From Candidatus Undinarchaeales archaeon (GTDB lineage Archaea > SpSt-1190 > JASMDC01): 64,000 nucleotides of DNA. Position numbers and translations under genes: made by a program. Positions 1 to 64,000 of this stretch are shown in pieces (positions within the stretch are counted from its first letter, which is position 1; every line of letters begins with the position of its first letter). The stretch lies in NCBI GenBank assembly GCA_030753015.1, contig JASMDC010000006.1, positions 62,001 through 126,000 on the forward strand. Reading direction: 5' to 3'. The notes under the pieces are model-generated. The model was given only the letters and a program-made list of their open reading frames with translations. It was not told the DNA's origin and made no database searches.

Positions 1-2118
1 CTCGCCCTGACGACCGCCATTGAGGTTACACCCGACGACTTTCTGCTGGAGGGTGCACGCGAGTGCGGACCCAAGACCACATGGAAGTGCCAGACCGGTG
101 AATCGATGGGCAGCTTGATCTTCGCCTACGCTCTTCGCTACAAGGAGACGGGTGAAGAGGCATACCTCACCGCCTTGCAGGAACTGCATGCGATGGGAAC
201 GTCGGACTGCGGACAGCACACCGGTTGGAACTGCGGTGCCGCCTGGCCTCAGACGTGGATGATGCTGGGATACGCGGCGGCCTACGAGGCCACAAACCTC
301 ACCGAGTTCAAGGAGGGTCTGGAGGGTCTGGCCGATTCCGGCTCCATCGACTGCGGTGGTAAGTTCGGTGGTCGATGTCGCGACGGCAAGATGCAGGGCT
401 TTACGATTCTTGCCTACACGACAGCCTACAAGGTCCTTGGCCGTGAGCAGGACCTCGCGATGGCCCGGGACCTCGGTGACAAGGGCTCGCTCGAGTGCGG
501 CCCCCGAGCTGGCTGGCAATGCAAGTACGGCTACTCACAGGGACCCTACATGCTGGGCTACGCACGTCTGTACGAGCTCACCGGTGAGGCGAGCTACCTG
601 GAGGCCCTGGAGGGGATGTTCCGCAAGGGCGCGTCCGAGTGCGGGCCGACCACGGGCTGGCGGTGCAACGATGCCGCCTCGGCAGCCTGGCTCACATATG
701 GTTACGTTCACGTGGTTGAACACCTGCACAACGAGACCCTCTTGACCATGGTGGACGAGCTGGTCCGCACCGGTTCGCGGGACTGTGGTCCCGACACTGG
801 ATGGAAGTGCGGGCTCGGCCAGAACCAGGCCATTTTCATCCAGGCATACATCAAGGCTGGCGAGCGCGAGCGCGAGTTCCTTGGATATGCTGACCAGATG
901 CGTGCGAAGGGCTCGTGGGACTGTGGTCCTGAGACAGGGACGCGGTGCGAGTTCGGTATAGATTGTGCTCTCATGAGCATCTCGTACGGGAACGCCACGA
1001 TCTTCGATGAGCTCTACACGTGCGAACCCGGTCGCGTGCTCTGTAATGAACAATGCGTAGAAGGTCTTCACATCCTCGGCGAGGGCGAATCCTGTGTGTG
1101 CAACGAGCAGTGTGACCACCTCGTATGCGTGGAGGGCACATGCTGTCCGGGCGACCGGTTCTGGTGCGCCGAGGCCGCAGCATGCGTGCTCCCCGCCCAG
1201 CCTGACGGCGCCTCTTGTTCCTGCGAGCGTCAGTGCGCAAGCGGTCTGTGCGTAGGCACCTGCGTCCAGCCGGCCACCGTTCAACGGGGCGAGGAGTGCA
1301 CTGTGGACGATGAGTGTGTTGATGGGCTCAAGTGCGTCGGTGGTACTTGCTACATCCCCGGTACATTGAAGACCAGCGATGAGTGCTTGGCGCATGCCGA
1401 GTGCCCTGGCATATGTGCCGATGGCCACTGCTGCGGTAAGGGGCAGACGTGGTGTGCTGATGAGGTTGCCTGTTATGACACCTGTCCGACGCCCACACCC
1501 CCACCTCCCACACCAACACCCGTCGAGCCCATCGAGGCCACGCCCGAGCCCACTCCTGAAGCGCCTACAAGCACACCGACCACGACGGACGCTGACGACA
1601 CGAAGCTCCCCACACAGACACCTGCCCCCTCTGCTGAACCCGAACCCCCGACCGACCAGGGGGATTCGTCGGTGGTGCTCCTTGGGATCCTTGCCCTTAT
1701 CCTTATCATCACCTACACCCAGCTCTCTGGTGGCCCCGAACGGCGCGCAGAGGAGGCGCCCGGCTCAGAGGTCGTGGTCGTCGCTCCCTCCGAGACGTTC
1801 GAACCCAAGGTCAAGATTAAGACCATGGGGGAATCGGCCGAAGAAGAATCGGAAGCGCTCCCGTCAGAGGAGAAAGAGGCACCCGAGATCGAACCTGAGA
1901 AGGTGTTTGAGAAGGAGACCAAGCCCCTACCGACACCTTCCGTCAAGGAGGAAGCGCCTGCCGCAAAGAAGAAGGCCCCCCAAAAGAAACCCACCAAGAA
2001 GAAGGCGGTAGCAAAGAAGGCGGCGCCCAAGAAGAAGGCCTCCACCAAGAAAACCGCTACGAAGAAAGCGGTCTCTAAGAAGAAGGCTTCGAAGAAGAGG
2101 ACCTCGAAGAAGAAGTAG
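1..2118 (+). CDS. Repeat-containing surface protein with H1-like lysine-rich tail, 5' truncated
   Basis: The reading frame is open from base 1, so the N-terminus (and any signal peptide) lies outside the window; 705 residues are visible. Residues 1 to about 330 hold seven repeats of about 48 residues, each opening with a G-S/A-x-D/E-C-G motif followed after about 5 residues by G-W-x-C and then a helix-rich stretch, suggesting a disulfide-stabilised alpha-helical repeat domain. A Cys-rich part follows (about 330-480, with repeated C-x3-C and C-C-x-G motifs), then a Pro/Thr-rich stalk, one hydrophobic helix (about 558-575), an acidic segment, and a final 50 residues that are mostly Lys, Ala and Thr. 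The layout implies an extracellular N-terminus and a cytoplasmic tail. The tail resembles the C-terminus of histone H1. The family is not recognised and the role unknown. Confidence 0.85.
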   Translation, partial: LALTTAIEVTPDDFLLEGARECGPKTTWKCQTGESMGSLIFAYALRYKETGEEAYLTALQELHAMGTSDCGQHTGWNCGAAWPQTWMMLGYAAAYEATNLTEFKEGLEGLADSGSIDCGGKFGGRCRDGKMQGFTILAYTTAYKVLGREQDLAMARDLGDKGSLECGPRAGWQCKYGYSQGPYMLGYARLYELTGEASYLEALEGMFRKGASECGPTTGWRCNDAASAAWLTYGYVHVVEHLHNETLLTMVDELVRTGSRDCGPDTGWKCGLGQNQAIFIQAYIKAGEREREFLGYADQMRAKGSWDCGPETGTRCEFGIDCALMSISYGNATIFDELYTCEPGRVLCNEQCVEGLHILGEGESCVCNEQCDHLVCVEGTCCPGDRFWCAEAAACVLPAQPDGASCSCERQCASGLCVGTCVQPATVQRGEECTVDDECVDGLKCVGGTCYIPGTLKTSDECLAHAECPGICADGHCCGKGQTWCADEVACYDTCPTPTPPPPTPTPVEPIEATPEPTPEAPTSTPTTTDADDTKLPTQTPAPSAEPEPPTDQGDSSVVLLGILALILIITYTQLSGGPERRAEEAPGSEVVVVAPSETFEPKVKIKTMGESAEEESEALPSEEKEAPEIEPEKVFEKETKPLPTPSVKEEAPAAKKKAPQKKPTKKKAVAKKAAPKKKASTKKTATKKAVSKKKASKKRTSKKK

Positions 2119-2167
2119 CTTCTTGTGGAGTGTTACGGTCAGGCCGTCCGATCCTTTTATTGGAACA

Positions 2168-2422
2168 TCACTCGGACGCTTTCTTTTTCTTCTCGATCAT
2201 CTTCATCATCTCTTCGTAGATCTCGTCCCCAACGCACTCCTTGGCGTACTTGCACCATTCGACACAGGACATAGAATCATTGTACACGGTGAATCCGCAC
2301 TCCATGCAGTCCATCTTGGCGTCCGTAGTGAACAGTTCTATTTCCTCGCCACACTCAGGGCAGGTCTTTAAGATGATGGATGGGCGTCGTAGCTTCTCTG
2401 CTCCAGGGCATTTGTCCAACAT
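2168..2422 (-). CDS. Small zinc-ribbon protein
   Basis: An 84-residue soluble protein. It has an N-terminal K-C-P-G-A motif, then a C-P-E-C-G ... C-M-E-C-G pair spaced like a zinc ribbon, and a C-terminal C-x3-C-x5-C cluster (C-V-E-W-C-K-Y-A-K-E-C). This Cys pattern recalls small Fe-S or zinc proteins that occur alone or fused to HD-type hydrolases in anaerobes, but the function is not established. The ATG at 2420-2422 is chosen because a GGAG motif lies 9 bases upstream; the frame stays open for 24 further codons that look non-coding. It lies 121 bases after mch with its own TATA element, so it may be transcribed separately. Confidence 0.7.
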   Translation of the reverse strand: MLDKCPGAEKLRRPSIILKTCPECGEEIELFTTDAKMDCMECGFTVYNDSMSCVEWCKYAKECVGDEIYEEMMKMIEKKKKASE

Positions 2423-2485
2423 GACTATCACTCCTTCGTGCACAGACCGTGTAAATAACATAAAACTTACATGGTTGTACAGCAA

Positions 2486-2503
2486 ATATAACAATAGTTA
2501 TAT
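2486..2503 (-). promoter_or_regulatory. Palindromic TATA element before the zinc-ribbon gene
   Basis: ATATAAC, a 4-base spacer, then GTTATAT form a perfect 7-bp inverted repeat in an AT-rich island. Read on the minus strand it would place a start site near 2460, giving a leader of about 40 bases with a GGAG site. Confidence 0.45.
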
Positions 2504-2543
2504 CCCGTTGTTCAAATACTTGCCCTTTGTGTTTCTTCCGACC

Positions 2544-3473
2544 TCACGACTGGGAGAAGACCTCTCGTAGCACTTCGAGGTTGAGCCGACCGGCGCTGTA
2601 AACCTTTCCTGCAGCAAGGTCGTTGACCGTGACCTTGGCAGGGGCGAAGATGTCGTGATCCATCTTGTAGAAGTCCTTCCCCGCCTCCTTGAACAACTGC
2701 TCGAACCGCTTACCATAGCTCTTGGAGCCCGTGGAAACGACCTTGTCGGTGAGCTCCTGGCTGAAGCCGTCGATGAAGTACAGGTTGTCGCCCCCGTAGA
2801 TGAGGGAGTCGTTCGTGGCCCCCATGGCAGCAAGCCCCTTGTACACGGGTGCTAGCGGGGATACGCCGAAGGCCGAGACGACCTTCCGCACGTCGAACTT
2901 GAGCACGTCGAGCATCCGGAACGTGCCCATCTCGAGCGTCCGGCTCGCCAGCTGGACCGATGAGGTTATGCTGTCTGTCCGCGCCACGAGCATGTGGACA
3001 TCTCGTGGTTTGATACCACACTCCTCGGCGACCGTCCCCGCCACATCGTCACTCGGGAGCGAACTTGCTTCCAGGCAGAGCACAGCCACATCGTCGTCCT
3101 CGCGCTGACGGTCGATGACCTCGTACACGTCCTTGGGCTTGAGGGCCAGTGCCCTGGCCGGGCCCGAGCCCATACCGAAGAACTTACCCGCGACCACCTG
3201 CCATCCTGCCATCTGCGAGGCTATGGTGGCCGTCGTCGGGTGGTCGGTGCGAACCTCGACCACGGGGTACGTCAGGTCCTCCTCGTGTCTGGTTGACAGC
3301 TGAACCTCGGCGAGCCCCCCCATGGTGACCTTGGCGAACAGTAGCCCCGCCTGAACGCTCCCTTTCCATGTCACACCACAGTCGATTACCGTGGCGCCGC
3401 ATTCAAGTGTCTGGGTAGGGCACCTCTCCTTCAACTGCTCGACGAGCCCGAGGACGCTTTCGTTGAGTCCCAT
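2544..3473 (-). CDS. mch: Methenyl-H4MPT cyclohydrolase
   Basis: Catalyses the reversible hydrolysis of methenyl-H4MPT to formyl-H4MPT in the cytoplasm, the step between Ftr and Mtd. The 309 residues match the full length and character of archaeal Mch, including the N-terminal C-G-A-T-V-I-D-C-G-V segment, the G-x-G-S-G-P-A-R motif near residue 100, and the C-terminal segment around Y-G-G-D-N-L-Y. A GGAGGT site 9 bases before the ATG supports the start. It is the last C1-pathway gene of the long block, 21 bases after fmdC1. Confidence 0.95.
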   Translation of the reverse strand: MGLNESVLGLVEQLKERCPTQTLECGATVIDCGVTWKGSVQAGLLFAKVTMGGLAEVQLSTRHEEDLTYPVVEVRTDHPTTATIASQMAGWQVVAGKFFGMGSGPARALALKPKDVYEVIDRQREDDDVAVLCLEASSLPSDDVAGTVAEECGIKPRDVHMLVARTDSITSSVQLASRTLEMGTFRMLDVLKFDVRKVVSAFGVSPLAPVYKGLAAMGATNDSLIYGGDNLYFIDGFSQELTDKVVSTGSKSYGKRFEQLFKEAGKDFYKMDHDIFAPAKVTVNDLAAGKVYSAGRLNLEVLREVFSQS

Positions 3474-3494
3474 TATGTGAACCTCCCTGGTCCG

Positions 3495-4304
3495 TCATCC
3501 AGTCCGAACGAACACCTCGCCCTTTCCTTTACCGGAGATATCTCCTTCGTACCTGGCGAAGAGAGCTCCGATTTGCTCCTCTGCGAGCGGTAATCCGTTG
3601 CCTTTCAGCTGCTGCAGGAGCTCCCCGACGTGAGAGGGGCGATCGGTCCCTTGGGGGATGAACGTGGGGAGTAGCTGCGGGGGGGTGAGGGCGATGATGG
3701 TGCCCCCATCCATAGCGGCACCGGCCCGCCCGCCAAGAGCACCGAGGCACACGATGGTGCCACCGGTCATGAGCGTCCCAGCGAAGGTCCCCAAGCTACC
3801 TGCGACGGCGATCGTACCGCCGCACATCAGCTCCCCGACCTCATCGCCTGCGTTTCCTTCGATGATGATACTGCCGCCCGCCATACCGGTCTTCGAGCCC
3901 CGGTAGCCGGCCCCGGCGAGGTTGCCAGTGTTGCCCTTGACATGAATGAGGCCGTCCTTCATCTCGGCGCCGAGCCAGTCCCCGACATCTCCGTGGACGA
4001 CGATTCTACCGCCGTCCATCTCTGTGCCGAGGTGCATCCCGGCGTTCCCGTGGATGGTGATGAGGCCGGTGGTCATCCGTGCTCCGATGTGCTTGACCGC
4101 GCTGACATCGCCCTCGATGACGATCTCGTCCTCCTCGCCTGATGGATCGATCTCGAACAGCTGGCTCAGCGGCTTCCGCTTGTTCCCCCACAGCACCTCG
4201 AGCTTTCCCAGCTCCTTCGCGGGCCGGGCGGCGAAGACATCGGGTGATATGCATTCTGCCTCGACTGGTATCGTGAACGCGACCTTTGGTCTGAGAACGA
4301 CCAT
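3495..4304 (-). CDS. fmdC: Formylmethanofuran dehydrogenase subunit C, copy 1
   Basis: The beta-helical structural subunit of the enzyme that reduces CO2 to formylmethanofuran. Residues about 60-215 are a ladder of repeats of the form M-x-G-G-x-I-x-V-x-G, the fold shared with the C-terminal domain of glutamate synthase. The 269-residue length is normal. Its ATG follows the stop of fmdA1 with no gap, indicating translational coupling. It is clearly a diverged paralogue of the copy at 11542-12318. Whether this set uses Mo or W cannot be told from the sequence. Confidence 0.93.
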   Translation of the reverse strand: MVVLRPKVAFTIPVEAECISPDVFAARPAKELGKLEVLWGNKRKPLSQLFEIDPSGEEDEIVIEGDVSAVKHIGARMTTGLITIHGNAGMHLGTEMDGGRIVVHGDVGDWLGAEMKDGLIHVKGNTGNLAGAGYRGSKTGMAGGSIIIEGNAGDEVGELMCGGTIAVAGSLGTFAGTLMTGGTIVCLGALGGRAGAAMDGGTIIALTPPQLLPTFIPQGTDRPSHVGELLQQLKGNGLPLAEEQIGALFARYEGDISGKGKGEVFVRTG

Positions 4305-5924
4305 CTAGATCCCTCCGCACCGTACGGCTTCCCCACGCGGCAGGTACTCGGCCTGCACGGGGTAGTTTTCCAATGTCATCGTGTAGTACTTCGCGAACAC
4401 CTGACGGTCCTCGTCGGTGAGCTCTCCACCGGCGTCTATCCAGTAGGTCTTGCCCTCGGGTGTGGCGACCACCTCCCCGTTCTTCACGACGATCCTTCCG
4501 TCCTTGATCGTGTAGACCGTGCGTTTGAACGATCCCTCTATGTCGTCCTCCGAGAAACGGTAGATGGCCAGGTCGGCGTCGGCCCCGATACCGAGATGCC
4601 CCTTTCCCTTGAGCCCGAGCGTCTTGGCAGTGGCCGCTCGCGTGATCACAGCGATCTCATAGAGCGAGTACTCCCTATCGAGGCTCGCCAGTATCGCCCG
4701 AGCAGCCGCGGCCTTGTGGATCGTGCCAAGGGTGGTCTCTCGCTCCTTCTTGCTCATCAACCAAGAGATGATCTTCGGGTAGTGGTAGAATGGACCACCG
4801 TTGGGGTGGTCGGTTGTGAGGCTGACCTTCCACGGATCCGTGATCATGAGCGCGACCTCGAGCCCGATGGCCCATTGCACAGCGTTGACCGGGTTCCTCT
4901 CCAGGTACCGGTACGGGACGATGCCGGCCCCGGTCTCCATCTCTACGTCCGCGTTGATCCACTTGTTCCCTGTCAGCCGGTACAGGTGGTGCTGTGCGGG
5001 ACCGTCGGCGGTCATGGTGGTGGTCTCGTCGAACAGGACCTGTCCCATGTCACACGTCACGTGGTCACACCGGTTGATCAACTTCGCGATCTCGGCCATT
5101 CCGGAACCGAAGTCCTTCCATCCCTCGCCGGTGTATGCCTGGAACTGCAGGTGTGTGAGGTGGATCCTGTCCTTGACCGCGTTGATCGTCTCGATGGTGG
5201 TCTCGTAGTTACCGGGCATCCCCAGATTGTTGGCGTGCACGTGGATGGGGTGAGGAAGCCCCATCTCATCGTTCGCCCTGGCGAGGCCCGCAAGCACCTC
5301 CCGCGGTGTGACGTCGTAGTTGTCCACGGGATCGTCGAGGCTTTCCACGTCACGGCCCCACTTCCAGTTCTCCACGCCACCGGGATTCACAAGTTTCACC
5401 GCGTACCCCTTCGATGCACCCAGGAACCAGGCAATGGTGTTCTTGAGGTTCTCCCGATCCCCCTCCTTGATATAATGCATGACGAAGTGGTTATTTCCCA
5501 AGAGGGTGTAGGCGGCCTTGTCCAGGATGGGCGTGTCGTTCAGCTCCTCGTGCGTATGCCGGGCTGATAGCGGAGTGATCGCGGGCTCCATCACCGTCGT
5601 GTACCCCATGGTCGCGTAACGGTACCCCGTCACGTAGGTCGTCGGGATCGAGTACCCGGTCCCCGCGCGCGTGACCGCGGTCTTCGGTACCGGGTCCTTG
5701 CGATGGTCCTCCGGTCTGAACAACCGGCCAAGGTTCACCTTCCCTCCAGAGATGTGGGTGTGGATGTCAAGGCCGCCTGGAAAGACGATGAGACCCGTGG
5801 CATCGATGACTTTTCCCTTCGCCTCCTCGACGATCTTTCCGTCCTTGATGAAGATGTCCATCTTCTCCCCGTCGATCCCGTTCGCGGGATCGTACACGGT
5901 GCCGTTCTCTATGACCAGGCTCAT
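4305..5924 (-). CDS. fmdA: Formylmethanofuran dehydrogenase subunit A, copy 1 (amidohydrolase)
   Basis: The 539-residue metal-dependent amidohydrolase subunit, which condenses formate (made from CO2 in subunit B) with methanofuran. The zinc-binding H-T-H motif is at residues 55-57, and the family's R-P-E-D-H segment and the conserved T-D-H-P-N-G-G-P-F motif (about residue 370) are present. It starts four bases inside the end of the fmdD-fmdB fusion (ATGA overlap) and abuts fmdC1, so set 1 is one tightly coupled unit. The copy at 12315-13991 has the same motifs. Confidence 0.95.
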   Translation of the reverse strand: MSLVIENGTVYDPANGIDGEKMDIFIKDGKIVEEAKGKVIDATGLIVFPGGLDIHTHISGGKVNLGRLFRPEDHRKDPVPKTAVTRAGTGYSIPTTYVTGYRYATMGYTTVMEPAITPLSARHTHEELNDTPILDKAAYTLLGNNHFVMHYIKEGDRENLKNTIAWFLGASKGYAVKLVNPGGVENWKWGRDVESLDDPVDNYDVTPREVLAGLARANDEMGLPHPIHVHANNLGMPGNYETTIETINAVKDRIHLTHLQFQAYTGEGWKDFGSGMAEIAKLINRCDHVTCDMGQVLFDETTTMTADGPAQHHLYRLTGNKWINADVEMETGAGIVPYRYLERNPVNAVQWAIGLEVALMITDPWKVSLTTDHPNGGPFYHYPKIISWLMSKKERETTLGTIHKAAAARAILASLDREYSLYEIAVITRAATAKTLGLKGKGHLGIGADADLAIYRFSEDDIEGSFKRTVYTIKDGRIVVKNGEVVATPEGKTYWIDAGGELTDEDRQVFAKYYTMTLENYPVQAEYLPRGEAVRCGGI

Positions 5925-7651
5925 GATCTCACCCTCTCGATAATTTTCTCAAGAACTACCTTATCGGGCAGCTGGTCGGACTCGACCACCTTTCTAAGCC
6001 TGATAGGGATGCCGTCCATCCTGTAGGCTGTACCCTCGCACTCGATGCCGGCGATCGCTGAGGGGATCAGGACATCGGCGATGGACGAGGTGAGGTTGTG
6101 CTTCGGATCGATGATGATGGTGGGGATGTTCGCCAGATGCTCGACCGCTTCCCGTGGGAAGTGGGCGGCTGGGTCCGAGGAGATGATCAAAGCGGCATCG
6201 CACTCCTTTCGTGTCAGCATGTCGACGGCCGAGAACTCTCCCGGATTGTACACAGGGTAGCCTCGTGAGAGGTTGACAGCGAAAGGATAGCCTGTGATCC
6301 ACGTCATGACCGTGTTGATCCCCGTCACATTGTAATGGCCTCGCATAGGGAGGATGGTGAACTTCGTATGGTCGTTCAGGTCCCTGACCAGGCGTAGCGC
6401 CGCGTTGACGTTCATGTGGCGGCCCGCGGACATGGTGAGCCCCAGGCCGAAGAAGATGATCCCGAACTTGCAGCTCTTCATCCGCTCGGCCAGCTCCTTG
6501 ATGGTGCTGGCCGGGACACCGCCAACGTCACCCACGTCGTGCCCCTTGAGCGTGGCACGCAATGCGGATAGCAGCTCGTAGTCCTGGCCCTGCCTGACCT
6601 TGATGAACTGGTCCGCCAGCCGGTATGTATACTTCCATCGGGAGTCCACCTGGGAGGTCTTGGTCTCACGCACGTCCACGTGGACGATGGTGCGGTCCTT
6701 CCTTCCTTCAGTGGTGAACATGCCCTCGGGCGTTCCGGAATATCGTGTGATATGCCTGATGTGGGCCTCGGCGGGATTACATCCCCAGTAGACCACGAGG
6801 TCCGCCCGGTTCCGCACCTCACCGAGAGTGCACTTCGACACCCCGACGTCCTGAGCGGCCATCACGGTCGGTCCGTGGCACACGGAGGACGTGTTGTCGA
6901 TGGTCGCCCCGAGCAGTTCTGCGAGCTCGATGGCGCGCCGCTGGGCGTCGGACTCGGTGGAACTGAGGCCGTAGATCAGAGGGAAGTCCGCGCTTTTCAG
7001 GATCTCGGCGGCCTTGTCCAAGGCCTCATCGAGGGGAACGTCCACGAGCTTCCCCTTCTTCCTCACAGCGGGCTTCGCCCGGTCACGGTCCCAGTTGACG
7101 AATCTGCTCCTCGCGATGTCGCACCCCACCTCCATGTCCCTGACCATTCCTTTGCACATCACGAGCTCCACGTCGTCGCACAGGCAGCCGCAGAAGGGGC
7201 AGACAACGTCGGTCATGATCGACCGCTCGTCCTCGGGGGGGAGTGGAGGGGGAGGCGTCTGGTCGGGCGCTTGGGCGATCTTCTCCTTAAAAGGGAGAAG
7301 GTCGTTGAGCGTGGTCGGTCCGTCCTCGGTCTTCGAAAGCTCGATCCACACACCCTTGAACCGCGGCATACCGGTACCCCCGGTGTCCCCGCCGATGAGG
7401 GCGTTGGCCCAAGGGCCTACTGGTATGAACACGTTGCCCCGGTCGAGCTGGCCTTTACTTGCCCGGACCACCACCGAACCTGATCCCGTGGTAATCTTGA
7501 CCGGAGCGTTCTCCGTGATACCCAGGTCATCCATGTCATCCCCGTTCATGAACGCCACGGCAACCTCCTCGTAGTACTCCGACGAGGTCTTTCCGACCTC
7601 GAGGGCAATACCCTGACCGACCGTCCTGCCCGTGTTCAACATGCATCTCAT
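5921..7651 (-). CDS. fmdDB: Formylmethanofuran dehydrogenase subunits D and B fused, copy 1
   Basis: A 576-residue fusion. Residues 1 to about 125 match FmdD, the molybdopterin-dinucleotide-binding C-terminal piece (with V-G-P-W-A-N-A-L-I). A linker of about 18 residues, rich in Pro, follows. Residues 146-576 match FmdB, the CO2-reducing molybdopterin subunit: C-P-F-C-G-C-L-C binds a [4Fe-4S] cluster, and Cys258 in S-V-C-H-G-P is the expected Mo/W ligand (Cys, not selenocysteine). In copy 2 the same parts are separate genes in the same order. Met146 could be a second start, with GAGG upstream. A run of 7 G at 7235-7241 near the junction makes an assembly frameshift worth excluding. It overlaps the HdrA stop by one base. 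Confidence 0.9.
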   Translation of the reverse strand: MRCMLNTGRTVGQGIALEVGKTSSEYYEEVAVAFMNGDDMDDLGITENAPVKITTGSGSVVVRASKGQLDRGNVFIPVGPWANALIGGDTGGTGMPRFKGVWIELSKTEDGPTTLNDLLPFKEKIAQAPDQTPPPPLPPEDERSIMTDVVCPFCGCLCDDVELVMCKGMVRDMEVGCDIARSRFVNWDRDRAKPAVRKKGKLVDVPLDEALDKAAEILKSADFPLIYGLSSTESDAQRRAIELAELLGATIDNTSSVCHGPTVMAAQDVGVSKCTLGEVRNRADLVVYWGCNPAEAHIRHITRYSGTPEGMFTTEGRKDRTIVHVDVRETKTSQVDSRWKYTYRLADQFIKVRQGQDYELLSALRATLKGHDVGDVGGVPASTIKELAERMKSCKFGIIFFGLGLTMSAGRHMNVNAALRLVRDLNDHTKFTILPMRGHYNVTGINTVMTWITGYPFAVNLSRGYPVYNPGEFSAVDMLTRKECDAALIISSDPAAHFPREAVEHLANIPTIIIDPKHNLTSSIADVLIPSAIAGIECEGTAYRMDGIPIRLRKVVESDQLPDKVVLEKIIERVRS

Positions 7652-10092
7652 CAGTCACCACCTCCTAGGGCTTTCTCGAAGGCTTTCTTCGTCTTGTCCA
7701 GTTCTTCCTTCGTCACGTTCTCGACGATGGTATGCATCTGTTCGATCGTGTCAGCGAACATCTGGCCCTCGGCGGCGGAGAACCATCCCAGGTGCAACCG
7801 GTTCTTGTCAAGACCCAGCTTATCCATCCTCTTCCAGAAGCGCTCCACACGCTTCTTGGCATAATGATTGGCGTCGATGTAGTGACAGTCGCCGATGTGG
7901 CAGCCCGAGACGAGCACCGTGGCGACCCCCCGTGCGAAGGCCCGCTCGATGAACTTCTTGGCCATCCTCCCCGAGCACATCATCCTGATTATGCGCACGC
8001 TGGTGGGGTACTGCATCCGGCTCACTCCCGCGAAGTCCGCTCCCGCATAGGAGCACCAGTTGCAGCAGAACGCCAGGATCTTCTTGTCGGCGTCCTCCGC
8101 GGTGGCCGCGTCGATCTGGGAGAAGATCTGCTCGTCGGTGAAGTGGCGCATGACCAAGGCGGCTGAGGGACATTCCGCTCCGCAGGTGCCGCACCCGTGG
8201 CACGCGGCCTCGATGATCGTAATCTTCTTAGTCTTCTTGTCGAAGGCGATGGCGTTGTAGGGGCAGACCTTGGCGCACAGGCCGCAACCTATGCACTTCT
8301 CGTCGATCAGCTTCGGCGTGATTGCCTCCACCTTCACCTTTCCCTTGGCCATGAGGATGCTCGCGCGGGCAGCCGCGGCGCTGGCCTGGGTCACACTGTC
8401 CTTGATGGCCTTGGGTGATTCTGCGGTCCCGGCGAAGAAGATACCGCCGGTGGGCGCGTCCACCGGCCGGAGCTGTGGGTGCGCTTCCATGAAGAATCCG
8501 TCCGCGGTCCGGGACAGGTTGAAGAGGCGCTGGATCTTGTCGGCGTCCTCCCCGGGCTTCAGACCGATGGACAGGATCACCATCCCTGTGTCGATCTGGT
8601 ACAACTCCTTTTGAAGGGTGTTCTCTCCGACTAGACGCAGGTCCCCTCCCTTGCGCTCGAAGATCTCGGCGGGTAGCCCGCGGATGAATATAACGCCCGC
8701 GGCCTTCGCCCGCCTGAAGAGGTCCTCGTATCCCTTGCCGAAGCACCGCATGTCCACGAAGAACACGTAGATCTTGGTGTCAGGCCAGTGCTCCTTGATG
8801 AGCAGGGCGTCCTTGATGGAGTTCATGCAGCATACGCTGCTGCAGTAGGGCAGGCCGCATTTCTCGGATCGCGAGCCCACGCACTGGACGAACGCCACCG
8901 ACTCCGGTATCGCCCGGTCGCTGGGCCGTATCAGATGACCTCCGGAAGGCCCGCCGGCGTTGATCAGGCGCTCGAACTCAAGCGATGTAAGGACGTTCGG
9001 GAACCGACCGTAGCCGTACATCTTCAGGGGAGAGGGATCGTACACATCCGCGCCGGTTGCGATGATGACGGTGCCCACATCGAGTTCGACCTTCTCGGGC
9101 TCCTGCCGGAGGTCGATCACCCCCGCACCCGAGGCCTTGCACACCCTCACGCATTCGTGGCACCGTATGCAGCTGTCCATGTCCACGATAAAGGTCGATG
9201 GCACTGCCTGGGCGAAGGGCGTGTAGATGGCCTTCCGCGGGGCGAAGCCTGTGTCGAACTTGTTGGGGACCTGGACCGGGCAAACCTTGGCGCAGTCCCC
9301 GCAGGCCTTGCACTCCTCCACGACGTACCGGGGCCTCTTCAGGACCGTCGCCGTGAAGTTCCCGATGTACCCTTTAACGTCAACGACCTCGCTGTTGGCC
9401 ATGAGCTCGATGTTCGGGTGTCGGCCCACGTCGGACATCACCGGCGCGAGGATGCAGATGGAGCAGTCCAGTGTGGGGAAGGTCTTGTCGATCTGGGCCA
9501 TCCTGCCCCCGATGCTGGGCTCCTTCTCCACGAGGTAGACCTTGTATCCTGTGTCAGCTAGGTCGAGAGCGGCCTGTAGCCCGGCGACCCCGCCACCGAC
9601 GATCAGGGTCTTCCTTATCACGGGGACCTCGAGCTCCACCTGGGGCCTGAGCAGGGATACCTTGGCCACCGCCATCCTGACCAGATCCTTGGCTTTCTGG
9701 GTGCCTTTCTCCTTCTCATATAGGTGGACCCAGCTGCAGTGGTCCCGAATGTTGGCCATCTCAAACAGGTATTTGTTCAACCCGGCCGCCTCACAGGCCT
9801 TTCGGAAGGTGGGCTCGTGGAGACGGGGGGTGCAGGATGCGACAACGACCCTGTTCAATTTTTCCTCCTTGATGTCGGTCCTGATTTCATCCTGCCCCGG
9901 GTCCGAGCAGCAGTACCTGTTGGTCTTCGCAACGACGACGTTCGGGAGCGTGGACGCGAACTTGGCGACGCCCTCAACGTCAACGGACCCGGCGATGTTC
10001 AGACCGCAGTGGCACACGAACACGCCCACTCGGATCTCGTTGTCATCACTGGAGGGTTCAGATGTCTTCTTGCTCGCTTTTCCTTTTGCCAC
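7651..10092 (-). CDS. hdrA: HdrA-MvhD fusion, flavin-based electron-bifurcating subunit
   Basis: An 813-residue soluble iron-sulfur flavoprotein. Residues 1-150 are the HdrA N-terminal domain (V-C-H-C-G at 26-30). A thioredoxin-reductase-like FAD domain starts at G-G-G-V-A-G (166-171), with the HdrA-specific T-L-D-C-S-I-C-I-L-A-P segment at about 207. Ferredoxin-type clusters sit at 261-271 and 308-318, and two more at about 600-650. The last 130 residues are MvhD/FlpD-like: C-C-N-W-C-S-Y-A-G, M-C-S-G-R and G-C-H-I-G-D-C-H-Y. HdrA carries the bifurcating FAD and MvhD the entry [2Fe-2S] site. Start is GTG. It sits between the HdrC-GltD fusion (5-base gap) and fmdDB, so it probably supplies electrons to formylmethanofuran dehydrogenase. 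Confidence 0.93.
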   Translation of the reverse strand: MAKGKASKKTSEPSSDDNEIRVGVFVCHCGLNIAGSVDVEGVAKFASTLPNVVVAKTNRYCCSDPGQDEIRTDIKEEKLNRVVVASCTPRLHEPTFRKACEAAGLNKYLFEMANIRDHCSWVHLYEKEKGTQKAKDLVRMAVAKVSLLRPQVELEVPVIRKTLIVGGGVAGLQAALDLADTGYKVYLVEKEPSIGGRMAQIDKTFPTLDCSICILAPVMSDVGRHPNIELMANSEVVDVKGYIGNFTATVLKRPRYVVEECKACGDCAKVCPVQVPNKFDTGFAPRKAIYTPFAQAVPSTFIVDMDSCIRCHECVRVCKASGAGVIDLRQEPEKVELDVGTVIIATGADVYDPSPLKMYGYGRFPNVLTSLEFERLINAGGPSGGHLIRPSDRAIPESVAFVQCVGSRSEKCGLPYCSSVCCMNSIKDALLIKEHWPDTKIYVFFVDMRCFGKGYEDLFRRAKAAGVIFIRGLPAEIFERKGGDLRLVGENTLQKELYQIDTGMVILSIGLKPGEDADKIQRLFNLSRTADGFFMEAHPQLRPVDAPTGGIFFAGTAESPKAIKDSVTQASAAAARASILMAKGKVKVEAITPKLIDEKCIGCGLCAKVCPYNAIAFDKKTKKITIIEAACHGCGTCGAECPSAALVMRHFTDEQIFSQIDAATAEDADKKILAFCCNWCSYAGADFAGVSRMQYPTSVRIIRMMCSGRMAKKFIERAFARGVATVLVSGCHIGDCHYIDANHYAKKRVERFWKRMDKLGLDKNRLHLGWFSAAEGQMFADTIEQMHTIVENVTKEELDKTKKAFEKALGGGD

Positions 10093-10097
10093 GGTCC

Positions 10098-11513
10098 TCA
10101 GCTCCCCTCCGTTCTGTCTGCGAGATACTTGTCGATCGACGTGGCAGCCCGCTTTCCGGCAATGATCGCCTCCATCGCCGAGGCGGGGCCCGACACCGCG
10201 TCCCCCCCGGCGAACACGATGGACCGGCTCGTCTCCATGCTGAACGGATCTGCGATGATTGTGCCCCTTCCAGCGAGCTTGAACGCTCTCAGGATCCCGG
10301 GATCCAATGTCATTCCGATAGCGACTATGATGGAATCAGCCTCCACGACGGACTCCGTACCGGACTCGACCTTCGGGCAGAAGAAACCCAAGGGGTCGAG
10401 CACCGAAAGGCACTTCAGGCTCTCCACACCCGTACATCGTCCGTTCGCCCCGATGATCCGCGTAGGCATCCTGGCGGGATGGAGGACAACACCCTCTTTA
10501 ACGGCCTCCTCGATCTCAGGCCCGAACGCAGGCATCTCCTGCCGTGATTCACCACAGACGATGTGTGCCTCCTTGGCACCGAGCCGCAATACGGTCCGGG
10601 CCGCGTCCATGGCCACATTACCGCCCCCGATGATCACAACCTTGTCCCCGAGATCGAACCGAGTGCCCGTCTTCGTTCCACTCAGGAAGCCGAGTACATC
10701 GAATACACCTTCCAGGTCCTCGCCAGCGATACCGATCCTCCTGCTCATGTGGAGACCGGTTGCGACGAACACCGCTTGGTAGCCCTCCTCTAGGAGGTCG
10801 TCGAGTTCGGGGGCCTTGGTACCGGTCCTGATGTCCACGCCCCGGTTCTCGATCCGCTGGATGTCGGCGTCGAGCGCCTTTGAGGGCAGCCTGAACTCGG
10901 GTATACACCTTCTCGGCATGCCTCCAGCCTCGGGTAGGCATTCGAACACCGTGACGGGATACCCTTTCCCGGCCAGTTCCCAAGCGGCCGTGAGCCCCGC
11001 AGGACCAGAACCGACGATGGCGATCCTCTCGTCATGGGTGATGGGGGGTGGTTCCTCCCCTTTGATCATGCGTTCATATTCGGTGATGAAGCTCTCGAGC
11101 GCTTCGGCGACCTGCGGTTTTTCCACGTGGCCGTGAAGGGGATTGAAGCAGATATAAGTGCATACCGCGGGCAGGGGCATTTCGTTCTTGATGATTTCCT
11201 GGGCCTCCTTGAACGCCTCAAGGTGTCCCCTCTCGGCCGCAGCGTCCTTCATCTGCAGGAGGAGCTCTGGCACCGCGAGTCCTTGGGGGCATCGCCGGTG
11301 ACACCGGTAGCACCAGGCGCACAGCCAGATGGCCGTACCATTCATGACCTTCTCAGGATCGAACGGGAGCCCTTGGAGAAGGCTCCGGGGATTGTAGTGA
11401 TGAGGGAGCAGCTCCATCATTGGGCAGCTCGCGGTGCAGACACCGCACTGGAAACAGAATTTCAGTTGATCAGTCTCCAGTAGCTCCTTTAGGATCTCGT
11501 CGTTCGTTCCCAT
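10098..11513 (-). CDS. HdrC-GltD fusion: Fe-S plus NAD(P)H-type flavin oxidoreductase
   Basis: A 471-residue fusion. Residues 20-90 are HdrC-like with two cluster motifs, C-F-Q-C-G-V-C-T-A-S-C-P and C-A-W-C-Y-R-C-H-R-R-C-P. From about residue 165 it is a GltD/NfnB-type flavoprotein: G-S-G-P-A-G-L FAD site, P-E-A-G-G-M-P, the second G-G-G-N-V-A-M-D nucleotide site, and C-terminal F-A-G-G-D. Such modules exchange electrons between NAD(P)H and Fe-S chains. The ATG at 11513 has GAGGAG 5 bases upstream; 22 earlier in-frame codons are rejected. Joined to HdrA-MvhD and lacking HdrB, it suggests an NAD(P)H-linked Hdr variant. Substrate specificity (NADH or NADPH) is not visible. Confidence 0.88.
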   Translation of the reverse strand: MGTNDEILKELLETDQLKFCFQCGVCTASCPMMELLPHHYNPRSLLQGLPFDPEKVMNGTAIWLCAWCYRCHRRCPQGLAVPELLLQMKDAAAERGHLEAFKEAQEIIKNEMPLPAVCTYICFNPLHGHVEKPQVAEALESFITEYERMIKGEEPPPITHDERIAIVGSGPAGLTAAWELAGKGYPVTVFECLPEAGGMPRRCIPEFRLPSKALDADIQRIENRGVDIRTGTKAPELDDLLEEGYQAVFVATGLHMSRRIGIAGEDLEGVFDVLGFLSGTKTGTRFDLGDKVVIIGGGNVAMDAARTVLRLGAKEAHIVCGESRQEMPAFGPEIEEAVKEGVVLHPARMPTRIIGANGRCTGVESLKCLSVLDPLGFFCPKVESGTESVVEADSIIVAIGMTLDPGILRAFKLAGRGTIIADPFSMETSRSIVFAGGDAVSGPASAMEAIIAGKRAATSIDKYLADRTEGS

Positions 11514-11541
11514 CGTTACTCCTCGATACAGCTGTAGGGGA

Positions 11542-12318
11542 TCAATCCATGAGGAGGATGGTCCCCTTTCCGTTCTCAACGAGGTCCCCGGTGAACGTCT
11601 TAAAATCCCCGCTGAATCCCTCGCCCTCGATTTTGGGGTCCTTGATAGAGCCCCCTTCCTTGAATCCGAGCATGAGCTCTCCTTTCGAGACTACGATGGT
11701 CCCACCGGTCATCTGGGCACCGACGCGTGGGCCTGCTGTGCCCTCGATGACGATGAGCCCCTTCTTCATGTGGATGCCCGTGAACAGGTCAGTATCACCC
11801 TTGATGACGATCGTGCCACCGGCGAGCCTGCTGCCAACCTCGACACCTGCGTTCCCGTGTACTGTGATCCTGCCACCCTTCATGCCCGCTGACTCACCCC
11901 TGTAGGCCGCGCCCAGGTAGTCGGATGCGTTGCCCTTGATGACGAGCTCGCCACCGGACATGTCCATGCCACAGAACGCGTCGCAGTTTCCTTCCACCAC
12001 GATCCTGCCGCCCGACATCCGGTAGCCGCAGTACATACCGCCGTCCCCGTTCACCTGGACCTCGCCCTCAGCGAGGGCCTCGCCGATGCGCTTGAACTTG
12101 CTCAGATCGTCACCCTCGAGCACGATCAGTCGGCCTTTACCCTTCTCGTCCTCGATGGTCACATCGAAGAAGTCACTCAGTGTGCGTTCCTGGTTCCCCT
12201 CGTGGACGGCTACCTTCTTGATCTCAGCAAGGGTCATCCCGAAGAGCTGGTGGTTGACACCATCGGCCTCGACATTGATGTCGTCTACATTGTTCTTGGA
12301 CCGCAGGAGTATCTTCAT
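11542..12318 (-). CDS. fmdC: Formylmethanofuran dehydrogenase subunit C, copy 2
   Basis: A 258-residue beta-helix subunit with the M-x-G-G-x-I/L-x-V-x-G ladder between about residues 75 and 220. Its ATG lies inside the 3' end of fmdA2 (4-base overlap). The N- and C-terminal parts outside the ladder differ markedly from copy 1 (3495-4304), so the two sets diverged long ago rather than arising by recent duplication. The HdrC-GltD fusion starts 28 bases later. Confidence 0.93.
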   Translation of the reverse strand: MKILLRSKNNVDDINVEADGVNHQLFGMTLAEIKKVAVHEGNQERTLSDFFDVTIEDEKGKGRLIVLEGDDLSKFKRIGEALAEGEVQVNGDGGMYCGYRMSGGRIVVEGNCDAFCGMDMSGGELVIKGNASDYLGAAYRGESAGMKGGRITVHGNAGVEVGSRLAGGTIVIKGDTDLFTGIHMKKGLIVIEGTAGPRVGAQMTGGTIVVSKGELMLGFKEGGSIKDPKIEGEGFSGDFKTFTGDLVENGKGTILLMD

Positions 12319-13991
12319 TTCTTACACCTCTCCATGACCATCTCGCTCTCCCCGAGATAGTCCATCTGCACGGGGTAGTTATCGAGCGAAACGGAGTAGT
12401 ACCCTTCGAACCGCTTTCTCAGGTCCTTCTCGATGACGTCCGTCCGGGGTTTCGTGTCGATCCAGAGCGTCCTTCCCGTAACGGCATTGACGACCTTCCC
12501 GTCCTTGACCGCGAGTTGGCCGCCCTTGATGGTGTATGCACAGTGCCTGAAGGCACGTTCGATCGTTGCGCCGTCCTTCTCCTCGACACCGATGTCGTAC
12601 ACCGCAACGTCCGCATCGGCACCGATCCCCAGGTGCCCCTTGTTAGCGAGACCAAGGGTCTGTGCGGTGCCTCGTGTGATAAGACAGATATCGAAGAGGT
12701 CCAGTTCACGGTCCATGTCGGAGATGGCGGCCTTGCTCTTCACGGCATCGTGGAGCGTGGCTATGGTCTCGGCCCTGGCCTTCTTGGACATGAGCCATGC
12801 GATCATCTCCGCATAGCATGTGAAGGGGCCACCGTTCGGATGGTCCGTGCTCAGGTGTATCTTCGCAAGGTCCTTTAACGCAAGGACCATCTCGAGACCG
12901 ACGGCCCACTGGATCGCGTTCACGCTGACATCCTTCCGATACTCGTAGGGAACGACCCCAGTACCAGCCTCGAGCTCAACGTCGAAGTTTATCCATTTCT
13001 GCTTGCCGAGCTGGTGGAGATGGAACTCGAAGGGCCCGTCGGCCGTCATGGTCGTTGTGGGCTCGAAGCAGACGTTCCCCGTGTCGACCGTGATGTTCGG
13101 GGTCTTGTCGATCTTCTCGGCGAGCTCGACCCCCCTGGACTCGAACGTCCTCCAGGAGTCGCCACCGTACCCGTTGAACTGTAGGTGTGTGATGTGCAGG
13201 ACGGACCGTTCCTTGTTGGTGAGGCCTTTGACGGAGTCGATGGTCTCGAGCGCGGTCGTGTAGTTACCGGGGGTGCCGAGGTTGTTGCAGTGGAGGTGAA
13301 CCGCATGGGGGAGCCCGAGGCTCTCGTTGATGTCCACAAGACCCCGGATGATCTCCCGCGGCGTCACCTCGAAGTGCGTGCAGGGATCGTCAAGGCCGTC
13401 AACGTTCTTGCCCCACGCCCAGCTGGCCGTACCGCCAGGGTTCACGCATTTGATACCATAGCACTTGGTGGCCAAGAGCATCCATGCGACCCACTCCTTG
13501 CATCGATCGATGTCGCCGGCCTTGAGGTACTCGATGACCTGATGATTGTTGCCCAAGAGGAGGAGCCCGGTCTTGTCGAGCATCGGGATATCATGGAACT
13601 CTTCGTGGGTGTGCCTGGCCTTCAGAGGAGGGACCGCAGGCTCGATGACCGTTGTGTAGCCCATCTCGGAGTAGGTGTACCCGGTCAGAAACGTTGTGGG
13701 TACGGAGAAACCGGAGCCGGCCCGTGTGACGTTCGTTCTCGGGACGGTGCGCATCCGGCTGTCCTCTGGTCTGAAGAGCCGGCCGCTGTTCACCTTCGAG
13801 CCGGCGATATGCGCATGGATGTCGACGCCGCCCGGGAACACTACCTTCCCGGCCAGGTCAATGGTCTCGGCCTTTTTGCCGAGATCTTTCTCGGCGACCA
13901 TCTTCCCGTCCTTGATGAAGAGGTCCATCTTCTCGCCACGGATCCCGTTCTTGGGATCGAAGACGATACCGTTCTTGAGTATCAGTCCCAT
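12315..13991 (-). CDS. fmdA: Formylmethanofuran dehydrogenase subunit A, copy 2
   Basis: A 558-residue amidohydrolase subunit with the metal-binding H-A-H at residues 59-61, R-P-E-D-S near residue 75 and S-T-D-H-P-N-G-G-P-F near residue 375. The start is placed at the ATG of M-G-L-I-L-K-N-G, matching the M-S-L-V-I-E-N-G start of copy 1, and lies one base after the fmdB2 stop. Twenty-five earlier in-frame codons overlap fmdB2 and are very Arg/Ser-rich, so they are rejected. Confidence 0.94.
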   Translation of the reverse strand: MGLILKNGIVFDPKNGIRGEKMDLFIKDGKMVAEKDLGKKAETIDLAGKVVFPGGVDIHAHIAGSKVNSGRLFRPEDSRMRTVPRTNVTRAGSGFSVPTTFLTGYTYSEMGYTTVIEPAVPPLKARHTHEEFHDIPMLDKTGLLLLGNNHQVIEYLKAGDIDRCKEWVAWMLLATKCYGIKCVNPGGTASWAWGKNVDGLDDPCTHFEVTPREIIRGLVDINESLGLPHAVHLHCNNLGTPGNYTTALETIDSVKGLTNKERSVLHITHLQFNGYGGDSWRTFESRGVELAEKIDKTPNITVDTGNVCFEPTTTMTADGPFEFHLHQLGKQKWINFDVELEAGTGVVPYEYRKDVSVNAIQWAVGLEMVLALKDLAKIHLSTDHPNGGPFTCYAEMIAWLMSKKARAETIATLHDAVKSKAAISDMDRELDLFDICLITRGTAQTLGLANKGHLGIGADADVAVYDIGVEEKDGATIERAFRHCAYTIKGGQLAVKDGKVVNAVTGRTLWIDTKPRTDVIEKDLRKRFEGYYSVSLDNYPVQMDYLGESEMVMERCKK

Positions 13992-13992
13992 T

Positions 13993-15360
13993 CTACTTGC
14001 CCCCTCTTTTCTCCTTGACACGTTCAAGGATCTTCGCGACGATGTCCGTGTCCGACGGCACGTCACTATTGATGACCTTCTTCAGTCGTATGGGGACCCC
14101 GTCCATTCGGTAGGCCGTCCCCTCGGCCTCAACTCCGGTGACCGCGCATGGGAGGTAGACGTCGGCGAACTTGGACGTGATGGTCTCGTGAGGATCGATG
14201 ACGATGACCGGCATATTGCTGAACCGTCGTGCAGCCTCCTTCGGGAGGTGCGCGACCGGATCGGACGCGACGATGAACAGGCAGTCCGCATCGTCCCGCA
14301 TCAGCAGGTCCACCAGCGAGGTCTCTCCGGGATTGTATCTTGCATACCCCCTCGTGAGGTCCACGGCGAACGGGTAACCCGTCTGCCACGTGAACACCTC
14401 GGCGGCGCCCGTGACATTGTAATGGCCACGCATGGGGCGGATGACGACCTTCGTGTCCTTGTTGAGCTCGGCCCCAAGAGAGAGGATAGCGTCGATGTTC
14501 CGATGCCTGCCGCGTGTCATGGTCAGCCCGAGGCCGAAGAAGAACGCGCAGAACTTCGAGCGCTTGAGCCTCTGGGCGAGCTTCATGACCTTCTTCTTGA
14601 TGACGCCCGTGCCAGGTATCTCGTCCGGTAGCTCCTCCCCCTTCATAGCGAGCCTGAGCGCGTGGATCAGCTCGTAATCCGCGTTCGGATCAACCTTGAT
14701 GAACTGGGTGGCGACACTCGTGGACGCGGTCTCCCTGACGTCGACGACGACGACCTCCCGGTCCTGGCGTCCCTTCTCCCTGAAGGCGCCCCTGGGGTAG
14801 ACCGTGTACCTGCTCATGTGGCGCATGTGCGCCTCGGAGGGGTTGCACCCCCAGTAGATGATGAGGTCCGCATGGTTGAGGACCGTTCCCAGTGTGCAGG
14901 AGGAAATGCCCACGTCCTGGACGGCCAGGGTGGAGGGGCCATGGCAGACGGAAGAGGTCTGATCGATGACACCGCCGATCTCCTCCGCAAGGGCAATCCC
15001 TTCACGGGTAGCCTCCACCGAAGTGGATGCCCATCCGAAGAGCACCGGTTTCTTGGCAGCGAGGAGCAGATCGGCCGCCTTGTCGATGCACGCATCCAGC
15101 TTGGCCTCATTGAACGCGTCGTCAGGAGCCTTCTTGTCACCGCTCTTCTTCCTGAGCAGGTTCTTCCTCGTCGCCCCCTTGGTGATGGACTTCTTGAACT
15201 TGAAGTATCCGACCCCGCACGCGTGATAGATCTCGGCCTCGTCGTCCCCCGTCCTCTTGATATGGATGTCGTCGCAGAGGTTGCCGCAAAACGGGCACGT
15301 GACGTCCGTGACATCGGTGAGATCGGGCTTGATGTTCGTGAGTTTCTCTTCCTCGGCCAT
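13993..15360 (-). CDS. fmdB: Formylmethanofuran dehydrogenase subunit B, copy 2
   Basis: The catalytic molybdopterin subunit, 455 residues. C-P-F-C-G-N-L-C (22-29) binds the [4Fe-4S] cluster, and Cys139 in S-S-V-C-H-G-P is the expected Mo/W ligand. Y-W-G-C-N-P-S-E-A-H and P-M-R-G-H-Y-N-V-T-G are shared with the FmdB half of the fusion at 5921-7651, but a Lys-rich insertion near residues 55-80 is not. The start is the ATG at 15358-15360, one base after the fmdD2 stop. Confidence 0.94.
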   Translation of the reverse strand: MAEEEKLTNIKPDLTDVTDVTCPFCGNLCDDIHIKRTGDDEAEIYHACGVGYFKFKKSITKGATRKNLLRKKSGDKKAPDDAFNEAKLDACIDKAADLLLAAKKPVLFGWASTSVEATREGIALAEEIGGVIDQTSSVCHGPSTLAVQDVGISSCTLGTVLNHADLIIYWGCNPSEAHMRHMSRYTVYPRGAFREKGRQDREVVVVDVRETASTSVATQFIKVDPNADYELIHALRLAMKGEELPDEIPGTGVIKKKVMKLAQRLKRSKFCAFFFGLGLTMTRGRHRNIDAILSLGAELNKDTKVVIRPMRGHYNVTGAAEVFTWQTGYPFAVDLTRGYARYNPGETSLVDLLMRDDADCLFIVASDPVAHLPKEAARRFSNMPVIVIDPHETITSKFADVYLPCAVTGVEAEGTAYRMDGVPIRLKKVINSDVPSDTDIVAKILERVKEKRGGK

Positions 15361-15361
15361 C

Positions 15362-15772
15362 TCAAGCACCCCCGTACAGGTCGCCAAGTAGTTTGTCCAG
15401 GCTCGTGATCCCTTGTCCCATGGACGTGGACACCTCGGCCGGGATCCCCTTGTACGACGGCATCCCCGTGTGACTTGTGTCCGTCGGGATGAGCGCGTTC
15501 GCCCACGGGCCGAGCGGCACGGCGATGACGCCCGGTGAGTTCATGGTCGGTCGTACCCTGAGCTCCACGGAGCCCACCTTGGTAGTGACCTTCACGATAG
15601 CGTCCTCCTTCACGCGGAGCCGGTTCATGTCATCCTCGTCCATGAGGACAGTCGAGCATTCATCTCGGTACTCCTGGGTGAGCTTCCCCATTTCCAGAGC
15701 CTCGCCCTGTCTGGCGGTTCGTACCGTGACCAGGGTGCATTTGATCGGTGGTGCTAGGATGAGAAATCCCAT
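15362..15772 (-). CDS. fmdD: Formylmethanofuran dehydrogenase subunit D, copy 2
   Basis: A 136-residue stand-alone version of the molybdopterin-dinucleotide-binding domain. The V-P-L-G-P-W-A-N-A-L-I motif is shared with the N-terminal part of the fmdDB fusion. It precedes fmdB2 by one base and follows the Fe-S protein by 10 bases. In this family B and D together hold the pterin cofactor, which is why gene adjacency or fusion is common. Confidence 0.92.
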   Translation of the reverse strand: MGFLILAPPIKCTLVTVRTARQGEALEMGKLTQEYRDECSTVLMDEDDMNRLRVKEDAIVKVTTKVGSVELRVRPTMNSPGVIAVPLGPWANALIPTDTSHTGMPSYKGIPAEVSTSMGQGITSLDKLLGDLYGGA

Positions 15773-15782
15773 ATCGATAACC

Positions 15783-16241
15783 TCAGATGAATTCGAACGC
15801 CTTCTTGGGGCATGCGTCTCCGCATACTCGGCACGTCTTTGTAGCCACCTCGCCTGAGACGCGGCGGCATTTCTCGAGCCTCACGATCTTGATGCGACCG
15901 TTGATGACCTTCAGAATGACCTCGTCGCTGTCGGGTCCCTTACCTCCGGCCGCCTTGGGATCGACCACGTTCACGGGACATGCCACGAGACAGTTGGCGC
16001 AGCCGTCGCAGAGCTCCTCGTGCACGATCAGGCCCGAGGCCTCGGCGCCCTTGATCGTCTCTAGAATCTCCAGGAGTTTCTCCCTGTTCTCCTGGAACTC
16101 CTCGGCCGTTACGGGAAGGCATTCCTCCAGCTTCGCCTCGTTCTTTAGGAGCGCCATTGCGAACGCCATGCACGATTTCTGCGGGCACTTCTCGCAGTTC
16201 GTTTTAGGCAGGAGATTGTAGAAATCCATTGCACGTACCAT
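15783..16241 (-). CDS. Iron-sulfur protein: CdhE-N-like cluster plus ferredoxin domain
   Basis: A 152-residue electron-transfer protein. Residues 10-40 have the L-P-K-T-N-C-x2-C-x4-C-M-A-F-A pattern seen at the N-terminus of corrinoid iron-sulfur proteins (compare CdhE at 17959-19362), completed by Cys40. Residues 75-150 are a two-cluster ferredoxin: C-D-G-C-A-N-C-L-V-A-C-P, and a second set with a long insertion ending C-R-V-C-G-D-A-C-P. Lying directly before fmdD2, it is a candidate electron carrier for that dehydrogenase in place of the FwdF/FwdG proteins of methanogens. GGTGAT upstream supports the first ATG; Met5 is an alternative. Confidence 0.8.
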   Translation of the reverse strand: MVRAMDFYNLLPKTNCEKCPQKSCMAFAMALLKNEAKLEECLPVTAEEFQENREKLLEILETIKGAEASGLIVHEELCDGCANCLVACPVNVVDPKAAGGKGPDSDEVILKVINGRIKIVRLEKCRRVSGEVATKTCRVCGDACPKKAFEFI

Positions 16242-16266
16242 TTGGTATCACCGTCCCATGTCCCGG

Positions 16267-17130
16267 TCAGAGCTCCCGGAGGAATATCTTCTCGGGCCCG
16301 AGCTTTCCACCATAGTTACCTGCTGAGAGGCGTTCGATACCTTCAGCGTTCGTAAGCACGTCCACGGCGCTCTTGAAGCCCTTCGTCAGGGTATCGAGGT
16401 CGACCGCGTTGAAGATGAACTCGTAGATGGCCACCACGCCCTCAGGCACCGTGGAGTCATCGATGTTACAACTGAGTGTGGGGCAGCACGTGTGGTTGGT
16501 GGAGGCCTTGAGGAACGTGTACGTGCAGGAGCCGACCTTAGATCCGGACGCGCAAATGCCGCCGGGGAAGGGGGCGATGATGCCCTCGGTCCCTTCGATC
16601 CCTTCGATCACCCGCTCGCACGAGGTAAGACCCTTCTCGACATCGTTGACCATGACCCAGAGGTTGCCTGAGTAGCCCTTGGTATATCCGAAATTCTCCT
16701 CGATCAGGAACTCGCCGCCCATGATCGGGATCGAGTAGAGCTTCCGGCCCCATCGCTCGACTGCCGTTCCATACCCGTCGCCGAAGCAGTTCATCATCTT
16801 GCCGATGGGGAATGGCTCCTCCGATTCGATGAGGTTGAAGCATGCGGTGGTAGGCGCGGTGAGGACGCATTGACCAATCCGCTCTAGGAGCTGGTCCTTC
16901 AATTTCTTCGCTGAGGGATTGGTGATCATCACCGAGTACCCGGGCCGGCCGTCGGGTCCTGACTCGACGAACGTGTCGATGCCAGCTTCAGCGTCGCAGA
17001 AGATGATGGATGTAGCGAAGCCCACGGAGGCCTGGGCAGCGATGCGTGCCCATCGTTCGTTCGCGGCCGTGATGAGGAACCGCCCGCACTTCGTGCTGAA
17101 TACCTCTGAGAATGTGTCCTCGATTTCCAT
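16267..17130 (-). CDS. ftr: Formylmethanofuran:H4MPT formyltransferase
   Basis: Transfers the formyl group from methanofuran to H4MPT. The 287 residues cover the whole family length, beginning E-I-E-D-T-F-S-E-V-F and including the characteristic P-F-P-G-G-I-C-A-S-G-S-K-V-G-S and N-H-T-C-C-P-T-L segments. Its start follows the mtd stop by one base. A single copy serves both formylmethanofuran dehydrogenase sets. Confidence 0.96.
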   Translation of the reverse strand: MEIEDTFSEVFSTKCGRFLITAANERWARIAAQASVGFATSIIFCDAEAGIDTFVESGPDGRPGYSVMITNPSAKKLKDQLLERIGQCVLTAPTTACFNLIESEEPFPIGKMMNCFGDGYGTAVERWGRKLYSIPIMGGEFLIEENFGYTKGYSGNLWVMVNDVEKGLTSCERVIEGIEGTEGIIAPFPGGICASGSKVGSCTYTFLKASTNHTCCPTLSCNIDDSTVPEGVVAIYEFIFNAVDLDTLTKGFKSAVDVLTNAEGIERLSAGNYGGKLGPEKIFLREL

Positions 17131-17131
17131 T

Positions 17132-17971
17132 TCAGTCCGCCCCCTCGAGCAGTCCCGACCGTTCGGTCACCGCACCGCTCTTGGAATGTGATGTCCTCAG
17201 CACGGTATCGTTGCCTTTCTCGATATCACGTGCCTCGTCGACAAGACGTGCGGCCGCGGCCAGCACCTCGTGAGCGGTACATGCCATCAGGACGTACTCC
17301 CGCTCGTCCTTGAGCTTGAAGCAGGCCTCGAAGTCTATCGCCGCCACGGTCTCGGCCATGCGATAGGCGGCCATTGCCTTGGCGAGCGCGTAGGGATTGC
17401 GGTAGTATCCAAGCCCGGCCACCGTGCGTGGTGTGATGACTATCCGGGGCAAATCGTCGGTCCCGAGCGTGCCGCTCTTGATCCGCTCGATTGCTCCATC
17501 TAGGAGCTCGACGATGTGTCGGACCACGCCCGTCCCGGAGAGGACGCGGATGATGTCGGCGTTGAACAGGGCCATTTCGGTGGGATCCAGGAACTCCCGC
17601 CGTGCTCCGATGAGGGGATCGCCCTTGATGAGGACGTACCCCAACCCTTCGGCCTCGAAGTCCTCCTTCGCGCGTGCTGCGGGCCCATCGCTGAACACGA
17701 TGCTCGGGATGCCGGCGTCGGCGAGGAGCTTCCGCACCTCCTTGGGGCCTGCGATGGCCGCGTTCGGGGTCGAGTAGAGAATCAGGTCCGGCTTGTCAGC
17801 GATGAGGGAAGCGGCCACGTCCCGTGCGCTCTCGGGATCCATCTTGGGTCCCGATGTGCGTGCGATGAATGCGAGGTCCTCCCGGTCCGCCCGCTCGTCC
17901 AGTACGAGGTCGATGAGCGGTGAGATGCCGATGTTGCCCGTTTTGATGATGCCGATCGTTACCCTTTCCAT
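17132..17971 (-). CDS. mtd: F420-dependent methylene-H4MPT dehydrogenase
   Basis: Interconverts methenyl- and methylene-H4MPT using coenzyme F420. The 279-residue protein begins M-E-R-V-T-I-G-I-I-K-T-G-N-I-G, the diagnostic N-terminus of Mtd, and contains R-T-S-G-P-K-M and the C-terminal A-C-T-A-H-E-V-L segment. The ATG at 17969-17971 is chosen over one seven codons upstream because of this match and an AAGGAT site; it overlaps the end of cdhE by 13 bases. Its presence implies that the organism makes F420. Confidence 0.95.
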   Translation of the reverse strand: MERVTIGIIKTGNIGISPLIDLVLDERADREDLAFIARTSGPKMDPESARDVAASLIADKPDLILYSTPNAAIAGPKEVRKLLADAGIPSIVFSDGPAARAKEDFEAEGLGYVLIKGDPLIGARREFLDPTEMALFNADIIRVLSGTGVVRHIVELLDGAIERIKSGTLGTDDLPRIVITPRTVAGLGYYRNPYALAKAMAAYRMAETVAAIDFEACFKLKDEREYVLMACTAHEVLAAAARLVDEARDIEKGNDTVLRTSHSKSGAVTERSGLLEGAD

Positions 17972-19362
17972 ACAGAATCCTTCCATTCCCACTTGTTCTT
18001 GAGGAATCCTGCGATCTCAGACGAGTCCCGTCCTGCCACGAAGATTTCCCAGCCCGTTGTGTCCTCGAGGTCGCCCCGTAGCTGCGCGGCCAGGCCGGGG
18101 ATCAGCATCTTGCGGTGCTTGACCTTCTCCTCCACCTTGAAGTCGTCGATGAACTTTTTCACGTCGTCCGCGCTCATTGTGTTCGCTGCCACGGCCGTGT
18201 CCACGGCGAACCCGTTGGTATCGAGCACGATGAGCCATGCGGAGACCCCGGACCGCCGGAGGTCGCCCTCCACTGTGAAGTAGGTCAGGGAGAAGTTCAC
18301 CGTGAGGATGACGGGCGAGTGCTCGTCGGGGTTGCCGATCTCGTACAGCTCGGCCTTGACCGTTGGCTCTGTCCTCGGGTCCGTGTATATGTTCTGACGG
18401 AGCGTGAGGAGCGGGAGGACCGACCACGGCTCTACTGAGCTGAGCACGATCATGTCCACGAACCTGTCCAGGTGTGAGCTCGCAATGAGGGTCTCCATGA
18501 ACAAGGCCTGCACTGGGTCCTCCTCCGTGAGCCCCACGGCGCCCGGGATCGTGATGGTCGGATAGCCAAGCTCCTTGACACCGTTCTCGATGGCGGCCCT
18601 TCGCGCCTTTACTATCCGGTTGATCGAGTTCCCAAACGCTTTGCCGGTTATACCTGTTGCAGGGTCGAGCACAAGCCGCTCAAGACCGGCGGCTTCGGCC
18701 TTCCGTACAAGGGTTCCCAGCTTCGATAGGCTCTTCGAGTAGAGGACGAGGGTCGCATCGTACGTCTTGGCGAGGGAAACGAAAGCGTCGAAGTTCTTGG
18801 CCGTCGCGGTGTACATGACGGGGTTCTTCCCCTTGAGGACCTTGAGACCCTCCTCCATCATCTTCGGATCGACCGTGCAGAGCATGAACGGCTTGTCCGT
18901 CTCTTTCAAGGCGAGCTCGATGGCTTTCTTGAACTTGGCCGGATCGTCCGATGCGCACCGGATGGCGACCATGTCCAGGTTAAGCATGACCCCCAGTCGT
19001 TCTATTGAGAATGTGTTGACGAACGCGATACGCTCCTTGATCATCTTCTCATCCATGGTATCGGCGATGTCGACGGCGATGGCCGTCGGATTGAAGTACT
19101 TGAGCTCGTGCCGGTAGAGCACCTCCTCGCCGCCGATCGTGATGGTGGACGCACCACTGCCGATCGTGACCTCCTTGATGGGCGGGGTGAGGATGTCGAC
19201 GAGCACCAGCCGTTCCATGTCGGTCATGGTGCCGCAGCTCTCGGGGGTCTTCTCCCGCTGGATCAGCTTCAAGGCCAGGGCCATGCACGATTCCTCACCA
19301 CAGGCCTCGCAGTTCTTGCCGGGGAGGTACTTGTATATCATCATTGGTGTGAGTCTTGGCAT
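17959..19362 (-). CDS. cdhE: Corrinoid iron-sulfur protein large subunit (gamma)
   Basis: Carries the methyl group between H4MPT and acetyl-CoA synthase. The N-terminal cluster motif G-K-N-C-E-A-C-G-E-E-S-C-M-A-L with a fourth Cys at about residue 43 holds the low-potential [4Fe-4S] centre that reactivates cobalt. The central region is a TIM-barrel methyltransferase-like domain and the C-terminal region the corrinoid-binding part. The length (467) is normal for archaeal CdhE. It follows cdhD by 4 bases. Confidence 0.95.
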   Translation of the reverse strand: MPRLTPMMIYKYLPGKNCEACGEESCMALALKLIQREKTPESCGTMTDMERLVLVDILTPPIKEVTIGSGASTITIGGEEVLYRHELKYFNPTAIAVDIADTMDEKMIKERIAFVNTFSIERLGVMLNLDMVAIRCASDDPAKFKKAIELALKETDKPFMLCTVDPKMMEEGLKVLKGKNPVMYTATAKNFDAFVSLAKTYDATLVLYSKSLSKLGTLVRKAEAAGLERLVLDPATGITGKAFGNSINRIVKARRAAIENGVKELGYPTITIPGAVGLTEEDPVQALFMETLIASSHLDRFVDMIVLSSVEPWSVLPLLTLRQNIYTDPRTEPTVKAELYEIGNPDEHSPVILTVNFSLTYFTVEGDLRRSGVSAWLIVLDTNGFAVDTAVAANTMSADDVKKFIDDFKVEEKVKHRKMLIPGLAAQLRGDLEDTTGWEIFVAGRDSSEIAGFLKNKWEWKDSVWKG

Positions 19363-19366
19363 CCTT

Positions 19367-20587
19367 TCATACCCCCTTGATCCATTGCTCAGGTTTCATC
19401 GGCTTCGACTCGTCCTTCTCGATGAGGAGCTGCTCGGTGATCGATTGGAGGGCCTCGATCGCGCCGGGGTGTAGCATCATGAAGATGTCCGAACCGGAGA
19501 GCAATGCCATGAGCCCGGTTGTCGCCTCCCATAACGGGCCGCGGTAGAGCTTCTCGCCCCAAGCATCGTTCTTACGCCAGGCCTCCCTGGCGGCCCACGC
19601 ATTGGAGGTCCCCGAGAGGATCGGATAGTTCAGGTCCTTGTCGCCGCGGAACGACATCTGGCGGATCCGCTCCATGGTGGTGATGGTGTACTCCACACCG
19701 TAGCCCAGAGAACCTGTGAAGGTGTCCATGACGATGCTGTTCCTTGGAACCCCCGCGACGACCAATGCCCGGGTCAGGGTCTTCTGGGCGGCAGGGTCCA
19801 TAGTGGCCAGGGCGAGCACTGCGTGATTGTGCTCTATTACCGCCGGGGCGATCGTCTCGTAGTTATCGCTCAGCGCCGCTGACAGGAGCACCCGTTCTCC
19901 GGAGGCCGCTTCAGCGGCCTTCACCAGCACGGGCGGGTCCTTCTTCCGGTTCCCAGAACCCGAGATGATCATCGGGACCTTGATCTCCTTGAGCATATCC
20001 TCGATGAGCGCGGCGGAGTCCTCTGGTGAGGTATCCTTCCCGTTGATGGGATCGGTAGATATCAGATGGAGCGTGATCATCTTGGCATTGTAACGCTCGA
20101 TGGCCGTCTTCGCCCATTCCACGGGGCTGTCCATGACGCCATCGTAGTACATCCTCACTGCCTTGGGGAGACTGAGCTCCATGTCGAAGATGTCGAAGGA
20201 GAACACAGGGATGTTCGGGACATTCGCCTCGAATGTGTAGAATGGCATGGTCTTCTGGCCGCCGATGACGAGGCTGTAGTCCCGGGTTCCACCTTCCTCC
20301 TTCGTCGCACCAAGAGTGACCTCAAGGATGTCCTGCTTCCATTCGGCGATAGGTGCCTCGAACTTGAAGGGCCCGACCTTCTTGGGAAGGGCACCTGGCG
20401 CAGCGGCCATTCCCGGCGCCGCTCCGCCCATCATCTGGACAAGGACCTGCGTCAGGCTCGGAGTGAGCTCGAGCACGAGCTCGTCTGCCTCGATGGACAC
20501 GTTCTCCAGTTCGAGCCGCTTGACCGTGGACATAAGTTCAGCGATCGTTCCTGCTCCATTGTTTTTCTTCTTCTTCTCTTCTGCCAT
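19367..20587 (-). CDS. cdhD: Corrinoid iron-sulfur protein small subunit (delta)
   Basis: The TIM-barrel partner of CdhE. The protein has 406 residues. A Lys-rich N-terminus (E-E-K-K-K-K-N-N) precedes an archaeal-type N-terminal domain, and the barrel contains the expected I-S-G-S-G-N and M-D-T-F-T-G-S-L-G-Y-G-V-E-Y segments. The ATG at 20585-20587 is preferred to a GTG three codons upstream because the AAGGT site lies only 3 bases before the GTG. Confidence 0.94.
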   Translation of the reverse strand: MAEEKKKKNNGAGTIAELMSTVKRLELENVSIEADELVLELTPSLTQVLVQMMGGAAPGMAAAPGALPKKVGPFKFEAPIAEWKQDILEVTLGATKEEGGTRDYSLVIGGQKTMPFYTFEANVPNIPVFSFDIFDMELSLPKAVRMYYDGVMDSPVEWAKTAIERYNAKMITLHLISTDPINGKDTSPEDSAALIEDMLKEIKVPMIISGSGNRKKDPPVLVKAAEAASGERVLLSAALSDNYETIAPAVIEHNHAVLALATMDPAAQKTLTRALVVAGVPRNSIVMDTFTGSLGYGVEYTITTMERIRQMSFRGDKDLNYPILSGTSNAWAAREAWRKNDAWGEKLYRGPLWEATTGLMALLSGSDIFMMLHPGAIEALQSITEQLLIEKDESKPMKPEQWIKGV

Positions 20588-20603
20588 GGTGATCACTACC
20601 TTA

Positions 20604-21356
20604 TCATGAAAAGATACTACCGCACAGTTTCGTGACGGCCATAAAAGCGGGCGATTCTTCCTTGAGGGACGCTACGGGGCGGCCCTCCAGGTCGAGCTCG
20701 GTCACGTATTCGTCGAACGGGACGATAGCATCGATATCGAGGCCCATTTCCTGTGCTTTGGATAGGAATAAATCGGCCTGACCGTCCCGGATCTTGTTCC
20801 CGACGACGAAGAGCTTGCCGACATTGAGCTCTAGGTCATTGGACATCTTGCGGATCGAATAGGCGGTCTTGAGGGAGTTGAGGGATTGGTCGGTGACCAC
20901 TACCAATTTATCGACATCCCGGGTGGTAGTTCTACTTAGGTGCTCAAGTCCTGCCTCGGCATCGATTACCACGTGGTCATAGCTATCCTTCGCGCTGTCG
21001 ATGATGTTCCTCAGAAGATGGTTGACCGAGCAGTAGCACCCTCGCCCCTCCGGCCGGCCCATGATGAGCAGATCGCAGTTTGGTCCCTCGATGGTGATCT
21101 CGAAGATCTTGCCGTCCAGCCACTCACGCTTTGTAACGCTGGGGGCGAGCTTGTCCTTTTCAGCGAGCAACTGCTCACGGACATCTCCAATGGAACGCGA
21201 CATTTCGAGACCGAGGGAGAAGGCCAGGTTGGCGTCCGGGTCGGCATCGACCGCAAGGATGGATGCGTCAGGGAACGTCTTGCGAAGCTGTGTGACCAGT
21301 ACACTGGAGACAAACGTCTTGCCCGTACCGCCCTTGCCTGAGACTGCGATGATCAC
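20604..21356 (-). CDS. cooC: CO dehydrogenase maturation ATPase CooC
   Basis: A MinD/ParA-type P-loop ATPase of 250 residues. It has the deviant Walker A motif G-K-G-G-T-G-K-T at residues 7-14, V-D-A-D-P-D-A-N, the C-Y-C pair that CooC dimers use to bind nickel, and V-V-I-D-A-E-A-G-L-E-H as the Walker B region. It inserts nickel into the CODH C-cluster and possibly the acetyl-CoA synthase A-cluster. It lies between cdhC and cdhD, as in several Cdh operons. Confidence 0.94.
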   Translation of the reverse strand: MIIAVSGKGGTGKTFVSSVLVTQLRKTFPDASILAVDADPDANLAFSLGLEMSRSIGDVREQLLAEKDKLAPSVTKREWLDGKIFEITIEGPNCDLLIMGRPEGRGCYCSVNHLLRNIIDSAKDSYDHVVIDAEAGLEHLSRTTTRDVDKLVVVTDQSLNSLKTAYSIRKMSNDLELNVGKLFVVGNKIRDGQADLFLSKAQEMGLDIDAIVPFDEYVTELDLEGRPVASLKEESPAFMAVTKLCGSIFS

Positions 21357-21371
21357 GAACAGTCACCCGTC

Positions 21372-22799
21372 CTACTCCTTCGCCTTCTGGATGATGACCT
21401 TGTCAGCGTAGATCCTGGCGTTCTTGAAGGTGAACTTGAAGCCACCGCCGCCCGGAACGGTCATTGCCGGGAGCGTCATAGCGGGTGCACCTGCCGGGAC
21501 CTGCATGAGAGTAGCGGGAGATGCGGTCACTGGTACGATCTCGCTTGCTGCTGGAGCGGGTGCCTCGGCCGGAATCTCTTCTTCCACCGGTTTTGCCCAG
21601 GCCTGAGCGAGAGGGTGCCCCTTCTCCTCGAGGAACGATTTCAGCCCCTTGAGGTTCTTGACGTCCTCGGTAGCGATCTTGTCCTTGAACTCCTCAGGGA
21701 TGAAATCCACGATGGAGTCGAAAATCACCTTGGGCATCCAGGCGACCTTGGTCCAGCCGCCGTCCCCTTGGAGGAACTTCTTGGACCGGAAATACTCGAC
21801 TGCCGTCCCCAGGAATCCCTCGGTCTGCTCGCCGCCGCCGGTCTGTTCCGCCATCTGGGAGAACTTCAGACCGTTCACACAGGTCTCCATGTACTCCCTG
21901 TTGACGAGACCGACACCGTCGATCTCAGGGATGTAGAACACGATGGCCTCGAAGCAACCGCATGATGTGTGGGGCAGTCCGAACATGGAGTGGAGGTAGA
22001 TCTCCTTGGTAACTCCGCCCGACTTCTCGTCAACGGCCTCGTCCACACCGGAATATTGTCCCTTACCAGCGTCCAGTACCTCGCCCTTCTCGATCACGAA
22101 GTTGGGGCCTTCCGGATCGATCCGTGCGCTGGCACGTGCATCGAACCAGGAGATCGCGCCGCACAGGGCCATGCGCTCAGGGGTGATGACACAGATGTGG
22201 ATGGGTGCAAAGGACTGGCAGAGGATACAGCCATAGAACTCGTCCACCTCGTCGTCCGTCAGTGTCCGCGCCCGGGCATCACGTGCCTCGTAGATCTCGC
22301 GTGCGCTCTTGATCCTCGACTCGATATCCTTCTCGTCGGTGTAGATGAATGCCTCCATCTTCTCGATGAACTTGAACTCCTGCTTCATCAGCTGGATGGT
22401 GATCTTTCCGAGATGCTCTAGGGTGAGGCCTTTCTTCACGTCCTCCTTGTTGACCCTGATCCAGATATCGTAGCGCTGGTTCAGGTGCATCACGCCCTCG
22501 ACGTAATTGAAGAAGTCGTGGATCCTCCGCTCGAGCACCGGCTCCAGGTCCTTCTCCATCTTCTTGCCGGCGACGTGAAAGATGATCGCGATAGGGGCTC
22601 TCGAGCGAGCCTCGAAATCGGCCAGGCCCTTCCCGACGACGGTCACCTTCCCGTCCTTGACGTCTTTTGGCGCCTTCATCTGGACCAGCTCGAACTTGTT
22701 CGGTACCTTCGGGCCACCGAACTCGACATGCATCTGTTGTTGCCTGATCCGCTCTCCCTCGTGGACGATTCCCACTTCTACTGGTATGTCCTCGAACAT
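21372..22799 (-). CDS. cdhC: Acetyl-CoA synthase subunit (beta)
   Basis: Forms acetyl-CoA from a methyl group, CO and CoA at the nickel-iron A-cluster. The 475 residues correspond to the archaeal short form, which lacks the N-terminal CODH-binding domain of bacterial AcsB. A-cluster ligands are visible in C-I-L-C-Q-S-F-A-P-x-H-I-C (about residue 190) and in T-S-C-G-C-F-E-A-I (about residue 278). A Pro/Ala-rich linker (about 405-445) precedes a conserved C-terminal tail. The gap to cdhB is 3 bases. Confidence 0.96.
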   Translation of the reverse strand: MFEDIPVEVGIVHEGERIRQQQMHVEFGGPKVPNKFELVQMKAPKDVKDGKVTVVGKGLADFEARSRAPIAIIFHVAGKKMEKDLEPVLERRIHDFFNYVEGVMHLNQRYDIWIRVNKEDVKKGLTLEHLGKITIQLMKQEFKFIEKMEAFIYTDEKDIESRIKSAREIYEARDARARTLTDDEVDEFYGCILCQSFAPIHICVITPERMALCGAISWFDARASARIDPEGPNFVIEKGEVLDAGKGQYSGVDEAVDEKSGGVTKEIYLHSMFGLPHTSCGCFEAIVFYIPEIDGVGLVNREYMETCVNGLKFSQMAEQTGGGEQTEGFLGTAVEYFRSKKFLQGDGGWTKVAWMPKVIFDSIVDFIPEEFKDKIATEDVKNLKGLKSFLEEKGHPLAQAWAKPVEEEIPAEAPAPAASEIVPVTASPATLMQVPAGAPAMTLPAMTVPGGGGFKFTFKNARIYADKVIIQKAKE

Positions 22800-22802
22800 T
22801 CA

Positions 22803-23282
22803 TCATCCCTCCAAGATCGTGTCTATCATTTTCTTCCAGCTCTTTTCGCTCATGTTAGCGAGTGAATAGGTAGCATTTGGTTGGCCGAACCTTGAGAGGT
22901 TGACCGATATCTTCTTCGAGAAGTGCTTGAGGTGACTAAAGGCCGCCGATTTCATGTAGTACGGGAATCCGATGATGAACACCACTTCGACCTCGTCGTC
23001 GTCCTTGAACCGTGAGAGGTATGCGTAGAGGTTAGTTGTATATTCCGGCTCCTTCTTGGTGAGGTTCTTGAGGAGCTTGTACCCGCTCCCCACACCGATC
23101 AGCCTCATGTTCTTGCGCTTCACCGCCGTCTTCGCGAGCTTCCCAGCAAGGTCCGGATCGGTGTGCGCGCCCATGAGCACGAGGCACTTCTTCTTAAGCA
23201 GCGCAGCCGCGATCTTCTCGTTCAGCTGGCGAGCCCGCTTCGAGCCGGGGACGTTGCCGAGGTTCCACGCCTCCACCGACAT
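22803..23282 (-). CDS. cdhB: CO dehydrogenase epsilon subunit
   Basis: The 159-residue subunit found only in archaeal-type (alpha2 epsilon2) CO dehydrogenases. It shows the family's V-L-M-G-A-H-T-D-P-D and F-I-I-G-F-P-Y-Y segments and a Rossmann-like alternation. It begins one base inside the cdhA stop. Its presence places the complex with archaeal Cdh rather than bacterial AcsAB. Confidence 0.93.
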   Translation of the reverse strand: MSVEAWNLGNVPGSKRARQLNEKIAAALLKKKCLVLMGAHTDPDLAGKLAKTAVKRKNMRLIGVGSGYKLLKNLTKKEPEYTTNLYAYLSRFKDDDEVEVVFIIGFPYYMKSAAFSHLKHFSKKISVNLSRFGQPNATYSLANMSEKSWKKMIDTILEG

Positions 23283-25585
23283 CAGACCCTCACCTGCCTT
23301 TCCAGCAATGTCGGATCCACCGTCTTCTTCCGCTTCCAGCCCTTCTTCTTCAGTTCCTTGAGTAGCATTTCCCGGGAGGTGAGCGGGATGTCCTGTTCGG
23401 TGCGGATGAACTTATCGATGTCGTCCGGGAACCGGTCCAGGTACTTATGTGAGAGGTCGATGTAATGCGACAGCTTTATCTGGCGGCCCTTGGTGGTGTC
23501 GTTGGGCCGGATGCAGAGCTTGCAGGCCATGACGATGGTCTCCTCCACGGTCTCAGCGACGTAGAGGAGGTGCTCTGGGCACGGATCGATCTGGACCTGC
23601 TCGCCGTCCCGGGCGTTTAACACCGTCCACGCCTCGGGATCGTCCGCGTCCCCGAGCATCAGGCGTCGGTAGATGTTCCCCTGGGGCCCGACTATCACCG
23701 GAATCCCCATACGGTTCACGCCCGTGGCGATGGATGCCGCCTTCTGGGCATACGCACCCCAGGCAATGCCCACAGCGCCCAGTCGGTTGAGGATGTAGTC
23801 CGCGATCTCCTCGTAGTTTGCCCTGAGCTTCCGATGGGCGAAGATGGCCGCCACCTTAACAGCGGCCCCCAGGATGTGGGCGTTGGCCACGCATGAGCCC
23901 ACGTTGACCAGGCAACCCTTGTCGAAGTCGCCCGGATACCGCTCGAACAGGTCCGAGTAGATGGCGATGTCCATGGCGGTGCAGCCGGACACGGCCACGA
24001 TGTATCCCCTCTTGAGGAATTCCTCGGCGATGGTCGCGTTGACGCTGCCGCCCTCGTGGTTGGGGCATCCGACCATAGCAATGATCCCGGGGATCTCCCC
24101 GAATACGATGGGCTGCCCAACAGTCCGGATCTCAACATCCTGGATAGGGCCTCTGCCGACCCTCAGCTTGGATTTCTGGTTCGCGATCTTGTCCTTGGCG
24201 GCCGCCAGGACCATCTCGGTGATGGGCAGATCCTTATCGCAGGCGCTCTCGCACTTCCCACAGCCCATGCACTCGTCGAAGAACCTGCCGAGCTCCGATT
24301 CGTCCCCATCTGCGGCCTTCTTCATGGCCCCGGGGACGTCCTTGTTGAAGTGGCAGTTTCGCCGGCATAGCTGACACTGGGTGCAAGTGCTCGCCAGCTC
24401 GGCCAGGTTGAGCTTGAGGTAGGGGTTTTTCTTGGACTTTCGCTTCTTGAACATGTCTCGGGCCAGCTCCACGGCCACCTCGCCCACCTTGTCGAAGTCG
24501 GGGATGTACGCACCGGGGAACTCGCCGCCCTTCAGCTTGTCGATGATGACCGCAGGCTCCTCGTTGGTCATGTCCGGAAGCCCGGCAGTAGCCTTGTTCG
24601 ATGTCGTCAAGAGAGGGGTGTTGGTGGCCTTTGCGTGCTCCAGCACGTCGGTCCGGATGCACTGCTCGTCGACGACGATCACGTCGGCGACACCCATCTT
24701 GAGGAACCTCAGTTGCATGGAGAGGGGCCCTATGACCTTCGCCCGGTGGTCGTGCCGCGTGATGTCGTGTGAGGTGCAACATATCCCTGCCAGTTCAACC
24801 TTGTCGTACAGGTCATTCTTGTCCAGATAATCAGATACATCTGTACCGGACACCAGGTTGTGGCCGATGAGCAGGATGACGGGTTTGTCCGAGTCCACTA
24901 CTCCCATACCTATGTCCACCAGGGGTGTGTCACTCTCGCCTTTAGGCATGTCGAACCCGATGATCTGGATGATGTCCGCGACCTCCATGGCAAGGATGTC
25001 GATCATGCTCACGTGGAATGTCTTGGAGTTGAGGTCGATGTCATCGCCCTCATCGCCGGTGTGGGTGGATGCGAGGGCGTGGATGATCTCCGCCTCGCAG
25101 TAGTTGAGCACCTTCCTGAAGTCCCCGAACCTTCGCGGCTTGATGCCTGTAATGAGCCTGGTGAGCGGTGCCTCGATGGTGATCTGGCCGCCAAGGTCGA
25201 CCTTTGTATTGGCTCCCTCCCTCTCGATGAGCACCTCTAAGAGGTGGCGGGCGTGGGCTGCGTGGGCGGAGGCCCCGATGCAACAGGCAAGAAGTACGAT
25301 CCTTGCCTGTTGGGCATCGATCTTGATGCCGCATGCGCCCTTCTTCCCCATGAGATCGCACTTACCCATAGTGCACAGGTCGCAAATATCACTTGCGGGC
25401 ATGTAGAACGGCTTATACCTCTTCAGGAGCTTGTGATCCCATTCCCTGAGATCGGTAAGACCGGGGAACGGCGTGGGGCCTTCTTCCTCCTCCCAGTCTT
25501 CGACGACCTCGCCGATGTTGATTTGAAGTTTGCCGATATCCGTATCTAGGATATCTTTTGTGGAATCCGCTTCTTTCTCACCCAT
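23282..25585 (-). CDS. cdhA: CO dehydrogenase catalytic subunit (alpha)
   Basis: Interconverts CO2 and CO at the Ni-Fe-S C-cluster. The 767 residues carry the N-terminal B/D-cluster motif D-I-C-D-L-C-T-M-G-K-C, two extra ferredoxin-like cluster motifs of archaeal CdhA (C-T-Q-C-Q-L-C-R-R-N-C and C-M-G-C-G-K-C-E-S-A-C), and C-cluster ligands in G-H-N-L-V, G-I-C-C-T, V-G-C-P-N-H, S-G-C-T-A-M-D and V-G-S-C-V-A-N-A-H. The ATG at 25583-25585 has a GGAGGTG site 8 bases upstream; 35 earlier in-frame codons cross the promoter and are rejected. It is the first gene of the Wood-Ljungdahl block. Confidence 0.95.
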   Translation of the reverse strand: MGEKEADSTKDILDTDIGKLQINIGEVVEDWEEEEGPTPFPGLTDLREWDHKLLKRYKPFYMPASDICDLCTMGKCDLMGKKGACGIKIDAQQARIVLLACCIGASAHAAHARHLLEVLIEREGANTKVDLGGQITIEAPLTRLITGIKPRRFGDFRKVLNYCEAEIIHALASTHTGDEGDDIDLNSKTFHVSMIDILAMEVADIIQIIGFDMPKGESDTPLVDIGMGVVDSDKPVILLIGHNLVSGTDVSDYLDKNDLYDKVELAGICCTSHDITRHDHRAKVIGPLSMQLRFLKMGVADVIVVDEQCIRTDVLEHAKATNTPLLTTSNKATAGLPDMTNEEPAVIIDKLKGGEFPGAYIPDFDKVGEVAVELARDMFKKRKSKKNPYLKLNLAELASTCTQCQLCRRNCHFNKDVPGAMKKAADGDESELGRFFDECMGCGKCESACDKDLPITEMVLAAAKDKIANQKSKLRVGRGPIQDVEIRTVGQPIVFGEIPGIIAMVGCPNHEGGSVNATIAEEFLKRGYIVAVSGCTAMDIAIYSDLFERYPGDFDKGCLVNVGSCVANAHILGAAVKVAAIFAHRKLRANYEEIADYILNRLGAVGIAWGAYAQKAASIATGVNRMGIPVIVGPQGNIYRRLMLGDADDPEAWTVLNARDGEQVQIDPCPEHLLYVAETVEETIVMACKLCIRPNDTTKGRQIKLSHYIDLSHKYLDRFPDDIDKFIRTEQDIPLTSREMLLKELKKKGWKRKKTVDPTLLERQVRV

Positions 25586-25620
25586 GCTGAGCGCACCTCC
25601 GTCCAGTGCCGGAAAAACAC

Positions 25621-25641
25621 TCTCCCGGACACGTCGGGAGA
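25621..25641. promoter_or_regulatory. Perfect inverted repeat at the cdhA transcription start
   Basis: TCTCCCG and CGGGAGA form a perfect 7-bp inverted repeat around a 7-base spacer. It lies 13 bases downstream of the TATA box on the minus strand, where transcription should begin. It could be a repressor operator or a hairpin in the 5' leader. Confidence 0.55.
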
Positions 25642-25653
25642 AAGCCGAAACGT

Positions 25654-25666
25654 TAATATATATACC
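25654..25666 (-). promoter_or_regulatory. TATA box of the Cdh/Wood-Ljungdahl operon
   Basis: An uninterrupted TAATATATATA element, about 70 bases before the cdhA ATG. A start site near 25632 would give a leader of about 45 bases carrying the GGAGGTG ribosome site. Confidence 0.65.
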
Positions 25667-25915
25667 GTATGCGCAAGCTGTAATACACAAAGGTGGCTCT
25701 TACAAGGGTTCGCATAAATTGGCTCCTTTTATCATCGTAAGCTCACCGAGGTAAAACAATAACAAGTGCTTCACCTTATCGAGGATATACCTCAAAGTGA
25801 GAGGAGTTTCCGCATCGACAATGAGCGGCGGTCTTCGACCACTCTCGATTGGGTGCCCAAATCCACGAAGGTTTGGATGACCTCCCGAACACCCGATCGT
25901 CGGACTATCAGCTGA
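25667..25915. other. Non-coding gap upstream of the cdh promoter
   Basis: No convincing gene. Positions 25814-25849 can fold on either strand into an imperfect hairpin (nested ATCGA/TCGAT, GAG/CTC and GGTC/GACC arms) just past the stop of the Gfo/Idh gene, a possible termination structure. Positions 25783-25795 hold a GAGG-ATATA-CCTC inverted repeat of unknown meaning. Confidence 0.4.
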
Positions 25916-26926
25916 TTATTCGCTTCCTACGATCTGTCCCGCGATCTCCTGTACCTTGATCGCGTTGTCGATAGTGATGTCGGGCGTCTTGCCCTGGAGG
26001 ATGGACTGGACGAAGTGGGCGTCCGTCTGGCGGTGTCCCCACACCCTCGTGCCCCGCACCGAAAGGTCCCATTCCTGCCGCTCCGGCTCGGAGCCGTAGA
26101 GGATAATCTTATCGGTGTTGATGGCGTGGAGTACGTTCGTGTTGTCCCCGTACACCTCTAGCCGGCTGATGGCGGCTGCGGCGTTGGTGGTGGCCCCGTA
26201 GTGCAGATTGCCAACGATCCCGTTGGAGAGCTTGATCACGCCCATGGTGTTGTAACCGGTAATCCCGCCGGCTTCCTCGAGCTTGGGGTAGCTGGGTTTC
26301 CATGCCACGCTCTCGATCTCACAATCGAACATCCACCGGAACATGTCAAGCGACCATACCGAGAGGGTGAAGTCGGGATATCCGCCGCTCTTCTCTAGGT
26401 TCCAGGCCCAGGATCCAGGGGGCCACTGCTCTGCCAGTGCCGAAGCCGGGATGAACTCGCGGAAGTGGAGGGCGATGGGCTTGCCGATAGTTCCGGCCTT
26501 GATCATCTCCTTGATCTTGACGTAGATCGGTGCGAACCGGAAGTTGAGGTTGGGCATCAGGACGACCCCTGCTTCCTCGGCGGCCTTGCCAAGCTCCTTC
26601 GTCTGCTCGATGGTCGCGGCTACCGGCATCTCACAAAGGACGTGCTTCCCCTTCTTGATGGCCTGCATGGCCATGTTGTAATGGAGGGGTGTCGGGAGCG
26701 AGAGCACAACGGCCTCAACCTTTTCGTCCTCCAGGAGCTCATTATAATCCAGGTAGTACGGCACGTCGTACTTCTTCGCAAGGGGCTTCACCCGATCCTC
26801 TGCCAGATCGCAGAGGGCTATAAGATTCGAACCCTCGATCTTCTTGAAAGCGGGGACATGCGCCTGCCCCCCGACGAAACCTACGCCAACGACAGCGACT
26901 CCAACATTATCAGCCATAATATTCAC
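25916..26926 (-). CDS. Gfo/Idh/MocA-family NAD(P)-dependent oxidoreductase
   Basis: A 336-residue soluble dehydrogenase. The N-terminal Rossmann motif is G-V-G-F-V-G (residues 14-19), followed by the family's conserved G-K-H-V-L-C-E-M-P motif, in which the usual E-K-P is replaced by E-M-P, and a C-terminal alpha/beta domain ending in a substrate-binding half. Substrates in this family are usually sugars, inositols or their derivatives; none can be assigned here. The start is GTG, with a TATA box about 30 bases upstream; ATG at 26917 is an alternative. It stands alone between the ATP synthase and cdh blocks. Confidence 0.85.
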   Translation of the reverse strand: MNIMADNVGVAVVGVGFVGGQAHVPAFKKIEGSNLIALCDLAEDRVKPLAKKYDVPYYLDYNELLEDEKVEAVVLSLPTPLHYNMAMQAIKKGKHVLCEMPVAATIEQTKELGKAAEEAGVVLMPNLNFRFAPIYVKIKEMIKAGTIGKPIALHFREFIPASALAEQWPPGSWAWNLEKSGGYPDFTLSVWSLDMFRWMFDCEIESVAWKPSYPKLEEAGGITGYNTMGVIKLSNGIVGNLHYGATTNAAAAISRLEVYGDNTNVLHAINTDKIILYGSEPERQEWDLSVRGTRVWGHRQTDAHFVQSILQGKTPDITIDNAIKVQEIAGQIVGSE

Positions 26927-26952
26927 CCGATCACCTCTCCCCGAACCGTTGT

Positions 26953-26966
26953 CAATATTAAAAACC
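26953..26966 (-). promoter_or_regulatory. TATA box of the Gfo/Idh gene
   Basis: A TTTTTAATATT element on the minus strand centred about 33 bases before the GTG start, predicting a very short leader. Confidence 0.5.
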
Positions 26967-27029
26967 TAGCCCCTGCGCCGACTGCAAACGAAGCCGTCGG
27001 CCAGTGGTCCCGGAGAAGGCTCGGGCGTA

Positions 27030-27416
27030 TCATCCCTTAGGAAACATTTGCACGCTCTTTGCAATGCTCCTAGTCGTGATGATCCCCACGATGTCCCCGC
27101 CGTCCACGACGATGAGCCGCCTGATGTTCGACCGGCCCATGAGCGCGCTCGCCTCGCCGATTTCCCCATCCTTCTCGATGGTGATGAGGCGAGAGGACAT
27201 GACTTGGTGCACGTAGGTCGTGGTGGGATCGAGCCCGTACGCCACAACCTTACGCAGGATGTCACGCTCGGTGATGATACCAATGACCTCCCCGCTTTCC
27301 TCCACGAGGACGGACCCGCGTCTCTCCCTGTCCATGAGTTTTGCAGCCTGCGCCACCGTCTTGTGGTGGTCGATCTTCATCACGTCATGCATGATGTCCT
27401 TGACCGTTAGCGTCAT
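27030..27416 (-). CDS. CBS-domain pair protein
   Basis: A 128-residue protein made only of two CBS motifs (about 8-60 and 70-125), each with the sheet pattern V-x-G-I-I-T and a following acidic or Arg residue (G-I-I-T-E-R-D, G-I-I-T-T-R-S). Such modules usually bind adenine nucleotides such as AMP, ATP or SAM and act as energy sensors. It lies 22 bases after atpD and is probably the last gene of the ATP synthase operon, which would fit an adenylate-sensing role near the enzyme; this is inference. Confidence 0.88.
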   Translation of the reverse strand: MTLTVKDIMHDVMKIDHHKTVAQAAKLMDRERRGSVLVEESGEVIGIITERDILRKVVAYGLDPTTTYVHQVMSSRLITIEKDGEIGEASALMGRSNIRRLIVVDGGDIVGIITTRSIAKSVQMFPKG

Positions 27417-27438
27417 TTAGTTTCCACCTCGTCATAAC

Positions 27439-28068
27439 TCAGGCAGTCTTTGCCTTGATCTTCTTGAGCTGGACGAAGCTGGAGCGCTCCATTTCGTCGA
27501 GCTTCATCTTGATGTACCTCACCGTGGCCTCCAGCTTGGGAATGAGAACGTATTCCAGAGCGTTCACGCGCCGCCTCGTCCGCTCGATCTCGAGCGCGAG
27601 GACCTTGATGGACTTCTCGGACTCGCCCAGTTTCACGATGTCCTCGAGTACCTCCTCGAACCGCTTGGCCGCCTCGTCGACCTCCGACGTGGTGCCCGCG
27701 ATGGAGTAGCCTCGCTCGAGCCCAACATCCCCCACCTTGAGCCGGAAGGCCGGTGTCTTGACGTTCATCACGCCAGTGGTAGTTATGCTGAGCATGGCCC
27801 TCCTCCTGAGGAGGAGGGAGGCAACCTCCGTGCTCTCGGCTCCGCTCACAACCTGGGCGGCGATGAGGGCCTCGAAGGCCTCGGCCAGCCGCACCTCTGT
27901 CTTGGAGCGAAGCTTGCTCGTCCTCTGGACAATCTCCATGAACTGGCGTACCATGCCCTCGTTCTTCTCCTTCAGGAGCTTGTGGCCTTTCTTTGCGAGC
28001 TTGGTCTTCTTTTTTAGGTGGAGGAGCTCCATCCGTGTGGGGTTGACGTTGAGGATCTCCTGGGCCAC
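27439..28068 (-). CDS. atpD: A-type ATP synthase subunit D (central stalk)
   Basis: The long coiled-coil rotor shaft of the A1 part. The 209 residues begin with the typical N-P-T-R-M-E-L-L-H-L-K-K-K segment and end in a second long helix (R-R-R-V-N-A-L-E-Y-V-L-I-P). It directly follows atpB (stop and start adjacent). Order H-I-K-E-C-F-A-B-D matches other archaea. Confidence 0.95.
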   Translation of the reverse strand: MAQEILNVNPTRMELLHLKKKTKLAKKGHKLLKEKNEGMVRQFMEIVQRTSKLRSKTEVRLAEAFEALIAAQVVSGAESTEVASLLLRRRAMLSITTTGVMNVKTPAFRLKVGDVGLERGYSIAGTTSEVDEAAKRFEEVLEDIVKLGESEKSIKVLALEIERTRRRVNALEYVLIPKLEATVRYIKMKLDEMERSSFVQLKKIKAKTA

Positions 28069-29481
28069 CTAGGATGACACCTCGGCTTCCGCCTTCTTGG
28101 GAAGGTACTTCTCGATGAACTCCTCATCGATGCGCTTGAGCTCCGACTTCGGCAAGTCCGAGAGGAGTTCCCACGAGATGCGAAGGGTGTCCTCGATAGT
28201 CCTGTGCTCGTGCCTCCCCTGGCCGATGAACCGCTCCTCGAAGTTGTCTGCGAAGTTGAGGTATTTCGCGTCGATGTCGCTGAGGGCGGCCTCGCCGATG
28301 ACGGCCACGAGCTCGCGCATGTCCCTGCCGCGAGCGTAAGCCGAGTAGAGTTGGTTTGACACCCCGTGGTGGTCGGCCCGCGTCTTGCCCTCGCCGATGC
28401 CCTTGGTCATGAGCCTTGAGAGGCACGGGAGGATGTCGATGGGCGGATACACACCACGTCGTACCATGTCCCTGCTGAGGACGATCTGACCCTCCGTGAT
28501 GTAGCCCGTGAGGTCGGGGATGGGATGGGTGATGTCATCCTCCGGCATGGAGAGGATAGGGAGCTGGGTGATGGATCCCTTCTTGCCGTAGATCTTGCCG
28601 GCGCGCTCGTAGAGGCTGGACAGGTCTGTGTACATGTAGCCGGGGTACCCGCGGCGTCCTGGGACCTCGTTGCGCGCAGCCGAGATCTCGCGCAGAGCCT
28701 CGCAGTAGTTCGTCATGTCGGTGAGGATGACGAGCACGTGCATCTCAAGCTCGAAGGCGAGGTACTCCGCGGCGGTTAGTGCCATGCGCGGCGTTGCGAT
28801 GCGCTCGATCGCCGGATGGTCCGCCAGGTTCATGAACACCACCGAGCGCTCGATGGCTCCTGTCTTGCGGAAGTCGGTGATGAAGAAGTTCATCTCCTCG
28901 AAGGTGATCCCCATAGCGCCGAACACCACCGCGAAGTCACCCGCCCCCTCCTCCAGCACTCGCGCCTGGCGGGCGATCTGGGCGGCGAGCTCGTTGTGCG
29001 GCAGCCCTGATCCGCTGAAGATGGGAAGCTTCTGGCCCCGCACGAGCGTGTTCATGAGGTCGATGGACGACACTCCAGTCTCGATGAAGTCGGCGGGGTA
29101 CTCCCGAGCCGTGGGATTGATAGGGTTTCCGATGATGTCCATCATCTTCTCGGGCACGATGGCCGGACCCTTGTCGATGGGCTTTCCCAGGCCGCTGAAC
29201 ACGCGCCCAAGGATGTCGGGGGACACGGCCAGCTCAACGGACTTCCCGGTGAACTTGAGCTTGGTATCCCCGATGTTGATACCGGAGGTTCCTTCGAACA
29301 CCTGGACCACGGCCGTGTTCCCGGACACCTCGAGCACCTGGCCGAGCCTCTGTTCGCCGCCAGAGAGCTCGATCTTGACGAGCTCGTTGTAGGCAACGTC
29401 ACGGACGTTCTCGACGATGACGAGGGGACCGGAGATCTCCGTCACACCCATGTACTCCCGAAGCTTGCTGATGTCACTCAC
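28069..29481 (-). CDS. atpB: A-type ATP synthase subunit B (non-catalytic)
   Basis: The 470-residue regulatory nucleotide-binding subunit. It has the N-terminal beta-barrel ([10 protein letters not shown]) and a P-loop region degenerated to S-G-S-G-L-P-H-N-E, as expected for B. The start is taken as the GTG at 29479-29481, because GGAGGTGAG lies 5 bases upstream; it overlaps the end of atpA by 8 bases. Upstream in-frame ATGs lack such a site. Confidence 0.94.
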
Positions 29482-31258
29482 GCTTCTCACCTCCATACTT
29501 CTCGACGAGCGCAAGCACCTGATTCTGCATCTCGTCCTCGAGATTCTTTACGTGCGCCTCTATCTCCTCCTCCTTCACGAACTTGGTACGTGCGATGCGC
29601 TCGCGCACGGGGATGGCGAGGAGGTCAGCCAGGGGGATTCTCTCGGCCAGCACCCCGAGACCGGCGTTGTGCATCTTGAGGATAAGGCCCATGATGAGCA
29701 ACTGCTTCCTTCCCGAGGTGTAGGTGTCCACTTCGTGGAAGGCGTTCTGCTGGAGGAAGTCCTCGCGGATCGACCGCGTCGTCTCGAGCAGGAACCTGTC
29801 AGAGGGCCGGAGGGCATCGGGGCCCACGAGCTTCACGATCTCCTCGAGCTCCGCCTCCTTCTGGAGGAGCTTCATAGCCTCCTTTCGCAGCCCCTTCCAC
29901 TCGGCGGACACGTTGGTGCGCCACCACTCCTCGACGTCATCCAAATACAGGGAATAGCTCTGGAGCCAGTTGATGCTCGGGAAGTGCCTGCGGTCGGCAA
30001 GCTTAGCGTCCAGGGCCCAGAACACCTTTGTGATACGCAGCGTGTTCTGGGTCACCGGCTCCGAGAAGTCCCCTCCCGGCGGGGACACGGCCCCAACCAC
30101 GGTGAGGGACCCCTCCCGTTCGTCGGTCCCCAGGGTGATAACCCGACCTGCACGCTCGTAGAACGCGGCCACCTTGGATGCCAGGTAGGCGGGGTAGCCC
30201 TCCTCCCCGGGCATCTCCTCCAGCCGCCCCGATATCTCTCGGAGTGCCTCGGCCCACCGCGACGTAGAGTCGGCCATGAGACCTACCGAATAGCCCATGT
30301 CCCGGTAGTACTCCGCTAACGTGATACCCGTGTAGATGCTGGCCTCTCTTGCAGCCACCGGCATGTTGGACGTGTTGGCGATGAGCACGGTCCTGTCCAT
30401 GAGAGGCAGACCCGACTTGGGATCCTTGAGCTCGGGGAACTCGCGGAGCACGTCGGTCATCTCATTGCCGCGTTCTCCACAGCCGATGTAGACGATGATG
30501 TCCGTGTCAGCCCATTTCGCGAGCTGGTGCTGGGTAACGGTCTTACCGCTCCCGAACGGGCCCGGAATGCAGGCAGTGCCGCCCTTGGCGATGGGGAAGA
30601 ACGTGTCGAGTATACGCTGGCCGGTGATGAGCGGGATATGAGGTGCCAGCTTCTCCTTGTACGGCCGTCCACGGCGCACGGGCCACTTCTGGAGCATGTT
30701 GACCTGCCGTTCCCCCTCGGGGGTCTTGATGACCGCCATCACGTCCTCGACGACATACTCGCCCTTCTTGGTGACGGAGGCCACGCTTCCGTCCGCGTCA
30801 GAGGGCACGAGGATCTTGTGCTCGACCAGGGCGCTCTCCTGAACGACCCCGACCACGTCGCCCGCCTTCACGGTATCGCCCTTCTTCACCCGTGGCTCGA
30901 AGACCCACGTCTTCTTCCTGTCAAGTGGATCAGCCTCCACCCCCCTGATGATGAACTCGCCGGCCTTCTCCTTGATGACCTGCAGGGGTCGCTGGATACC
31001 GTCGAAGATCGCCCCCATGAGCCCGGGGCCGAGCTCCACGGAGAGCGGCATGCCCGTGCTCACCACGGGCTCACCGACGCTCAGACCCGAGGTCTCCTCG
31101 TAGACCTGGATGGTTGCCGCGGCACCTAAGAGGCCGATGACCTCGCCTATGAGGCCCTGTTTCCCGACCCGGACCACGTCGAACATCTTGACGCCCTTCA
31201 TTTCATCGGCATCGATGACCGGTCCTGCTACCTTAACGATCTTGCCTTCTATTGCCAT
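29474..31258 (-). CDS. atpA: A-type ATP synthase subunit A (catalytic)
   Basis: The 594-residue catalytic subunit. The Walker A motif is G-P-F-G-S-G-K-T at residues 233-240, the A-type bulge domain is at about 110-190, and the conserved G-E-R-G-N-E and S-T-S-R-W-A-E-A segments are present. No intein interrupts the P-loop. It begins 2 bases after the atpF stop. Confidence 0.96.
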
Positions 31259-31260
31259 TG

Positions 31261-31611
31261 CTATCCACCTTCTTCATCCTTTGCCAGGATGTCAACACCC
31301 ACCGCCCTCTTGATAAGCACCCGCACCTCATCCATTGCCGTCCCCTGGCTTCCATGCTTGTCGGGCAGGGGGAGGACCACGGGAAGGAACTGCTCCTCCG
31401 TGATGGCTTGGATGGTCTTGATGAGCTTGGGGGCAAAGAACTCTGTGATTAGGATGAGCGCCACGTCATCGTCGCGGCGCAGTCTGAAGAGATGCTGCTC
31501 TGCCTCCTCCACGGTGTCGGCCTCGTACGCTCGGGTGACGCCTGCGAACCTGAAACCGATGACGGTATCACGGTCCCCTATGACAGCGATCTCGTAGCTA
31601 GACATAGACAT
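31261..31611 (-). CDS. atpF: A-type ATP synthase subunit F
   Basis: A 116-residue central-stalk subunit. It begins with the conserved [14 protein letters not shown] segment and folds as a small Rossmann-like protein. It overlaps the 3' end of atpC by 14 bases. Confidence 0.92.
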
Positions 31612-32788
31612 CCCTCACGACACCGTGCAGCTTCTCCTTGTCCATGTTCTCGAACTTTGCGTGGAAGATCATTTTGAGTATGACAGCTTCTCGCTCCATC
31701 ATGAGCGCGTATGTGATGATGGGATCGGGTGAGAGGGTCCGAGAGAGCGTGCGCTCCCTGGCCCCTTGCAGGAGGGCATTGTCGCACGCCCGTTCGAAGG
31801 CGGAGACTGAGAGGTCACCCTTGCACGTTGAGGCGGCCTTGCTCGCTAGCTTGACGATATCCGGCTCGGAAAAGGCAGCACTTATCGCATCAGGGTGCTC
31901 CCCGAGCAGGTCGTGGAATCGCTCCACATGGATCGTGCCGCTCGGCATGAAGGCCTCCTTCGGGAGATCCTCCTGATGGTGGAGGTGTGCACGGACAAGT
32001 GTCTTGAGGTTCTGCACGTCCACAAGGCTCTTGAGGATGTTCCGGGCCAGGTCCGCTCGCCTCCCCATGCTCTCGGACAGCTTCGTGTTAAGGAGGGCGA
32101 AGAATGCCGTGTCCAAGGCATACGCCACATGCTGGGGATCGATCTCCACCTCTTTATCGCTCCCCCCGTGGCGGATGATGTACGGAGCGTATGTGGATAG
32201 GGGCCCCTCCTGGTCTGTCCCCGTTTTCTTGGCTGTAGTGATCGCCCCGAACGTCCTTTCCAGGCACGCCGCGTACCCTGTATCGCCCACCAACCCGGGA
32301 AGCGCGTCAAGCTCTTCGGCCTTGGCCATTGTCGCCAGCGACTCCTCAGAAAGGGTGCCTGCATAGGAGAGCGTCCGCTCGATATGGTCGGGTGGACGCC
32401 CCTGCAGCTTGCCGCGCACGACGGCGTGAAGATTGTGTAGGTCGTGGCGCGCCTGGAGGACGTCGACGAGCACGCGGTCCTCCTCCGGGAGGAGGGAACG
32501 CACCAAGACGTACGTGCGCAGGAGCGTCTTGTCAGCAGCGAGGTCGAAGTCGCGCCACTCACGCACTTGCCTCAGGTCCTGGCTATAGCTCGAGTCGCCA
32601 AGGGCCTTGAGCACCTCAAGGTGCGTTGACGTCTCTACCAACTCATCGATCCTGGCCTTCCGGAGGAGCCGGTTCTCAAGGGCTCGCACCCTCCCGAGGC
32701 CGTACGCGTACTTAGAATCCTCCATACCGTTGAGGCCCAGGTAGGTGAGGACGGCGCCGGACCCGAAGATGAAGGATTCAAGGAGCAT
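31598..32788 (-). CDS. atpC: A-type ATP synthase subunit C
   Basis: The 396-residue funnel-shaped adaptor between the proteolipid ring and the central stalk. The family core starts at Y-A-Y-G-L-G-R-V-R (residue 27), but an ATG 21 codons before Met22 has a good GGTGATC site 5 bases upstream, whereas Met22 has none. The extra N-terminal segment (L-L-E-S-F-I-F-G-S-G-A-V-L) is hydrophobic and unusual for this soluble subunit. Both starts remain possible; Met22 is at 32725. Confidence 0.9.
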   Translation of the reverse strand: MLLESFIFGSGAVLTYLGLNGMEDSKYAYGLGRVRALENRLLRKARIDELVETSTHLEVLKALGDSSYSQDLRQVREWRDFDLAADKTLLRTYVLVRSLLPEEDRVLVDVLQARHDLHNLHAVVRGKLQGRPPDHIERTLSYAGTLSEESLATMAKAEELDALPGLVGDTGYAACLERTFGAITTAKKTGTDQEGPLSTYAPYIIRHGGSDKEVEIDPQHVAYALDTAFFALLNTKLSESMGRRADLARNILKSLVDVQNLKTLVRAHLHHQEDLPKEAFMPSGTIHVERFHDLLGEHPDAISAAFSEPDIVKLASKAASTCKGDLSVSAFERACDNALLQGARERTLSRTLSPDPIITYALMMEREAVILKMIFHAKFENMDKEKLHGVVRDVYV

Positions 32789-32798
32789 TCACGATCAC

Positions 32799-33401
32799 CT
32801 ACGAGAACAGCTCTTTTGCGATCTTTGACCTCAACCCGTCCATGCGAAGCTCGAGCAACGCATCAAAGGACGCATTCACCTCGATCTCACCGCACCGGAG
32901 CACGATCCCGCCGATGATGGCTCGGCCCTCACGCGAGAGGGTGAGGTGCTTCGTCCCAAGGTCGTTCTCGACCTGCTTCAGATCATTATCTGAGAGCACG
33001 CCGTTCTTCCTGTCCCGTTCAGGGAGGATGACCTCGATATCGGGGCCCGGGAGGTCTTCTGCTCCCTTCCTAATCCACGAGAGCAGGAGACCTTTGTACT
33101 CCTTCCCCCTCGTGAACGCCTCGAGGTTCTCATGAACCCGCTCAATGGTCTCGAGGATGAGCTTATCCTTGGCCCTGAGCAGGTTGCGCTTGGGCTCCAT
33201 CGTGCCCACGGCGAGGATCTTCTGTTGCTCGATCCTGGCCTCGCGCTCGGCCTCCCGCATGATCCCCTCCCTTATATGCTCACCATCCGCCCTGGCACGG
33301 GCCAGGATATCGTCTGCCCTCGCCCGCGCCTGGGAGAGCTCCCGCTCAACATCCTTCTCCGCGTCAGCGAGGATCTTGCTACCTATCTCCTCTAAACCCA
33401 C
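32799..33401 (-). CDS. atpE: A-type ATP synthase subunit E (peripheral stalk)
   Basis: A 200-residue subunit: an N-terminal helical half rich in Ala, Arg and Glu that pairs with AtpH in the peripheral stalk, and a globular C-terminal domain (I-I-G-G-I-V-L-R-C-G-E-I-E-V-N). The start is the GTG at 33399-33401, with GGTGATC five bases upstream; the longer frame runs into atpK and is Ser/Pro-rich nonsense. Confidence 0.92.
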   Translation of the reverse strand: MGLEEIGSKILADAEKDVERELSQARARADDILARARADGEHIREGIMREAEREARIEQQKILAVGTMEPKRNLLRAKDKLILETIERVHENLEAFTRGKEYKGLLLSWIRKGAEDLPGPDIEVILPERDRKNGVLSDNDLKQVENDLGTKHLTLSREGRAIIGGIVLRCGEIEVNASFDALLELRMDGLRSKIAKELFS

Positions 33402-33426
33402 TGTGAGATCACCTTCTCTGCCCGTA

Positions 33427-33906
<480 letters not shown>

Positions 33907-33918
33907 TTATACACCTCT

Positions 33919-35964
33919 TTAAGCATTCAAACCACTCCCTTGGTTAATTCTGAGGTATTGAACCTCTTTCTTGAATGGGGAGAACCTGCGCCCTCCCCCC
34001 TCTAGGAACTTACCGAACCATTCAACGTAGTGAAGCCTCGCCGTGTGGATGAATCCCGAGAGGGCGCTGAGGATCACATTCACCAGGTGGCCGAAGATGA
34101 AGAGAGGGATGGCCACGATGAGACCCAGCGCTCCGAAAGAGGTCACTACCATCACGGAGAGTGAGTCCACCACGTTGGCGATGACCGCCGAAGCCAGCCC
34201 TAGGGCGAGGATCCTTGTGTACGACAGGACGTCCCCCAGGTACCCAACGAGGCCATAGAGACCAATCAGGCCCACACCAAGCCGTTGGATGGGATTCTTG
34301 AAATTCCTACCGAAGAAGAGGACGACGATGATGACGCCCAAGCCGATGAGGGTCTTGGACACAATCAGGTACTCCTTGCCGATGGTGCCCGCGTCGATGA
34401 GAGCGTAGGCAACGATCCCTGTGAGGAGCATGAGCCATGGAAGGTCGTCCATGAGCGCGTCGGGCCACCTCCCCATCCGGATGTTCTTGTAGGCTGCGAA
34501 CAGGATACCGGACATGAGGTGGATGATTCCAAAAGCGATGGTGAGGTACAGGAACTTCATGGGTTCAGCGAGGGGATCGAAGAGGGAGAAGCGCGAGAGG
34601 ATGGGTATGTACAGGCTCGGGTACTCCTTGGGACTCGTGAAGATGTTCCCCAGCCAGCTCCCTCCCACGAGAGCGCCGGCCACGATGCCGAAGAAACCGC
34701 CGGCCATGAGGACATACATGAGCTTTCGTGCAGCCCCGGTGAGCCCCTTGATGAAGATGAAGTATGAGGAGAGGAGGATGAGGATGATGCCATAGCCTGC
34801 GTCCGTGAGGCAGAAGCCGAAGAAGACGGCAAAGAATGGCATGATGAGGGGGGTGGGGTCCACCTCCCGATAGGAGGGGAGCCCGTACAGCTCCTGCACA
34901 AGCTCGAAGGGCGAGACCCGATCATCGTTATCCAGGATCACAGGGACGCTGTCCTCCGGGTCGGGATCAACCGCCTTCACCTCAACCTTCCCATCCGCGA
35001 CCTCGTCGAGCACAGTCCGAATCCTCGGGACATCATCAGCCTTCGCCCACCCCGTGATGACAAAGAGGTTCGTGCTTTGTGCAAGGTTCCGCTCGACATC
35101 AAGGCCCTGTTTCTGGAGGGACAGGGCGTCGAAGAGCATCTGGAGCTTCGGCTTGGACGACGCGACCCTTTCAAGGAACGAACCCTCCGCCTTCTTGATG
35201 TTATCCTTCAGGTCCCGGATCTCTGTGCCCAGCCGTTCAGCGACCTCGGAAGGGGTGCCCTTTGCGTGGGGGAGGCGTGCTTCCTTGGCGAAGCGGTTGA
35301 GCACATCCCTGGCCTGCTCGTCGGCCGACTTGTGATACACTACCAAGAAGAGTCTTTCCGCTCCCTTTGTGCCAAGGTCCTCCGTGTGAACCGCCCCCCC
35401 TGTCTCCTCTGCTACGGTCCGAAGACCCTGGTGGAGGGGTTCTACGTTGTTCTGGAGGCATGTTATCAGGAGCACCCGTGTATGGGGTGTGTCCGTGAGG
35501 TGGTCAAGCCGGAGCTGGAGGGCCTCGAAGCCCTTGAGCTGTTCGAGCATCTGCTCTCTGCGGCCGATCTCCTCTCGAAGGTACGAGAGCCTGCCCTCAA
35601 CCTCCCGTGCCTCGACCTCGGCAGCGGCGATGATGTTCTCCCCTGACGGGACCACTTGAGCGAACTCGTCTTGATCGACGTCGAGGAACGTCTTGATACC
35701 GATGAGCGAGTCGATGAACGGCGTCTGAGCAGGAGGCTCGTATCGCTTGAACAGGCCGAGGAGGCTTCTCACCCTGGAGAGCTTGGTCTCGACATCGTCC
35801 GCTTCCTCTGGGATGACACCAAAGGAGATGTGCTCGCTCTCCTCGTCGTCGGTGCTGCGGATAGCCTCGACGTGAAGCAGGCCGAGATCGTGGAGTGCCG
35901 AGATGATCGGCTCCTTGACCTCTCTAACCGAGAGGATGGTGAGCTTCTTGATTAGGGTGATCAT
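33919..35964 (-). CDS. atpI: A-type ATP synthase subunit I (a subunit)
   Basis: The 681-residue stator membrane subunit. Residues 1 to about 340 form the cytoplasmic arm with coiled coils. The C-terminal half has about seven or eight membrane helices, including S-Y-T-R-I-L-A-L-G-L-A (from 581), whose Arg584 is the predicted essential arginine facing the rotor glutamate. It is followed by atpK after 15 bases. Confidence 0.95.
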   Translation of the reverse strand: MITLIKKLTILSVREVKEPIISALHDLGLLHVEAIRSTDDEESEHISFGVIPEEADDVETKLSRVRSLLGLFKRYEPPAQTPFIDSLIGIKTFLDVDQDEFAQVVPSGENIIAAAEVEAREVEGRLSYLREEIGRREQMLEQLKGFEALQLRLDHLTDTPHTRVLLITCLQNNVEPLHQGLRTVAEETGGAVHTEDLGTKGAERLFLVVYHKSADEQARDVLNRFAKEARLPHAKGTPSEVAERLGTEIRDLKDNIKKAEGSFLERVASSKPKLQMLFDALSLQKQGLDVERNLAQSTNLFVITGWAKADDVPRIRTVLDEVADGKVEVKAVDPDPEDSVPVILDNDDRVSPFELVQELYGLPSYREVDPTPLIMPFFAVFFGFCLTDAGYGIILILLSSYFIFIKGLTGAARKLMYVLMAGGFFGIVAGALVGGSWLGNIFTSPKEYPSLYIPILSRFSLFDPLAEPMKFLYLTIAFGIIHLMSGILFAAYKNIRMGRWPDALMDDLPWLMLLTGIVAYALIDAGTIGKEYLIVSKTLIGLGVIIVVLFFGRNFKNPIQRLGVGLIGLYGLVGYLGDVLSYTRILALGLASAVIANVVDSLSVMVVTSFGALGLIVAIPLFIFGHLVNVILSALSGFIHTARLHYVEWFGKFLEGGGRRFSPFKKEVQYLRINQGSGLNA

Positions 35965-35979
35965 GGTCTACCCATTCCT

Positions 35980-36309
35980 CTAGAAACGTCGTTCTTCAGT
36001 ATCGAGAATCCCCTCTGCAATCTCTTTGGCCACAGCGTCGATGCGCACCGACGCCTTCTTCTGGAGGGCCTTCACTGCGGTCTTGCCCTTGCTGAGCGCA
36101 ACCTTCTGCTTGGCCAGGGCATCCTCTTTCAGAGTGCTCAGGAGCTCACCGGCCTCCTTCTCCGCGTCCCGCTTGGCCTTCTCGAGAATATGTGTGGACT
36201 CCTTCTCGGTAGCCGCGACGATGTCCCTGGCCTGGGAGGTTCCGTCATCAACGGTCTTTTTCGCCTTGGTCTCGATCTCACGAACCACACCGAGAATGTC
36301 CTTGGTCAA
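35980..36309 (-). CDS. atpH: ATP synthase subunit H (peripheral stalk)
   Basis: A 109-residue, almost wholly helical, charged subunit that pairs with AtpE. The start is assigned to TTG at 36307-36309, giving (M)-T-K-D-I-L-G-V-V-R-E-I-E, the usual AtpH beginning; a GGAG lies 10 bases before it and a TATA box about 38 bases before it. A longer frame up to 36402 would begin upstream of the promoter and is rejected. It is the first gene of the ATP synthase operon. Confidence 0.85.
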   Translation of the reverse strand: MTKDILGVVREIETKAKKTVDDGTSQARDIVAATEKESTHILEKAKRDAEKEAGELLSTLKEDALAKQKVALSKGKTAVKALQKKASVRIDAVAKEIAEGILDTEERRF

Positions 36310-36340
36310 GGGGGTACAACTCCAAGGGCTCCCCAGAGGA

Positions 36341-36353
36341 ATAATTTTATAAC
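36341..36353 (-). promoter_or_regulatory. TATA box of the ATP synthase operon
   Basis: Reads GTTATAAAATTAT on the minus strand; the predicted start near 36321 leaves a leader of about 12 bases before atpH. Confidence 0.6.
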
Positions 36354-36419
36354 ACTTGTGGTAGCGACCCACGCACCCCCCTAGCCAGAATGAAATAGAC
36401 AATCACAGCCACGTTCTGA

Positions 36420-36439
36420 ACCGCCTCCATCAAGGCGGT
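36420..36439. repeat. Inverted repeat before the coiled-coil mini-gene
   Basis: ACCGCCT and AGGCGGT form a perfect 7-bp inverted repeat around a 6-base loop, ending 6 bases before the ATG at 36446. It would fold over the ribosome site on mRNA. Confidence 0.45.
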
Positions 36440-36445
36440 AACGAG

Positions 36446-36649
36446 ATGACTTCAGAACTCCGTCCGCTCCGTTCCGAGGACAAGCACTTGAAGGCGGAGA
36501 TCGTTCGACAAGCGGCTCAATTTGAGGACGAGAGAGCACAGCTCAAGGCAGAGATGGCCCAACAGGCGGACCACTTCAAGTCGGAACTGGACCATGCTCA
36601 TCAACGTCTATCCGAGGCCGAGGCGCTCATCGCCAAGCTCACCGAGTAA
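36446..36649 (+). CDS. Short coiled-coil protein, possibly a transposase remnant
   Basis: 67 residues, highly charged. Two 18-residue copies of L-K-A-E-x-x-x-Q-A-x-x-F-x-x-E run in tandem, and the C-terminus (A-E-A-L-I-A-K-L-T-E) continues the heptad pattern, so a coiled coil is expected. No family is recognised. Similar leucine-zipper segments occur at the N-termini of IS66-like transposases, so it may be a leftover of an insertion; a tandem 15-bp duplication just downstream would agree. It could also be a genuine small protein. Confidence 0.4.
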   Translation: MTSELRPLRSEDKHLKAEIVRQAAQFEDERAQLKAEMAQQADHFKSELDHAHQRLSEAEALIAKLTE

Positions 36650-36654
36650 CTATT

Positions 36655-36684
36655 GTACTTCAGGCTTACGTACTTCAGGCTTAC
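36655..36684. repeat. Perfect 15-bp tandem duplication
   Basis: GTACTTCAGGCTTAC occurs twice back to back, 6 bases after the mini-gene. The rest of the gap up to 36848 shows no gene. Confidence 0.8.
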
Positions 36685-36848
36685 CGGGATCACGTGATGC
36701 ACCTCCACTTCACGCACAACGGCTATACTATAATGGGTGTTCCGCCAGGATGAGATGAACATATAGATCGCTACTTGGGCGAGATTCCCCCTCATCCTGT
36801 CCGTGCTACTTTGTGCTATGGCAACACACAGGCCGCCCCCACCTACAT

Positions 36849-36858
36849 GGTTTTAAGG
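36849..36858 (+). promoter_or_regulatory. TATA box of the first glutamate dehydrogenase gene
   Basis: GGTTTTAAGG, placing transcription start near 36880 and a leader of about 16 bases. Confidence 0.5.
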
Positions 36859-36895
36859 CGAGGGTTGTTTGAAAGGATGCTCGCGGGGCACCATC

Positions 36896-38179
36896 ATGGC
36901 ACACAAGAATGACCTGTTCACGAATGTCATCGAACAGATTGACAAGGCAAACAGAATCCTGAAACTGGAAGCCGGTATCGTAGAGATCCTCAAACAGCCC
37001 CAGCGAGAGCTCATCGTATCCCTCCCGATCAAGATGGACGATGGCCGTGTACGGGTGTTCGAGGGATTCCGTGTCCAGCATAACTACGCTCGTGGTCCCA
37101 CAAAAGGTGGAATCCGTTACCACTCCGAGTTGAGCCTGGACGATGTCCGAGCGCTGGCCGCCTGGATGACATGGAAGTGCGCCGTGGTCAACATCCCCTA
37201 CGGTGGCGCCATGGGCGGGGTGATCTGCGATCCTAGTACCATGACATCTAGGGAGCTCGAGCGCCTCACGCGGCGGTACGCCTATATGATCCTTCCCCTC
37301 ATCGGTCCAGAGAAGGACATCCCCGCTCCCGACGTATCGACGAACGCTCAGACCATGGCATGGTTCATGGACACGTTCTCCATGTTCCAGGGCTACTCCG
37401 TACCGGGAGTCGTGACTGGCAAACCGGTTTCTTTGGGCGGCTCGAAGGGGCGAACCGAGTCCACGGGCAACGGACTGATGTTCGTCGCCCGAGAGGCACT
37501 CAAGCATAAGGGGATATCCATGGATAGCGCATCCTGTGCCGTCCAGGGATTCGGGAACGTGGGCAGCCACGCCGCTCTGTTCATGCACCAGAAGGGATCG
37601 AAGGTAGTGGCAATCTCCGACCTGTCGGGCGGTATCTTCAATCCCGATGGCATCGACCTACCTGCAGCCTTCGACTACGTTAAGACTGGCAAGAGTGGTC
37701 TCATCAAAGGCTTCGAGAAGCTCCAGAATGGATGCACTTTTGTGAAAGGAGCGGCCGCTGCGACCAAGCAGCTCCTTGAATTGCCTGTGGACGTACTCAT
37801 CCCCGCGGCTTTGGAACACCAAATCACTGGTGAGAATGCGGACCGTATCAAGGCCAAGGTCATCGTAGAGGGTGCCGATGGCCCGACCACTTCCGAGGCG
37901 GATGAGATCCTGTTCAAGAAGGGCGTGTTCGTGGTGCCCGATATACTAGCCAACGCTGGCGGGGTGACAGTGTCGTATTTCGAGTGGGTGCAAGACCTTC
38001 AGGCCCACTTCTGGAGCGAGCATGAGGTCAGGGTGAAGCTGCGAGATGTCATGGTTGCGGCCTTTGAGAACGTCCTTGAACTCTCGAAGAAGCATGATGT
38101 CGATATGCGCACCGCAGCCTCCTGTATCGCCCTCAAACGTGTCGCTGACGCCATCACCATGCGCGGTATATTCCCTTGA
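36896..38179 (+). CDS. Glutamate dehydrogenase family protein lacking the catalytic Lys
   Basis: A 427-residue Glu/Leu/Phe/Val dehydrogenase of the archaeal length class. The substrate-binding Lys70 (T-K-G-G-I-R-Y) and Lys94, the P-A-P-D-V segment and the Rossmann G-F-G-N-V-G-S are all kept. In the family motif G-G-x-K-G-G, however, the Lys is Met106 (codon ATG at 37211-37213), exactly 12 residues after Lys94, where the catalytic Lys125 of the Clostridium symbiosum enzyme sits. A single base change (AAG to ATG) explains it. The protein may be inactive, regulatory or altered in chemistry, or this may be an assembly error. An in-frame TTG nine codons upstream lies before the predicted transcription start. 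Confidence 0.9.
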   Translation: MAHKNDLFTNVIEQIDKANRILKLEAGIVEILKQPQRELIVSLPIKMDDGRVRVFEGFRVQHNYARGPTKGGIRYHSELSLDDVRALAAWMTWKCAVVNIPYGGAMGGVICDPSTMTSRELERLTRRYAYMILPLIGPEKDIPAPDVSTNAQTMAWFMDTFSMFQGYSVPGVVTGKPVSLGGSKGRTESTGNGLMFVAREALKHKGISMDSASCAVQGFGNVGSHAALFMHQKGSKVVAISDLSGGIFNPDGIDLPAAFDYVKTGKSGLIKGFEKLQNGCTFVKGAAAATKQLLELPVDVLIPAALEHQITGENADRIKAKVIVEGADGPTTSEADEILFKKGVFVVPDILANAGGVTVSYFEWVQDLQAHFWSEHEVRVKLRDVMVAAFENVLELSKKHDVDMRTAASCIALKRVADAITMRGIFP

Positions 38180-38432
38180 AAAACCCTCCGTGTCAGCATA
38201 CTCCGCCTTCACGAAGATTTGTGTGCAATCGGGCATCCCCTACGGAGGAACTGATTCCCCAGCAGAGGTTCTCCTGCAAAGAGGATACTCCTTTCGACTC
38301 TTGAATCCCTCCTCGCCGCTTAAGCGGGAGGGACGAAAAGTTATTGTTAAACAAATAGGGATTATATTTAGTAAATCACTCGCGACGGGCAGACGGGTAT
38401 GCGATAGCATGACGCGGGTTATGTCGTGACAT
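38180..38432. other. Gap between the two glutamate dehydrogenase genes
   Basis: No gene seen. At 38311-38332 a stem of CCTC/GAGG and CCGC/GCGG pairs (one bulged G, loop TTAA) is followed by an A-rich and then AT-rich stretch; it may end the transcript of the first dehydrogenase gene. A CCTACGGAGG inverted repeat occurs near 38240. Confidence 0.4.
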
Positions 38433-38446
38433 ACCTTCGGGAAGGT
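38433..38446. promoter_or_regulatory. 14-bp palindrome abutting the TATA box of the second dehydrogenase
   Basis: ACCTTC-GG-GAAGGT, with perfect 6-bp arms, ending where the TATA box begins. That is the position of the BRE or of an upstream regulator site. Confidence 0.5.
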
Positions 38447-38455
38447 TTATATATT
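38446..38455 (+). promoter_or_regulatory. TATA box of the second glutamate dehydrogenase gene
   Basis: TTTATATATT, predicting transcription from about 38479 and a leader of about 70 bases with an AGGTGAT ribosome site. Confidence 0.6.
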
Positions 38456-38542
38456 AACTCTTAATAAGCACGCGCGGTCATGGGTCGTCATTCGTGGCCG
38501 GAGAATGGAATAGCAGACGTAGAGGGTATATGTTAAATATAG

Positions 38543-39880
<1,338 letters not shown>

Positions 39881-39895
39881 ACCAGCCCTGAGGTT

Positions 39896-39933
39896 GGGGG
39901 GTCGGCGCGGACCGGCCCCCCTTCTTCCTCTTC
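39896..39933 (+). terminator. Hairpin and pyrimidine tract after gdhA
   Basis: A 10-bp stem (GGGGGG with CCCCCC, extended by TCGG/CCGG with one T-G wobble) and 6-base loop, followed by TTCTTCCTCTTC. It starts 16 bases after the stop codon. Confidence 0.55.
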
Positions 39934-39980
39934 GCACCGTGACGCAGGTGGGGGAAGAGCCCGCTCCATGAGAGGATATC

Positions 39981-39990
39981 CTTTTACATA
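39981..39990 (+). promoter_or_regulatory. TATA box of the NuoEFG-Nfn operon
   Basis: CTTTTACATA; transcription start expected near 40010, just before the GGAGGG site of the first gene. Confidence 0.5.
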
Positions 39991-40027
39991 CGATGCCACG
40001 ATTACGTCACGTGAGGAGGGATAACTG

Positions 40028-40513
40028 ATGAATCCCGATGAAACCGATATTGTCAAACAAGTCGAAAAGATCGTCGAGGAGCACGGCCCATACACGAAGT
40101 CCCTCATACCCATCCTGCAGGACATACAGGAGGAATACGGGTACGTGCCCGGCGTGGCGATCGCGACCATCGCCGGGCGGCTCGGCATCTCCGGGGACGT
40201 GATCTACGGTGTGACCACGTTCTACTCTCAGTTCAGGTTCAACAGCCCCGGCAGGCACCATATCAAGGCATGCCTGGGCACTGCCTGCCACGTGCGGCGG
40301 GGATCCATGCTCCTTGAGGCAATCGAGCGTCGCCTGGGGATATCCCACGGTGAGACAACGCCGGACGGCCTCTTCAGCCTTGAGAAGGTGGCGTGCCTGG
40401 GGTGCTGCGCCCTGGCCCCGGTGATCGTGGTCGACGATCAGGTGTTCGGTACCTGCACTCCCGCGAAGGTTGATGGCATCCTGTCCCGCTACGAGGGCGA
40501 GGAGAGTGCGTGA
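40028..40513 (+). CDS. NuoE-like [2Fe-2S] subunit
   Basis: A 161-residue thioredoxin-fold ferredoxin subunit like NuoE, HndA or HydC. The four ligands are Cys82, Cys87, Cys123 and Cys127 (C-L-G-T-A-C ... C-L-G-C-C). An N-terminal helical bundle (residues 1-70) docks to the NuoF-type flavoprotein. GGAGGG lies before the ATG. It begins a five-gene operon with overlaps or gaps of at most 1 base, and resembles the small subunit of soluble bifurcating complexes. Confidence 0.93.
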   Translation: MNPDETDIVKQVEKIVEEHGPYTKSLIPILQDIQEEYGYVPGVAIATIAGRLGISGDVIYGVTTFYSQFRFNSPGRHHIKACLGTACHVRRGSMLLEAIERRLGISHGETTPDGLFSLEKVACLGCCALAPVIVVDDQVFGTCTPAKVDGILSRYEGEESA

Positions 40514-40514
40514 C

Positions 40515-42431
40515 ATGGGCTTCGATGCCGTCCGAAAGAGGGCGAAGGCCTCGTGGGACGGGCTCGTCAGCAGCTCCATTCCCGTGATATACTTCGGCGC
40601 GGCCTCCTGCGGGAGGGCGGCAGGAGTGATGGCCGTCAAGGAGGCCGCGGTCAGGTATCTTGACCGTACGGACACCGATGCCAGGCTCGTCGACGTGGGC
40701 TGCATCGGCCCCTGCTGCTACGAGCCGCTTGTGTACGTCCAGAAGCCGGGGAGGCCGCCCATCTGCTACTCCAACATGGACCCTGATGGGATAGAGACTC
40801 TCCTGGAGGGCTACCTTGCGAGTGACGATCCGATGGGGGATATGGCACTGGGCGTGCTGGGGGACGAGGCCGTGGACGGCATCCCGCCGCTCTTTGAACA
40901 CCCCATGCTGGCACCCCAGGTGCGGCTCGTGCTGCGCAACTGCGGTATCATAGATCCCACCGAGATCGACCACAGTATCGCCCATGGTGGGTACGAGGGA
41001 ATACGAAAGGCCCTGTCCATGACGCCCGAGGAGGTCATCGAGGAAGTGAAGGCCTCCGGGCTCCGCGGGAGGGGCGGCGCAGGATTCTCCACGGGTACCA
41101 AGTGGGCGTTCTGCAGGGACGCCGAGGGTGAGCCTAAGTACTTGATATGCAACGCGGACGAGGGCGATCCGGGGGCGTTCATGAACCGCTCGCTACTGGA
41201 GGGCGACCCCCACACCGTGCTGGAGGGGATGCTCATCGCAGGCTATGCAATCGGGTGCCGTCACGGTTACGTCTACATCAGGGCTGAGTACCCCCTCGCA
41301 ATCGAGCGCCTGATCCACGCCATCGAGCAGATGAGGGCGCACGGCCTGCTCGGCGAGAACATCATGGGCTCGGACTTCTGCTTCGACATCGAGATCAAGA
41401 AGGGGGCCGGCGCGTTTGTGTGCGGCGAGGAGACCGCGCTCATGGCTTCCATCGAGGGGAAGAGGGGCATGCCTAGGACAAGACCCCCGTTCCCGGCGAC
41501 CTCGGGTGTGTGGGGTAAGCCCACGAACATCAACAACGTGGAGACCCTCGGGAGCCTCGCGAACATCATCCGGATGGGAGCAGAGGAGTACGCAATGCAG
41601 GGATCCGACACGGCCAGGGGGACGAAGACCTTCTCCCTGGTGGGCAAGGTGAAGAGGACGGGGCTGATCGAGGTCCCCCTCGGCACCCCGGTGAAGGAGA
41701 TCCTCTTCGGGATCGGTGGTGGCATCGAAAACGACCGGCAGTTCAAGGCGGTGCAGACCGGTGGGCCCTCTGGGGGCTGCATCCCGCGGTCGAAGCTGGA
41801 TCTCCCCGTAGACTACGAGTCCCTCCAGGAGGCAGGCGCCATCATGGGCTCGGGTGGGATGATCGTCATGGACGATGAGACCTGCATGGTGGACGTGGCC
41901 CATTACTTCCTATCCTTCACCCAAGCCGAGTCCTGCGGCAAGTGCGCACCGTGCCGCATCGGCACGAAGCGGATGCTGGACATCCTGGGAAAGATCAAGG
42001 ACGGGAACGGAGAGATGGGGGACCTTGATGAGCTCGAATCCCTCTCCTGGACCATCCAGAACGGCTCCCTCTGCGCGCTGGGGCAGACCGCCCCCAATCC
42101 CGTCCTGACCACCCTGCGCTATTTCAGGGACGAGTTCGAGGAGCACATACGCGAGGGGCGCTGCCGTGCCCGCGTGTGTAAGCCGCTCATCCGCTACGAG
42201 ATAGTGGAAGAGCGCTGCATCGGGTGCGGGGCCTGCCAGAAGCGGTGCCCTGTAGATGCTATCTTGGAGACCAGCCGACCGGTCACGAAGGGCAAGGGCA
42301 AGACAAGGGCCATCGATCCCAAGCTCTGCGTCCGCTGCGGCATCTGCCTTTCCGTGTGCCCGCCGAGCGCGGACGCCGTCGAGAAGTTCTCGCCCGCCAC
42401 CGCAGAGGTGGCCGGGGGTGGCGGCCGATGA
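40515..42431 (+). CDS. NuoF/HydB-like NAD(H)-binding flavoprotein
   Basis: A 638-residue subunit with, in order: an N-terminal [2Fe-2S] thioredoxin-like domain (residues 1-110), the FMN/NAD domain (G-R-G-G-A-G-F near 190, I-C-N-A-D-E-G-D-P-G-A-F, G-A-G-A-F-V-C-G-E-E-T-A-L), the SLBB domain, the cluster motif S-C-G-K-C-A-P-C-R near 475, and two C-terminal [4Fe-4S] motifs (C-I-G-C-G-A-C-Q-K-R-C-P and C-V-R-C-G-I-C-L-S-V-C-P). This extended layout is typical of HydB/HndC in electron-bifurcating enzymes rather than complex I NuoF. The ATG lies one base after the NuoE-like stop. Confidence 0.94.
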   Translation: MGFDAVRKRAKASWDGLVSSSIPVIYFGAASCGRAAGVMAVKEAAVRYLDRTDTDARLVDVGCIGPCCYEPLVYVQKPGRPPICYSNMDPDGIETLLEGYLASDDPMGDMALGVLGDEAVDGIPPLFEHPMLAPQVRLVLRNCGIIDPTEIDHSIAHGGYEGIRKALSMTPEEVIEEVKASGLRGRGGAGFSTGTKWAFCRDAEGEPKYLICNADEGDPGAFMNRSLLEGDPHTVLEGMLIAGYAIGCRHGYVYIRAEYPLAIERLIHAIEQMRAHGLLGENIMGSDFCFDIEIKKGAGAFVCGEETALMASIEGKRGMPRTRPPFPATSGVWGKPTNINNVETLGSLANIIRMGAEEYAMQGSDTARGTKTFSLVGKVKRTGLIEVPLGTPVKEILFGIGGGIENDRQFKAVQTGGPSGGCIPRSKLDLPVDYESLQEAGAIMGSGGMIVMDDETCMVDVAHYFLSFTQAESCGKCAPCRIGTKRMLDILGKIKDGNGEMGDLDELESLSWTIQNGSLCALGQTAPNPVLTTLRYFRDEFEEHIREGRCRARVCKPLIRYEIVEERCIGCGACQKRCPVDAILETSRPVTKGKGKTRAIDPKLCVRCGICLSVCPPSADAVEKFSPATAEVAGGGGR

Positions 42432-44725
42432 GGATCACCATCGACGGAGCGGAGGTGCCCTTTACGGAGGGCCAGACCATCCTCGAGGCAGCCCGCGATG
42501 GCGGCATCTACATCCCTACTTTGTGCGCCCACGAGGGGCTCCCGCCCCTCGGTGCGTGCCGCCTCTGCGTGGTGAAGGTGGAGGGCATGCGGGGGTTCCC
42601 GCCCGCGTGCAGTATCCCTGCCGCAGACGGGATGGTAGTTCATAGTGAAGCTGAGGAGGTCATGCGGCTCCGCCGGAACGTCCTGGCGCTCATCCTGATC
42701 GAGCACCCCCACGCCTGCCTCGTGTGCGGCGAACGCGAGGAGTGCGAGAAGCTTCGGGGCGATCCGGAGAAGGCGGGGAGAGTCACTGGTTGCTCAACCT
42801 GCCCCAAGCGGCCAACCTGTGAGATACTCGAGGTCGCCGATTACCTGGGGATGGCCGACACCGGCATCCCCATGGTGTACAAGGGACTACCGGTGGAGCG
42901 TGACGACCCGTTCCTCGACAGGGACTACAACCTGTGCATCCTGTGCGGCCGGTGCGTTCGCATGTGCCAGGATGTGCAGGGCGTGGGCGCCATCGCCTTC
43001 ACCCACCGCGGGAATTCAACGAAGGTCGGAACCTTGTTCGGGCGTCCCCACCTCCTCGGGCCCTGCCGCTTCTGCGGCGCCTGCATCGACGTATGTCCCA
43101 CCGGCGCCCTGTCGGCACGGGGGAGCAAATGGCACGGCGAACCCGACGCGACCACCGCGTCGACCTGCGCCTTCTGCTCCCTTGGATGCCCAGTGGTGCT
43201 CGAGGTGAAGTGGGACAGGGTTATGGCGGCCGTACCTGGCAAGCAACGGGGCAGCGGACACGCGTGCGCATGCGTCTACGGCAGGTTCTGCATCCCCGCT
43301 GTGGTCAACGCCTCCAACCGGCTGCGCTACCCACGGATCAGAAAGGACGGCACACTCGCACCAGTATCCTGGGACGAGGCGTTCCACTACGTCGCGGATG
43401 CTTTTGAGGGCGTCTCACCAGCGGAGACGGGCTTCCTGATATCCCCTCATGTCACGAGCGAATCCGCCTGGCTGATCCGGAGGCTCGCCCGGGATGTGGT
43501 GGGCACCAGCAACATCGATGTACTGTCTTCCTTCGGACGGGCCGTGATGCGCTTTGCTGCCGACGTTGGCGATGGAGCATCGGCCTGGGCTGGCCTGGAC
43601 GACGTGGAACGCGCCGACTGGCTGCTCCTTGTGAAGGATGACGTTGTCTACAGTCATCCGGCCCTTGCAGCAGCGGTCAACTGCGCCCGCGAGCGTGGTG
43701 CCACGGTCATACTCGTGGACGACGGTGAGAACGACCTGGCGACGTCGGCGGACCTTAAGGTGCTCATCGAGCCTGGCTCGTTGAGGGCCGTGCTCGCAGC
43801 CGTTGCGAAGGGGCTCCTCGTGGAGCATGGGGACGCTGTGATCGAGGGCATCGAGGCCCTCAGCACATCCCTGGAAGGATCTACCCACGAGGGGGCCGCG
43901 AAGCTTGCCGGCATATCCGTGGAATGCCTGGGTGACATTACCAAGACCCTGCACTCATCTCGAACGGGCGTCATCGTCGTCGGTCCGCGCATCCTGGACG
44001 ACCCGGAGCCGGACCAGGTGCTCGCCGCTATCCGCGACCTGCTGGTGCTTCGCGGTGTTGAGCGGGGCTTCATGCCGCTGGTGGAAGAGGGCAACCTCAG
44101 GGGAGCGTACGAGGCTGGCGGCTTCCTGGACACGAGTGAGGGAGACAAGGACGTGATGGACGCACTGCGCCGCGGCGATGTGAAGGTCCTCGTCGCCGGC
44201 GAGGGCTCGATCCCTCCCGACGACATCCCCGAGGGGACGTTCCTTGTGATATCGGAGCCACATCCCTCTGTGCTGGACGACCGGGCCGATGTTATCTTCC
44301 CCTCGGCCGTCTTCACCGAGGAGGACGGGCACTTCACCTCGCTCGACGGCCGAGAACGGAAGCTTGCAAAGGCTGCAGATCCACCTGGCATGGCCATGCC
44401 CGATTGGATGATCACCGCGGGGCTGGCGCGGGTCATGGGAGCCTGCGGATTCGAGCATGGCTCCAGTGAGGAGGTCCACCGGGAGATGGCGAAGGCCATC
44501 TCCCTGTTCCCGGGGAAGGAACGACCTTCCTTCCCATCCCGTAGGGAGCTGCTCCCCATCGCGGATACGTGCTCGCTCCATCTGGGCGAGCACGCGAGGG
44601 CGACGATGCGCTACCGGGGCACGGCCCTGCACGAGCTCGTGGGGGACCTGCGCATCTACCTCGAGGCCAGGGGGCGTATCCCAATGAAGGACTCAGAGGG
44701 ATCCGAGAAGGAGGGAACACGATGA
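42428..44725 (+). CDS. NuoG-like multi-cluster subunit with degenerate molybdopterin domain
   Basis: A 765-residue subunit. Residues 1-80 are a plant-type [2Fe-2S] ferredoxin (C-A-H-E-G-L-P-P-L-G-A-C-R-L-C), followed by the His-Cys cluster (H-P-H-A-C-L-V-C-G), two ferredoxin clusters (C-I-L-C-G-R-C-V-R-M-C and C-R-F-C-G-A-C-I-D-V-C-P) and a further cluster motif C-A-F-C-S-L-G-C-P. The remaining 500 residues keep the molybdopterin-oxidoreductase fold, but where formate dehydrogenases have Cys or Sec this protein reads S-S-F-G-R-A-V. It therefore seems to be an electron conduit like NuoG, not a formate dehydrogenase. No hydrogenase H-cluster motif is present. It overlaps the previous gene by ATGA. 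Confidence 0.9.
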   Translation: MRITIDGAEVPFTEGQTILEAARDGGIYIPTLCAHEGLPPLGACRLCVVKVEGMRGFPPACSIPAADGMVVHSEAEEVMRLRRNVLALILIEHPHACLVCGEREECEKLRGDPEKAGRVTGCSTCPKRPTCEILEVADYLGMADTGIPMVYKGLPVERDDPFLDRDYNLCILCGRCVRMCQDVQGVGAIAFTHRGNSTKVGTLFGRPHLLGPCRFCGACIDVCPTGALSARGSKWHGEPDATTASTCAFCSLGCPVVLEVKWDRVMAAVPGKQRGSGHACACVYGRFCIPAVVNASNRLRYPRIRKDGTLAPVSWDEAFHYVADAFEGVSPAETGFLISPHVTSESAWLIRRLARDVVGTSNIDVLSSFGRAVMRFAADVGDGASAWAGLDDVERADWLLLVKDDVVYSHPALAAAVNCARERGATVILVDDGENDLATSADLKVLIEPGSLRAVLAAVAKGLLVEHGDAVIEGIEALSTSLEGSTHEGAAKLAGISVECLGDITKTLHSSRTGVIVVGPRILDDPEPDQVLAAIRDLLVLRGVERGFMPLVEEGNLRGAYEAGGFLDTSEGDKDVMDALRRGDVKVLVAGEGSIPPDDIPEGTFLVISEPHPSVLDDRADVIFPSAVFTEEDGHFTSLDGRERKLAKAADPPGMAMPDWMITAGLARVMGACGFEHGSSEEVHREMAKAISLFPGKERPSFPSRRELLPIADTCSLHLGEHARATMRYRGTALHELVGDLRIYLEARGRIPMKDSEGSEKEGTR

Positions 44726-45582
44726 GCTACCGTATAGTCCACAAGGAGGAAGTGGTTCCCAATGTCCACAAGCTGGTGATTGAGGACCCGCGCATCGCCC
44801 GGACCGCACAGCCCGGACAGTTCGTGTTGCTCATGCCCACCGAGGAGGGTGAACGCACACCCATCACCCTCTCCGACTGGGACGTGGAAAGGGGCACTAT
44901 AACGCTCTACGTGCTGGAATTTGGCATCACATCCATGAAGCTTGCGAATATGACGGAGGGCGACACCGTGTTCAGCCTCGCCGGCCCACTCGGCCTACCA
45001 ACACGGGTGGAGCAATTCGGCACGGTGCTCCTGGGGGGCGGGTGCTACGGCATCGGCGGCATACTCCCTGTCGCCAGGGCCATGAAGGAGGCCGGGAACC
45101 ACGTAGTGGTGATAATAGAGGCCCGTAGCAACTTCCTGCTCTATAACAAGGAGGAGCTAGGCTCCGTTGCGGACGAGCTCCATGTCACGACAACGGACGG
45201 TTCCGAGGGGACGAAGGGTCACAACTGGGACCTGATAGGAGAGCTCCTCGACGAGGGCCGGACCTTCGACCGGGCCTACTTCGTGGGCTGCACCCGCATG
45301 CTGATGAGATGCGCTGAGGCAACCCGGCCAGCCGGGATCCCCACCGGTGTAGCGCTCAATGCCATCATGGTGGACGGTACCGGGATGTGCGGCTGCTGTC
45401 GGGTCACCGTGGGCGGGAAGACGAGGTTCGTGTGTGTGGACGGTCCTGAAATGGATGGACACGAGGTGGATTGGGAGGAGCTGTTCAACCGCAAGTGCTC
45501 CTACCGGGGAGACGAGGCGCGCGCCTACCAGACCCACACGTGTCGAGTGACCGGTGCTCGTGTGAAGGGGAGTGATTCTTGA
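44722..45582 (+). CDS. NfnA/SudB-like ferredoxin-NADP reductase subunit
   Basis: A 286-residue flavoprotein of the ferredoxin-NADP reductase superfamily: an FAD domain (P-G-Q-F-V-L-L) and a nucleotide domain (L-G-G-G-C-Y-G-I-G-G). The C-terminal [2Fe-2S] site is C-G-C-C-R with a following Cys (F-V-C-V-D-G). In NfnAB this subunit binds NAD(H) and the larger one the bifurcating FAD. GAAGGAGGG precedes the ATG, which overlaps the upstream stop. Confidence 0.92.
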   Translation: MSYRIVHKEEVVPNVHKLVIEDPRIARTAQPGQFVLLMPTEEGERTPITLSDWDVERGTITLYVLEFGITSMKLANMTEGDTVFSLAGPLGLPTRVEQFGTVLLGGGCYGIGGILPVARAMKEAGNHVVVIIEARSNFLLYNKEELGSVADELHVTTTDGSEGTKGHNWDLIGELLDEGRTFDRAYFVGCTRMLMRCAEATRPAGIPTGVALNAIMVDGTGMCGCCRVTVGGKTRFVCVDGPEMDGHEVDWEELFNRKCSYRGDEARAYQTHTCRVTGARVKGSDS

Positions 45583-47012
45583 TGGTGAAGCCGGGAGAGA
45601 GGGACCGTGTGAAGATGCCGGAGCAACTGCCCGAGGTGCGTGCCCGTAACTTCGAGGAGGTGCCCTTGGGCCTCACCGCAGAGCTGGCCGTCGCGGAGGC
45701 GGAGCGTTGCCTCAACTGCAAGAAACCGTTCTGCGTGGATGGATGCCCGGTGAGCGTCAAGATCCCCGAGTTCATCTCCCTGATAAGTGAGGGCAGGTTC
45801 GCCGAGGCCGCACGGAAGGTGAAGGAGACCAACGCGCTCCCCGCTGTGTGCGGACGGGTGTGCCCCCAGGAGGTCCAGTGCGAAGCAAGGTGCGTGCTCG
45901 GCAAGAAGTACGAGCCCGTGGCCATCGGCTACTTGGAGCGCTTTGTCGCCGACCACGAGCGCGAGAATGATCTGATCGAACTGGCGGAGCGCGCCCCCTC
46001 CACTGGGAAGAAGGTAGCGGTCATCGGCGCAGGCCCCTCCGGGCTCACTGTGGCAGGGGATCTCATCAAGCTCGGGCACGACGTGGTGATATTCGAGGCG
46101 CTCCACAAGCCCGGCGGCGTCCTCACCTACGGCATCCCCGAGTTCCGCCTCCCCATGCGCGTCATCGAGGCCGAGGTCGCCAACCTGCTGGAGCAGGGCG
46201 TGAGTCTGGAGATGGACTCGGTCATCGGCAAGGTGCGGACCGTGCGCGAGCTGATGGAGGAGGATGGATTCGACACCGTGTTCATTGGTGTGGGCGCAGG
46301 CCTGCCGCGCTTCATGGGCGTGCCCGGTGAGAACCTCAACGGTATCTACTCGTCCAATGAGTACCTCACGCGCTCGAACCTCATGAACGCCTTCCGCTTC
46401 CCCGAGTACGACACACCCGTGGAGCGGGCGAGGAAGGCAGTGGTCATCGGCGGCGGCAATGTTGCCATGGACTCGGTGCGCACGGCACTACGCCTGGGAG
46501 CAAAGGATGCCATCATCGCCTATCGCCGCGCCCGGGAGCAGCTGCCGGCCCGGACGGAGGAGATCCACCACGCCGAGCAGGAGGGCGTGCGGTTCCACTT
46601 CCTGACGGCCCCCATCCGCTTCATCGGCGATGACCGCGGATTCGTGAAGGCAATGGAGTGCATCTGCATGGAGCTGGGCGAGCCCGACGCCAGCGGCAGG
46701 AGACGGCCGGTTCCTATAGAGGGCTCCAACTTCATCATGGAGGCGGACCTTGTGGTAATCGCCGTCGGTACGAACTCCAATCCTCTGCTCACCTCCACCA
46801 TGCCGGAGCTGGAGCTGAACAAATGGGGCAACATAGTCACCAACGAGGACGGCGCCACCAACATCGAAGGTGTGTACGCCGGTGGCGACATCGTCACGGG
46901 CAGCGCCACGGTGATCGAGGCCATGGGTGCGGGGCGCCGCGCCGCGAGGGCGATGCACGAGTACATGACTGAAGGACGGTGGAAGGTGGAGAGGAAAGAG
47001 AGCGAGAAATGA
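45582..47012 (+). CDS. NfnB/SudA-like NADPH-dependent flavoprotein
   Basis: A 476-residue GltD-family protein. An N-terminal domain holds two [4Fe-4S] clusters (C-L-N-C-K-K-P-F-C-V-D-G-C-P and C-G-R-V-C-P-Q-E-V-Q-C-E-A-R-C). FAD (G-A-G-P-S-G-L) and NADPH (G-G-G-N-V-A-M-D) domains follow, ending A-G-G-D-I-V-T-G. In Nfn this subunit bears the bifurcating FAD and oxidises or reduces NADPH. It shares the core fold with the GltD half of the fusion at 10098-11513. The ATG overlaps the upstream stop by one base (TGATG). Confidence 0.93.
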   Translation: MVKPGERDRVKMPEQLPEVRARNFEEVPLGLTAELAVAEAERCLNCKKPFCVDGCPVSVKIPEFISLISEGRFAEAARKVKETNALPAVCGRVCPQEVQCEARCVLGKKYEPVAIGYLERFVADHERENDLIELAERAPSTGKKVAVIGAGPSGLTVAGDLIKLGHDVVIFEALHKPGGVLTYGIPEFRLPMRVIEAEVANLLEQGVSLEMDSVIGKVRTVRELMEEDGFDTVFIGVGAGLPRFMGVPGENLNGIYSSNEYLTRSNLMNAFRFPEYDTPVERARKAVVIGGGNVAMDSVRTALRLGAKDAIIAYRRAREQLPARTEEIHHAEQEGVRFHFLTAPIRFIGDDRGFVKAMECICMELGEPDASGRRRPVPIEGSNFIMEADLVVIAVGTNSNPLLTSTMPELELNKWGNIVTNEDGATNIEGVYAGGDIVTGSATVIEAMGAGRRAARAMHEYMTEGRWKVERKESEK

Positions 47013-47060
47013 GGGTATGCTCCCCCCTCACCGACACCCTCGGAAATTGACGGTCGAAAA

Positions 47061-47070
47061 CATATAAAGG
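47061..47070 (+). promoter_or_regulatory. TATA box of the PEP/pyruvate-binding protein gene
   Basis: CATATAAAGG ends 24 bases before the ATG, so the transcript is probably leaderless or nearly so. Confidence 0.6.
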
Positions 47071-47094
47071 CAGTATCTCTAAGAGAGTCCACGG

Positions 47095-49398
47095 ATGGCC
47101 GCCCGGAAGAACTATCTGCTCAAACGCATCCTCAATGACCGGAAGTTCATCGAGTACGCCCTCCAGTGGGAAGGCCTGGGTCTCTCGTATGTGCGCTACA
47201 AGCAGATGGGGCCGGCAGTGCACCCCGATGAGAAGAAGATCCTGCTCGAGAACATCGCACGGCTTGTGATCACCAGTGACGAGGCTCACGTGTCCTACAT
47301 CGCGAACCTCTTCGATTATGATGACCTCATCAAGATCGAGGAACGCATCTTCGGAAAGGGCAAGATCGGCGGGAAGAGTACGGGGATGCTGCTCGCTTTC
47401 AACGCCCTGCACAGGCACAGGGAGCATCTGGGATTCGAGGTCAGGATCCCAGACTCATGGTACTTGGGCAGCAACATGGACACCGAGTTCCTGACCTTGA
47501 ACGGCTTGCAACGGTTCGAGAATGCCAAGTGGCAGGAAAGCATCCAGTTGGATAACTACAATGAGTTCATGGAGCTGTTACCCGAGACCCGTCTCCCTCA
47601 GAAGATCCTCAAGAAACTACGCTCCCTGCTCCGAGAGACCCACGGTACACCCCTGATCCTCCGCTCCTCGTCGCTCCTCGAGGACAGCCATGGAACCCCC
47701 TTTCCTGGGATGTATGAAAGCTACTTCATCCCGAACTGTTATTCTTTGACAGAGAACCTGAGGATGACGGTCGACGCTGTCAAGAACATCTACTCATCGA
47801 TCTTCAAACCTGACTGCTTCAACTACCGGAAGAAGAAAGGCCTATTGCAGGAATATGAGGCCATGGCCATACTGATACAGAAGGTCGTGGGGGGAAGGTA
47901 CACGAGCCCCGAGGGCAAGGAGTATTTCTCCCCGCTCTTCTCCGGGGTTGGATTCTCGCAGAACTGCTATCCCTGGTCGAAGGAGGTACGTCAAGGCGAT
48001 GGTGTCGTGCGGCTTGCCCTGGGTCTCGGCACTGCTGTGGTCTCCCTTCCAGAGGAAGCGGAGGAGGCCGGTGTGTTCGTATGCGATCTCTCAACGTTCA
48101 GGACCCCCGCCCCCGAGGAACAGCTCAAGTCCTCCCAGAGGCTCGTCCATGCGGTGGACCTCCAAGAGACGGATATCAAAAAGACCATCAAACACCTCCC
48201 CATAAAGGACGTCGTGGCGTACAATGGTCTGTCGAGCCTTGGAGAGGGCCAGAACGGGGTCGAGGCGATCATCAGTATTCAGGAGGACTCGGGCAGTCTC
48301 GCACGGGCCTCAGGATACAACCTTCAAAAGGGATTCCCGTTCATCACCTTCCACTCCATCGAGAAGAAGTGGGGGCCGAGACTGAGAGAGGTCGTGAAGA
48401 TAATCGAGTTCGCCTATGCAAAGAACGAGATGCACACGTTCCTCGACGAGTCGAAATGGACGCTCGTCGGGACGATCATCGGCGACTGCCCAGGGGACAT
48501 CCGGGAGAGGCTCAAGGCGGATGACCTGTCCGATCCATTCGGGAGCATGATCGAAGCCGCTCAATTATCCTCCGAGATGAAGGAGAACCTGCACTACGTG
48601 GTCGAGGCCAAGAGGCTATTGGAGAACCTTTCCGATTATCCATCATTCAAATCAGCCCTAGGATCGCTGTCCAATAAGGATCTGAAGGAGAGGCTCGGCC
48701 AGATAATAAGAAGGCACGCCATCGACATCGAATTCTCGGTCGTGGGCGACATACTCTACATATTACAATGCCGCCCCCTGAGCTTATACGAAGAGACAGG
48801 ACTGGACGAGAGCATGCACGCCATCCCACCCGAGAGGAGGTTCATCGACGTGAAGGCGGTGTGTCCCACGGCACAACTGGACATCACACGTGTGATCTAT
48901 GTGGATGATGAGAAGTACATCCACATGTCACAACAACAAAAATACGCGGTCCGGGACAAGCTGAGCGAACTGAACAACTCGATGGGCGAGTCCATTGACC
49001 AGAAGGGAACCTCACACGAGGGGGATTTCATGTTCCTCCTTCCTGGGAGGGTGGGATCCTCCCATCCGGAGCTTGGTATCCCCGTGAAGTACAAAGATAT
49101 TAACAACGCCCGGATACTGGTGGAGTATCCGCTCGGGCTGCAAAAGCCGGAGTTCTCCTACGGCTCGCATTTCTATCTGAGGTTGGTAGGTGACGGGATC
49201 TACACCTTTGGAATCCAGGAAGGTGACCTGTTCCGAAGGGAGCTGATCGAGATGAATGCCGTGCAGAGGTTCTTTGACGGGGCCATTATCGTCTCGAGAC
49301 TCCCCCTCGGTGTGTACATGTCCGGAGTGGAGAGAAGGGTCGTATGTGAGATGATGGAGGGCGGAGAGTACGGACCCGAAGTGCTGCTCGAGATGTGA
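47095..49398 (+). CDS. PEP/pyruvate-binding domain protein (PpsA N-terminal-like)
   Basis: A 767-residue protein. The middle contains the ATP-grasp-type nucleotide domain of PEP synthase and pyruvate phosphate dikinase: G-K-I-G-G-K-S-T-G-M near residue 90 and L-R-S-S-S-L-L-E-D-S near 190. A Q-C-R-P-L-S motif near 565 ends that domain. The swivelling phosphohistidine domain (T-G-G-x-x-S-H-A-A) and the PEP-binding barrel of true PEP synthases are absent. The C-terminus instead has P-G-R-V-G-S-S-H-P-E-L-G-I-P-V, a segment also seen in uncharacterised relatives. An ATP-dependent kinase or ligase is plausible, but the substrate is unknown. It has its own promoter. Confidence 0.8.
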   Translation: MAARKNYLLKRILNDRKFIEYALQWEGLGLSYVRYKQMGPAVHPDEKKILLENIARLVITSDEAHVSYIANLFDYDDLIKIEERIFGKGKIGGKSTGMLLAFNALHRHREHLGFEVRIPDSWYLGSNMDTEFLTLNGLQRFENAKWQESIQLDNYNEFMELLPETRLPQKILKKLRSLLRETHGTPLILRSSSLLEDSHGTPFPGMYESYFIPNCYSLTENLRMTVDAVKNIYSSIFKPDCFNYRKKKGLLQEYEAMAILIQKVVGGRYTSPEGKEYFSPLFSGVGFSQNCYPWSKEVRQGDGVVRLALGLGTAVVSLPEEAEEAGVFVCDLSTFRTPAPEEQLKSSQRLVHAVDLQETDIKKTIKHLPIKDVVAYNGLSSLGEGQNGVEAIISIQEDSGSLARASGYNLQKGFPFITFHSIEKKWGPRLREVVKIIEFAYAKNEMHTFLDESKWTLVGTIIGDCPGDIRERLKADDLSDPFGSMIEAAQLSSEMKENLHYVVEAKRLLENLSDYPSFKSALGSLSNKDLKERLGQIIRRHAIDIEFSVVGDILYILQCRPLSLYEETGLDESMHAIPPERRFIDVKAVCPTAQLDITRVIYVDDEKYIHMSQQQKYAVRDKLSELNNSMGESIDQKGTSHEGDFMFLLPGRVGSSHPELGIPVKYKDINNARILVEYPLGLQKPEFSYGSHFYLRLVGDGIYTFGIQEGDLFRRELIEMNAVQRFFDGAIIVSRLPLGVYMSGVERRVVCEMMEGGEYGPEVLLEM

Positions 49399-49668
49399 TG
49401 CTGGAACACCTTCCGCAAGACAGTATCATCTCGGGCCCGCCCGTACTGGGCTCAAATAATGAGAGTATCGTATGCCTTCCCGCTCATGAAGGGGGGAGGG
49501 AGGGGCTCGATGGCCAGGCATGGTCCACAGCGGTAACATCATCGTGAAAGCGATCCTCGCGTCTGGACGTGCCTCTAGGGCGATCCGCGGGCGGCTGTCG
49601 TCGGCCACCTAGCTCAGACGGACCTGGCAGCGAGCGTGGGCGCCCCGGCACGCGCCCGCCCCGCCAAG
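49399..49668. other. Gap upstream of the GT-C-like gene
   Basis: No gene seen on either strand. A GC-rich GGGCG/CGCCC hairpin-forming stretch lies at about 49636-49660. Confidence 0.35.
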
Positions 49669-49677
49669 TGATAAATG
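49669..49677 (+). promoter_or_regulatory. TATA-like element before the GT-C-like gene
   Basis: GTGATAAAT; it predicts a start near 49700 and a leader of about 77 bases, which carries a GGGAGGGAG site before the ATG. Confidence 0.4.
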
Positions 49678-49776
49678 TCTTGCGCTCGGAACGGATGGCG
49701 CAGGGGCCGTCCGGTCCCTTGAAGGAAGGATGCCCATGATGCGACCCGGACCAGTCCTTTGGGAGGGAGCACATCG

Positions 49777-51336
49777 ATGAGCACTATTGCTTCGTTCCCT
49801 CTTGCGACCGGTGCGCCAGTGGTCTGTTTCGTGGTCGGATCCCTCCTCCTGCTCGCCCTTGTGCGGTGCCGACGCTATATCGCCGACGACCTCCGCTCGA
49901 GCTCCCGACGCATCAGGATCGCAGTGCTCTGCGCTCTTGGCCTGTTCGTGTACCTCGTCACCTTCCAGGTAGGCCAATTCCATCGTGAGATCATCGACGA
50001 GTACTGGTTCGTGGAGTGGGCCCGGAACCTCACCCTCGGTGAGGGATTCGTGGACTGTTGGTATGTAGGGCTGGACGAGATGGTCTGTCGTCCCCTGACG
50101 GACATGCCCGCCTGGCCGACGGCGATCGCAACCGTTTCCGCCCTGACAGGTGTAGGGAGCTGGACGGCCATCCGACTTTCTATCTTCTGTGGGCTGGCTG
50201 CTGTCGTCCTCACGTTTCTTGTAGGACGGGCGCTCTTCGGAGACCTGGCTGGGCTCGTCGCCGCCGCCTTTCTGGCCGTGAATCCTGTCCACCTGATATG
50301 GAGCGCCACCGCTGCCAGCAACGCCTTCGCTCTGGCCCTCGTACTCCTTGCCGTGTACCTCGCCCTCCTATACATGCGCTCGCACGAACCATGGCTCTTG
50401 GCCGCATGCACGTTGGCCCTCTGCATCAGTCTCCTCTCCCGGGTTGAATATGCTCTATTCATCGTTCCCTTGGTAATGCTTCTCCGCGCGGAAGGCGCAT
50501 GGCCTCCACGACGCCACTGGCGGTATGCCATCCTCCCCCTTGCCCTCGTGGCCCTCGTCTACCTACCCATGGTGAGAATGATGGCCGGTCATCCTAAGAA
50601 CGTGGTGTACACGGGCGATCTGCTGTGGAACCAATCGATCCAGTACCTGTTCAAGGTGGCAATCGGATTCTACATACCCCTCCCGGCCGTGATCCTCGTC
50701 CTGTCGGCCCTCCTCTTGGTTGGCAAGGCCGAACGGCGTTCGGTGCTAGCCCTTGGTGCATGGTTCCTCGTATTCTTCCTATTCTACAACACCTGGCTCT
50801 CCGAAGGTCAGGATCGTCTCTTCCTCCTCACGCTTGTCCCCCTCTTCCTCCTGGCGGGCCTTGGTGTGCAGTCACTGAGGGGCCGTATTGGGATTCACGA
50901 GTTGGTGACGCTGGCGGTCTGTCTCCTTTTCGCTATCGGTCCCCTAGACACTCTTTCCCGAGGCGAGGAGGGCCCAGGCTCATTGTCATGGAACGCTCTC
51001 GCCACGCGACTTGTTAATGATTGGCCCTTCGATGGTGACTGCTATATTGTCACCGCGGATCCCTCGCTCTATATGGCCACAGGCGTAGCCAGGGCGGTCC
51101 CAGCCCGGGCCGTACTGGACGATCCTACCTTGGTGCGTAGACTGGTCGACTCGGGAGTATGTGTGCGCCTAGCGCGTAACGTCGGGAGTTCGGACGAAAC
51201 CGAAATGGCGCTGTTGACATCCACGCTTCAAGGGCAGGGGTATTCACTCATCGAGATGGAAGCGATCGGTGTACCCGGAGCGAACATGACCCTCTACGCG
51301 CCTCTTGCGGGACGCGTACGCTCTCTATCCGTGTGA
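49777..51336 (+). CDS. Multi-pass membrane glycosyltransferase of GT-C type
   Basis: A 519-residue integral membrane protein with about ten hydrophobic helices. An acidic loop after the second helix (I-D-E-Y-W-F-V-E-W-A-R) matches the place where ArnT/PMT-type (GT39/GT83) enzymes keep their catalytic Asp/Glu. The C-terminal 130 residues are soluble and probably extracellular. Such enzymes transfer sugars from polyprenyl phosphates to lipids or proteins. GGGAGGGAG lies 6-15 bases before the ATG; a TTG six codons upstream is rejected. The convergent neighbour is a carbamoyltransferase, hinting at glycan or lipid modification, but the genes are not co-transcribed. Confidence 0.72.
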   Translation: MSTIASFPLATGAPVVCFVVGSLLLLALVRCRRYIADDLRSSSRRIRIAVLCALGLFVYLVTFQVGQFHREIIDEYWFVEWARNLTLGEGFVDCWYVGLDEMVCRPLTDMPAWPTAIATVSALTGVGSWTAIRLSIFCGLAAVVLTFLVGRALFGDLAGLVAAAFLAVNPVHLIWSATAASNAFALALVLLAVYLALLYMRSHEPWLLAACTLALCISLLSRVEYALFIVPLVMLLRAEGAWPPRRHWRYAILPLALVALVYLPMVRMMAGHPKNVVYTGDLLWNQSIQYLFKVAIGFYIPLPAVILVLSALLLVGKAERRSVLALGAWFLVFFLFYNTWLSEGQDRLFLLTLVPLFLLAGLGVQSLRGRIGIHELVTLAVCLLFAIGPLDTLSRGEEGPGSLSWNALATRLVNDWPFDGDCYIVTADPSLYMATGVARAVPARAVLDDPTLVRRLVDSGVCVRLARNVGSSDETEMALLTSTLQGQGYSLIEMEAIGVPGANMTLYAPLAGRVRSLSV

Positions 51337-51379
51337 CGGGGGCGTCCTACTTGGGCCCGATCCCGACCTTAACTTCCGT

Positions 51380-53092
51380 TCACGAAGAGGATGCTAGGTA
51401 CGGCCCGATGGCCAGGAAATCGATGGCTCCCTCCGTAAAGGTGCGTACGGCACCGGCAGGATCGTACACCATGGGTGCCTCATGGAGGTTGAAGCTGGTA
51501 TTGATCAGGACGGGCAGGCCCGTGTTCTCCTCGTAGAGCCCGAGCAGTCGATGGAGCCGGGGCGTGGTTTTTGCTGACACGATCTGGGGCCGTGCCGTGC
51601 CATCAACGTGTACGGCACCAGGGCAGTGCTTGCGCATCCATGGAGTGCAGTTCAAGGTGATGGTCATTGTGGTCGCCGGGAGCTCGGCACCGGTGATGTC
51701 GCCGAAGCATTGCTCGACCCGCTCCTCGAGCACGAGCGGGGCGAAGGGCATGAACTCTGTGCGATTGAGGCGATCGTTGAGCCAATCGAGCACGGCCTCG
51801 TCGGTTGCGTGGACCAGGATGCTTCGGTTCCCGAGCGCCCGTGGCCCCCATTCAGCTCGACCATGGAACCGCCCAACCACCTTCCCCTCAGCTAGGAGCT
51901 TTGCCACCTCTGCCTCCAGGTCCGCAGGACGATTGTATGGGACATGGGCACCTTCGAGAGCCGACCGCACCTCGTTGTCAGTGAACCCTCTCCCCAGGTA
52001 GAGGTCGTCCAGGGGCGCTGACGCGGGACGGGCACAGGCGAGGGCAGCTCCTACGGCAAGCCCTCCGTCGCCCATGTGTGGGTGTACGAACACCGAGTCC
52101 ACGCCCTCAAGCTCCCAGAGCCGCTGGTTGAGCCGCACATTAGCGAACACTCCGCCAGCCAGTGCGAGATGGGACAGGCCCGTCCGCCCGACCCATTGGG
52201 CTACTAGCTCGGTCATCCGCTCCTCGATGTGGTGCTGTACCCATGCGGCCACATCCTCACGGTGATAACCAGCGAACATGCGCTCGAGCTCGGGCACCCC
52301 GGCCCATCCCCATCGTCCCAAATAGGTACCGGAGTCCGTGAAGGGGAAGGGGACGTCAACAGCTTTCCAGTCACCTTGTGCGGAGAGGCCCAGGATCTTG
52401 CCCTCGTGGCGGTGGGGGAGGAAGCCGAGCCATTGGGTTATCGCGGAATAGAACATACCAAAGGAGTCGATCCCTTTCATGGCATCGAGCCGTTCGATAC
52501 GACCGTCGGCGCAGCGGTTCACTGTCAGCGAGTACCCGTCCCCCAGGCCGTCGGCGGTGATACCCAGGACGGGATCATGCCCCGACAGGAAATAGGCCCC
52601 TGCGATATGGGCCACGTGGTGATCTATGGGGACGAGGGGCCGGTCCCTGATCGGTCGGGGAAGGTCCTTGCGCATCAAAGCAGGGACCGTGCGGGCGAGG
52701 AGACCCCCGCCCCATGATCCGGGATCGATGATGTTGAGCCCAAAACGGTCCTGGACGAAGTCGGACAGGAAGGGGACGAGCCCTCCTGAACTTGAGGCGC
52801 GGACATCGCCCTCCATGGCCTGGAACCGGCGGACCAGGCGTGCGTAAGGGGGAGGGGTGAGGATGCCACCGACAGCGATAACGTCCACATCGGAGTAGGT
52901 GAGCTCCGATATATCGAGCACCTCGTCGAGCGACCGCTTGGGGAATCCTCCCTGCAGCTTCTTTTGTGTGAGACGCTCCTCGTTGACGGCTGCCAGAATG
53001 GTCCCGTCCTTTACAATACAGGCGCCGCAGTCGTTCTGACTGTCCACCAGTCCGAGTACGACTCCCTTGCGCCAAGAGGATTCAGAGCCCAT
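51380..53092 (-). CDS. NodU/CmcH-family carbamoyltransferase
   Basis: A 570-residue enzyme that attaches carbamoyl groups to sugars or other metabolites. The N-terminal YrdC/Kae1-like part has I-D-H-H-V-A-H (His metal ligands, about 155-162) and G-I-T-A-D-G-L-G-D. The C-terminal part has G-R-A-E-W-G-P-R-A-L-G-N-R-S-I and I-N-T-S-F-N-L-H-E-A-P, both diagnostic of the family. The substrate is unknown; NodU acts on oligosaccharides and CmcH on cephems. The ATG at 53092 follows a TATA box by about 30 bases. An in-frame TTG seven codons upstream is rejected. Confidence 0.9.
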   Translation of the reverse strand: MGSESSWRKGVVLGLVDSQNDCGACIVKDGTILAAVNEERLTQKKLQGGFPKRSLDEVLDISELTYSDVDVIAVGGILTPPPYARLVRRFQAMEGDVRASSSGGLVPFLSDFVQDRFGLNIIDPGSWGGGLLARTVPALMRKDLPRPIRDRPLVPIDHHVAHIAGAYFLSGHDPVLGITADGLGDGYSLTVNRCADGRIERLDAMKGIDSFGMFYSAITQWLGFLPHRHEGKILGLSAQGDWKAVDVPFPFTDSGTYLGRWGWAGVPELERMFAGYHREDVAAWVQHHIEERMTELVAQWVGRTGLSHLALAGGVFANVRLNQRLWELEGVDSVFVHPHMGDGGLAVGAALACARPASAPLDDLYLGRGFTDNEVRSALEGAHVPYNRPADLEAEVAKLLAEGKVVGRFHGRAEWGPRALGNRSILVHATDEAVLDWLNDRLNRTEFMPFAPLVLEERVEQCFGDITGAELPATTMTITLNCTPWMRKHCPGAVHVDGTARPQIVSAKTTPRLHRLLGLYEENTGLPVLINTSFNLHEAPMVYDPAGAVRTFTEGAIDFLAIGPYLASSS

Positions 53093-53118
53093 GTTCTGAT
53101 CGCAATCCAGCAATCAAG

Positions 53119-53129
53119 TGATAAAAGAG
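53119..53129 (-). promoter_or_regulatory. TATA box of the carbamoyltransferase gene
   Basis: TCTTTTATCAC on the minus strand, about 30 bases before the ATG; a nearly leaderless transcript is expected. Confidence 0.5.
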
Positions 53130-53207
53130 TTGCGTTCATGGTCACCCAGGGTACGTGACCTGGACCGATATGCTATCTTCGATCCCGGGATGATTCCGTT
53201 TGGATCG

Positions 53208-54020
53208 TTACTCCTTGGTCTTCACTTCTTCGACCACGACCTCGCGCATGGGACGGCCGGTGCCGCCTCTGAACACGTTCAGCATCTCGGCGAATATGGC
53301 CACTGTGATCTCATAGGGCGACTCGGCGCCAACGTCCAGACCAATGGGGGCACGGACCTTCGCTATGGCCTCCTCGGAGACACCATCCCTACGCAGGCGC
53401 TTGAGCGCAGTGCGCGCCTTGTTCCTGCTCCCGATCATCCCGATGTACCCTGCATCGGACTCTACGGCGGTCCTGAGGCAGGTAAAGTCGTGGGCATGCC
53501 CGTGGGTGACGATCACGACAGCGCACATGGGATCCAGGGGTATGGTCGGGACCGTCTCGGTGTATGGGCCGCAGAAGAGCCGCTCGGCCTGGGGGAACCG
53601 CTCCTCGTTGCAGAAATCGGGTCTATCATCGGCCACCCATACGGGGATGCCCATCTTGTCTCCCATGTCCGCGAGCGCCGCCCCGATGTGGCCGCCGCCG
53701 CAGATGACAAGCCTGATGACAGGGCCGTGCGTTTCGATGAACACCGTAACCTTACCGCCGCACACCATTCCCTGCTTTGAGAGGTCGACGTCTATCGTTT
53801 CCGTGACCCGATGCTTCATCAGATGCTTGGCCTTGCCGTGCACGTACTTCTCAACCGCGCCACCGCCGATGCTCCCGACGATGGAACCGTCAGCGCGCAC
53901 GATCATCTTGCTGCCGATGTGACGGGGGCTGGAGCCCTCCGATGCTGTGATGGTGGCTACAGCGAACACCTCTCCCGCATCAGCCAGACGGCTCATCTCA
54001 GCGAGCAGCTTGTCGACCAT
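53208..54020 (-). CDS. XdhC/CoxI-family protein
   Basis: A 270-residue protein with the two XdhC parts. The N-terminal domain carries E-G-S-S-P-R and G-S-I-G-G-G-A-V-E, and the C-terminal Rossmann domain has C-G-G-G-H-I-G-A-A-L and I-G-M-I-G-S-R-N-K. XdhC binds molybdenum cofactor and passes it, after sulfuration, to xanthine dehydrogenase-type enzymes. No such enzyme is encoded in this window; the Mo/W enzymes seen here are formylmethanofuran dehydrogenases, so any link to them is speculative. Confidence 0.88.
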   Translation of the reverse strand: MVDKLLAEMSRLADAGEVFAVATITASEGSSPRHIGSKMIVRADGSIVGSIGGGAVEKYVHGKAKHLMKHRVTETIDVDLSKQGMVCGGKVTVFIETHGPVIRLVICGGGHIGAALADMGDKMGIPVWVADDRPDFCNEERFPQAERLFCGPYTETVPTIPLDPMCAVVIVTHGHAHDFTCLRTAVESDAGYIGMIGSRNKARTALKRLRRDGVSEEAIAKVRAPIGLDVGAESPYEITVAIFAEMLNVFRGGTGRPMREVVVEEVKTKE

Positions 54021-54041
54021 GTCATTCGTCCATATTCAATT

Positions 54042-54053
54042 CTTTTTTTATCT
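54042..54053 (-). promoter_or_regulatory. TATA box of the XdhC-like gene
   Basis: GATAAAAAAAGA on the minus strand, centred 27 bases before the ATG, so the mRNA is probably leaderless. Confidence 0.55.
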
Positions 54054-54093
54054 TCGTCCCTATCGGGCCTGCCTGTTTTCGCACGGACGTCCT

Positions 54094-55092
54094 CTAATCA
54101 TTGAGGGATCGCAGGACCTCGCCGGGAGGGAACACGCCCTGCTCGGTGATGATTGCAGTTATCAGTCGTGCGGGTGTGATATCGAAAGCGTAGTTATAAG
54201 CGCGGGCGCCGGGCGGTGCGATGGGAGTCCCCAGTACCGCGAGCACCTCATTCTCATCGCGCTCCTCGATGACTATGTCTTCTGCTGAGGCCGTTTCCGG
54301 ATCGATGGTGGATGTGGGGGCCGCCACGTAGAATGGGATGCCGTTATCCTGGGCCGCAAGGGCGACCATATAGGTCCCTACCTTATTGGCAACATCGCCG
54401 TTGGCTGCGATGCGGTCGGCGCCCACCACGACCTTCTGGACCATCCCGCGACGCATGAGAAGGCCGGAGGCCCCGTCCGGGATGAGCCTGGCCGGGATCC
54501 CGTCCTCCATGAGCTCGAACATCGTGAGCCGGGCACCCTGGAGCCGGGGCCGGGTCTCGTCGGCGACCACTTTGATGCGCTTCCCCGCCTCGATCGCTGC
54601 CCGGATGACCCCCAGGGCCGTACCGTACCCTCCAGTGGCCAGTGCGCCAGCGTTGCAGTGGGTGAGCACGGTATCCCCGTCCTCAAGCAGGGCGGAGCCA
54701 TGGTGTCCCAGAGCGCGGTTGCGGGCGATGTCCTCTTCGAGGAGACGCTGCGCCTCCGCCAGGGCTCGTACCGCGACCTCCTCGTCGGGGACGTTGCGGA
54801 CCGCGTTCTCTACTCGCTGCACACCCCAGGCGAGGTTGATCGCAGTAGGGCGTGTTCGCAGAAGGCGTTCTCGTGCGCAGGCGAGGGCCTTGCGGGGCTC
54901 GTCCTCGCGAGCTGCCAAGGCCATACTGAATGCTGCAGCGACACCGATAGCAGGCGCCCCACGCACGGCCATACCCTCGATGGCGCAAGCGAGCTCCTCG
55001 ACGGTCTTACATTTGAGCGTGCAACGCTCGAAAGGGAGCAGTCGTTGGTCGATAAGTTCGATAGAGTCATCTGCCCAGCGAACGGTGAACAC
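54094..55092 (-). CDS. mtnA: MtnA-like methylthioribose-1-phosphate isomerase
   Basis: A 332-residue member of the eIF2B-like sugar-phosphate isomerases. Family motifs are R-G-A-P-A-I-G-V-A, T-H-C-N-A-G-A-L-A-T, D-E-T-R-P-x-L-Q-G, V-V-G-A-D-R-I-A-A-N-G-D and P-F-Y-V-A-A-P. MtnA converts 5-methylthioribose-1-phosphate to the ribulose form in methionine salvage; archaeal relatives also act in nucleoside or 5'-deoxyribose salvage. The start is set at GTG 55090-55092, giving (M)-F-T-V-R-W-A-D-D-S-I-E-L-I-D. It lies 28 bases after a TATA box and fits the family N-terminus better than the TTG seven codons upstream, which falls before the predicted transcription start. Confidence 0.87.
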   Translation of the reverse strand: MFTVRWADDSIELIDQRLLPFERCTLKCKTVEELACAIEGMAVRGAPAIGVAAAFSMALAAREDEPRKALACARERLLRTRPTAINLAWGVQRVENAVRNVPDEEVAVRALAEAQRLLEEDIARNRALGHHGSALLEDGDTVLTHCNAGALATGGYGTALGVIRAAIEAGKRIKVVADETRPRLQGARLTMFELMEDGIPARLIPDGASGLLMRRGMVQKVVVGADRIAANGDVANKVGTYMVALAAQDNGIPFYVAAPTSTIDPETASAEDIVIEERDENEVLAVLGTPIAPPGARAYNYAFDITPARLITAIITEQGVFPPGEVLRSLND

Positions 55093-55114
55093 ATGCTCGT
55101 GGACAGCATTCAAC

Positions 55115-55124
55115 GTTAAAAATC
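55115..55124 (-). promoter_or_regulatory. TATA box of the MtnA-like gene
   Basis: GATTTTTAAC on the minus strand, 28 bases before the proposed GTG start. Confidence 0.5.
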
Positions 55125-55158
55125 GTTCGCTGGCGCCTGAGGGGAAGTGTCAGCGGCG

Positions 55159-55278
55159 CTAGAACAGGGAAGCGAACTCCCCATAATCGGGCTCGTTAGC
55201 CGGCCCGTGGACCTCGGGTAGCTGGGCGAGGTCCATGCCCTCCCGAAGTTCCTCTGATAGGATTACGTCAACGTGCAT
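55159..55278 (-). CDS. Possible 39-residue protein
   Basis: A short acidic frame beginning M-H-V-D-V-I-L-S-E-E-L-R. An AT-rich TTTTTTTAAAGG element lies about 35 bases upstream and GGGGT 5 bases before the ATG. The frame remains open for 21 further codons. No family is recognised, and it may be spurious. The remainder of this gap (55125-55158 and 55279-55392) shows no other gene. Confidence 0.3.
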   Translation of the reverse strand: MHVDVILSEELREGMDLAQLPEVHGPANEPDYGEFASLF

Positions 55279-55392
55279 TCCATACCCCGAGGTTGGGGGT
55301 TTTGTTTCCCCTTTAAAAAAATATCGTAAAAATGCCCCCAAACGGGAGTCTTACCCGGAGGAACGGAGGGTCTGGGCACCTTGTGCGATACC

Positions 55393-55402
55393 CTTATTAA
55401 TC
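55393..55402 (+). promoter_or_regulatory. TATA box of the double RAM-domain gene
   Basis: CTTATTAATC, giving a start near 55424 and at most a few leader bases before the ATG at 55430. Confidence 0.5.
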
Positions 55403-55429
55403 ATGGCTGTCGATTGACCGAGGGCAGTT

Positions 55430-55993
55430 ATGGGAGAGGTCGTCGCGTTCGTGGAGCTGATGGGGAACTACAACTCCCTCCGCGAGACCGTGGACCTCCT
55501 CAAGGAGCAGGAGCACTGTGCTGCGGTGCTCGCGGTCACCGGACCGTACGACTACCTTGTTGAAGTGCGGTGTCAGAGCATCTGGCAGCTGACCAAGGTG
55601 CTCGACCGCCTCACGAACTTCCCCTGGGTCACCCGCTCCCGGTCCTCGGTGGTAAAGGAGGTCGTGAAGGAGCCGTCGGACTTTACGTTCATCGAGCCCT
55701 CGGATGCTGACCAGAAGCAGATGCTCAAGTCCCATCTCATCGCCACCGTGTCGATCAATGTCCGGACAGGGATGACCAAGCCCCTCGCATCACGGCTCAA
55801 GAAAGTACCACAGGTCGCTCGGGCGTACGTGGTCACCGGGGAGCACGACCTCTTGGCATCCATCGACTGCGGGTCCATGCTGGACTTCGCCGAGTTCCTT
55901 GACACGGTGCACGAGTACGAGTACGTCAAGTCCACGAACACGGCCTTCATGGTCCGGGCCGGCCGGATGTTGCAGCCGAGCGACACGTCCTGA
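55430..55993 (+). CDS. Tandem Lrp/AsnC ligand-binding (RAM) domain protein without HTH
   Basis: A 187-residue protein consisting of two copies of the beta-alpha-beta-beta-alpha-beta RAM fold. Each copy runs from a hydrophobic strand (V-A-F-V-E-L, I-A-T-V-S-I-N-V) through a central G-x-Y/H-D-Y/L-L strand (T-G-P-Y-D-Y-L-V-E-V and T-G-E-H-D-L-L-A-S-I) to a last strand with T-R-S/T-N-T. No DNA-binding helix-turn-helix is present, so it probably senses an amino acid or another effector and acts on a partner protein. It is followed after 20 bases by the phosphoesterase lipoprotein gene and probably co-transcribed with it. Confidence 0.8.
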   Translation: MGEVVAFVELMGNYNSLRETVDLLKEQEHCAAVLAVTGPYDYLVEVRCQSIWQLTKVLDRLTNFPWVTRSRSSVVKEVVKEPSDFTFIEPSDADQKQMLKSHLIATVSINVRTGMTKPLASRLKKVPQVARAYVVTGEHDLLASIDCGSMLDFAEFLDTVHEYEYVKSTNTAFMVRAGRMLQPSDTS

Positions 55994-56013
55994 GGGCGCA
56001 ACGGGGGGAGACC

Positions 56014-56967
56014 ATGTCCCCGCGAATCCGTGACATAGCGACAGTTATCCTGTGCCTGTTCCTCTGCGGATGCTTCTCCTCGGTCCCTGAGGATACTCCG
56101 TCGCCCGCGGACGGGACGTTCATGGTCGGAGGACATACCTACAGGTTCGTCCAGGGAACCCTCGTCCAGGATGACCGCGACAATGACAGTATCGCTGTGG
56201 TCGGTGTGGCATGCGATCTGCACGGGAACGGGACCACCGCAACTGCCCTGGCGGCCCGATTCAAGGACGCTGGTGTTGACATCGTGCTGGTGTGCGGCGA
56301 TATCTGTGATCATTACCGTGATCCGGGACCGGACGACGCGGAGATGGAACGGGTGCTTGCGCCCTTCCTAGCGACCAGCATGCTCGTGCTGACCATCCCC
56401 GGGAACCACGAGCAGATCCCTGTGTACGACGCGGTCATGACCCGCATGGCGACAGCGAATCCGAACCTCGTGAACATGCTCACTGTACCCGTGGCTAAGT
56501 TGGATGACATTTCCATCGTGGCGCTGGGCGGGTACCACGACCAGCGCTTCATCCCGGCCAGCGGTCGCCTTCTGGGGGACGAGGACTACACAGTGGCGGT
56601 GCGTCGGACCACGGGCCTTCCCCTGCCTCGGCTCTTCCTCACTCATGGGCCTCCCCGGTCAGCGCGGGAGGGTGGCGTCGACCAAGTCACCGGCGGTTCC
56701 CATGTTGGCGACCCGCGTCTCAATGAAGTGTTCGAGCAGGGCGGGTTCAACGTTCACGTGTTCGGTCATATCCATGAAGCGGGCGGACGGGCAGAAACGC
56801 CAGAGGGCGATCCTGTCCCCCCGGACACTCCGGTGGCGCGGCTCCTGCTCAACGCGGCACCGGGCTCCCCCTGGACCCTCCTTGATGGCTCGCACACACC
56901 TGGCCAGGCGATGATCGTACGGATGGGGAACAGCACGACATCGTACCGAATCATCAGCGCGTCCTGA
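56014..56967 (+). CDS. Metallophosphoesterase lipoprotein
   Basis: 317 residues. The N-terminus is a short hydrophobic signal ending in a lipobox-like L-F-L-C-G-C, suggesting lipid anchoring outside the cell. The mature part is a calcineurin-type phosphoesterase with the dimetal motifs in order: D-L-H, V-C-G-D, I-P-G-N-H-E, L-T-H-G and F-G-H-I-H. The substrate is unknown; extracellular relatives hydrolyse nucleotides or other phosphate esters. A GGGGGGAG site precedes the ATG. Confidence 0.85.
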   Translation: MSPRIRDIATVILCLFLCGCFSSVPEDTPSPADGTFMVGGHTYRFVQGTLVQDDRDNDSIAVVGVACDLHGNGTTATALAARFKDAGVDIVLVCGDICDHYRDPGPDDAEMERVLAPFLATSMLVLTIPGNHEQIPVYDAVMTRMATANPNLVNMLTVPVAKLDDISIVALGGYHDQRFIPASGRLLGDEDYTVAVRRTTGLPLPRLFLTHGPPRSAREGGVDQVTGGSHVGDPRLNEVFEQGGFNVHVFGHIHEAGGRAETPEGDPVPPDTPVARLLLNAAPGSPWTLLDGSHTPGQAMIVRMGNSTTSYRIISAS

Positions 56968-57047
56968 TCCGGGATCCGCCGGAGCGCCCAAACGGAGTGA
57001 ACTACCCCTCTCCAAGTAAAGGGGCTTCCCGCCGTAACAAAAAAAGA

Positions 57048-57056
57048 GTTAAAAGC
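57048..57056 (+). promoter_or_regulatory. TATA box of the DegT-family gene
   Basis: GTTAAAAGC, centred 27 bases before the ATG at 57079; leaderless mRNA is expected. Confidence 0.5.
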
Positions 57057-57058
57057 TT

Positions 57059-57072
57059 GATGACGCGTCATC
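57059..57072. promoter_or_regulatory. Perfect 14-bp palindrome between TATA box and start codon
   Basis: GATGACGCGTCATC is its own reverse complement and ends 6 bases before the ATG, over the expected initiation region: the usual place for an archaeal repressor operator. Confidence 0.55.
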
Positions 57073-57078
57073 GACCAA

Positions 57079-58329
57079 ATGGTGCTCCCCATCCCTCGTC
57101 AAGGCGTGAGCATGACCCTTGCCGAGGCTGTGCGGGCGGTGACCTCGATCCCATTCTCCTCCTTTATGGAGGGCGAAGCGTTGGCGCGCTTCGAGGAGGC
57201 CTTCGCCCGGTACCTTCACGCGGAGCATGCCGTGGCAGTGGCCTCGGGCAGGTACGCCTTTCAGTTGGTGATGGATGCTATCGGGTTCACACGGAAGGAC
57301 GAGGTCATCTTCCCGTCCCTCACCATCCCGGTCATGCCCAACGTAGCTATGTGGTCTGCCGCCGTGCGGTTCGCTGACGTATCGCTGGAGAACTATACGC
57401 TCGATCCAACAGCAGCAGCTGACGCGGTCACACCGAGGACGAGGGCGATCGTCCCCACACATCTTTATGGGTGTCCGTGCGATATGGGGTCGCTGGGTGA
57501 CCTGGCCGAGGACCGCGGTCTCGTGATGATCGAGGACTGTGCCCATGCCACGGGTGCACTGTACAAGGGTCGCCAGGTCGGTACCCAAGGAGTGGCTTCA
57601 ATATTCTCCATGGCGACCGGCAAGACCCCCATGGCCTTTGGTGGTGGCATTATCACCACGGACGACGGCGCGATCGATCATGCCGTGCGCGAGGCAGTAG
57701 CAAAGGAAGTGCGACCTTCGAGAACACGGACCACCAAGGCGGTGCTCAAGGACACTGCTGTCTGGGCCCTTACTCGCCAACCCCTGTTCAGCCTGTCAGT
57801 GTTCCCTGCCCTGGCCCTCTCCTCCGCCCTGGGGTCGCTCTCGGGCTCTGCGGCAACCGATCCCTTCGCCGAGGAGGAGCGTCGGCTCGAGACACTGCCC
57901 GCCGGTTCCCGTGGCAATCTCACCAATGTACAGGCCGTCAAGGGCCTTAGCGGGCTTGACCACCTCGATGAGGAGCTGTCCCGGCGCCGGGCGAACGCCC
58001 ACGCGCTAGACCGCGAGCTCGCCGACATACCTGCGCTCACTCTCCCTGGGGCACCCCGGAACGCTGAGCACGCATACCATGGGTACTGCAGCCGTGTCAA
58101 GGACCGAGCCGGTTTCATGAAGCGTATGCTCCGACGCGGCGTGGACACGCGGGCGACCCCCATGATGGCATGTGGATCCCTGTCGATGTTCGGTGGCGCC
58201 ACGGGAAGGTGCCCGACGGCCGAGGTGTTGGCTCGGGAGCTGGTCCACCTGCCCGTTCACCCGCCGCTGGGCAAGCCTGAGATGGCCGCCGTTGCCCGGG
58301 CCGCCCGGTACGTGACGGAAGGCCGCTGA
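57079..58329 (+). CDS. DegT/DnrJ/EryC1-family PLP aminotransferase
   Basis: A 416-residue fold-type I PLP enzyme. The family landmarks are A-S-G-R-Y-A near residue 55, V-P-T-H-L-Y-G, I-E-D-C-A-H-A-T-G (PLP-ring Asp) and S-M-A-T-G-K-T-P, whose Lys should form the Schiff base, followed by F-G-G-G-I-I-T-T. Members usually aminate keto-sugars for surface glycans or natural products. It has its own promoter, with a palindrome at the start site. Confidence 0.88.
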   Translation: MVLPIPRQGVSMTLAEAVRAVTSIPFSSFMEGEALARFEEAFARYLHAEHAVAVASGRYAFQLVMDAIGFTRKDEVIFPSLTIPVMPNVAMWSAAVRFADVSLENYTLDPTAAADAVTPRTRAIVPTHLYGCPCDMGSLGDLAEDRGLVMIEDCAHATGALYKGRQVGTQGVASIFSMATGKTPMAFGGGIITTDDGAIDHAVREAVAKEVRPSRTRTTKAVLKDTAVWALTRQPLFSLSVFPALALSSALGSLSGSAATDPFAEEERRLETLPAGSRGNLTNVQAVKGLSGLDHLDEELSRRRANAHALDRELADIPALTLPGAPRNAEHAYHGYCSRVKDRAGFMKRMLRRGVDTRATPMMACGSLSMFGGATGRCPTAEVLARELVHLPVHPPLGKPEMAAVARAARYVTEGR

Positions 58330-59559
58330 TCACTCCTCTTCGCGGAAGAGGTGCTCCTCGCCTGCCAGGATGCTGGCCGCGCGCTCGCCCTCCAGCTCCG
58401 CCTTGGTCTTCTCGGTATTGGAGCCGCTGTAGATGGCGCCGATGTTGCCGGCAATGCCCATGTACTGGCCCAGCCCGAAGATGAGCGAGGACGCTGTGGC
58501 GACGGTGCCGCCGGCGATACCCAGAGCAATCGCCTTGAATGCGCCGCCGATGGACATCTTGCGCTTCTTGGTAAAGGAGCTGACACCGTAGGACACGAGC
58601 CCCAGCCCGCCGAACTGTACGCCATTGCGGACGTACTGGCCATACTCACCAAGGAGCTCGAGGCTCTCTGCGTCCTCGGGGGCCACCTCGATACGGGCTT
58701 GGGCGATGGCCTCACGGATCTCGTCCATGTGGGCGCCAGGGTTCTTCAGGGCCTCGGTTATGTCAGGCAGCTTCTCATGATCGTATAGGAGTAGCTTGCC
58801 CATGGAGTCGTAGTCCTTGATGTTGCCCGTGATCGCCAGGGCATCGCTGAGCTGGCTGAACGGGTGCCCTGCATCGAAGGAATGGATGTAGTTCTCGGAG
58901 TAGGGCCCGATGTAGTTGTTGGTCGGGTCGACGATGAGATACTGTACGCCCTCTTCGGTCTGGACGGGGACCTCGGCCCAGGCATGGCCCACGCCGCGAG
59001 ATATGCCCGTGCGGATGACGGCAGGTATGCCCTGCTCCCGGGCGATAGCTGTGAAGAGGTTGGCGTGCTCGGCGCACACACCGGTGCCGTCCTGGAATGT
59101 CTCGGCGGCGGTCTCGGGGACGTTGACGTCGTAGATCCCCAAATAGTAGCCGTTCATACCGATGTGCTCCTTGACGTACTCGGAGTCGGCCACGATGGTC
59201 TCGAGCACGGTGTCCTCCTCGAGCTGGGCGGCCACATCCTCCATCTCATCGGTGACCGCAAGATAACCGGTGGTCTCGGTGAGCTCCGCGTAACCGCTGG
59301 TGTCCACGACACTGTCGAGTTCCTCCCAAGAATCCTCCTCCTTGAGCGAGGTGTAGTCGAAGCCCTTCTCCTCCACCTTCTGCTCGGACACCTCGGGATC
59401 CCGGTCCAGGAGCGCGGTGAGCGCGTACCCGGCAGCGAAGAGCCCGCCGAGCAGCATGACCTTGCTCACGTCACCGTTGTTCAAATCATCATTGATGACG
59501 TACCCGTCCGCACCCTCGGCAGCGGCGGAACCGTCGCTCTCAAGATCATATCCGACCAT
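58330..59559 (-). CDS. Membrane-associated transglutaminase-like protein
   Basis: A 409-residue acidic protein. One hydrophobic helix at about 33-49 is followed by a charged region and a transglutaminase-like core: G-T-G-V-C-A-E-H-A-N with the nucleophilic Cys (about 160), then G-H-A-W-A-E with the His and I-V-D-P-T-N with the Asp, so the catalytic triad is complete. Two weaker hydrophobic segments lie near residues 345-380. Archaeal members of this superfamily are usually proteases. The gene ends directly against the convergent DegT-family gene with no space between stops. Confidence 0.82.
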   Translation of the reverse strand: MVGYDLESDGSAAAEGADGYVINDDLNNGDVSKVMLLGGLFAAGYALTALLDRDPEVSEQKVEEKGFDYTSLKEEDSWEELDSVVDTSGYAELTETTGYLAVTDEMEDVAAQLEEDTVLETIVADSEYVKEHIGMNGYYLGIYDVNVPETAAETFQDGTGVCAEHANLFTAIAREQGIPAVIRTGISRGVGHAWAEVPVQTEEGVQYLIVDPTNNYIGPYSENYIHSFDAGHPFSQLSDALAITGNIKDYDSMGKLLLYDHEKLPDITEALKNPGAHMDEIREAIAQARIEVAPEDAESLELLGEYGQYVRNGVQFGGLGLVSYGVSSFTKKRKMSIGGAFKAIALGIAGGTVATASSLIFGLGQYMGIAGNIGAIYSGSNTEKTKAELEGERAASILAGEEHLFREEE

Positions 59560-59595
59560 TGATACCTACACCTGTCGCGGCGAGCCCTCCCCGCA

Positions 59596-59606
59596 GGTTA
59601 AAAATC
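59596..59606 (-). promoter_or_regulatory. TATA box of the transglutaminase-like gene
   Basis: GATTTTTAACC on the minus strand; start near 59574 and leader of about 15 bases. Confidence 0.45.
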
Positions 59607-59650
59607 TTTCGGCGGGGCTAAATCGTGCGTTAGCGTGCCACGCAGGAAAT

Positions 59651-59660
59651 CATTATAAGG
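59651..59660 (+). promoter_or_regulatory. TATA box of the lysine-less DegT-fold gene
   Basis: CATTATAAGG, centred 29 bases before the ATG; a leaderless transcript is expected. Confidence 0.55.
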
Positions 59661-59684
59661 TTTGGCGGCGGGTCGAGACTTGCG

Positions 59685-60725
59685 ATGTTCAAGCACCGGA
59701 CGCCGAGCCTCAAAGTGCGCAAGGCCATGTCCGTGGCCGCCGTGGGCCTCGGTAAGGACTACACCTCCTCCAAGGGCGCTGGCGCGACAAAGGAGCTTGT
59801 TGCCAAGGTCTCGCGGATGACTGGGAAGGCCCATGTCCGCCCTGTGTCGAGCGGTAACGGTGCCATCTTCGCGGCGCTCTTCGTTGCCCCGGGCCCCGTG
59901 ATGCTGCCCGATACCGGTGGCTGGATCGCGTTCCGAACCCATCCCAAGGTGCTGGGGCTGGCCACCCACGCACTCGAGACCGACGCGGGTTACATCGACC
60001 TCGACCTCCTGAAAAAGCACCTGGACATGAAGAACCCAAAGACCCTCCTCTATAGCGCGTCCTCAGGGTTCCTTGCGGAGAACGACGGTCGCCACATCGC
60101 CGACCTCTGCCGTGACAAGGGGGTCCGGACCATCGAGGACATCACAGGCGTGCTCGGGAGAAAGGACGCTGGACGGCATGCCGATGTTGTTGTTTGTTCC
60201 ACCGGTCCCGCCACCGTGGCCAACCTCCTCTCCGGAGGGTTCATCGCCGCTGACAGCGAGGAGCTCCTGGAGACGGCAAAGTTCGCTCTCTCCCTGGCCG
60301 CGCCCGATCCAGTGACCATCGCGGGGATGGTCGCCGCTCTGGACGAGGCGCCTCGAATCTATCAGGATCTGGTGGAGACGGCCGACCAGCTCAAGAGCGA
60401 TCTTGAGGGGTACAGCCAACTCGTGCATCCGCGGCGACGAGGTATCGGTGTCGGCCTTGATCTGAGCGAGGGTGTGCTCTCCCCCGAGTGGGTGTACAAG
60501 CGCTCTCTGGAGCTCGGCCTCCTCACAGAACTGCGCTCACCGCTCATGCTCAAGGGCCCGCGGTACGATCGACTCGACGTGCCGAGCGTCACCATCGAGC
60601 TTAAAAAGGTTGACATCGCGTACTACGAACGGGAGGCGCTGATCGGCCGCCTTGTCGAGGCCGTCGATGCCCTCCTCAGACCACAGGCCTCCGTAGCTCA
60701 GCTGGTCAGAGCGGCTGATTCGTAA
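59685..60725 (+). CDS. DegT-fold protein without catalytic Lys, 3' end inside tRNA-Thr
   Basis: 346 residues with a fold-type I PLP-enzyme layout: S-S-G-N-G-A-I-F near 55, L-P-D-T-G-G-W, and I-E-D-I-T-G near 151. Aligned with the DegT enzyme at 57079-58329, A-T-G-K-T-P-M-A-F-G-G-G corresponds to G-P-A-T-V-A-N-L-L-S-G-G, so the Schiff-base Lys is replaced by Thr. It is probably a non-catalytic paralogue or an enzyme with another chemistry. The frame continues past 60687 into the tRNA gene, and its stop TAA (60723-60725) lies in the anticodon loop, so the last 12 residues (A-S-V-A-Q-L-V-R-A-A-D-S) are encoded by tRNA sequence. Confidence 0.75.
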   Translation: MFKHRTPSLKVRKAMSVAAVGLGKDYTSSKGAGATKELVAKVSRMTGKAHVRPVSSGNGAIFAALFVAPGPVMLPDTGGWIAFRTHPKVLGLATHALETDAGYIDLDLLKKHLDMKNPKTLLYSASSGFLAENDGRHIADLCRDKGVRTIEDITGVLGRKDAGRHADVVVCSTGPATVANLLSGGFIAADSEELLETAKFALSLAAPDPVTIAGMVAALDEAPRIYQDLVETADQLKSDLEGYSQLVHPRRRGIGVGLDLSEGVLSPEWVYKRSLELGLLTELRSPLMLKGPRYDRLDVPSVTIELKKVDIAYYEREALIGRLVEAVDALLRPQASVAQLVRAADS

Positions 60726-60760
60726 TCAGCAGGTCGCGCGTTCGAATCGCGTCGGGGGCT
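60687..60760 (+). tRNA. trnT: tRNA-Thr (anticodon CGU)
   Basis: A full cloverleaf: acceptor GCCTCCG/CGGGGGC (one U-G pair), D-arm with AGCTCAGCTGGTCAGAGC, anticodon stem GCTGA/TCAGC with loop TTCGTAA (anticodon CGT, reading ACG), T-loop TTCGAAT, discriminator T. There is no intron and CCA is not encoded. The first 39 bases overlap the upstream protein gene on the same strand. Confidence 0.95.
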
Positions 60761-60820
60761 TTCTTTATGACCACCTAAGCAGAGCTCAGCATACCTGTAT
60801 ACGGTCTCCAGCGGACAAAC

Positions 60821-60830
60821 CGTTATAAGC
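60821..60830 (+). promoter_or_regulatory. TATA box of the alpha/beta hydrolase gene
   Basis: CGTTATAAGC; start near 60853 and leader of about 17 bases. Confidence 0.5.
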
Positions 60831-60869
60831 CACGATTCGCTGTAAGGAAGTCTCTGACGGGGATGAGGG

Positions 60870-61700
60870 ATGAGCGGGATGTACGCGGAGTTTGAGAACG
60901 CGGGGGCCACCTTTACCGGCGACGTGTTCGAACCGGACATGCCCAACGGCCACGGCGTGGTCCTCTGTCATGGTTTAGGTACCAACCGTAACGAGCTGTA
61001 CGACGTAGCAGAAGCGCTCCGGGACGAGGGCTTCGTGGTGCTCGCGTACGACGAGCGAGCCCATGGCCAGTCAGAGGGTATCTTCCACCTGGACACCATG
61101 GTCGACGACGTCCACGCGGCCCGCAGGTATCTTGAGAACGCATATGACGTTGACCGGATCGGTATGTTCGGCCATAGCCTCGGTGGCTACCTCGCTGCCA
61201 GGGCCGCAGCCGAGCGGGATGGATTCGATGCAGTGGTGACCTGGGCCGCTGCAATTTCACCCCGGGAGGTGCTGAAGGAGACCCAGCCCTGGTTCGACGT
61301 GATTGACGCATGGGTGGACACCGTCGGCCGCCACCTCCACTACTCATCCAGCTACAAGGAGCTGCGCATCGACGATATGGGCGACTATCTGGCCAACCTC
61401 TACGACCGTGATCAGGTCCGAACGGACGACTCGGTGAAGGCTCTTGGCGACGTTCCCTATACTCTAATCCAGGGCGATGCTGACAAGGTGGTCTCGATGC
61501 ACCACGCAAAGGCCATCGCGGCTGCCGCGGACACCGAGCTCGTCGTTGTCCCCGACTGCGGCCACTCCTGTCTCCCCACTCACTCGGAACCACCCTTCTA
61601 CCTTCCGGAGCCCGACCGTCCTGAGGCCCGGCGGGAGGTCATTGCAACGGTGGTGGGCCGGTTCCAGCGGTACCTCGTGGACGCGCCGGGCACCCGATAA
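60870..61700 (+). CDS. Alpha/beta hydrolase (serine aminopeptidase S33-like)
   Basis: A 276-residue soluble hydrolase. V-L-C-H-G-L-G-T-N forms the oxyanion region, F-G-H-S-L-G-G-Y contains the nucleophilic Ser (about residue 106), Q-G-D-A-D-K-V-V the acid, and V-P-D-C-G-H-S the catalytic His. An extra lid segment of about 50 residues separates strand six from the acid. Substrate not predictable; relatives are lipases, esterases or acylglycerol hydrolases. Confidence 0.88.
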   Translation: MSGMYAEFENAGATFTGDVFEPDMPNGHGVVLCHGLGTNRNELYDVAEALRDEGFVVLAYDERAHGQSEGIFHLDTMVDDVHAARRYLENAYDVDRIGMFGHSLGGYLAARAAAERDGFDAVVTWAAAISPREVLKETQPWFDVIDAWVDTVGRHLHYSSSYKELRIDDMGDYLANLYDRDQVRTDDSVKALGDVPYTLIQGDADKVVSMHHAKAIAAAADTELVVVPDCGHSCLPTHSEPPFYLPEPDRPEARREVIATVVGRFQRYLVDAPGTR

Positions 61701-61708
61701 TCCAAAGG

Positions 61709-61717
61709 GTTTTAATC
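61709..61717 (+). promoter_or_regulatory. TATA box of the SAMP/MoaD-like gene
   Basis: GTTTTAATC, centred 30 bases before the ATG; a GGAG motif lies 7 bases before the ATG as well. Confidence 0.5.
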
Positions 61718-61742
61718 CTGCTCGACCGTAAAGGAGACCACG

Positions 61743-61982
61743 ATGGCTGACGGAATGATCTCCATCGCTCTCCGGGCCGTGGGCACGCTCACCCGGTTAG
61801 TCAAACCACCCATGCACCGTGAGGTCCCTCTCGGTACCACCGTGCGCGAACTGGCACACTTGAACGGCGTGGAGGACGGCATGGTGATGCTCGTGTTCGT
61901 CAACAAGGCGAAGACGACCTTCGATCGTGTGCTTGAGGACGGGGACGAGGTCGTGCTCTACCCTATCGTCGCCGGTGGTTAG
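61743..61982 (+). CDS. Ubiquitin-like small modifier (SAMP/MoaD/ThiS family)
   Basis: A 79-residue beta-grasp protein ending in V-A-G-G. The double-glycine tail is what E1-like enzymes adenylate, for sulfur transfer to molybdopterin or thiolated tRNA or for conjugation to proteins. The preceding P-L-G-T-T-V-R-E-L and D-G-D-E-V-V-L-Y-P segments are typical. Given the Mo/W enzymes in this window, a MoaD role is possible, but no molybdopterin genes are nearby. Its stop overlaps that of a convergent short gene. Confidence 0.88.
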   Translation: MADGMISIALRAVGTLTRLVKPPMHREVPLGTTVRELAHLNGVEDGMVMLVFVNKAKTTFDRVLEDGDEVVLYPIVAGG

Positions 61983-62149
61983 CCTTTCTTACAGCAGACC
62001 GGGCACTTCGGGTCCCGCTCTACGGTCATGACTTCCCCGGTGAGCGATGTCGGATCCTGGTCGAACAGCTTGTTGTAGTGTGGTTCCCCCGCACTGGTGA
62101 GGACCTTAACGACCTCCGCACCCTGTGACCGTGGCACAGGGCGCACCAT
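61979..62149 (-). CDS. 56-residue protein resembling the zinc-binding tail of E1-like enzymes
   Basis: The frame begins ATG at 62147-62149 and ends in V-E-R-D-P-K-C-P-V-C-C-K-K-G. A terminal R-x-P-x-C-P-x-C motif is typical of the C-terminus of MoeB/ThiF/UbaA-type E1 enzymes, where it forms half of a zinc site. The protein is far too short to be an E1, and an in-frame stop lies five codons upstream, so it is not an extended gene. It is convergent with the SAMP-like gene, whose partner would be an E1. It may be a small independent protein or a remnant. A GTG at 62135-62137 would suit the TATA element better. Confidence 0.45.
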   Translation of the reverse strand: MVRPVPRSQGAEVVKVLTSAGEPHYNKLFDQDPTSLTGEVMTVERDPKCPVCCKKG

Positions 62150-62152
62150 CAC

Positions 62153-62163
62153 GTTTTTAAATC
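62153..62163 (+). promoter_or_regulatory. TATA box of the tdh-kbl operon
   Basis: GTTTTTAAATC; start near 62185 and leader of about 27 bases. The reverse strand is also TATA-like and could serve the short convergent gene. Confidence 0.5.
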
Positions 62164-62211
62164 AGCCTCCGTACCCCGCCCCCTGCCACAGGACGGGAAC
62201 GGGTCATTGCC

Positions 62212-63267
62212 ATGGAAGGTAAGATGCGAGCTGTCATGAAGGTCCGGCCGGAGTACGATGGGACCGAGATCGTAGAAGTTGACATTCCCAAACCGGGCCC
62301 TACTGAGGTGCTCATCCGGAACAAGTGCGTGTCGATCTGCGGTACTGACGTCCATATATTCGATTGGGACCCGTGGGCACAGGGCCGGATCAAGACCCCG
62401 CTCATCTACGGGCACGAGTTCGCCGGTGAGATCGTCGAGGTGGGTTCTGCGGTCACCAGCGTAAAGGTGGGCGACCAGGTTTCCGGCGAGTGCCACATCG
62501 TGGACAACCGGTGCGAGATGTGTCAGTCAGGTCGGGCCCACATCTGTGACAACGTGGAAATATTCGGTGTGGACCGCACTGGTATCTTCGCAGAGTACTG
62601 CTGCATACCGGCATTCAACGTGTGGGTCAACGATCCCACGCTCCCCCCCGAATTCTGCTCCGTGCAGGACCCTCTGGGAAATGCCGTGCACACGGTCTTC
62701 TCCACGAACGTATCGGGACAATCTGTGGCGATCCTGGGAGCTGGCCCCATCGGGCTCATGGCCACTGCCGTGTGCAAGGTCTGCGGTGCCTCGGAGATCT
62801 ACGTCGTCGAGGGGAACAACAAGTACCGGGCCAAGCTCGCCAGGAAGGTGGGCGCCTACAAGACCTTCCTCGCCTCTGAACAGGATGTAGAGAAGGAGAT
62901 CCTCGAACGTACCAATGGTGCGGGTGTCGATGTCGTGCTGGAGATGTCGGGCAACGCCCATGCGTTCAACACGGGCCTGCGGATCCTCAAGAAGGGAGGT
63001 CACTTCGCGATCCTCGGAGTGTACAAGGAACCGATCCCGATCGACATCACCGACATGGTGGTATTCAAGGGCATCACGATGGTGGGTATCACAGGCCGCC
63101 ACATGTTCAAGACCTGGCAGATCACCAAGAACCTCCTCAACATCCCCTCGCTCTGCGAGGACCTGTCCACCATCATCACCCACAACATGCCCTTCGAGGA
63201 CTTCAAGAAGGGTATGGAGATCATGCGCTCCGGGCAGAGCGGTAAGGTAGTGCTGTCCCTGGAGTGA
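62212..63267 (+). CDS. tdh: L-threonine 3-dehydrogenase
   Basis: A 351-residue zinc-dependent medium-chain dehydrogenase oxidising threonine to 2-amino-3-ketobutyrate with NAD+. The catalytic zinc site includes Cys in S-I-C-G-T-D-V-H and G-H-E-F-A-G-E; the W-D-P-W-A-Q-G-R segment and I-T-G-R-H-M-F-K-T-W are specific for threonine dehydrogenases. G-A-G-P-I-G-L-M is the NAD site. The structural zinc loop has Cys-x2-Cys-x7-Cys, but the first of the usual four Cys is Asp. It is followed after 38 bases by kbl, giving the two-step threonine-to-glycine pathway. Confidence 0.94.
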   Translation: MEGKMRAVMKVRPEYDGTEIVEVDIPKPGPTEVLIRNKCVSICGTDVHIFDWDPWAQGRIKTPLIYGHEFAGEIVEVGSAVTSVKVGDQVSGECHIVDNRCEMCQSGRAHICDNVEIFGVDRTGIFAEYCCIPAFNVWVNDPTLPPEFCSVQDPLGNAVHTVFSTNVSGQSVAILGAGPIGLMATAVCKVCGASEIYVVEGNNKYRAKLARKVGAYKTFLASEQDVEKEILERTNGAGVDVVLEMSGNAHAFNTGLRILKKGGHFAILGVYKEPIPIDITDMVVFKGITMVGITGRHMFKTWQITKNLLNIPSLCEDLSTIITHNMPFEDFKKGMEIMRSGQSGKVVLSLE

Positions 63268-63305
63268 ATCACCGTCACGGTCACAACGACATGGAGGGAG
63301 GAGAC

Positions 63306-64000
63306 ATGCGCGACTCTAAGGCATTCCTGAAACAGGAGTATGAACGACTGGTCAACGAGAACCTCGACTGGCATCTCAAGGTGCTTGAGGGGCCGAGCAC
63401 CCCCCGGTGCACCATCGATGGCCGTGATGTCATCATGCTCTGCTCTAACAACTACCTCAACCTCTCCAACCACCCGAAGATAAAGCAGGCGGCCATTGAC
63501 GCCATCAAGAGCCACGGGGCCGGTTCGGGGTCCGTGCGGGCCATCGCCGGGAACATGGACATCCACGAGGTACTGGAGGCGCACCTGGCCCGGTTGAAGG
63601 ACGTCGAGGCAGCCCTGGTGTACCAGACCGGGTTCGCGGCCAATGCAGGTCTCGTCCCCCAGCTCGTGGGGGCCGGCGACATCATCATCTCCGATGAGCT
63701 CAACCATGGCAGCATCATCGACGGCGTCCGTCTCTCCAAGGCCGACAAGGGCGTGTACGCCCACAACGACATGGCCGACCTGGAGCGGGTGCTGAATGAC
63801 GCTGACAAGGACTTCAAGCGCATCCTAATCATCACCGACGGTGTGTTCTCCATGGACGGCGACATCGCTCCCTTGGACAAGATCGTCAAGCTTGCCGAGG
63901 AGTTCGGCGCCATGACATACGTTGACGACGCCCATGGTGAGGGTGTCATCGGCGATGGCGGTCGCGGTATCGTCTCTCATTTCGGTCTAGAGGGGCGAGT
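63306..64000 (+). CDS. kbl: 2-amino-3-ketobutyrate CoA ligase (glycine C-acetyltransferase), 3' truncated
   Basis: The first 231 residues are present; the frame is open at the window end. It cleaves 2-amino-3-ketobutyrate with CoA to glycine and acetyl-CoA. Motifs of the alpha-oxoamine synthase family are S-N-N-Y-L-N-L, S-G-S-V-R-A-I-A-G, Y-Q-T-G-F-A-A-N, D-E-L-N-H-G-S-I, G-V-F-S-M-D-G-D and V-D-D-A-H-G-E-G; the PLP lysine lies beyond the window. GGAGGGAGGAG precedes the ATG. Its acetyl-CoA product could enter the Cdh pathway in the oxidative direction. Confidence 0.94.
   Translation, partial: MRDSKAFLKQEYERLVNENLDWHLKVLEGPSTPRCTIDGRDVIMLCSNNYLNLSNHPKIKQAAIDAIKSHGAGSGSVRAIAGNMDIHEVLEAHLARLKDVEAALVYQTGFAANAGLVPQLVGAGDIIISDELNHGSIIDGVRLSKADKGVYAHNDMADLERVLNDADKDFKRILIITDGVFSMDGDIAPLDKIVKLAEEFGAMTYVDDAHGEGVIGDGGRGIVSHFGLEGR

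Follow-up and report, generated by a model that had tools for sequence, protein, structure and literature searches.

The gene at the start of the window (by which we mean the whole 64,000-nucleotide stretch analysed, G000:C84:62001-126000) raises the question of why a protein with an array of regular Cys-patterned repeats should end, beyond a membrane helix, in a Lys-rich tract resembling the tail of histone H1, and what such a tract might hold on to. The frame (positions 1-2118, forward strand) is open up to the first base of the window. Its missing 5' end, which the earlier note had proposed to recover, was found on the same contig of this archaeal genome (3.85 Mb in 117 contigs): the complete gene (L008:9953-12118) encodes 721 amino acids from an ATG 48 bases upstream of the window start, and the N-terminus, MVPDHRLFTVMALVCMLALTTA, contains a clear signal peptide. 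The Lys codons of the tail (22 AAG and 3 AAA) follow the preference of the genome (88% AAG), as would be expected if the tail frame is translated. The upstream neighbour (L008:9284-9913), on the same strand and separated by a short gap, is likewise a membrane-protein gene, its product combining Cys repeats with a hairpin motif on the cytoplasmic side. From the other side, genes on the minus strand at window positions 2544-10092 converge on the 721-aa gene, and were assigned, by reading their translations without a family search, to methanopterin C1 metabolism and HdrA (mch-like, formylmethanofuran dehydrogenase subunit and HdrA genes). The genome itself is large for its phylum, the nine other genomes of which (G001-G009) measure 0.6-1.1 Mb.

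The anatomy of the protein, the side on which its tail lies, the family of its head and the spread of the Lys-rich tracts, as described below, are read from sequence; the features of the protein are listed in table 1.

Table 1. Features of the 721-aa protein mapped on the window.
Feature	Window position	Strand	Basis or remark
Signal peptide, last six codons (residues 17-22)	1..18	+	residues 1-16 upstream, L008:9953-10000
Repeat 1 (C38-D85)	64..207	+	helical hairpin in both structure models
Repeat 2 (C86-D133)	208..351	+	repeat list; both structure models
Repeat 3 (C134-E181)	352..495	+	repeat list; both structure models
Repeat 4 (C182-E229)	496..639	+	repeat list; both structure models
Repeat 5 (C230-D277)	640..783	+	single-sequence model; AlphaFold2 model with relatives poor here
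Repeat 6 (C278-D323)	784..921	+	repeat list; single-sequence model
Repeat 7, short (C324-C357), predicted to close the alpha/alpha toroid	922..1023	+	repeat list; single-sequence model
Cys-rich neck (C357-C511)	1021..1485	+	kin neck in C38 protein, same genome
Pro/Thr stalk (residues 512-571)	1486..1665	+	sequence
Single membrane helix (residues 572-591)	1666..1725	+	hydropathy
Acidic cytoplasmic stretch (residues 592-667, 76 residues, net -11)	1726..1953	+	charge count
Lys-rich tail (residues 668-721, 25 Lys/54, net +26)	1954..2115	+	imperfect 63-base DNA repeat
Stop codon	2116-2118	+	

The order of neck, stalk, single helix, acidic stretch and a Lys-rich tail of about 50 residues, as described in the earlier note, is borne out. 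Its seven repeats of about 48 residues also stand, with starts at C38, 86, 134, 182, 230, 278 and 324 (spacing 48, 48, 48, 48, 48 and 46, the seventh repeat being short), but the supposedly fixed G-W-x-C pattern proved looser: C-G and a second Cys at +8 occur in all seven repeats, whereas Trp is in place in five and the full G-W-x-C in four. The self-match of the sequence peaks at offsets of 96 (0.27) and 48 residues (0.23), compared with a maximum of 0.14 over 2000 shuffles, and the repeat passes no Pfam or NCBIfam cut-off. All 44 Cys residues of the protein lie N-terminal of the membrane helix and none after it, and C-x7-C disulphides would pin the repeat hairpins. The cytoplasmic part is probably disordered.

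Hydropathy reveals only two hydrophobic segments, the signal peptide and the helix, and the protein is thus predicted to be a type I single-pass membrane protein with its positive end inside, a topology based on hydropathy and charge rather than on a trained predictor or signal-peptide program. As only one helix follows the signal peptide, the Lys-rich tail should be cytoplasmic; neither an extracellular tail nor a lack of the signal peptide was found, in keeping with the cytoplasmic position supposed in the earlier note. For comparison, the extracellular and cytoplasmic parts of 62 proteins that have a signal peptide or a single anchor were counted separately; these proteins come from a 581-kb genome sample (456 mechanically called ORFs). 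At least 12 Lys in 40 residues occur nowhere in their extracellular parts (22,584 aa), and in the cytoplasmic parts (3,497 aa) of two of the 62, namely the 721-aa protein and L009:1279-3438. Of 17 type I candidates in the sample, 2 have Lys-rich tails, a rate biased by the partly hit-based choice of loci, and the number of type I candidates depends on the hydropathy threshold; the same threshold missed the signal peptide of the L134 protein, which was recognised by eye.

As to the head, a Pfam scan at E up to 1 listed only GH88 (20.6 bits against a cut-off of 26.6) and GH76 (15.7 bits against 25.9), both under the curated cut-offs. A profile of five paralogues from the same genome matched 4mu9 in the PDB at 2.4e-6, an entry described by its depositors as a glycoside hydrolase, with weak matches to GH76, six-hairpin glycosidase and epimerase entries, and a profile including relatives from elsewhere matched GH76 at 4.6e-4. 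An AlphaFold2 model built with 12 rows of relatives (mean pLDDT 60.6, pTM 0.63) has 6shm as its best Foldseek match (1.9e-4); with VIA-align it superimposes on 6shd with Z 20.4 over 269 residues at 3.5 Å, and epimerases and GH88 enzymes score near this. The second half of this model is poor, probably because six-hairpin relatives were aligned to seven hairpins. A single-sequence model made without any alignment (mean pLDDT 48.1) displays seven hairpins at 48-residue steps; VIA-align again places GH76 first (Z 15.4, 260 residues, 5.3 Å), this Z being slightly above the level of 13 where the program warns about helical repeats, and Foldseek finds no match at E up to 0.001. Both models are weak in confidence. 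Repeats 1-4 nevertheless form helical hairpins in both of them, and repeats 5-7 do so in the single-sequence model, which provides the fold that the earlier note had wished to see predicted. An alpha/alpha toroid with the glycosidase/epimerase fold is thus the very probable structure of the head, and the nearest solved folds to the modelled head are those of GH76 mannanases.

A fold of this kind could belong to an active glycoside hydrolase (GH76- or GH88-like) at the cell surface, with the tail incidental to its function. The toroid and the weak profile matches speak for such an enzyme, as does the C95 paralogue, whose GH76 score of 25.9 bits equals the printed cut-off; we nevertheless consider it unlikely, given that both scores of the 721-aa protein itself miss their cut-offs and that the expected catalytic residues are not apparent. 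The titles of GH76 entries name Asp136 and Asp137 as the residues changed to inactivate the enzyme; in the 721-aa protein, Asp-Asp pairs occur at 28, 452 and 548 only; as judged by sequence position, none falls between residues 30 and 450 and none lies within the repeats. Nor is any Asp or Glu invariant in the alignment of the five paralogues. Because the curated cut-offs are missed and no acid is invariant, a glycan-binding or otherwise non-catalytic head appears likelier than an enzyme, although an active site hidden from the alignments could exist. The fold and the lack of conserved acids point to glycan as the most likely ligand of the head, whether displayed on other cells or on the coat of the cell itself.

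The head belongs to a family represented in its own genome by genes on C84 (the 721-aa gene), C62 and C95 and by two neighbours on C43, with weaker members on C33 and C52. A second repeat family, with the pattern C..I....RD.C, is found at L008:9284-9913, L019:10750-11685, L020:5673-6518, L140:2214-3224, L025:2796-4367 and L076:14205-15179, and a member adjoins or lies within two genes of the toroid genes on C84, C43 and C95. The head was found in none of the nine other genomes of the phylum (ten including its own); an archaeal search at E up to 1e-5 matched 12 of 393 genomes besides its own (13 of 394 in all). A scan of genome contigs with the single protein returned 16 stretches, none of them confirmed, and a search with the Cys-hairpin pattern led to seven confirmed loci among 55 stretches (L063-L069, two records titled only 'archaeon' being among their sources). 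The repeat sought in other archaea is thus present in Nanohalarchaeota, Nanoarchaeota and Aenigmatarchaeota, with profile E values of 1.5e-13 to 3.8e-43. These relatives possess one or two toroid arrays in 863 (open at the locus edge) to 2383 residues, with what reads as beta-rich parts between the arrays, and the five with a C-terminal helix bear tails of 86-282 residues, in which no KKAxAKK-type tract occurs in the stretch examined. No family name for these large DPANN surface proteins was found here. Because the head has relatives in Nanohalarchaeota, SPEARE proteins, which carry a cytoplasmic VirB4/TraG-like ATPase domain (PMC10266531; PMC6642349), were considered as an identity for the 721-aa protein and rejected, since it has no such ATPase; its cytoplasmic part (130 residues, net +15) gives no Pfam match.

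What remains is the tail. Besides its 25 Lys it contains 12 Ala, 5 Thr, 4 Pro and 4 Ser in 54 residues; at the 4.2% Lys of the sampled proteome, the binomial chance of at least 25 Lys in 54 is 1.6e-20, and within the 581-kb sample no other stretch of this length in any of the 456 ORFs is as rich in Lys (the L134 protein, outside that sample, reaches 27). The tails of the five clear members of the head family in this genome differ: SRRRS; NK; an acidic tail with Tyr; an acidic tail with a RecX-like hairpin; and the Lys-rich tail of the 721-aa protein. We therefore rejected the Lys-rich tail as a family trait, it being absent from the four close paralogues; translations of the distant members on C33 and C52 likewise lack a KKAxAKK-type tract, the C52 protein having a Lys/Arg-containing linker. 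The same pattern is seen in a pair of proteins from another family, L009:1279-3438 and L019:835-2706 (31% identical over 544 columns): the latter stops at VIKGVE, whereas the former continues from VIKGVD into a Lys-rich extension. RecX-like helical hairpin modules, also placed in the tails of membrane proteins, were noticed at L037:2771-4561, L008:9284-9913, L019:6069-9509, L084:7709-8905 and L088:8807-9457; the L037 hairpin scores 25.2 bits against Pfam RecX_HTH1 (cut-off 26), and the module occurs on unrelated membrane proteins.

Used as a protein query in its own genome, the tail returned only itself, since low complexity defeats such a search, and the tracts were therefore counted as the DNA pattern of KK[A/P/T/S]xxKK, with the reversed pattern as control. 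The genome contains 73 sites against 11 for the control, an excess of 62 that is the largest among 101 archaeal genomes, the next being 17. ORFs read at the sites in fetched stretches gave 32 rows, 18 of them Lys-rich (two sites or more, or a minimum of 16 Lys in 54 residues). Since in two cases a pair of contig ends seems to hold the halves of one gene, these rows were counted as 16 genes. The 16 comprise six proteins of the ribosome or RNA polymerase, five membrane proteins and five other soluble proteins. The first group consists of uL5 (L023:2462-3271), eL31 (L079:10222-10854), eS24 (L080:68-601), uL29 (L128:2-357), uS7 (L123:839-1867) and RNA polymerase A'' (L123:3034-4506), all with long Lys-rich extensions; as these were found via pattern sites, their number does not show how common such extensions are on ribosomal proteins in general. 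The membrane carriers, in addition to the 721-aa protein, are a surface protein that by eye is type I and has 27 Lys in 54 residues of its cytoplasmic tail (L134:766-2526), a protein with thioredoxin/DSBA domains outside and an N-terminal tract (L024), one with a Cys-repeat ectodomain and an N-terminal tract (L140), and a protein of 163 residues with two helices, in which the side of the tract is ambiguous (L126:2182-2673). In this last protein, as in the 721-aa protein, the acidic part comes before the basic one: a poly-Glu stretch precedes a KKKAAPKKK tail. The five other soluble carriers are a CpXC protein, a DUF7121 protein and three without a Pfam family.

These data bear on the idea put forward in the earlier note, that an H1-like tail ties a surface protein to the chromosome. 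The likeness is one of composition, the tail being Lys/Ala/Pro-rich and C-terminal as in H1; it lies on the predicted cytoplasmic side, and the genome does have histones. The globular winged-helix domain of linker histone H1 corresponds to Pfam Linker_histone, and neither a linker-histone nor an HC1/HC2 model gave a match at E up to 1. The closest paralogues are without the tail, those carriers with a nameable nucleic-acid function work in translation (five ribosomal proteins) and transcription (an RNA polymerase subunit), and the two histone genes found in the genome have no such tract. The likeness to H1 thus does not extend beyond composition. The wider suggestion of the note, that the tail could bind DNA, RNA or acidic lipid, may still hold. 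A Myxococcus chemoreceptor with a histone-like basic tail does bind the nucleoid (PMC5716589), but for the 721-aa protein the chromosome would be just one polyanion among several that the tail could target, and it is not preferred over the others; chromosome specificity is unsupported here, and this special case, with little extra in its favour, seems quite unlikely.

A more general explanation fits better. The signal peptide would export the N-terminal part of the protein, where seven disulphide-pinned helical hairpins would close into a toroid whose most likely role is to bind, not cleave, a glycan or glycoprotein; the Cys-rich neck and the Pro/Thr stalk would hold this head off the membrane, in which the one helix provides the anchor. 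On the cytoplasmic side, the acidic spacer would be followed by the Lys-rich tract, both probably disordered, the tract being an optional appendage typical of this genome and most likely serving as a grip on polyanions without sequence specificity (RNA or ribosomes, perhaps also DNA), by which the protein is held or positioned from the inner side. Within the same molecule, the charge of the tract may be offset by the acidic stretch. Because six of the 16 carriers act on RNA or DNA, and because published basic tails anchor proteins to the nucleoid or the ribosome, a polyanion grip is the best reading, to which we would give roughly even chances.

Next to it comes a neutral or merely topological low-complexity tail, arisen by codon-repeat slippage in this lineage; on membrane proteins its only effect would be to help keep the positive end inside or to contact the head groups of acidic lipids. 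The tail is indeed optional in two sets of paralogues, its DNA contains imperfect tandem repeats, and the carriers are many and unrelated; the five soluble ones, without a known nucleic-acid role here, mean that the tract could be neutral. As the head is absent from the nine other genomes of the phylum, there is no orthologue in which conservation of the tail could show. On the other hand, synonymous codons vary within the tail, which is therefore not a product of fresh slippage, and a neutral spread would not obviously favour proteins of the ribosome and RNA polymerase; we regard such an origin as somewhat doubtful. Far more speculative, and very improbable in our estimate, is a shared Lys-rich address that gathers surface proteins, ribosomes and polymerase on a common polyanion (RNA, DNA or polyphosphate), each surface receptor having one of a set of interchangeable tails (a Lys-rich one, an acidic/Tyr-rich one, one with RecX-like hairpins, or next to no tail); if true, it would constitute a sequence-encoded link between the cell surface and gene expression.

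Our analyses place a repeat that lies below all Pfam and NCBIfam cut-offs, and that several archaeal lineages have in common, in a family with a probable fold. They also sharpen the question of the tail, namely why one archaeon has Lys-rich tracts at the cytoplasmic ends of surface proteins as well as on its ribosome and its polymerase. Should the tails bind the nucleoid or ribosomes, the surface would be physically tied to gene expression; if they do not, the tracts would represent a neutral spread of low-complexity sequence.

No archaeal membrane protein with a Lys-rich tail at the nucleoid was found in the literature, the coverage of which largely excludes subscription journals, so that this is not proof of absence, but parts of the 721-aa protein have counterparts in known systems. 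The modelled head shares its fold with GH76 alpha-1,6-mannanases, GH88 enzymes and AGE, as indicated by the 6shd superposition and the PDB profile matches, and differs from them in its regular 48-residue repeats with C-x7-C, its seven hairpins, the lack of an Asp-Asp pair, scores below the cut-offs and its attachment to the membrane. The proteins from Nanohalarchaeota, Nanoarchaeota and Aenigmatarchaeota have homologous Cys-hairpin arrays and differ in their tails. Among proteins with a comparable tail, AlgP and PhaF of Pseudomonas possess Lys/Ala/Pro-rich, disordered, H1-like KPAA tails, whose suggested role is to attach granules to the nucleoid (PMC9239181); they are, however, intracellular and granule-associated, whereas the 721-aa protein is predicted to sit at the surface and DNA is a candidate ligand of its tail. 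A Methanoperedens plasmid protein with an H1-like C-terminal region (PMC9674854) is not a surface receptor. Alb3, YidC and Oxa1 are membrane proteins whose basic C terminus is disordered and faces the ribosome (PMC8733628); they are built on a five-helix insertase core, unlike the 721-aa protein with its one helix besides the signal peptide. FrzCD of Myxococcus, finally, is a receptor that combines a basic, histone-like, nucleoid-associated tail with a more acidic region beside it (PMC5716589); it is a cytoplasmic receptor free of the membrane, and its basic tail is N-terminal, in contrast to the C-terminal tail of the 721-aa protein.

Follow-up and report, generated by a model that had tools for sequence, protein, structure and literature searches.

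How ferredoxin, F420 and pyridine nucleotides are balanced in non-methanogenic archaea that use the acetyl-CoA pathway and lack [NiFe] hydrogenases is an open question, and a similar problem has been raised for ANME-1, which has no Fno and carries MetF instead of Mer (PMC9012536). On the minus strand of the window, as we call the whole 64,000-nt stretch of DNA that was analysed, an HdrC-GltD fusion and an HdrA-MvhD fusion lie between two complete, non-identical FmdABCD sets. The preliminary description of this DNA had read the pair as an NAD(P)H-linked bifurcating complex that delivers low-potential electrons directly to formylmethanofuran dehydrogenase (Fmd). We asked which parts of that reading hold and what the pair might do.

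An Hdr pair within an acetyl-CoA pathway operon

Both fusions, and the Fmd genes on either side of them, were found where the preliminary description had placed them. They are part of a tight minus-strand operon of about 23 kb (25690 to 2544) that also holds CODH/ACS, Mtd, Ftr and Mch, with inter-ORF gaps of -74 to +25 nt. Its acetyl-CoA pathway could serve either CO2 fixation or CO2 release. The operon opens with the CODH/ACS genes (17959..25690; cdhA 1098 bits, cdhC 621, gamma 551), which comprise alpha (23282-25690), a small subunit (22803-23282), beta (21372-22799), a CooC-like ATPase (20604-21356), a probable delta (19367-20596) and gamma (17959-19362). These are followed by Mtd, the F420-dependent methylene-H4MPT dehydrogenase (17132..17992; NF002162, 349 bits against a cut-off of 297), by Ftr, the formylmethanofuran:H4MPT formyltransferase (16267..17130; TIGR03119, 327 bits), and by a 152-aa iron-sulfur protein (15783..16241; PF04060 plus a dicluster ferredoxin match) that is possibly a FwdG-like or CODH/ACS-related electron carrier.

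The Fmd set upstream of the pair (set 2) runs D-B-A-C: FmdD (15362..15772; NF042908 below its cut-off, Pfam Molydop_binding 4.6e-14), FmdB (13993..15387; TIGR03129, 544 bits), FmdA (12315..14066, with its true start probably inside the ORF; TIGR03121, 762 bits) and, directly upstream of HdrC-GltD, FmdC (11542..12318; TIGR03122, 236 bits). HdrC-GltD (10098..11513) and HdrA-MvhD (7651..10092) come next and are followed by set 1, consisting of an FmdD-FmdB fusion (5921..7651; TIGR03129, 567 bits), FmdA (4305..5924; TIGR03121, 797 bits) and FmdC (3495..4304; TIGR03122, 260 bits), and by Mch, the methenyl-H4MPT cyclohydrolase (2544..3473; TIGR03120, 347 bits), the last pathway gene of the operon. 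Gaps around the Hdr and Fmd genes are 22, 5, -1, -4 and 0 nt, and the hdrA-mvhD stop overlaps the fmdDB start by 1 nt. Neither Fmd set has lost the FmdB 'SVCHG' and 4Fe-4S motifs or the metal-site motifs of FmdA. The two sets are 53, 49 and 36% identical in A, B and C, respectively, and are therefore not the product of a recent duplication. The overlapping genes within one operon, together with the same gene pair in an independent genome (G394, below), rule out a chance arrangement or an assembly artefact. As the preliminary description had observed, no HdrB, hydrogenase, formate dehydrogenase or polyferredoxin gene adjoins the pair.

Architecture of the two fusion proteins

HdrA-MvhD (813 aa) is of the HdrA2 type, scoring 1210.7 bits with NCBIfam NF040770 against a cut-off of 1100, and it aligns end to end with the solved HdrA and MvhD chains (PDB 5odc_A, 3.4e-240; 5odc_D, 1.2e-40). 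The FlpD/MvhD Pfam family matches residues 672-792 (3e-45), within a [2Fe-2S] domain of about 670-795. Its FAD site and iron-sulfur clusters are those of an HdrA subunit, and no cluster cysteine is missing from either ferredoxin domain, inserted (261-271, 308-318) or C-terminal (600-610, 631-641). Because HdrA is complete and its inserted ferredoxin domain uninterrupted, a type III HdrA split by a frameshift can be ruled out. In an ungapped alignment, E374 and K427 correspond to E356 and K409 of M. thermolithotrophicus HdrA, the residues that tell bifurcating HdrA from other HdrA (PMC9430772).

HdrC-GltD combines an HdrC-type domain bearing two [4Fe-4S] motifs with a GltD/NfnL flavoprotein that includes an NAD(P)-type Rossmann domain. 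Translation probably begins at the ATG at 11513, preceded by GAGGAG, which gives 471 aa. The HdrC part (residues about 1-105 in a 473-aa reading) matches PDB HdrC 5odc_C (4.6e-16) and TIGR03290 HdrC (1.8e-17) and holds eight cysteines arranged as CX2CX2CX3C twice; the GltD part matches GltD/NfnL families at 1e-90 to 1e-35 as well as solved NfnL/GltD chains. Since the whole protein is only about as long as an ordinary NfnL/GltD, we regard it as a GltD in which HdrC has taken the place of the N-terminal iron-sulfur domain (Fer4_20), rather than as two whole proteins joined; the Fer4_20 cysteines of GltD are mostly gone. The HdrC-type cysteine pattern and the matches to HdrC structures rule out an ordinary GltD with its own iron-sulfur domain. 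In an AF2 model, pLDDT was mostly >90 in the GltD part and <50 in much of the HdrC part, and a Foldseek search with this model returned NfnABC and NfnL first (9bov_A, 9n5u_A, 4ylf_B).

In the GltD part, the FAD motif (GSGPAG) and the nucleotide motif (GGGNVAMD) are both intact. At the nucleotide site, however, CGE stands in place of the YRR shared by 46 of 58 relatives, the G394 ortholog among them, and GFFCP in place of the GRRRP of most relatives; the GltD part of the window protein falls in a ten-row clade whose members are without the RR pair. The YRR motif follows the second Rossmann beta strand and, in DPD/GltD structures, plays a role in 2'-phosphate binding. Loss of these arginines would point to NAD(H) rather than to NADP(H), which the preliminary description had admitted as coenzyme. 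Because the site departs from its relatives at both conserved places, the coenzyme specificity is uncertain, and even a loss of nucleotide binding is conceivable from these motifs.

Genomic setting

The genome is a 3.85-Mb archaeal draft MAG of 117 contigs (98.9% complete, 5.0% contamination). Tetranucleotide correlation between the two halves of the window and other contigs was 0.89-0.95 for six of the seven sampled; the seventh, C11, gave 0.85 (with the left half, less similar in composition) and 0.89. The window contig also holds an archaeal A-type ATPase operon. From these two observations, the window is unlikely to lie on a contaminant contig.

Genome-wide searches returned no match to [NiFe] hydrogenase (PF00374), McrA, Mer or Fno, each of which was detected in control genomes. 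CofD, for F420 synthesis, is present, as is MetF with a MetV-like gene just upstream; the MetF and MetV-like genes lie on C11, where no hdr gene was seen nearby. Two FrhB homologs are encoded, on other contigs. The preliminary description had raised a co-expressed hdrB gene elsewhere in the genome as a challenge to its reading: two hdrB genes do exist, each confined to a full Hdr operon with its own hdrA and hdrC. One (C50) encodes HdrC-HdrB-HdrA, the HdrA having an MvhD-like end, and the other (C62) encodes HdrC-HdrB-HdrA-MvhD-FrhB-like proteins near a molybdopterin oxidoreductase. A motif scan of 332 kb of the genome gave no FwdF/FmdF polyferredoxin, and the operon has none either.

Distribution of the HdrC-GltD fusion

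We searched 394 archaeal genomes and 228 genomes of another archaeal phylum, that of G061; the two sets partly overlap and represent far from all archaea. At the threshold used, the only stand-alone HdrC-GltD among the 394 was that of the window. Among the 228 there was one complete protein, in G394, and one cut by a contig end, in G551. The G394 ortholog (L145) is 45% identical over residues 5-467, with the HdrC cysteines conserved. It is followed directly by HdrA-MvhD (71% identical to the window protein in HdrA, 63% in MvhD) and then by four 2-oxoacid:ferredoxin oxidoreductase genes, and neither hdrB nor fmd is present at this locus, which lies on a short contig. The pair that the preliminary description proposed to look for beside fmd thus recurs, in other company. 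This neighbourhood suggests that the pair is a portable module rather than a complex dedicated to Fmd; its fmd context comes from one draft genome.

In a quick tree, the HdrA proteins of the window and G394 formed a clade with support of 100 (SH-aLRT). The GltD domains were not clearly grouped (AU p = 0.043), so the GltD cassette may be exchanged or fast-diverging. Relatives in the phylum of G061 have an HdrA that reads through an in-frame TGA at a cluster cysteine, the pattern expected of a selenoprotein HdrA. Selenoproteins are a known feature of Asgard archaea (PMC11227280), and on these grounds the phylum of G061 and G394 is probably Asgard.

A model for carrier exchange

Hdr complexes receive electron pairs of middle potential and split them between ferredoxin and, by way of HdrC, HdrB. 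In the window pair, HdrC, the usual electron-exit protein, would lead to its fused GltD flavin instead of HdrB. We hypothesize that the two genes encode one soluble, reversible flavin-based bifurcating/confurcating oxidoreductase that links ferredoxin, NAD(P)(H) and probably F420, a reading to which we give slightly less than even chances. The bifurcating flavin would presumably be that of HdrA, exchanging electrons with NAD(P)(H) via the two HdrC clusters and the GltD FAD, and ferredoxin would react at the ferredoxin domains of HdrA. For the third partner, at HdrA/MvhD, F420 is the most likely candidate: the window protein passes as HdrA2, and the HdrA2 of M. acetivorans needs no FrhB to react with F420. 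Domain content, cofactor motifs, gene linkage, recurrence and absences are observed; complex formation, electron route, third partner, nucleotide type and direction we infer from them.

Potentials are about -500 mV for ferredoxin, -380 mV for F420 and -320 mV for NADH (PMC5296606, PMC11656701). Bifurcation of F420H2 to NAD(P)+ and ferredoxin is accordingly close to equilibrium, somewhat uphill at standard values, and electrons would run downhill in the opposite direction, with reduced ferredoxin and NAD(P)H confurcated onto F420. The preliminary description took NAD(P)H as the driving donor. Raising its electrons from about -320 mV to the level of ferredoxin or Fmd (about -500 mV) requires an acceptor of higher potential, but the pair lacks HdrB, which usually fills that role, and the neighbouring genes encode no substitute. 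This favours a reversible exchange between ferredoxin, NAD(P)H and F420, in which the GltD site would more plausibly lie on the acceptor side or feed a confurcation. Overall, the enzyme would catalyse NAD(P)H + reduced ferredoxin <-> 2 F420H2, a reversible reaction close to equilibrium. The pair might balance the carriers on which the acetyl-CoA pathway draws here, namely ferredoxin (for Fmd and CODH/ACS), F420 (for Mtd) and NAD(P)H; neither Fno nor a [NiFe] hydrogenase was found that could do so. Related activities have been documented or proposed: HdrA2B2C2 bifurcates F420H2 (PMC5296606), a GltD-bearing Moorella HdrA oxidises NADH with benzyl viologen (PMC9430772), and NfnB within HdrA has been proposed as the NADPH link in ANME-1, where Mer and Fno are missing (PMC9012536). 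Against this reading stand the family score as the sole source of the F420 assignment, the two departures in the GltD nucleotide site, the GltD domain of G394, which keeps YRR and does not clearly group with that of the window, the low model confidence over HdrC, the 5% contamination of the draft MAG, the presence of FrhB homologs on two other contigs and an Nfn-type enzyme in the same window. The latter (40028-47012) may already link NADH, NADPH and ferredoxin.

More tentatively, at roughly one chance in three, the pair would represent a new soluble class of Hdr in which GltD replaces HdrB, exchanging ferredoxin, F420 and NAD(H) by flavin bifurcation/confurcation and serving archaea of the acetyl-CoA pathway without hydrogenase, Mer and Fno as their chief means of carrier exchange, with a GltD cassette that can be swapped between NAD and NADP types. 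If so, these archaea would have a two-protein carrier exchanger in which a disulfide reductase was exchanged for a nucleotide module, small enough to express and assay, and HdrA would be a general bifurcation core with an electron exit that can be re-plugged.

Alternative explanations

Much of the earlier reading carries over into the carrier exchanger proposed above, namely an HdrB-less pair with a pyridine-nucleotide module, both bifurcation-marker residues, operon linkage to fmd and a genome without a [NiFe] hydrogenase match. What does not carry over is the Fmd-dedicated complex, with GltD as the site of NAD(P)H oxidation and HdrA as the direct source of low-potential electrons for Fmd. 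The position of the pair between two complete fmd sets, with the 1-nt overlap, speaks for such a complex, as does the existence of Hdr-Fmd supercomplexes and of an F420-linked Fmd (PMC11656701). The known supercomplexes, however, dock through polyferredoxin F (PMC11656701), which the operon and the scanned 332 kb lack, the G394 pair adjoins a different ferredoxin-dependent enzyme, and NAD(P)H as sole driver faces the uphill step described above; we therefore consider direct delivery to Fmd improbable. The location next to fmd is explained equally well by a ferredoxin pool used in common and by direct contact with Fmd. A further alternative is a ferredoxin:NAD(P)H oxidoreductase that does not bifurcate and simply recycles ferredoxin. 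In its favour, both contexts are ferredoxin-linked (Fmd/CODH in the window, 2-oxoacid oxidoreductase in L145) and non-bifurcating HdrA homologs exist (PMC9430772). Such a reductase would need no MvhD, yet the MvhD domain is kept along with E374 and K427, and we judge this explanation unlikely.

An equally unlikely alternative gives the MvhD arm a partner enzyme in place of F420, such as MetVF or a molybdopterin oxidoreductase, which would couple the complex, in either direction, to methylene-H4MPT reduction or to formate. MvhD docks hydrogenase or formate dehydrogenase in known complexes, MetVF-Hdr complexes are documented (HdrABC-MvhD-MetVF of Moorella/Sporomusa; PMC9430772), and this genome has MetVF and no detected Mer; on the other side, metVF is on a different contig from the pair, with no hdr gene seen close by, and the pair adjoins no formate dehydrogenase or hydrogenase subunit. 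Least probable of all, and in our view very doubtful, is recruitment of HdrB from the C50 or C62 operon to give an Hdr that reduces the heterodisulfide or some other disulfide, with NAD(P)H served by a side arm. The two hdrB genes make this conceivable, but each is already provided with its own hdrC and hdrA, the HdrC of the pair already carries GltD, hdrB is likewise absent from the G394 locus, and with no Mcr there would be no CoM-S-S-CoB from methanogenesis.

Relation to known systems

The pair resembles HdrA2B2C2 of M. acetivorans (type Ia HdrA; PMC5296606, PMC12054007) in its HdrA-MvhD fusion, its score above the HdrA2 cut-off, its HdrC relay and its intact ferredoxin domains, and differs in having no disulfide-reducing HdrB2, an HdrC fused to GltD and a host without an Mcr match. 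Hdr chemistry is joined to a GltD/NfnB flavoprotein also in type III HdrA or HdrA-NfnB (ANME-1, Bathyarchaeota; PMC12054007, PMC9012536) and in Moorella HdrA-GltD (PMC9430772), but there GltD interrupts the HdrA ferredoxin domain, whereas in the window it sits on HdrC, in the place of HdrB. We found GltD inserted in HdrA at several further loci (L012, L021, L024, L102, L104 and others); where complete (L012, L102, L104), these keep HdrB, unlike the window pair. The NfnSL, NfnABC and StnABC transhydrogenases share the GltD/NfnL fold; in the window, however, the NfnL iron-sulfur domain is replaced by HdrC and no NfnS partner gene is present in the operon. Methanogen Hdr-Fmd supercomplexes likewise link Hdr and Fmd, but the link there is polyferredoxin F, along with HdrABC and either hydrogenase or formate dehydrogenase (PMC11656701), none of which adjoins the pair.

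GltD joined to HdrA (PMC12054007, PMC9012536, PMC9430772) and HdrA-MvhD with HdrB (PMC5296606) are already known. Our search of open papers turned up no stand-alone HdrC-GltD that takes the place of HdrB alongside HdrA-MvhD. Other homolog candidates proved to be ordinary NfnL (f4, f29), a dihydropyrimidine-dehydrogenase-like GltD (on C73) or Thermococcus-type NfnABC-like proteins (f8). HdrC is joined to GltD also in an HdrC-GltD-HdrB triple fusion (family f55: L097, L109, L121), probably Asgard, which differs from the window protein in its extra C-terminal HdrB-like CCG domain and in keeping the GltD Fer4_20 cysteines. An aldehyde:ferredoxin oxidoreductase-like protein is among the neighbours of this family.

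Two Fmd sets and other redox genes

The HdrC-GltD and HdrA-MvhD gene pair lies between two Fmd sets (3495-7651 and 11542-15772 of the window), both of which are complete and belong to one operon, with a mutual identity of only 36-53%. One of the two carries an FmdD-FmdB fusion. On the plus strand at 40028-47012, NuoE-NuoF-NuoG/FdhA-like genes are followed by NfnS and NfnL, which likely encode an NADH/NADPH/ferredoxin bifurcating complex or an NAD-linked formate dehydrogenase.

Elsewhere in the same genome, contig C11 encodes MetV-like and MetF proteins (locus L111, 9365-10938), and no match to Mer was found in this genome. This is the same Mer/MetF switch as described in ANME-1 archaea (PMC9012536). 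Two molybdopterin oxidoreductase clusters (L055, 17348-19999; L096, 232-1954; L058, 3366-7681), one of them upstream of the hdrB-containing Hdr operon of contig C62, include ferredoxin and NrfD-like membrane subunits (Psr/DMSO type) and suggest anaerobic respiration. The genome that contains the window measures 3.85 Mb and encodes a nearly complete acetyl-CoA pathway, while the other genomes compared from the phylum to which it is provisionally assigned span only 0.6-1.1 Mb.

Related fusions and other observations

HdrC-GltD-HdrB triple fusions occur in family f55 (L097, 7951-10716; L109, 8122-10878; L121, 7158-9953), which is AT-rich and archaeal; an aldehyde:ferredoxin oxidoreductase-like gene adjoins one of them. 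HdrA is broken by an in-frame TGA at L121 (3350-5077) and at locus L098 (3916-5670), in both cases at the second cysteine position of the DCxIC motif, a likeness to selenocysteine-containing HdrA. In family f147 (L147, L148, L150), a GltD protein of 539-553 aa is encoded within an indolepyruvate/2-oxoacid:ferredoxin oxidoreductase-like operon.

The product of the plus-strand gene at window 106-2118 looks like a surface repeat protein: its repeated units follow the pattern GS-x-(D/E)-CG...GW(N/K)C, and it also has a region rich in cysteine, a stretch dominated by threonine and proline, and a tail with many lysines.
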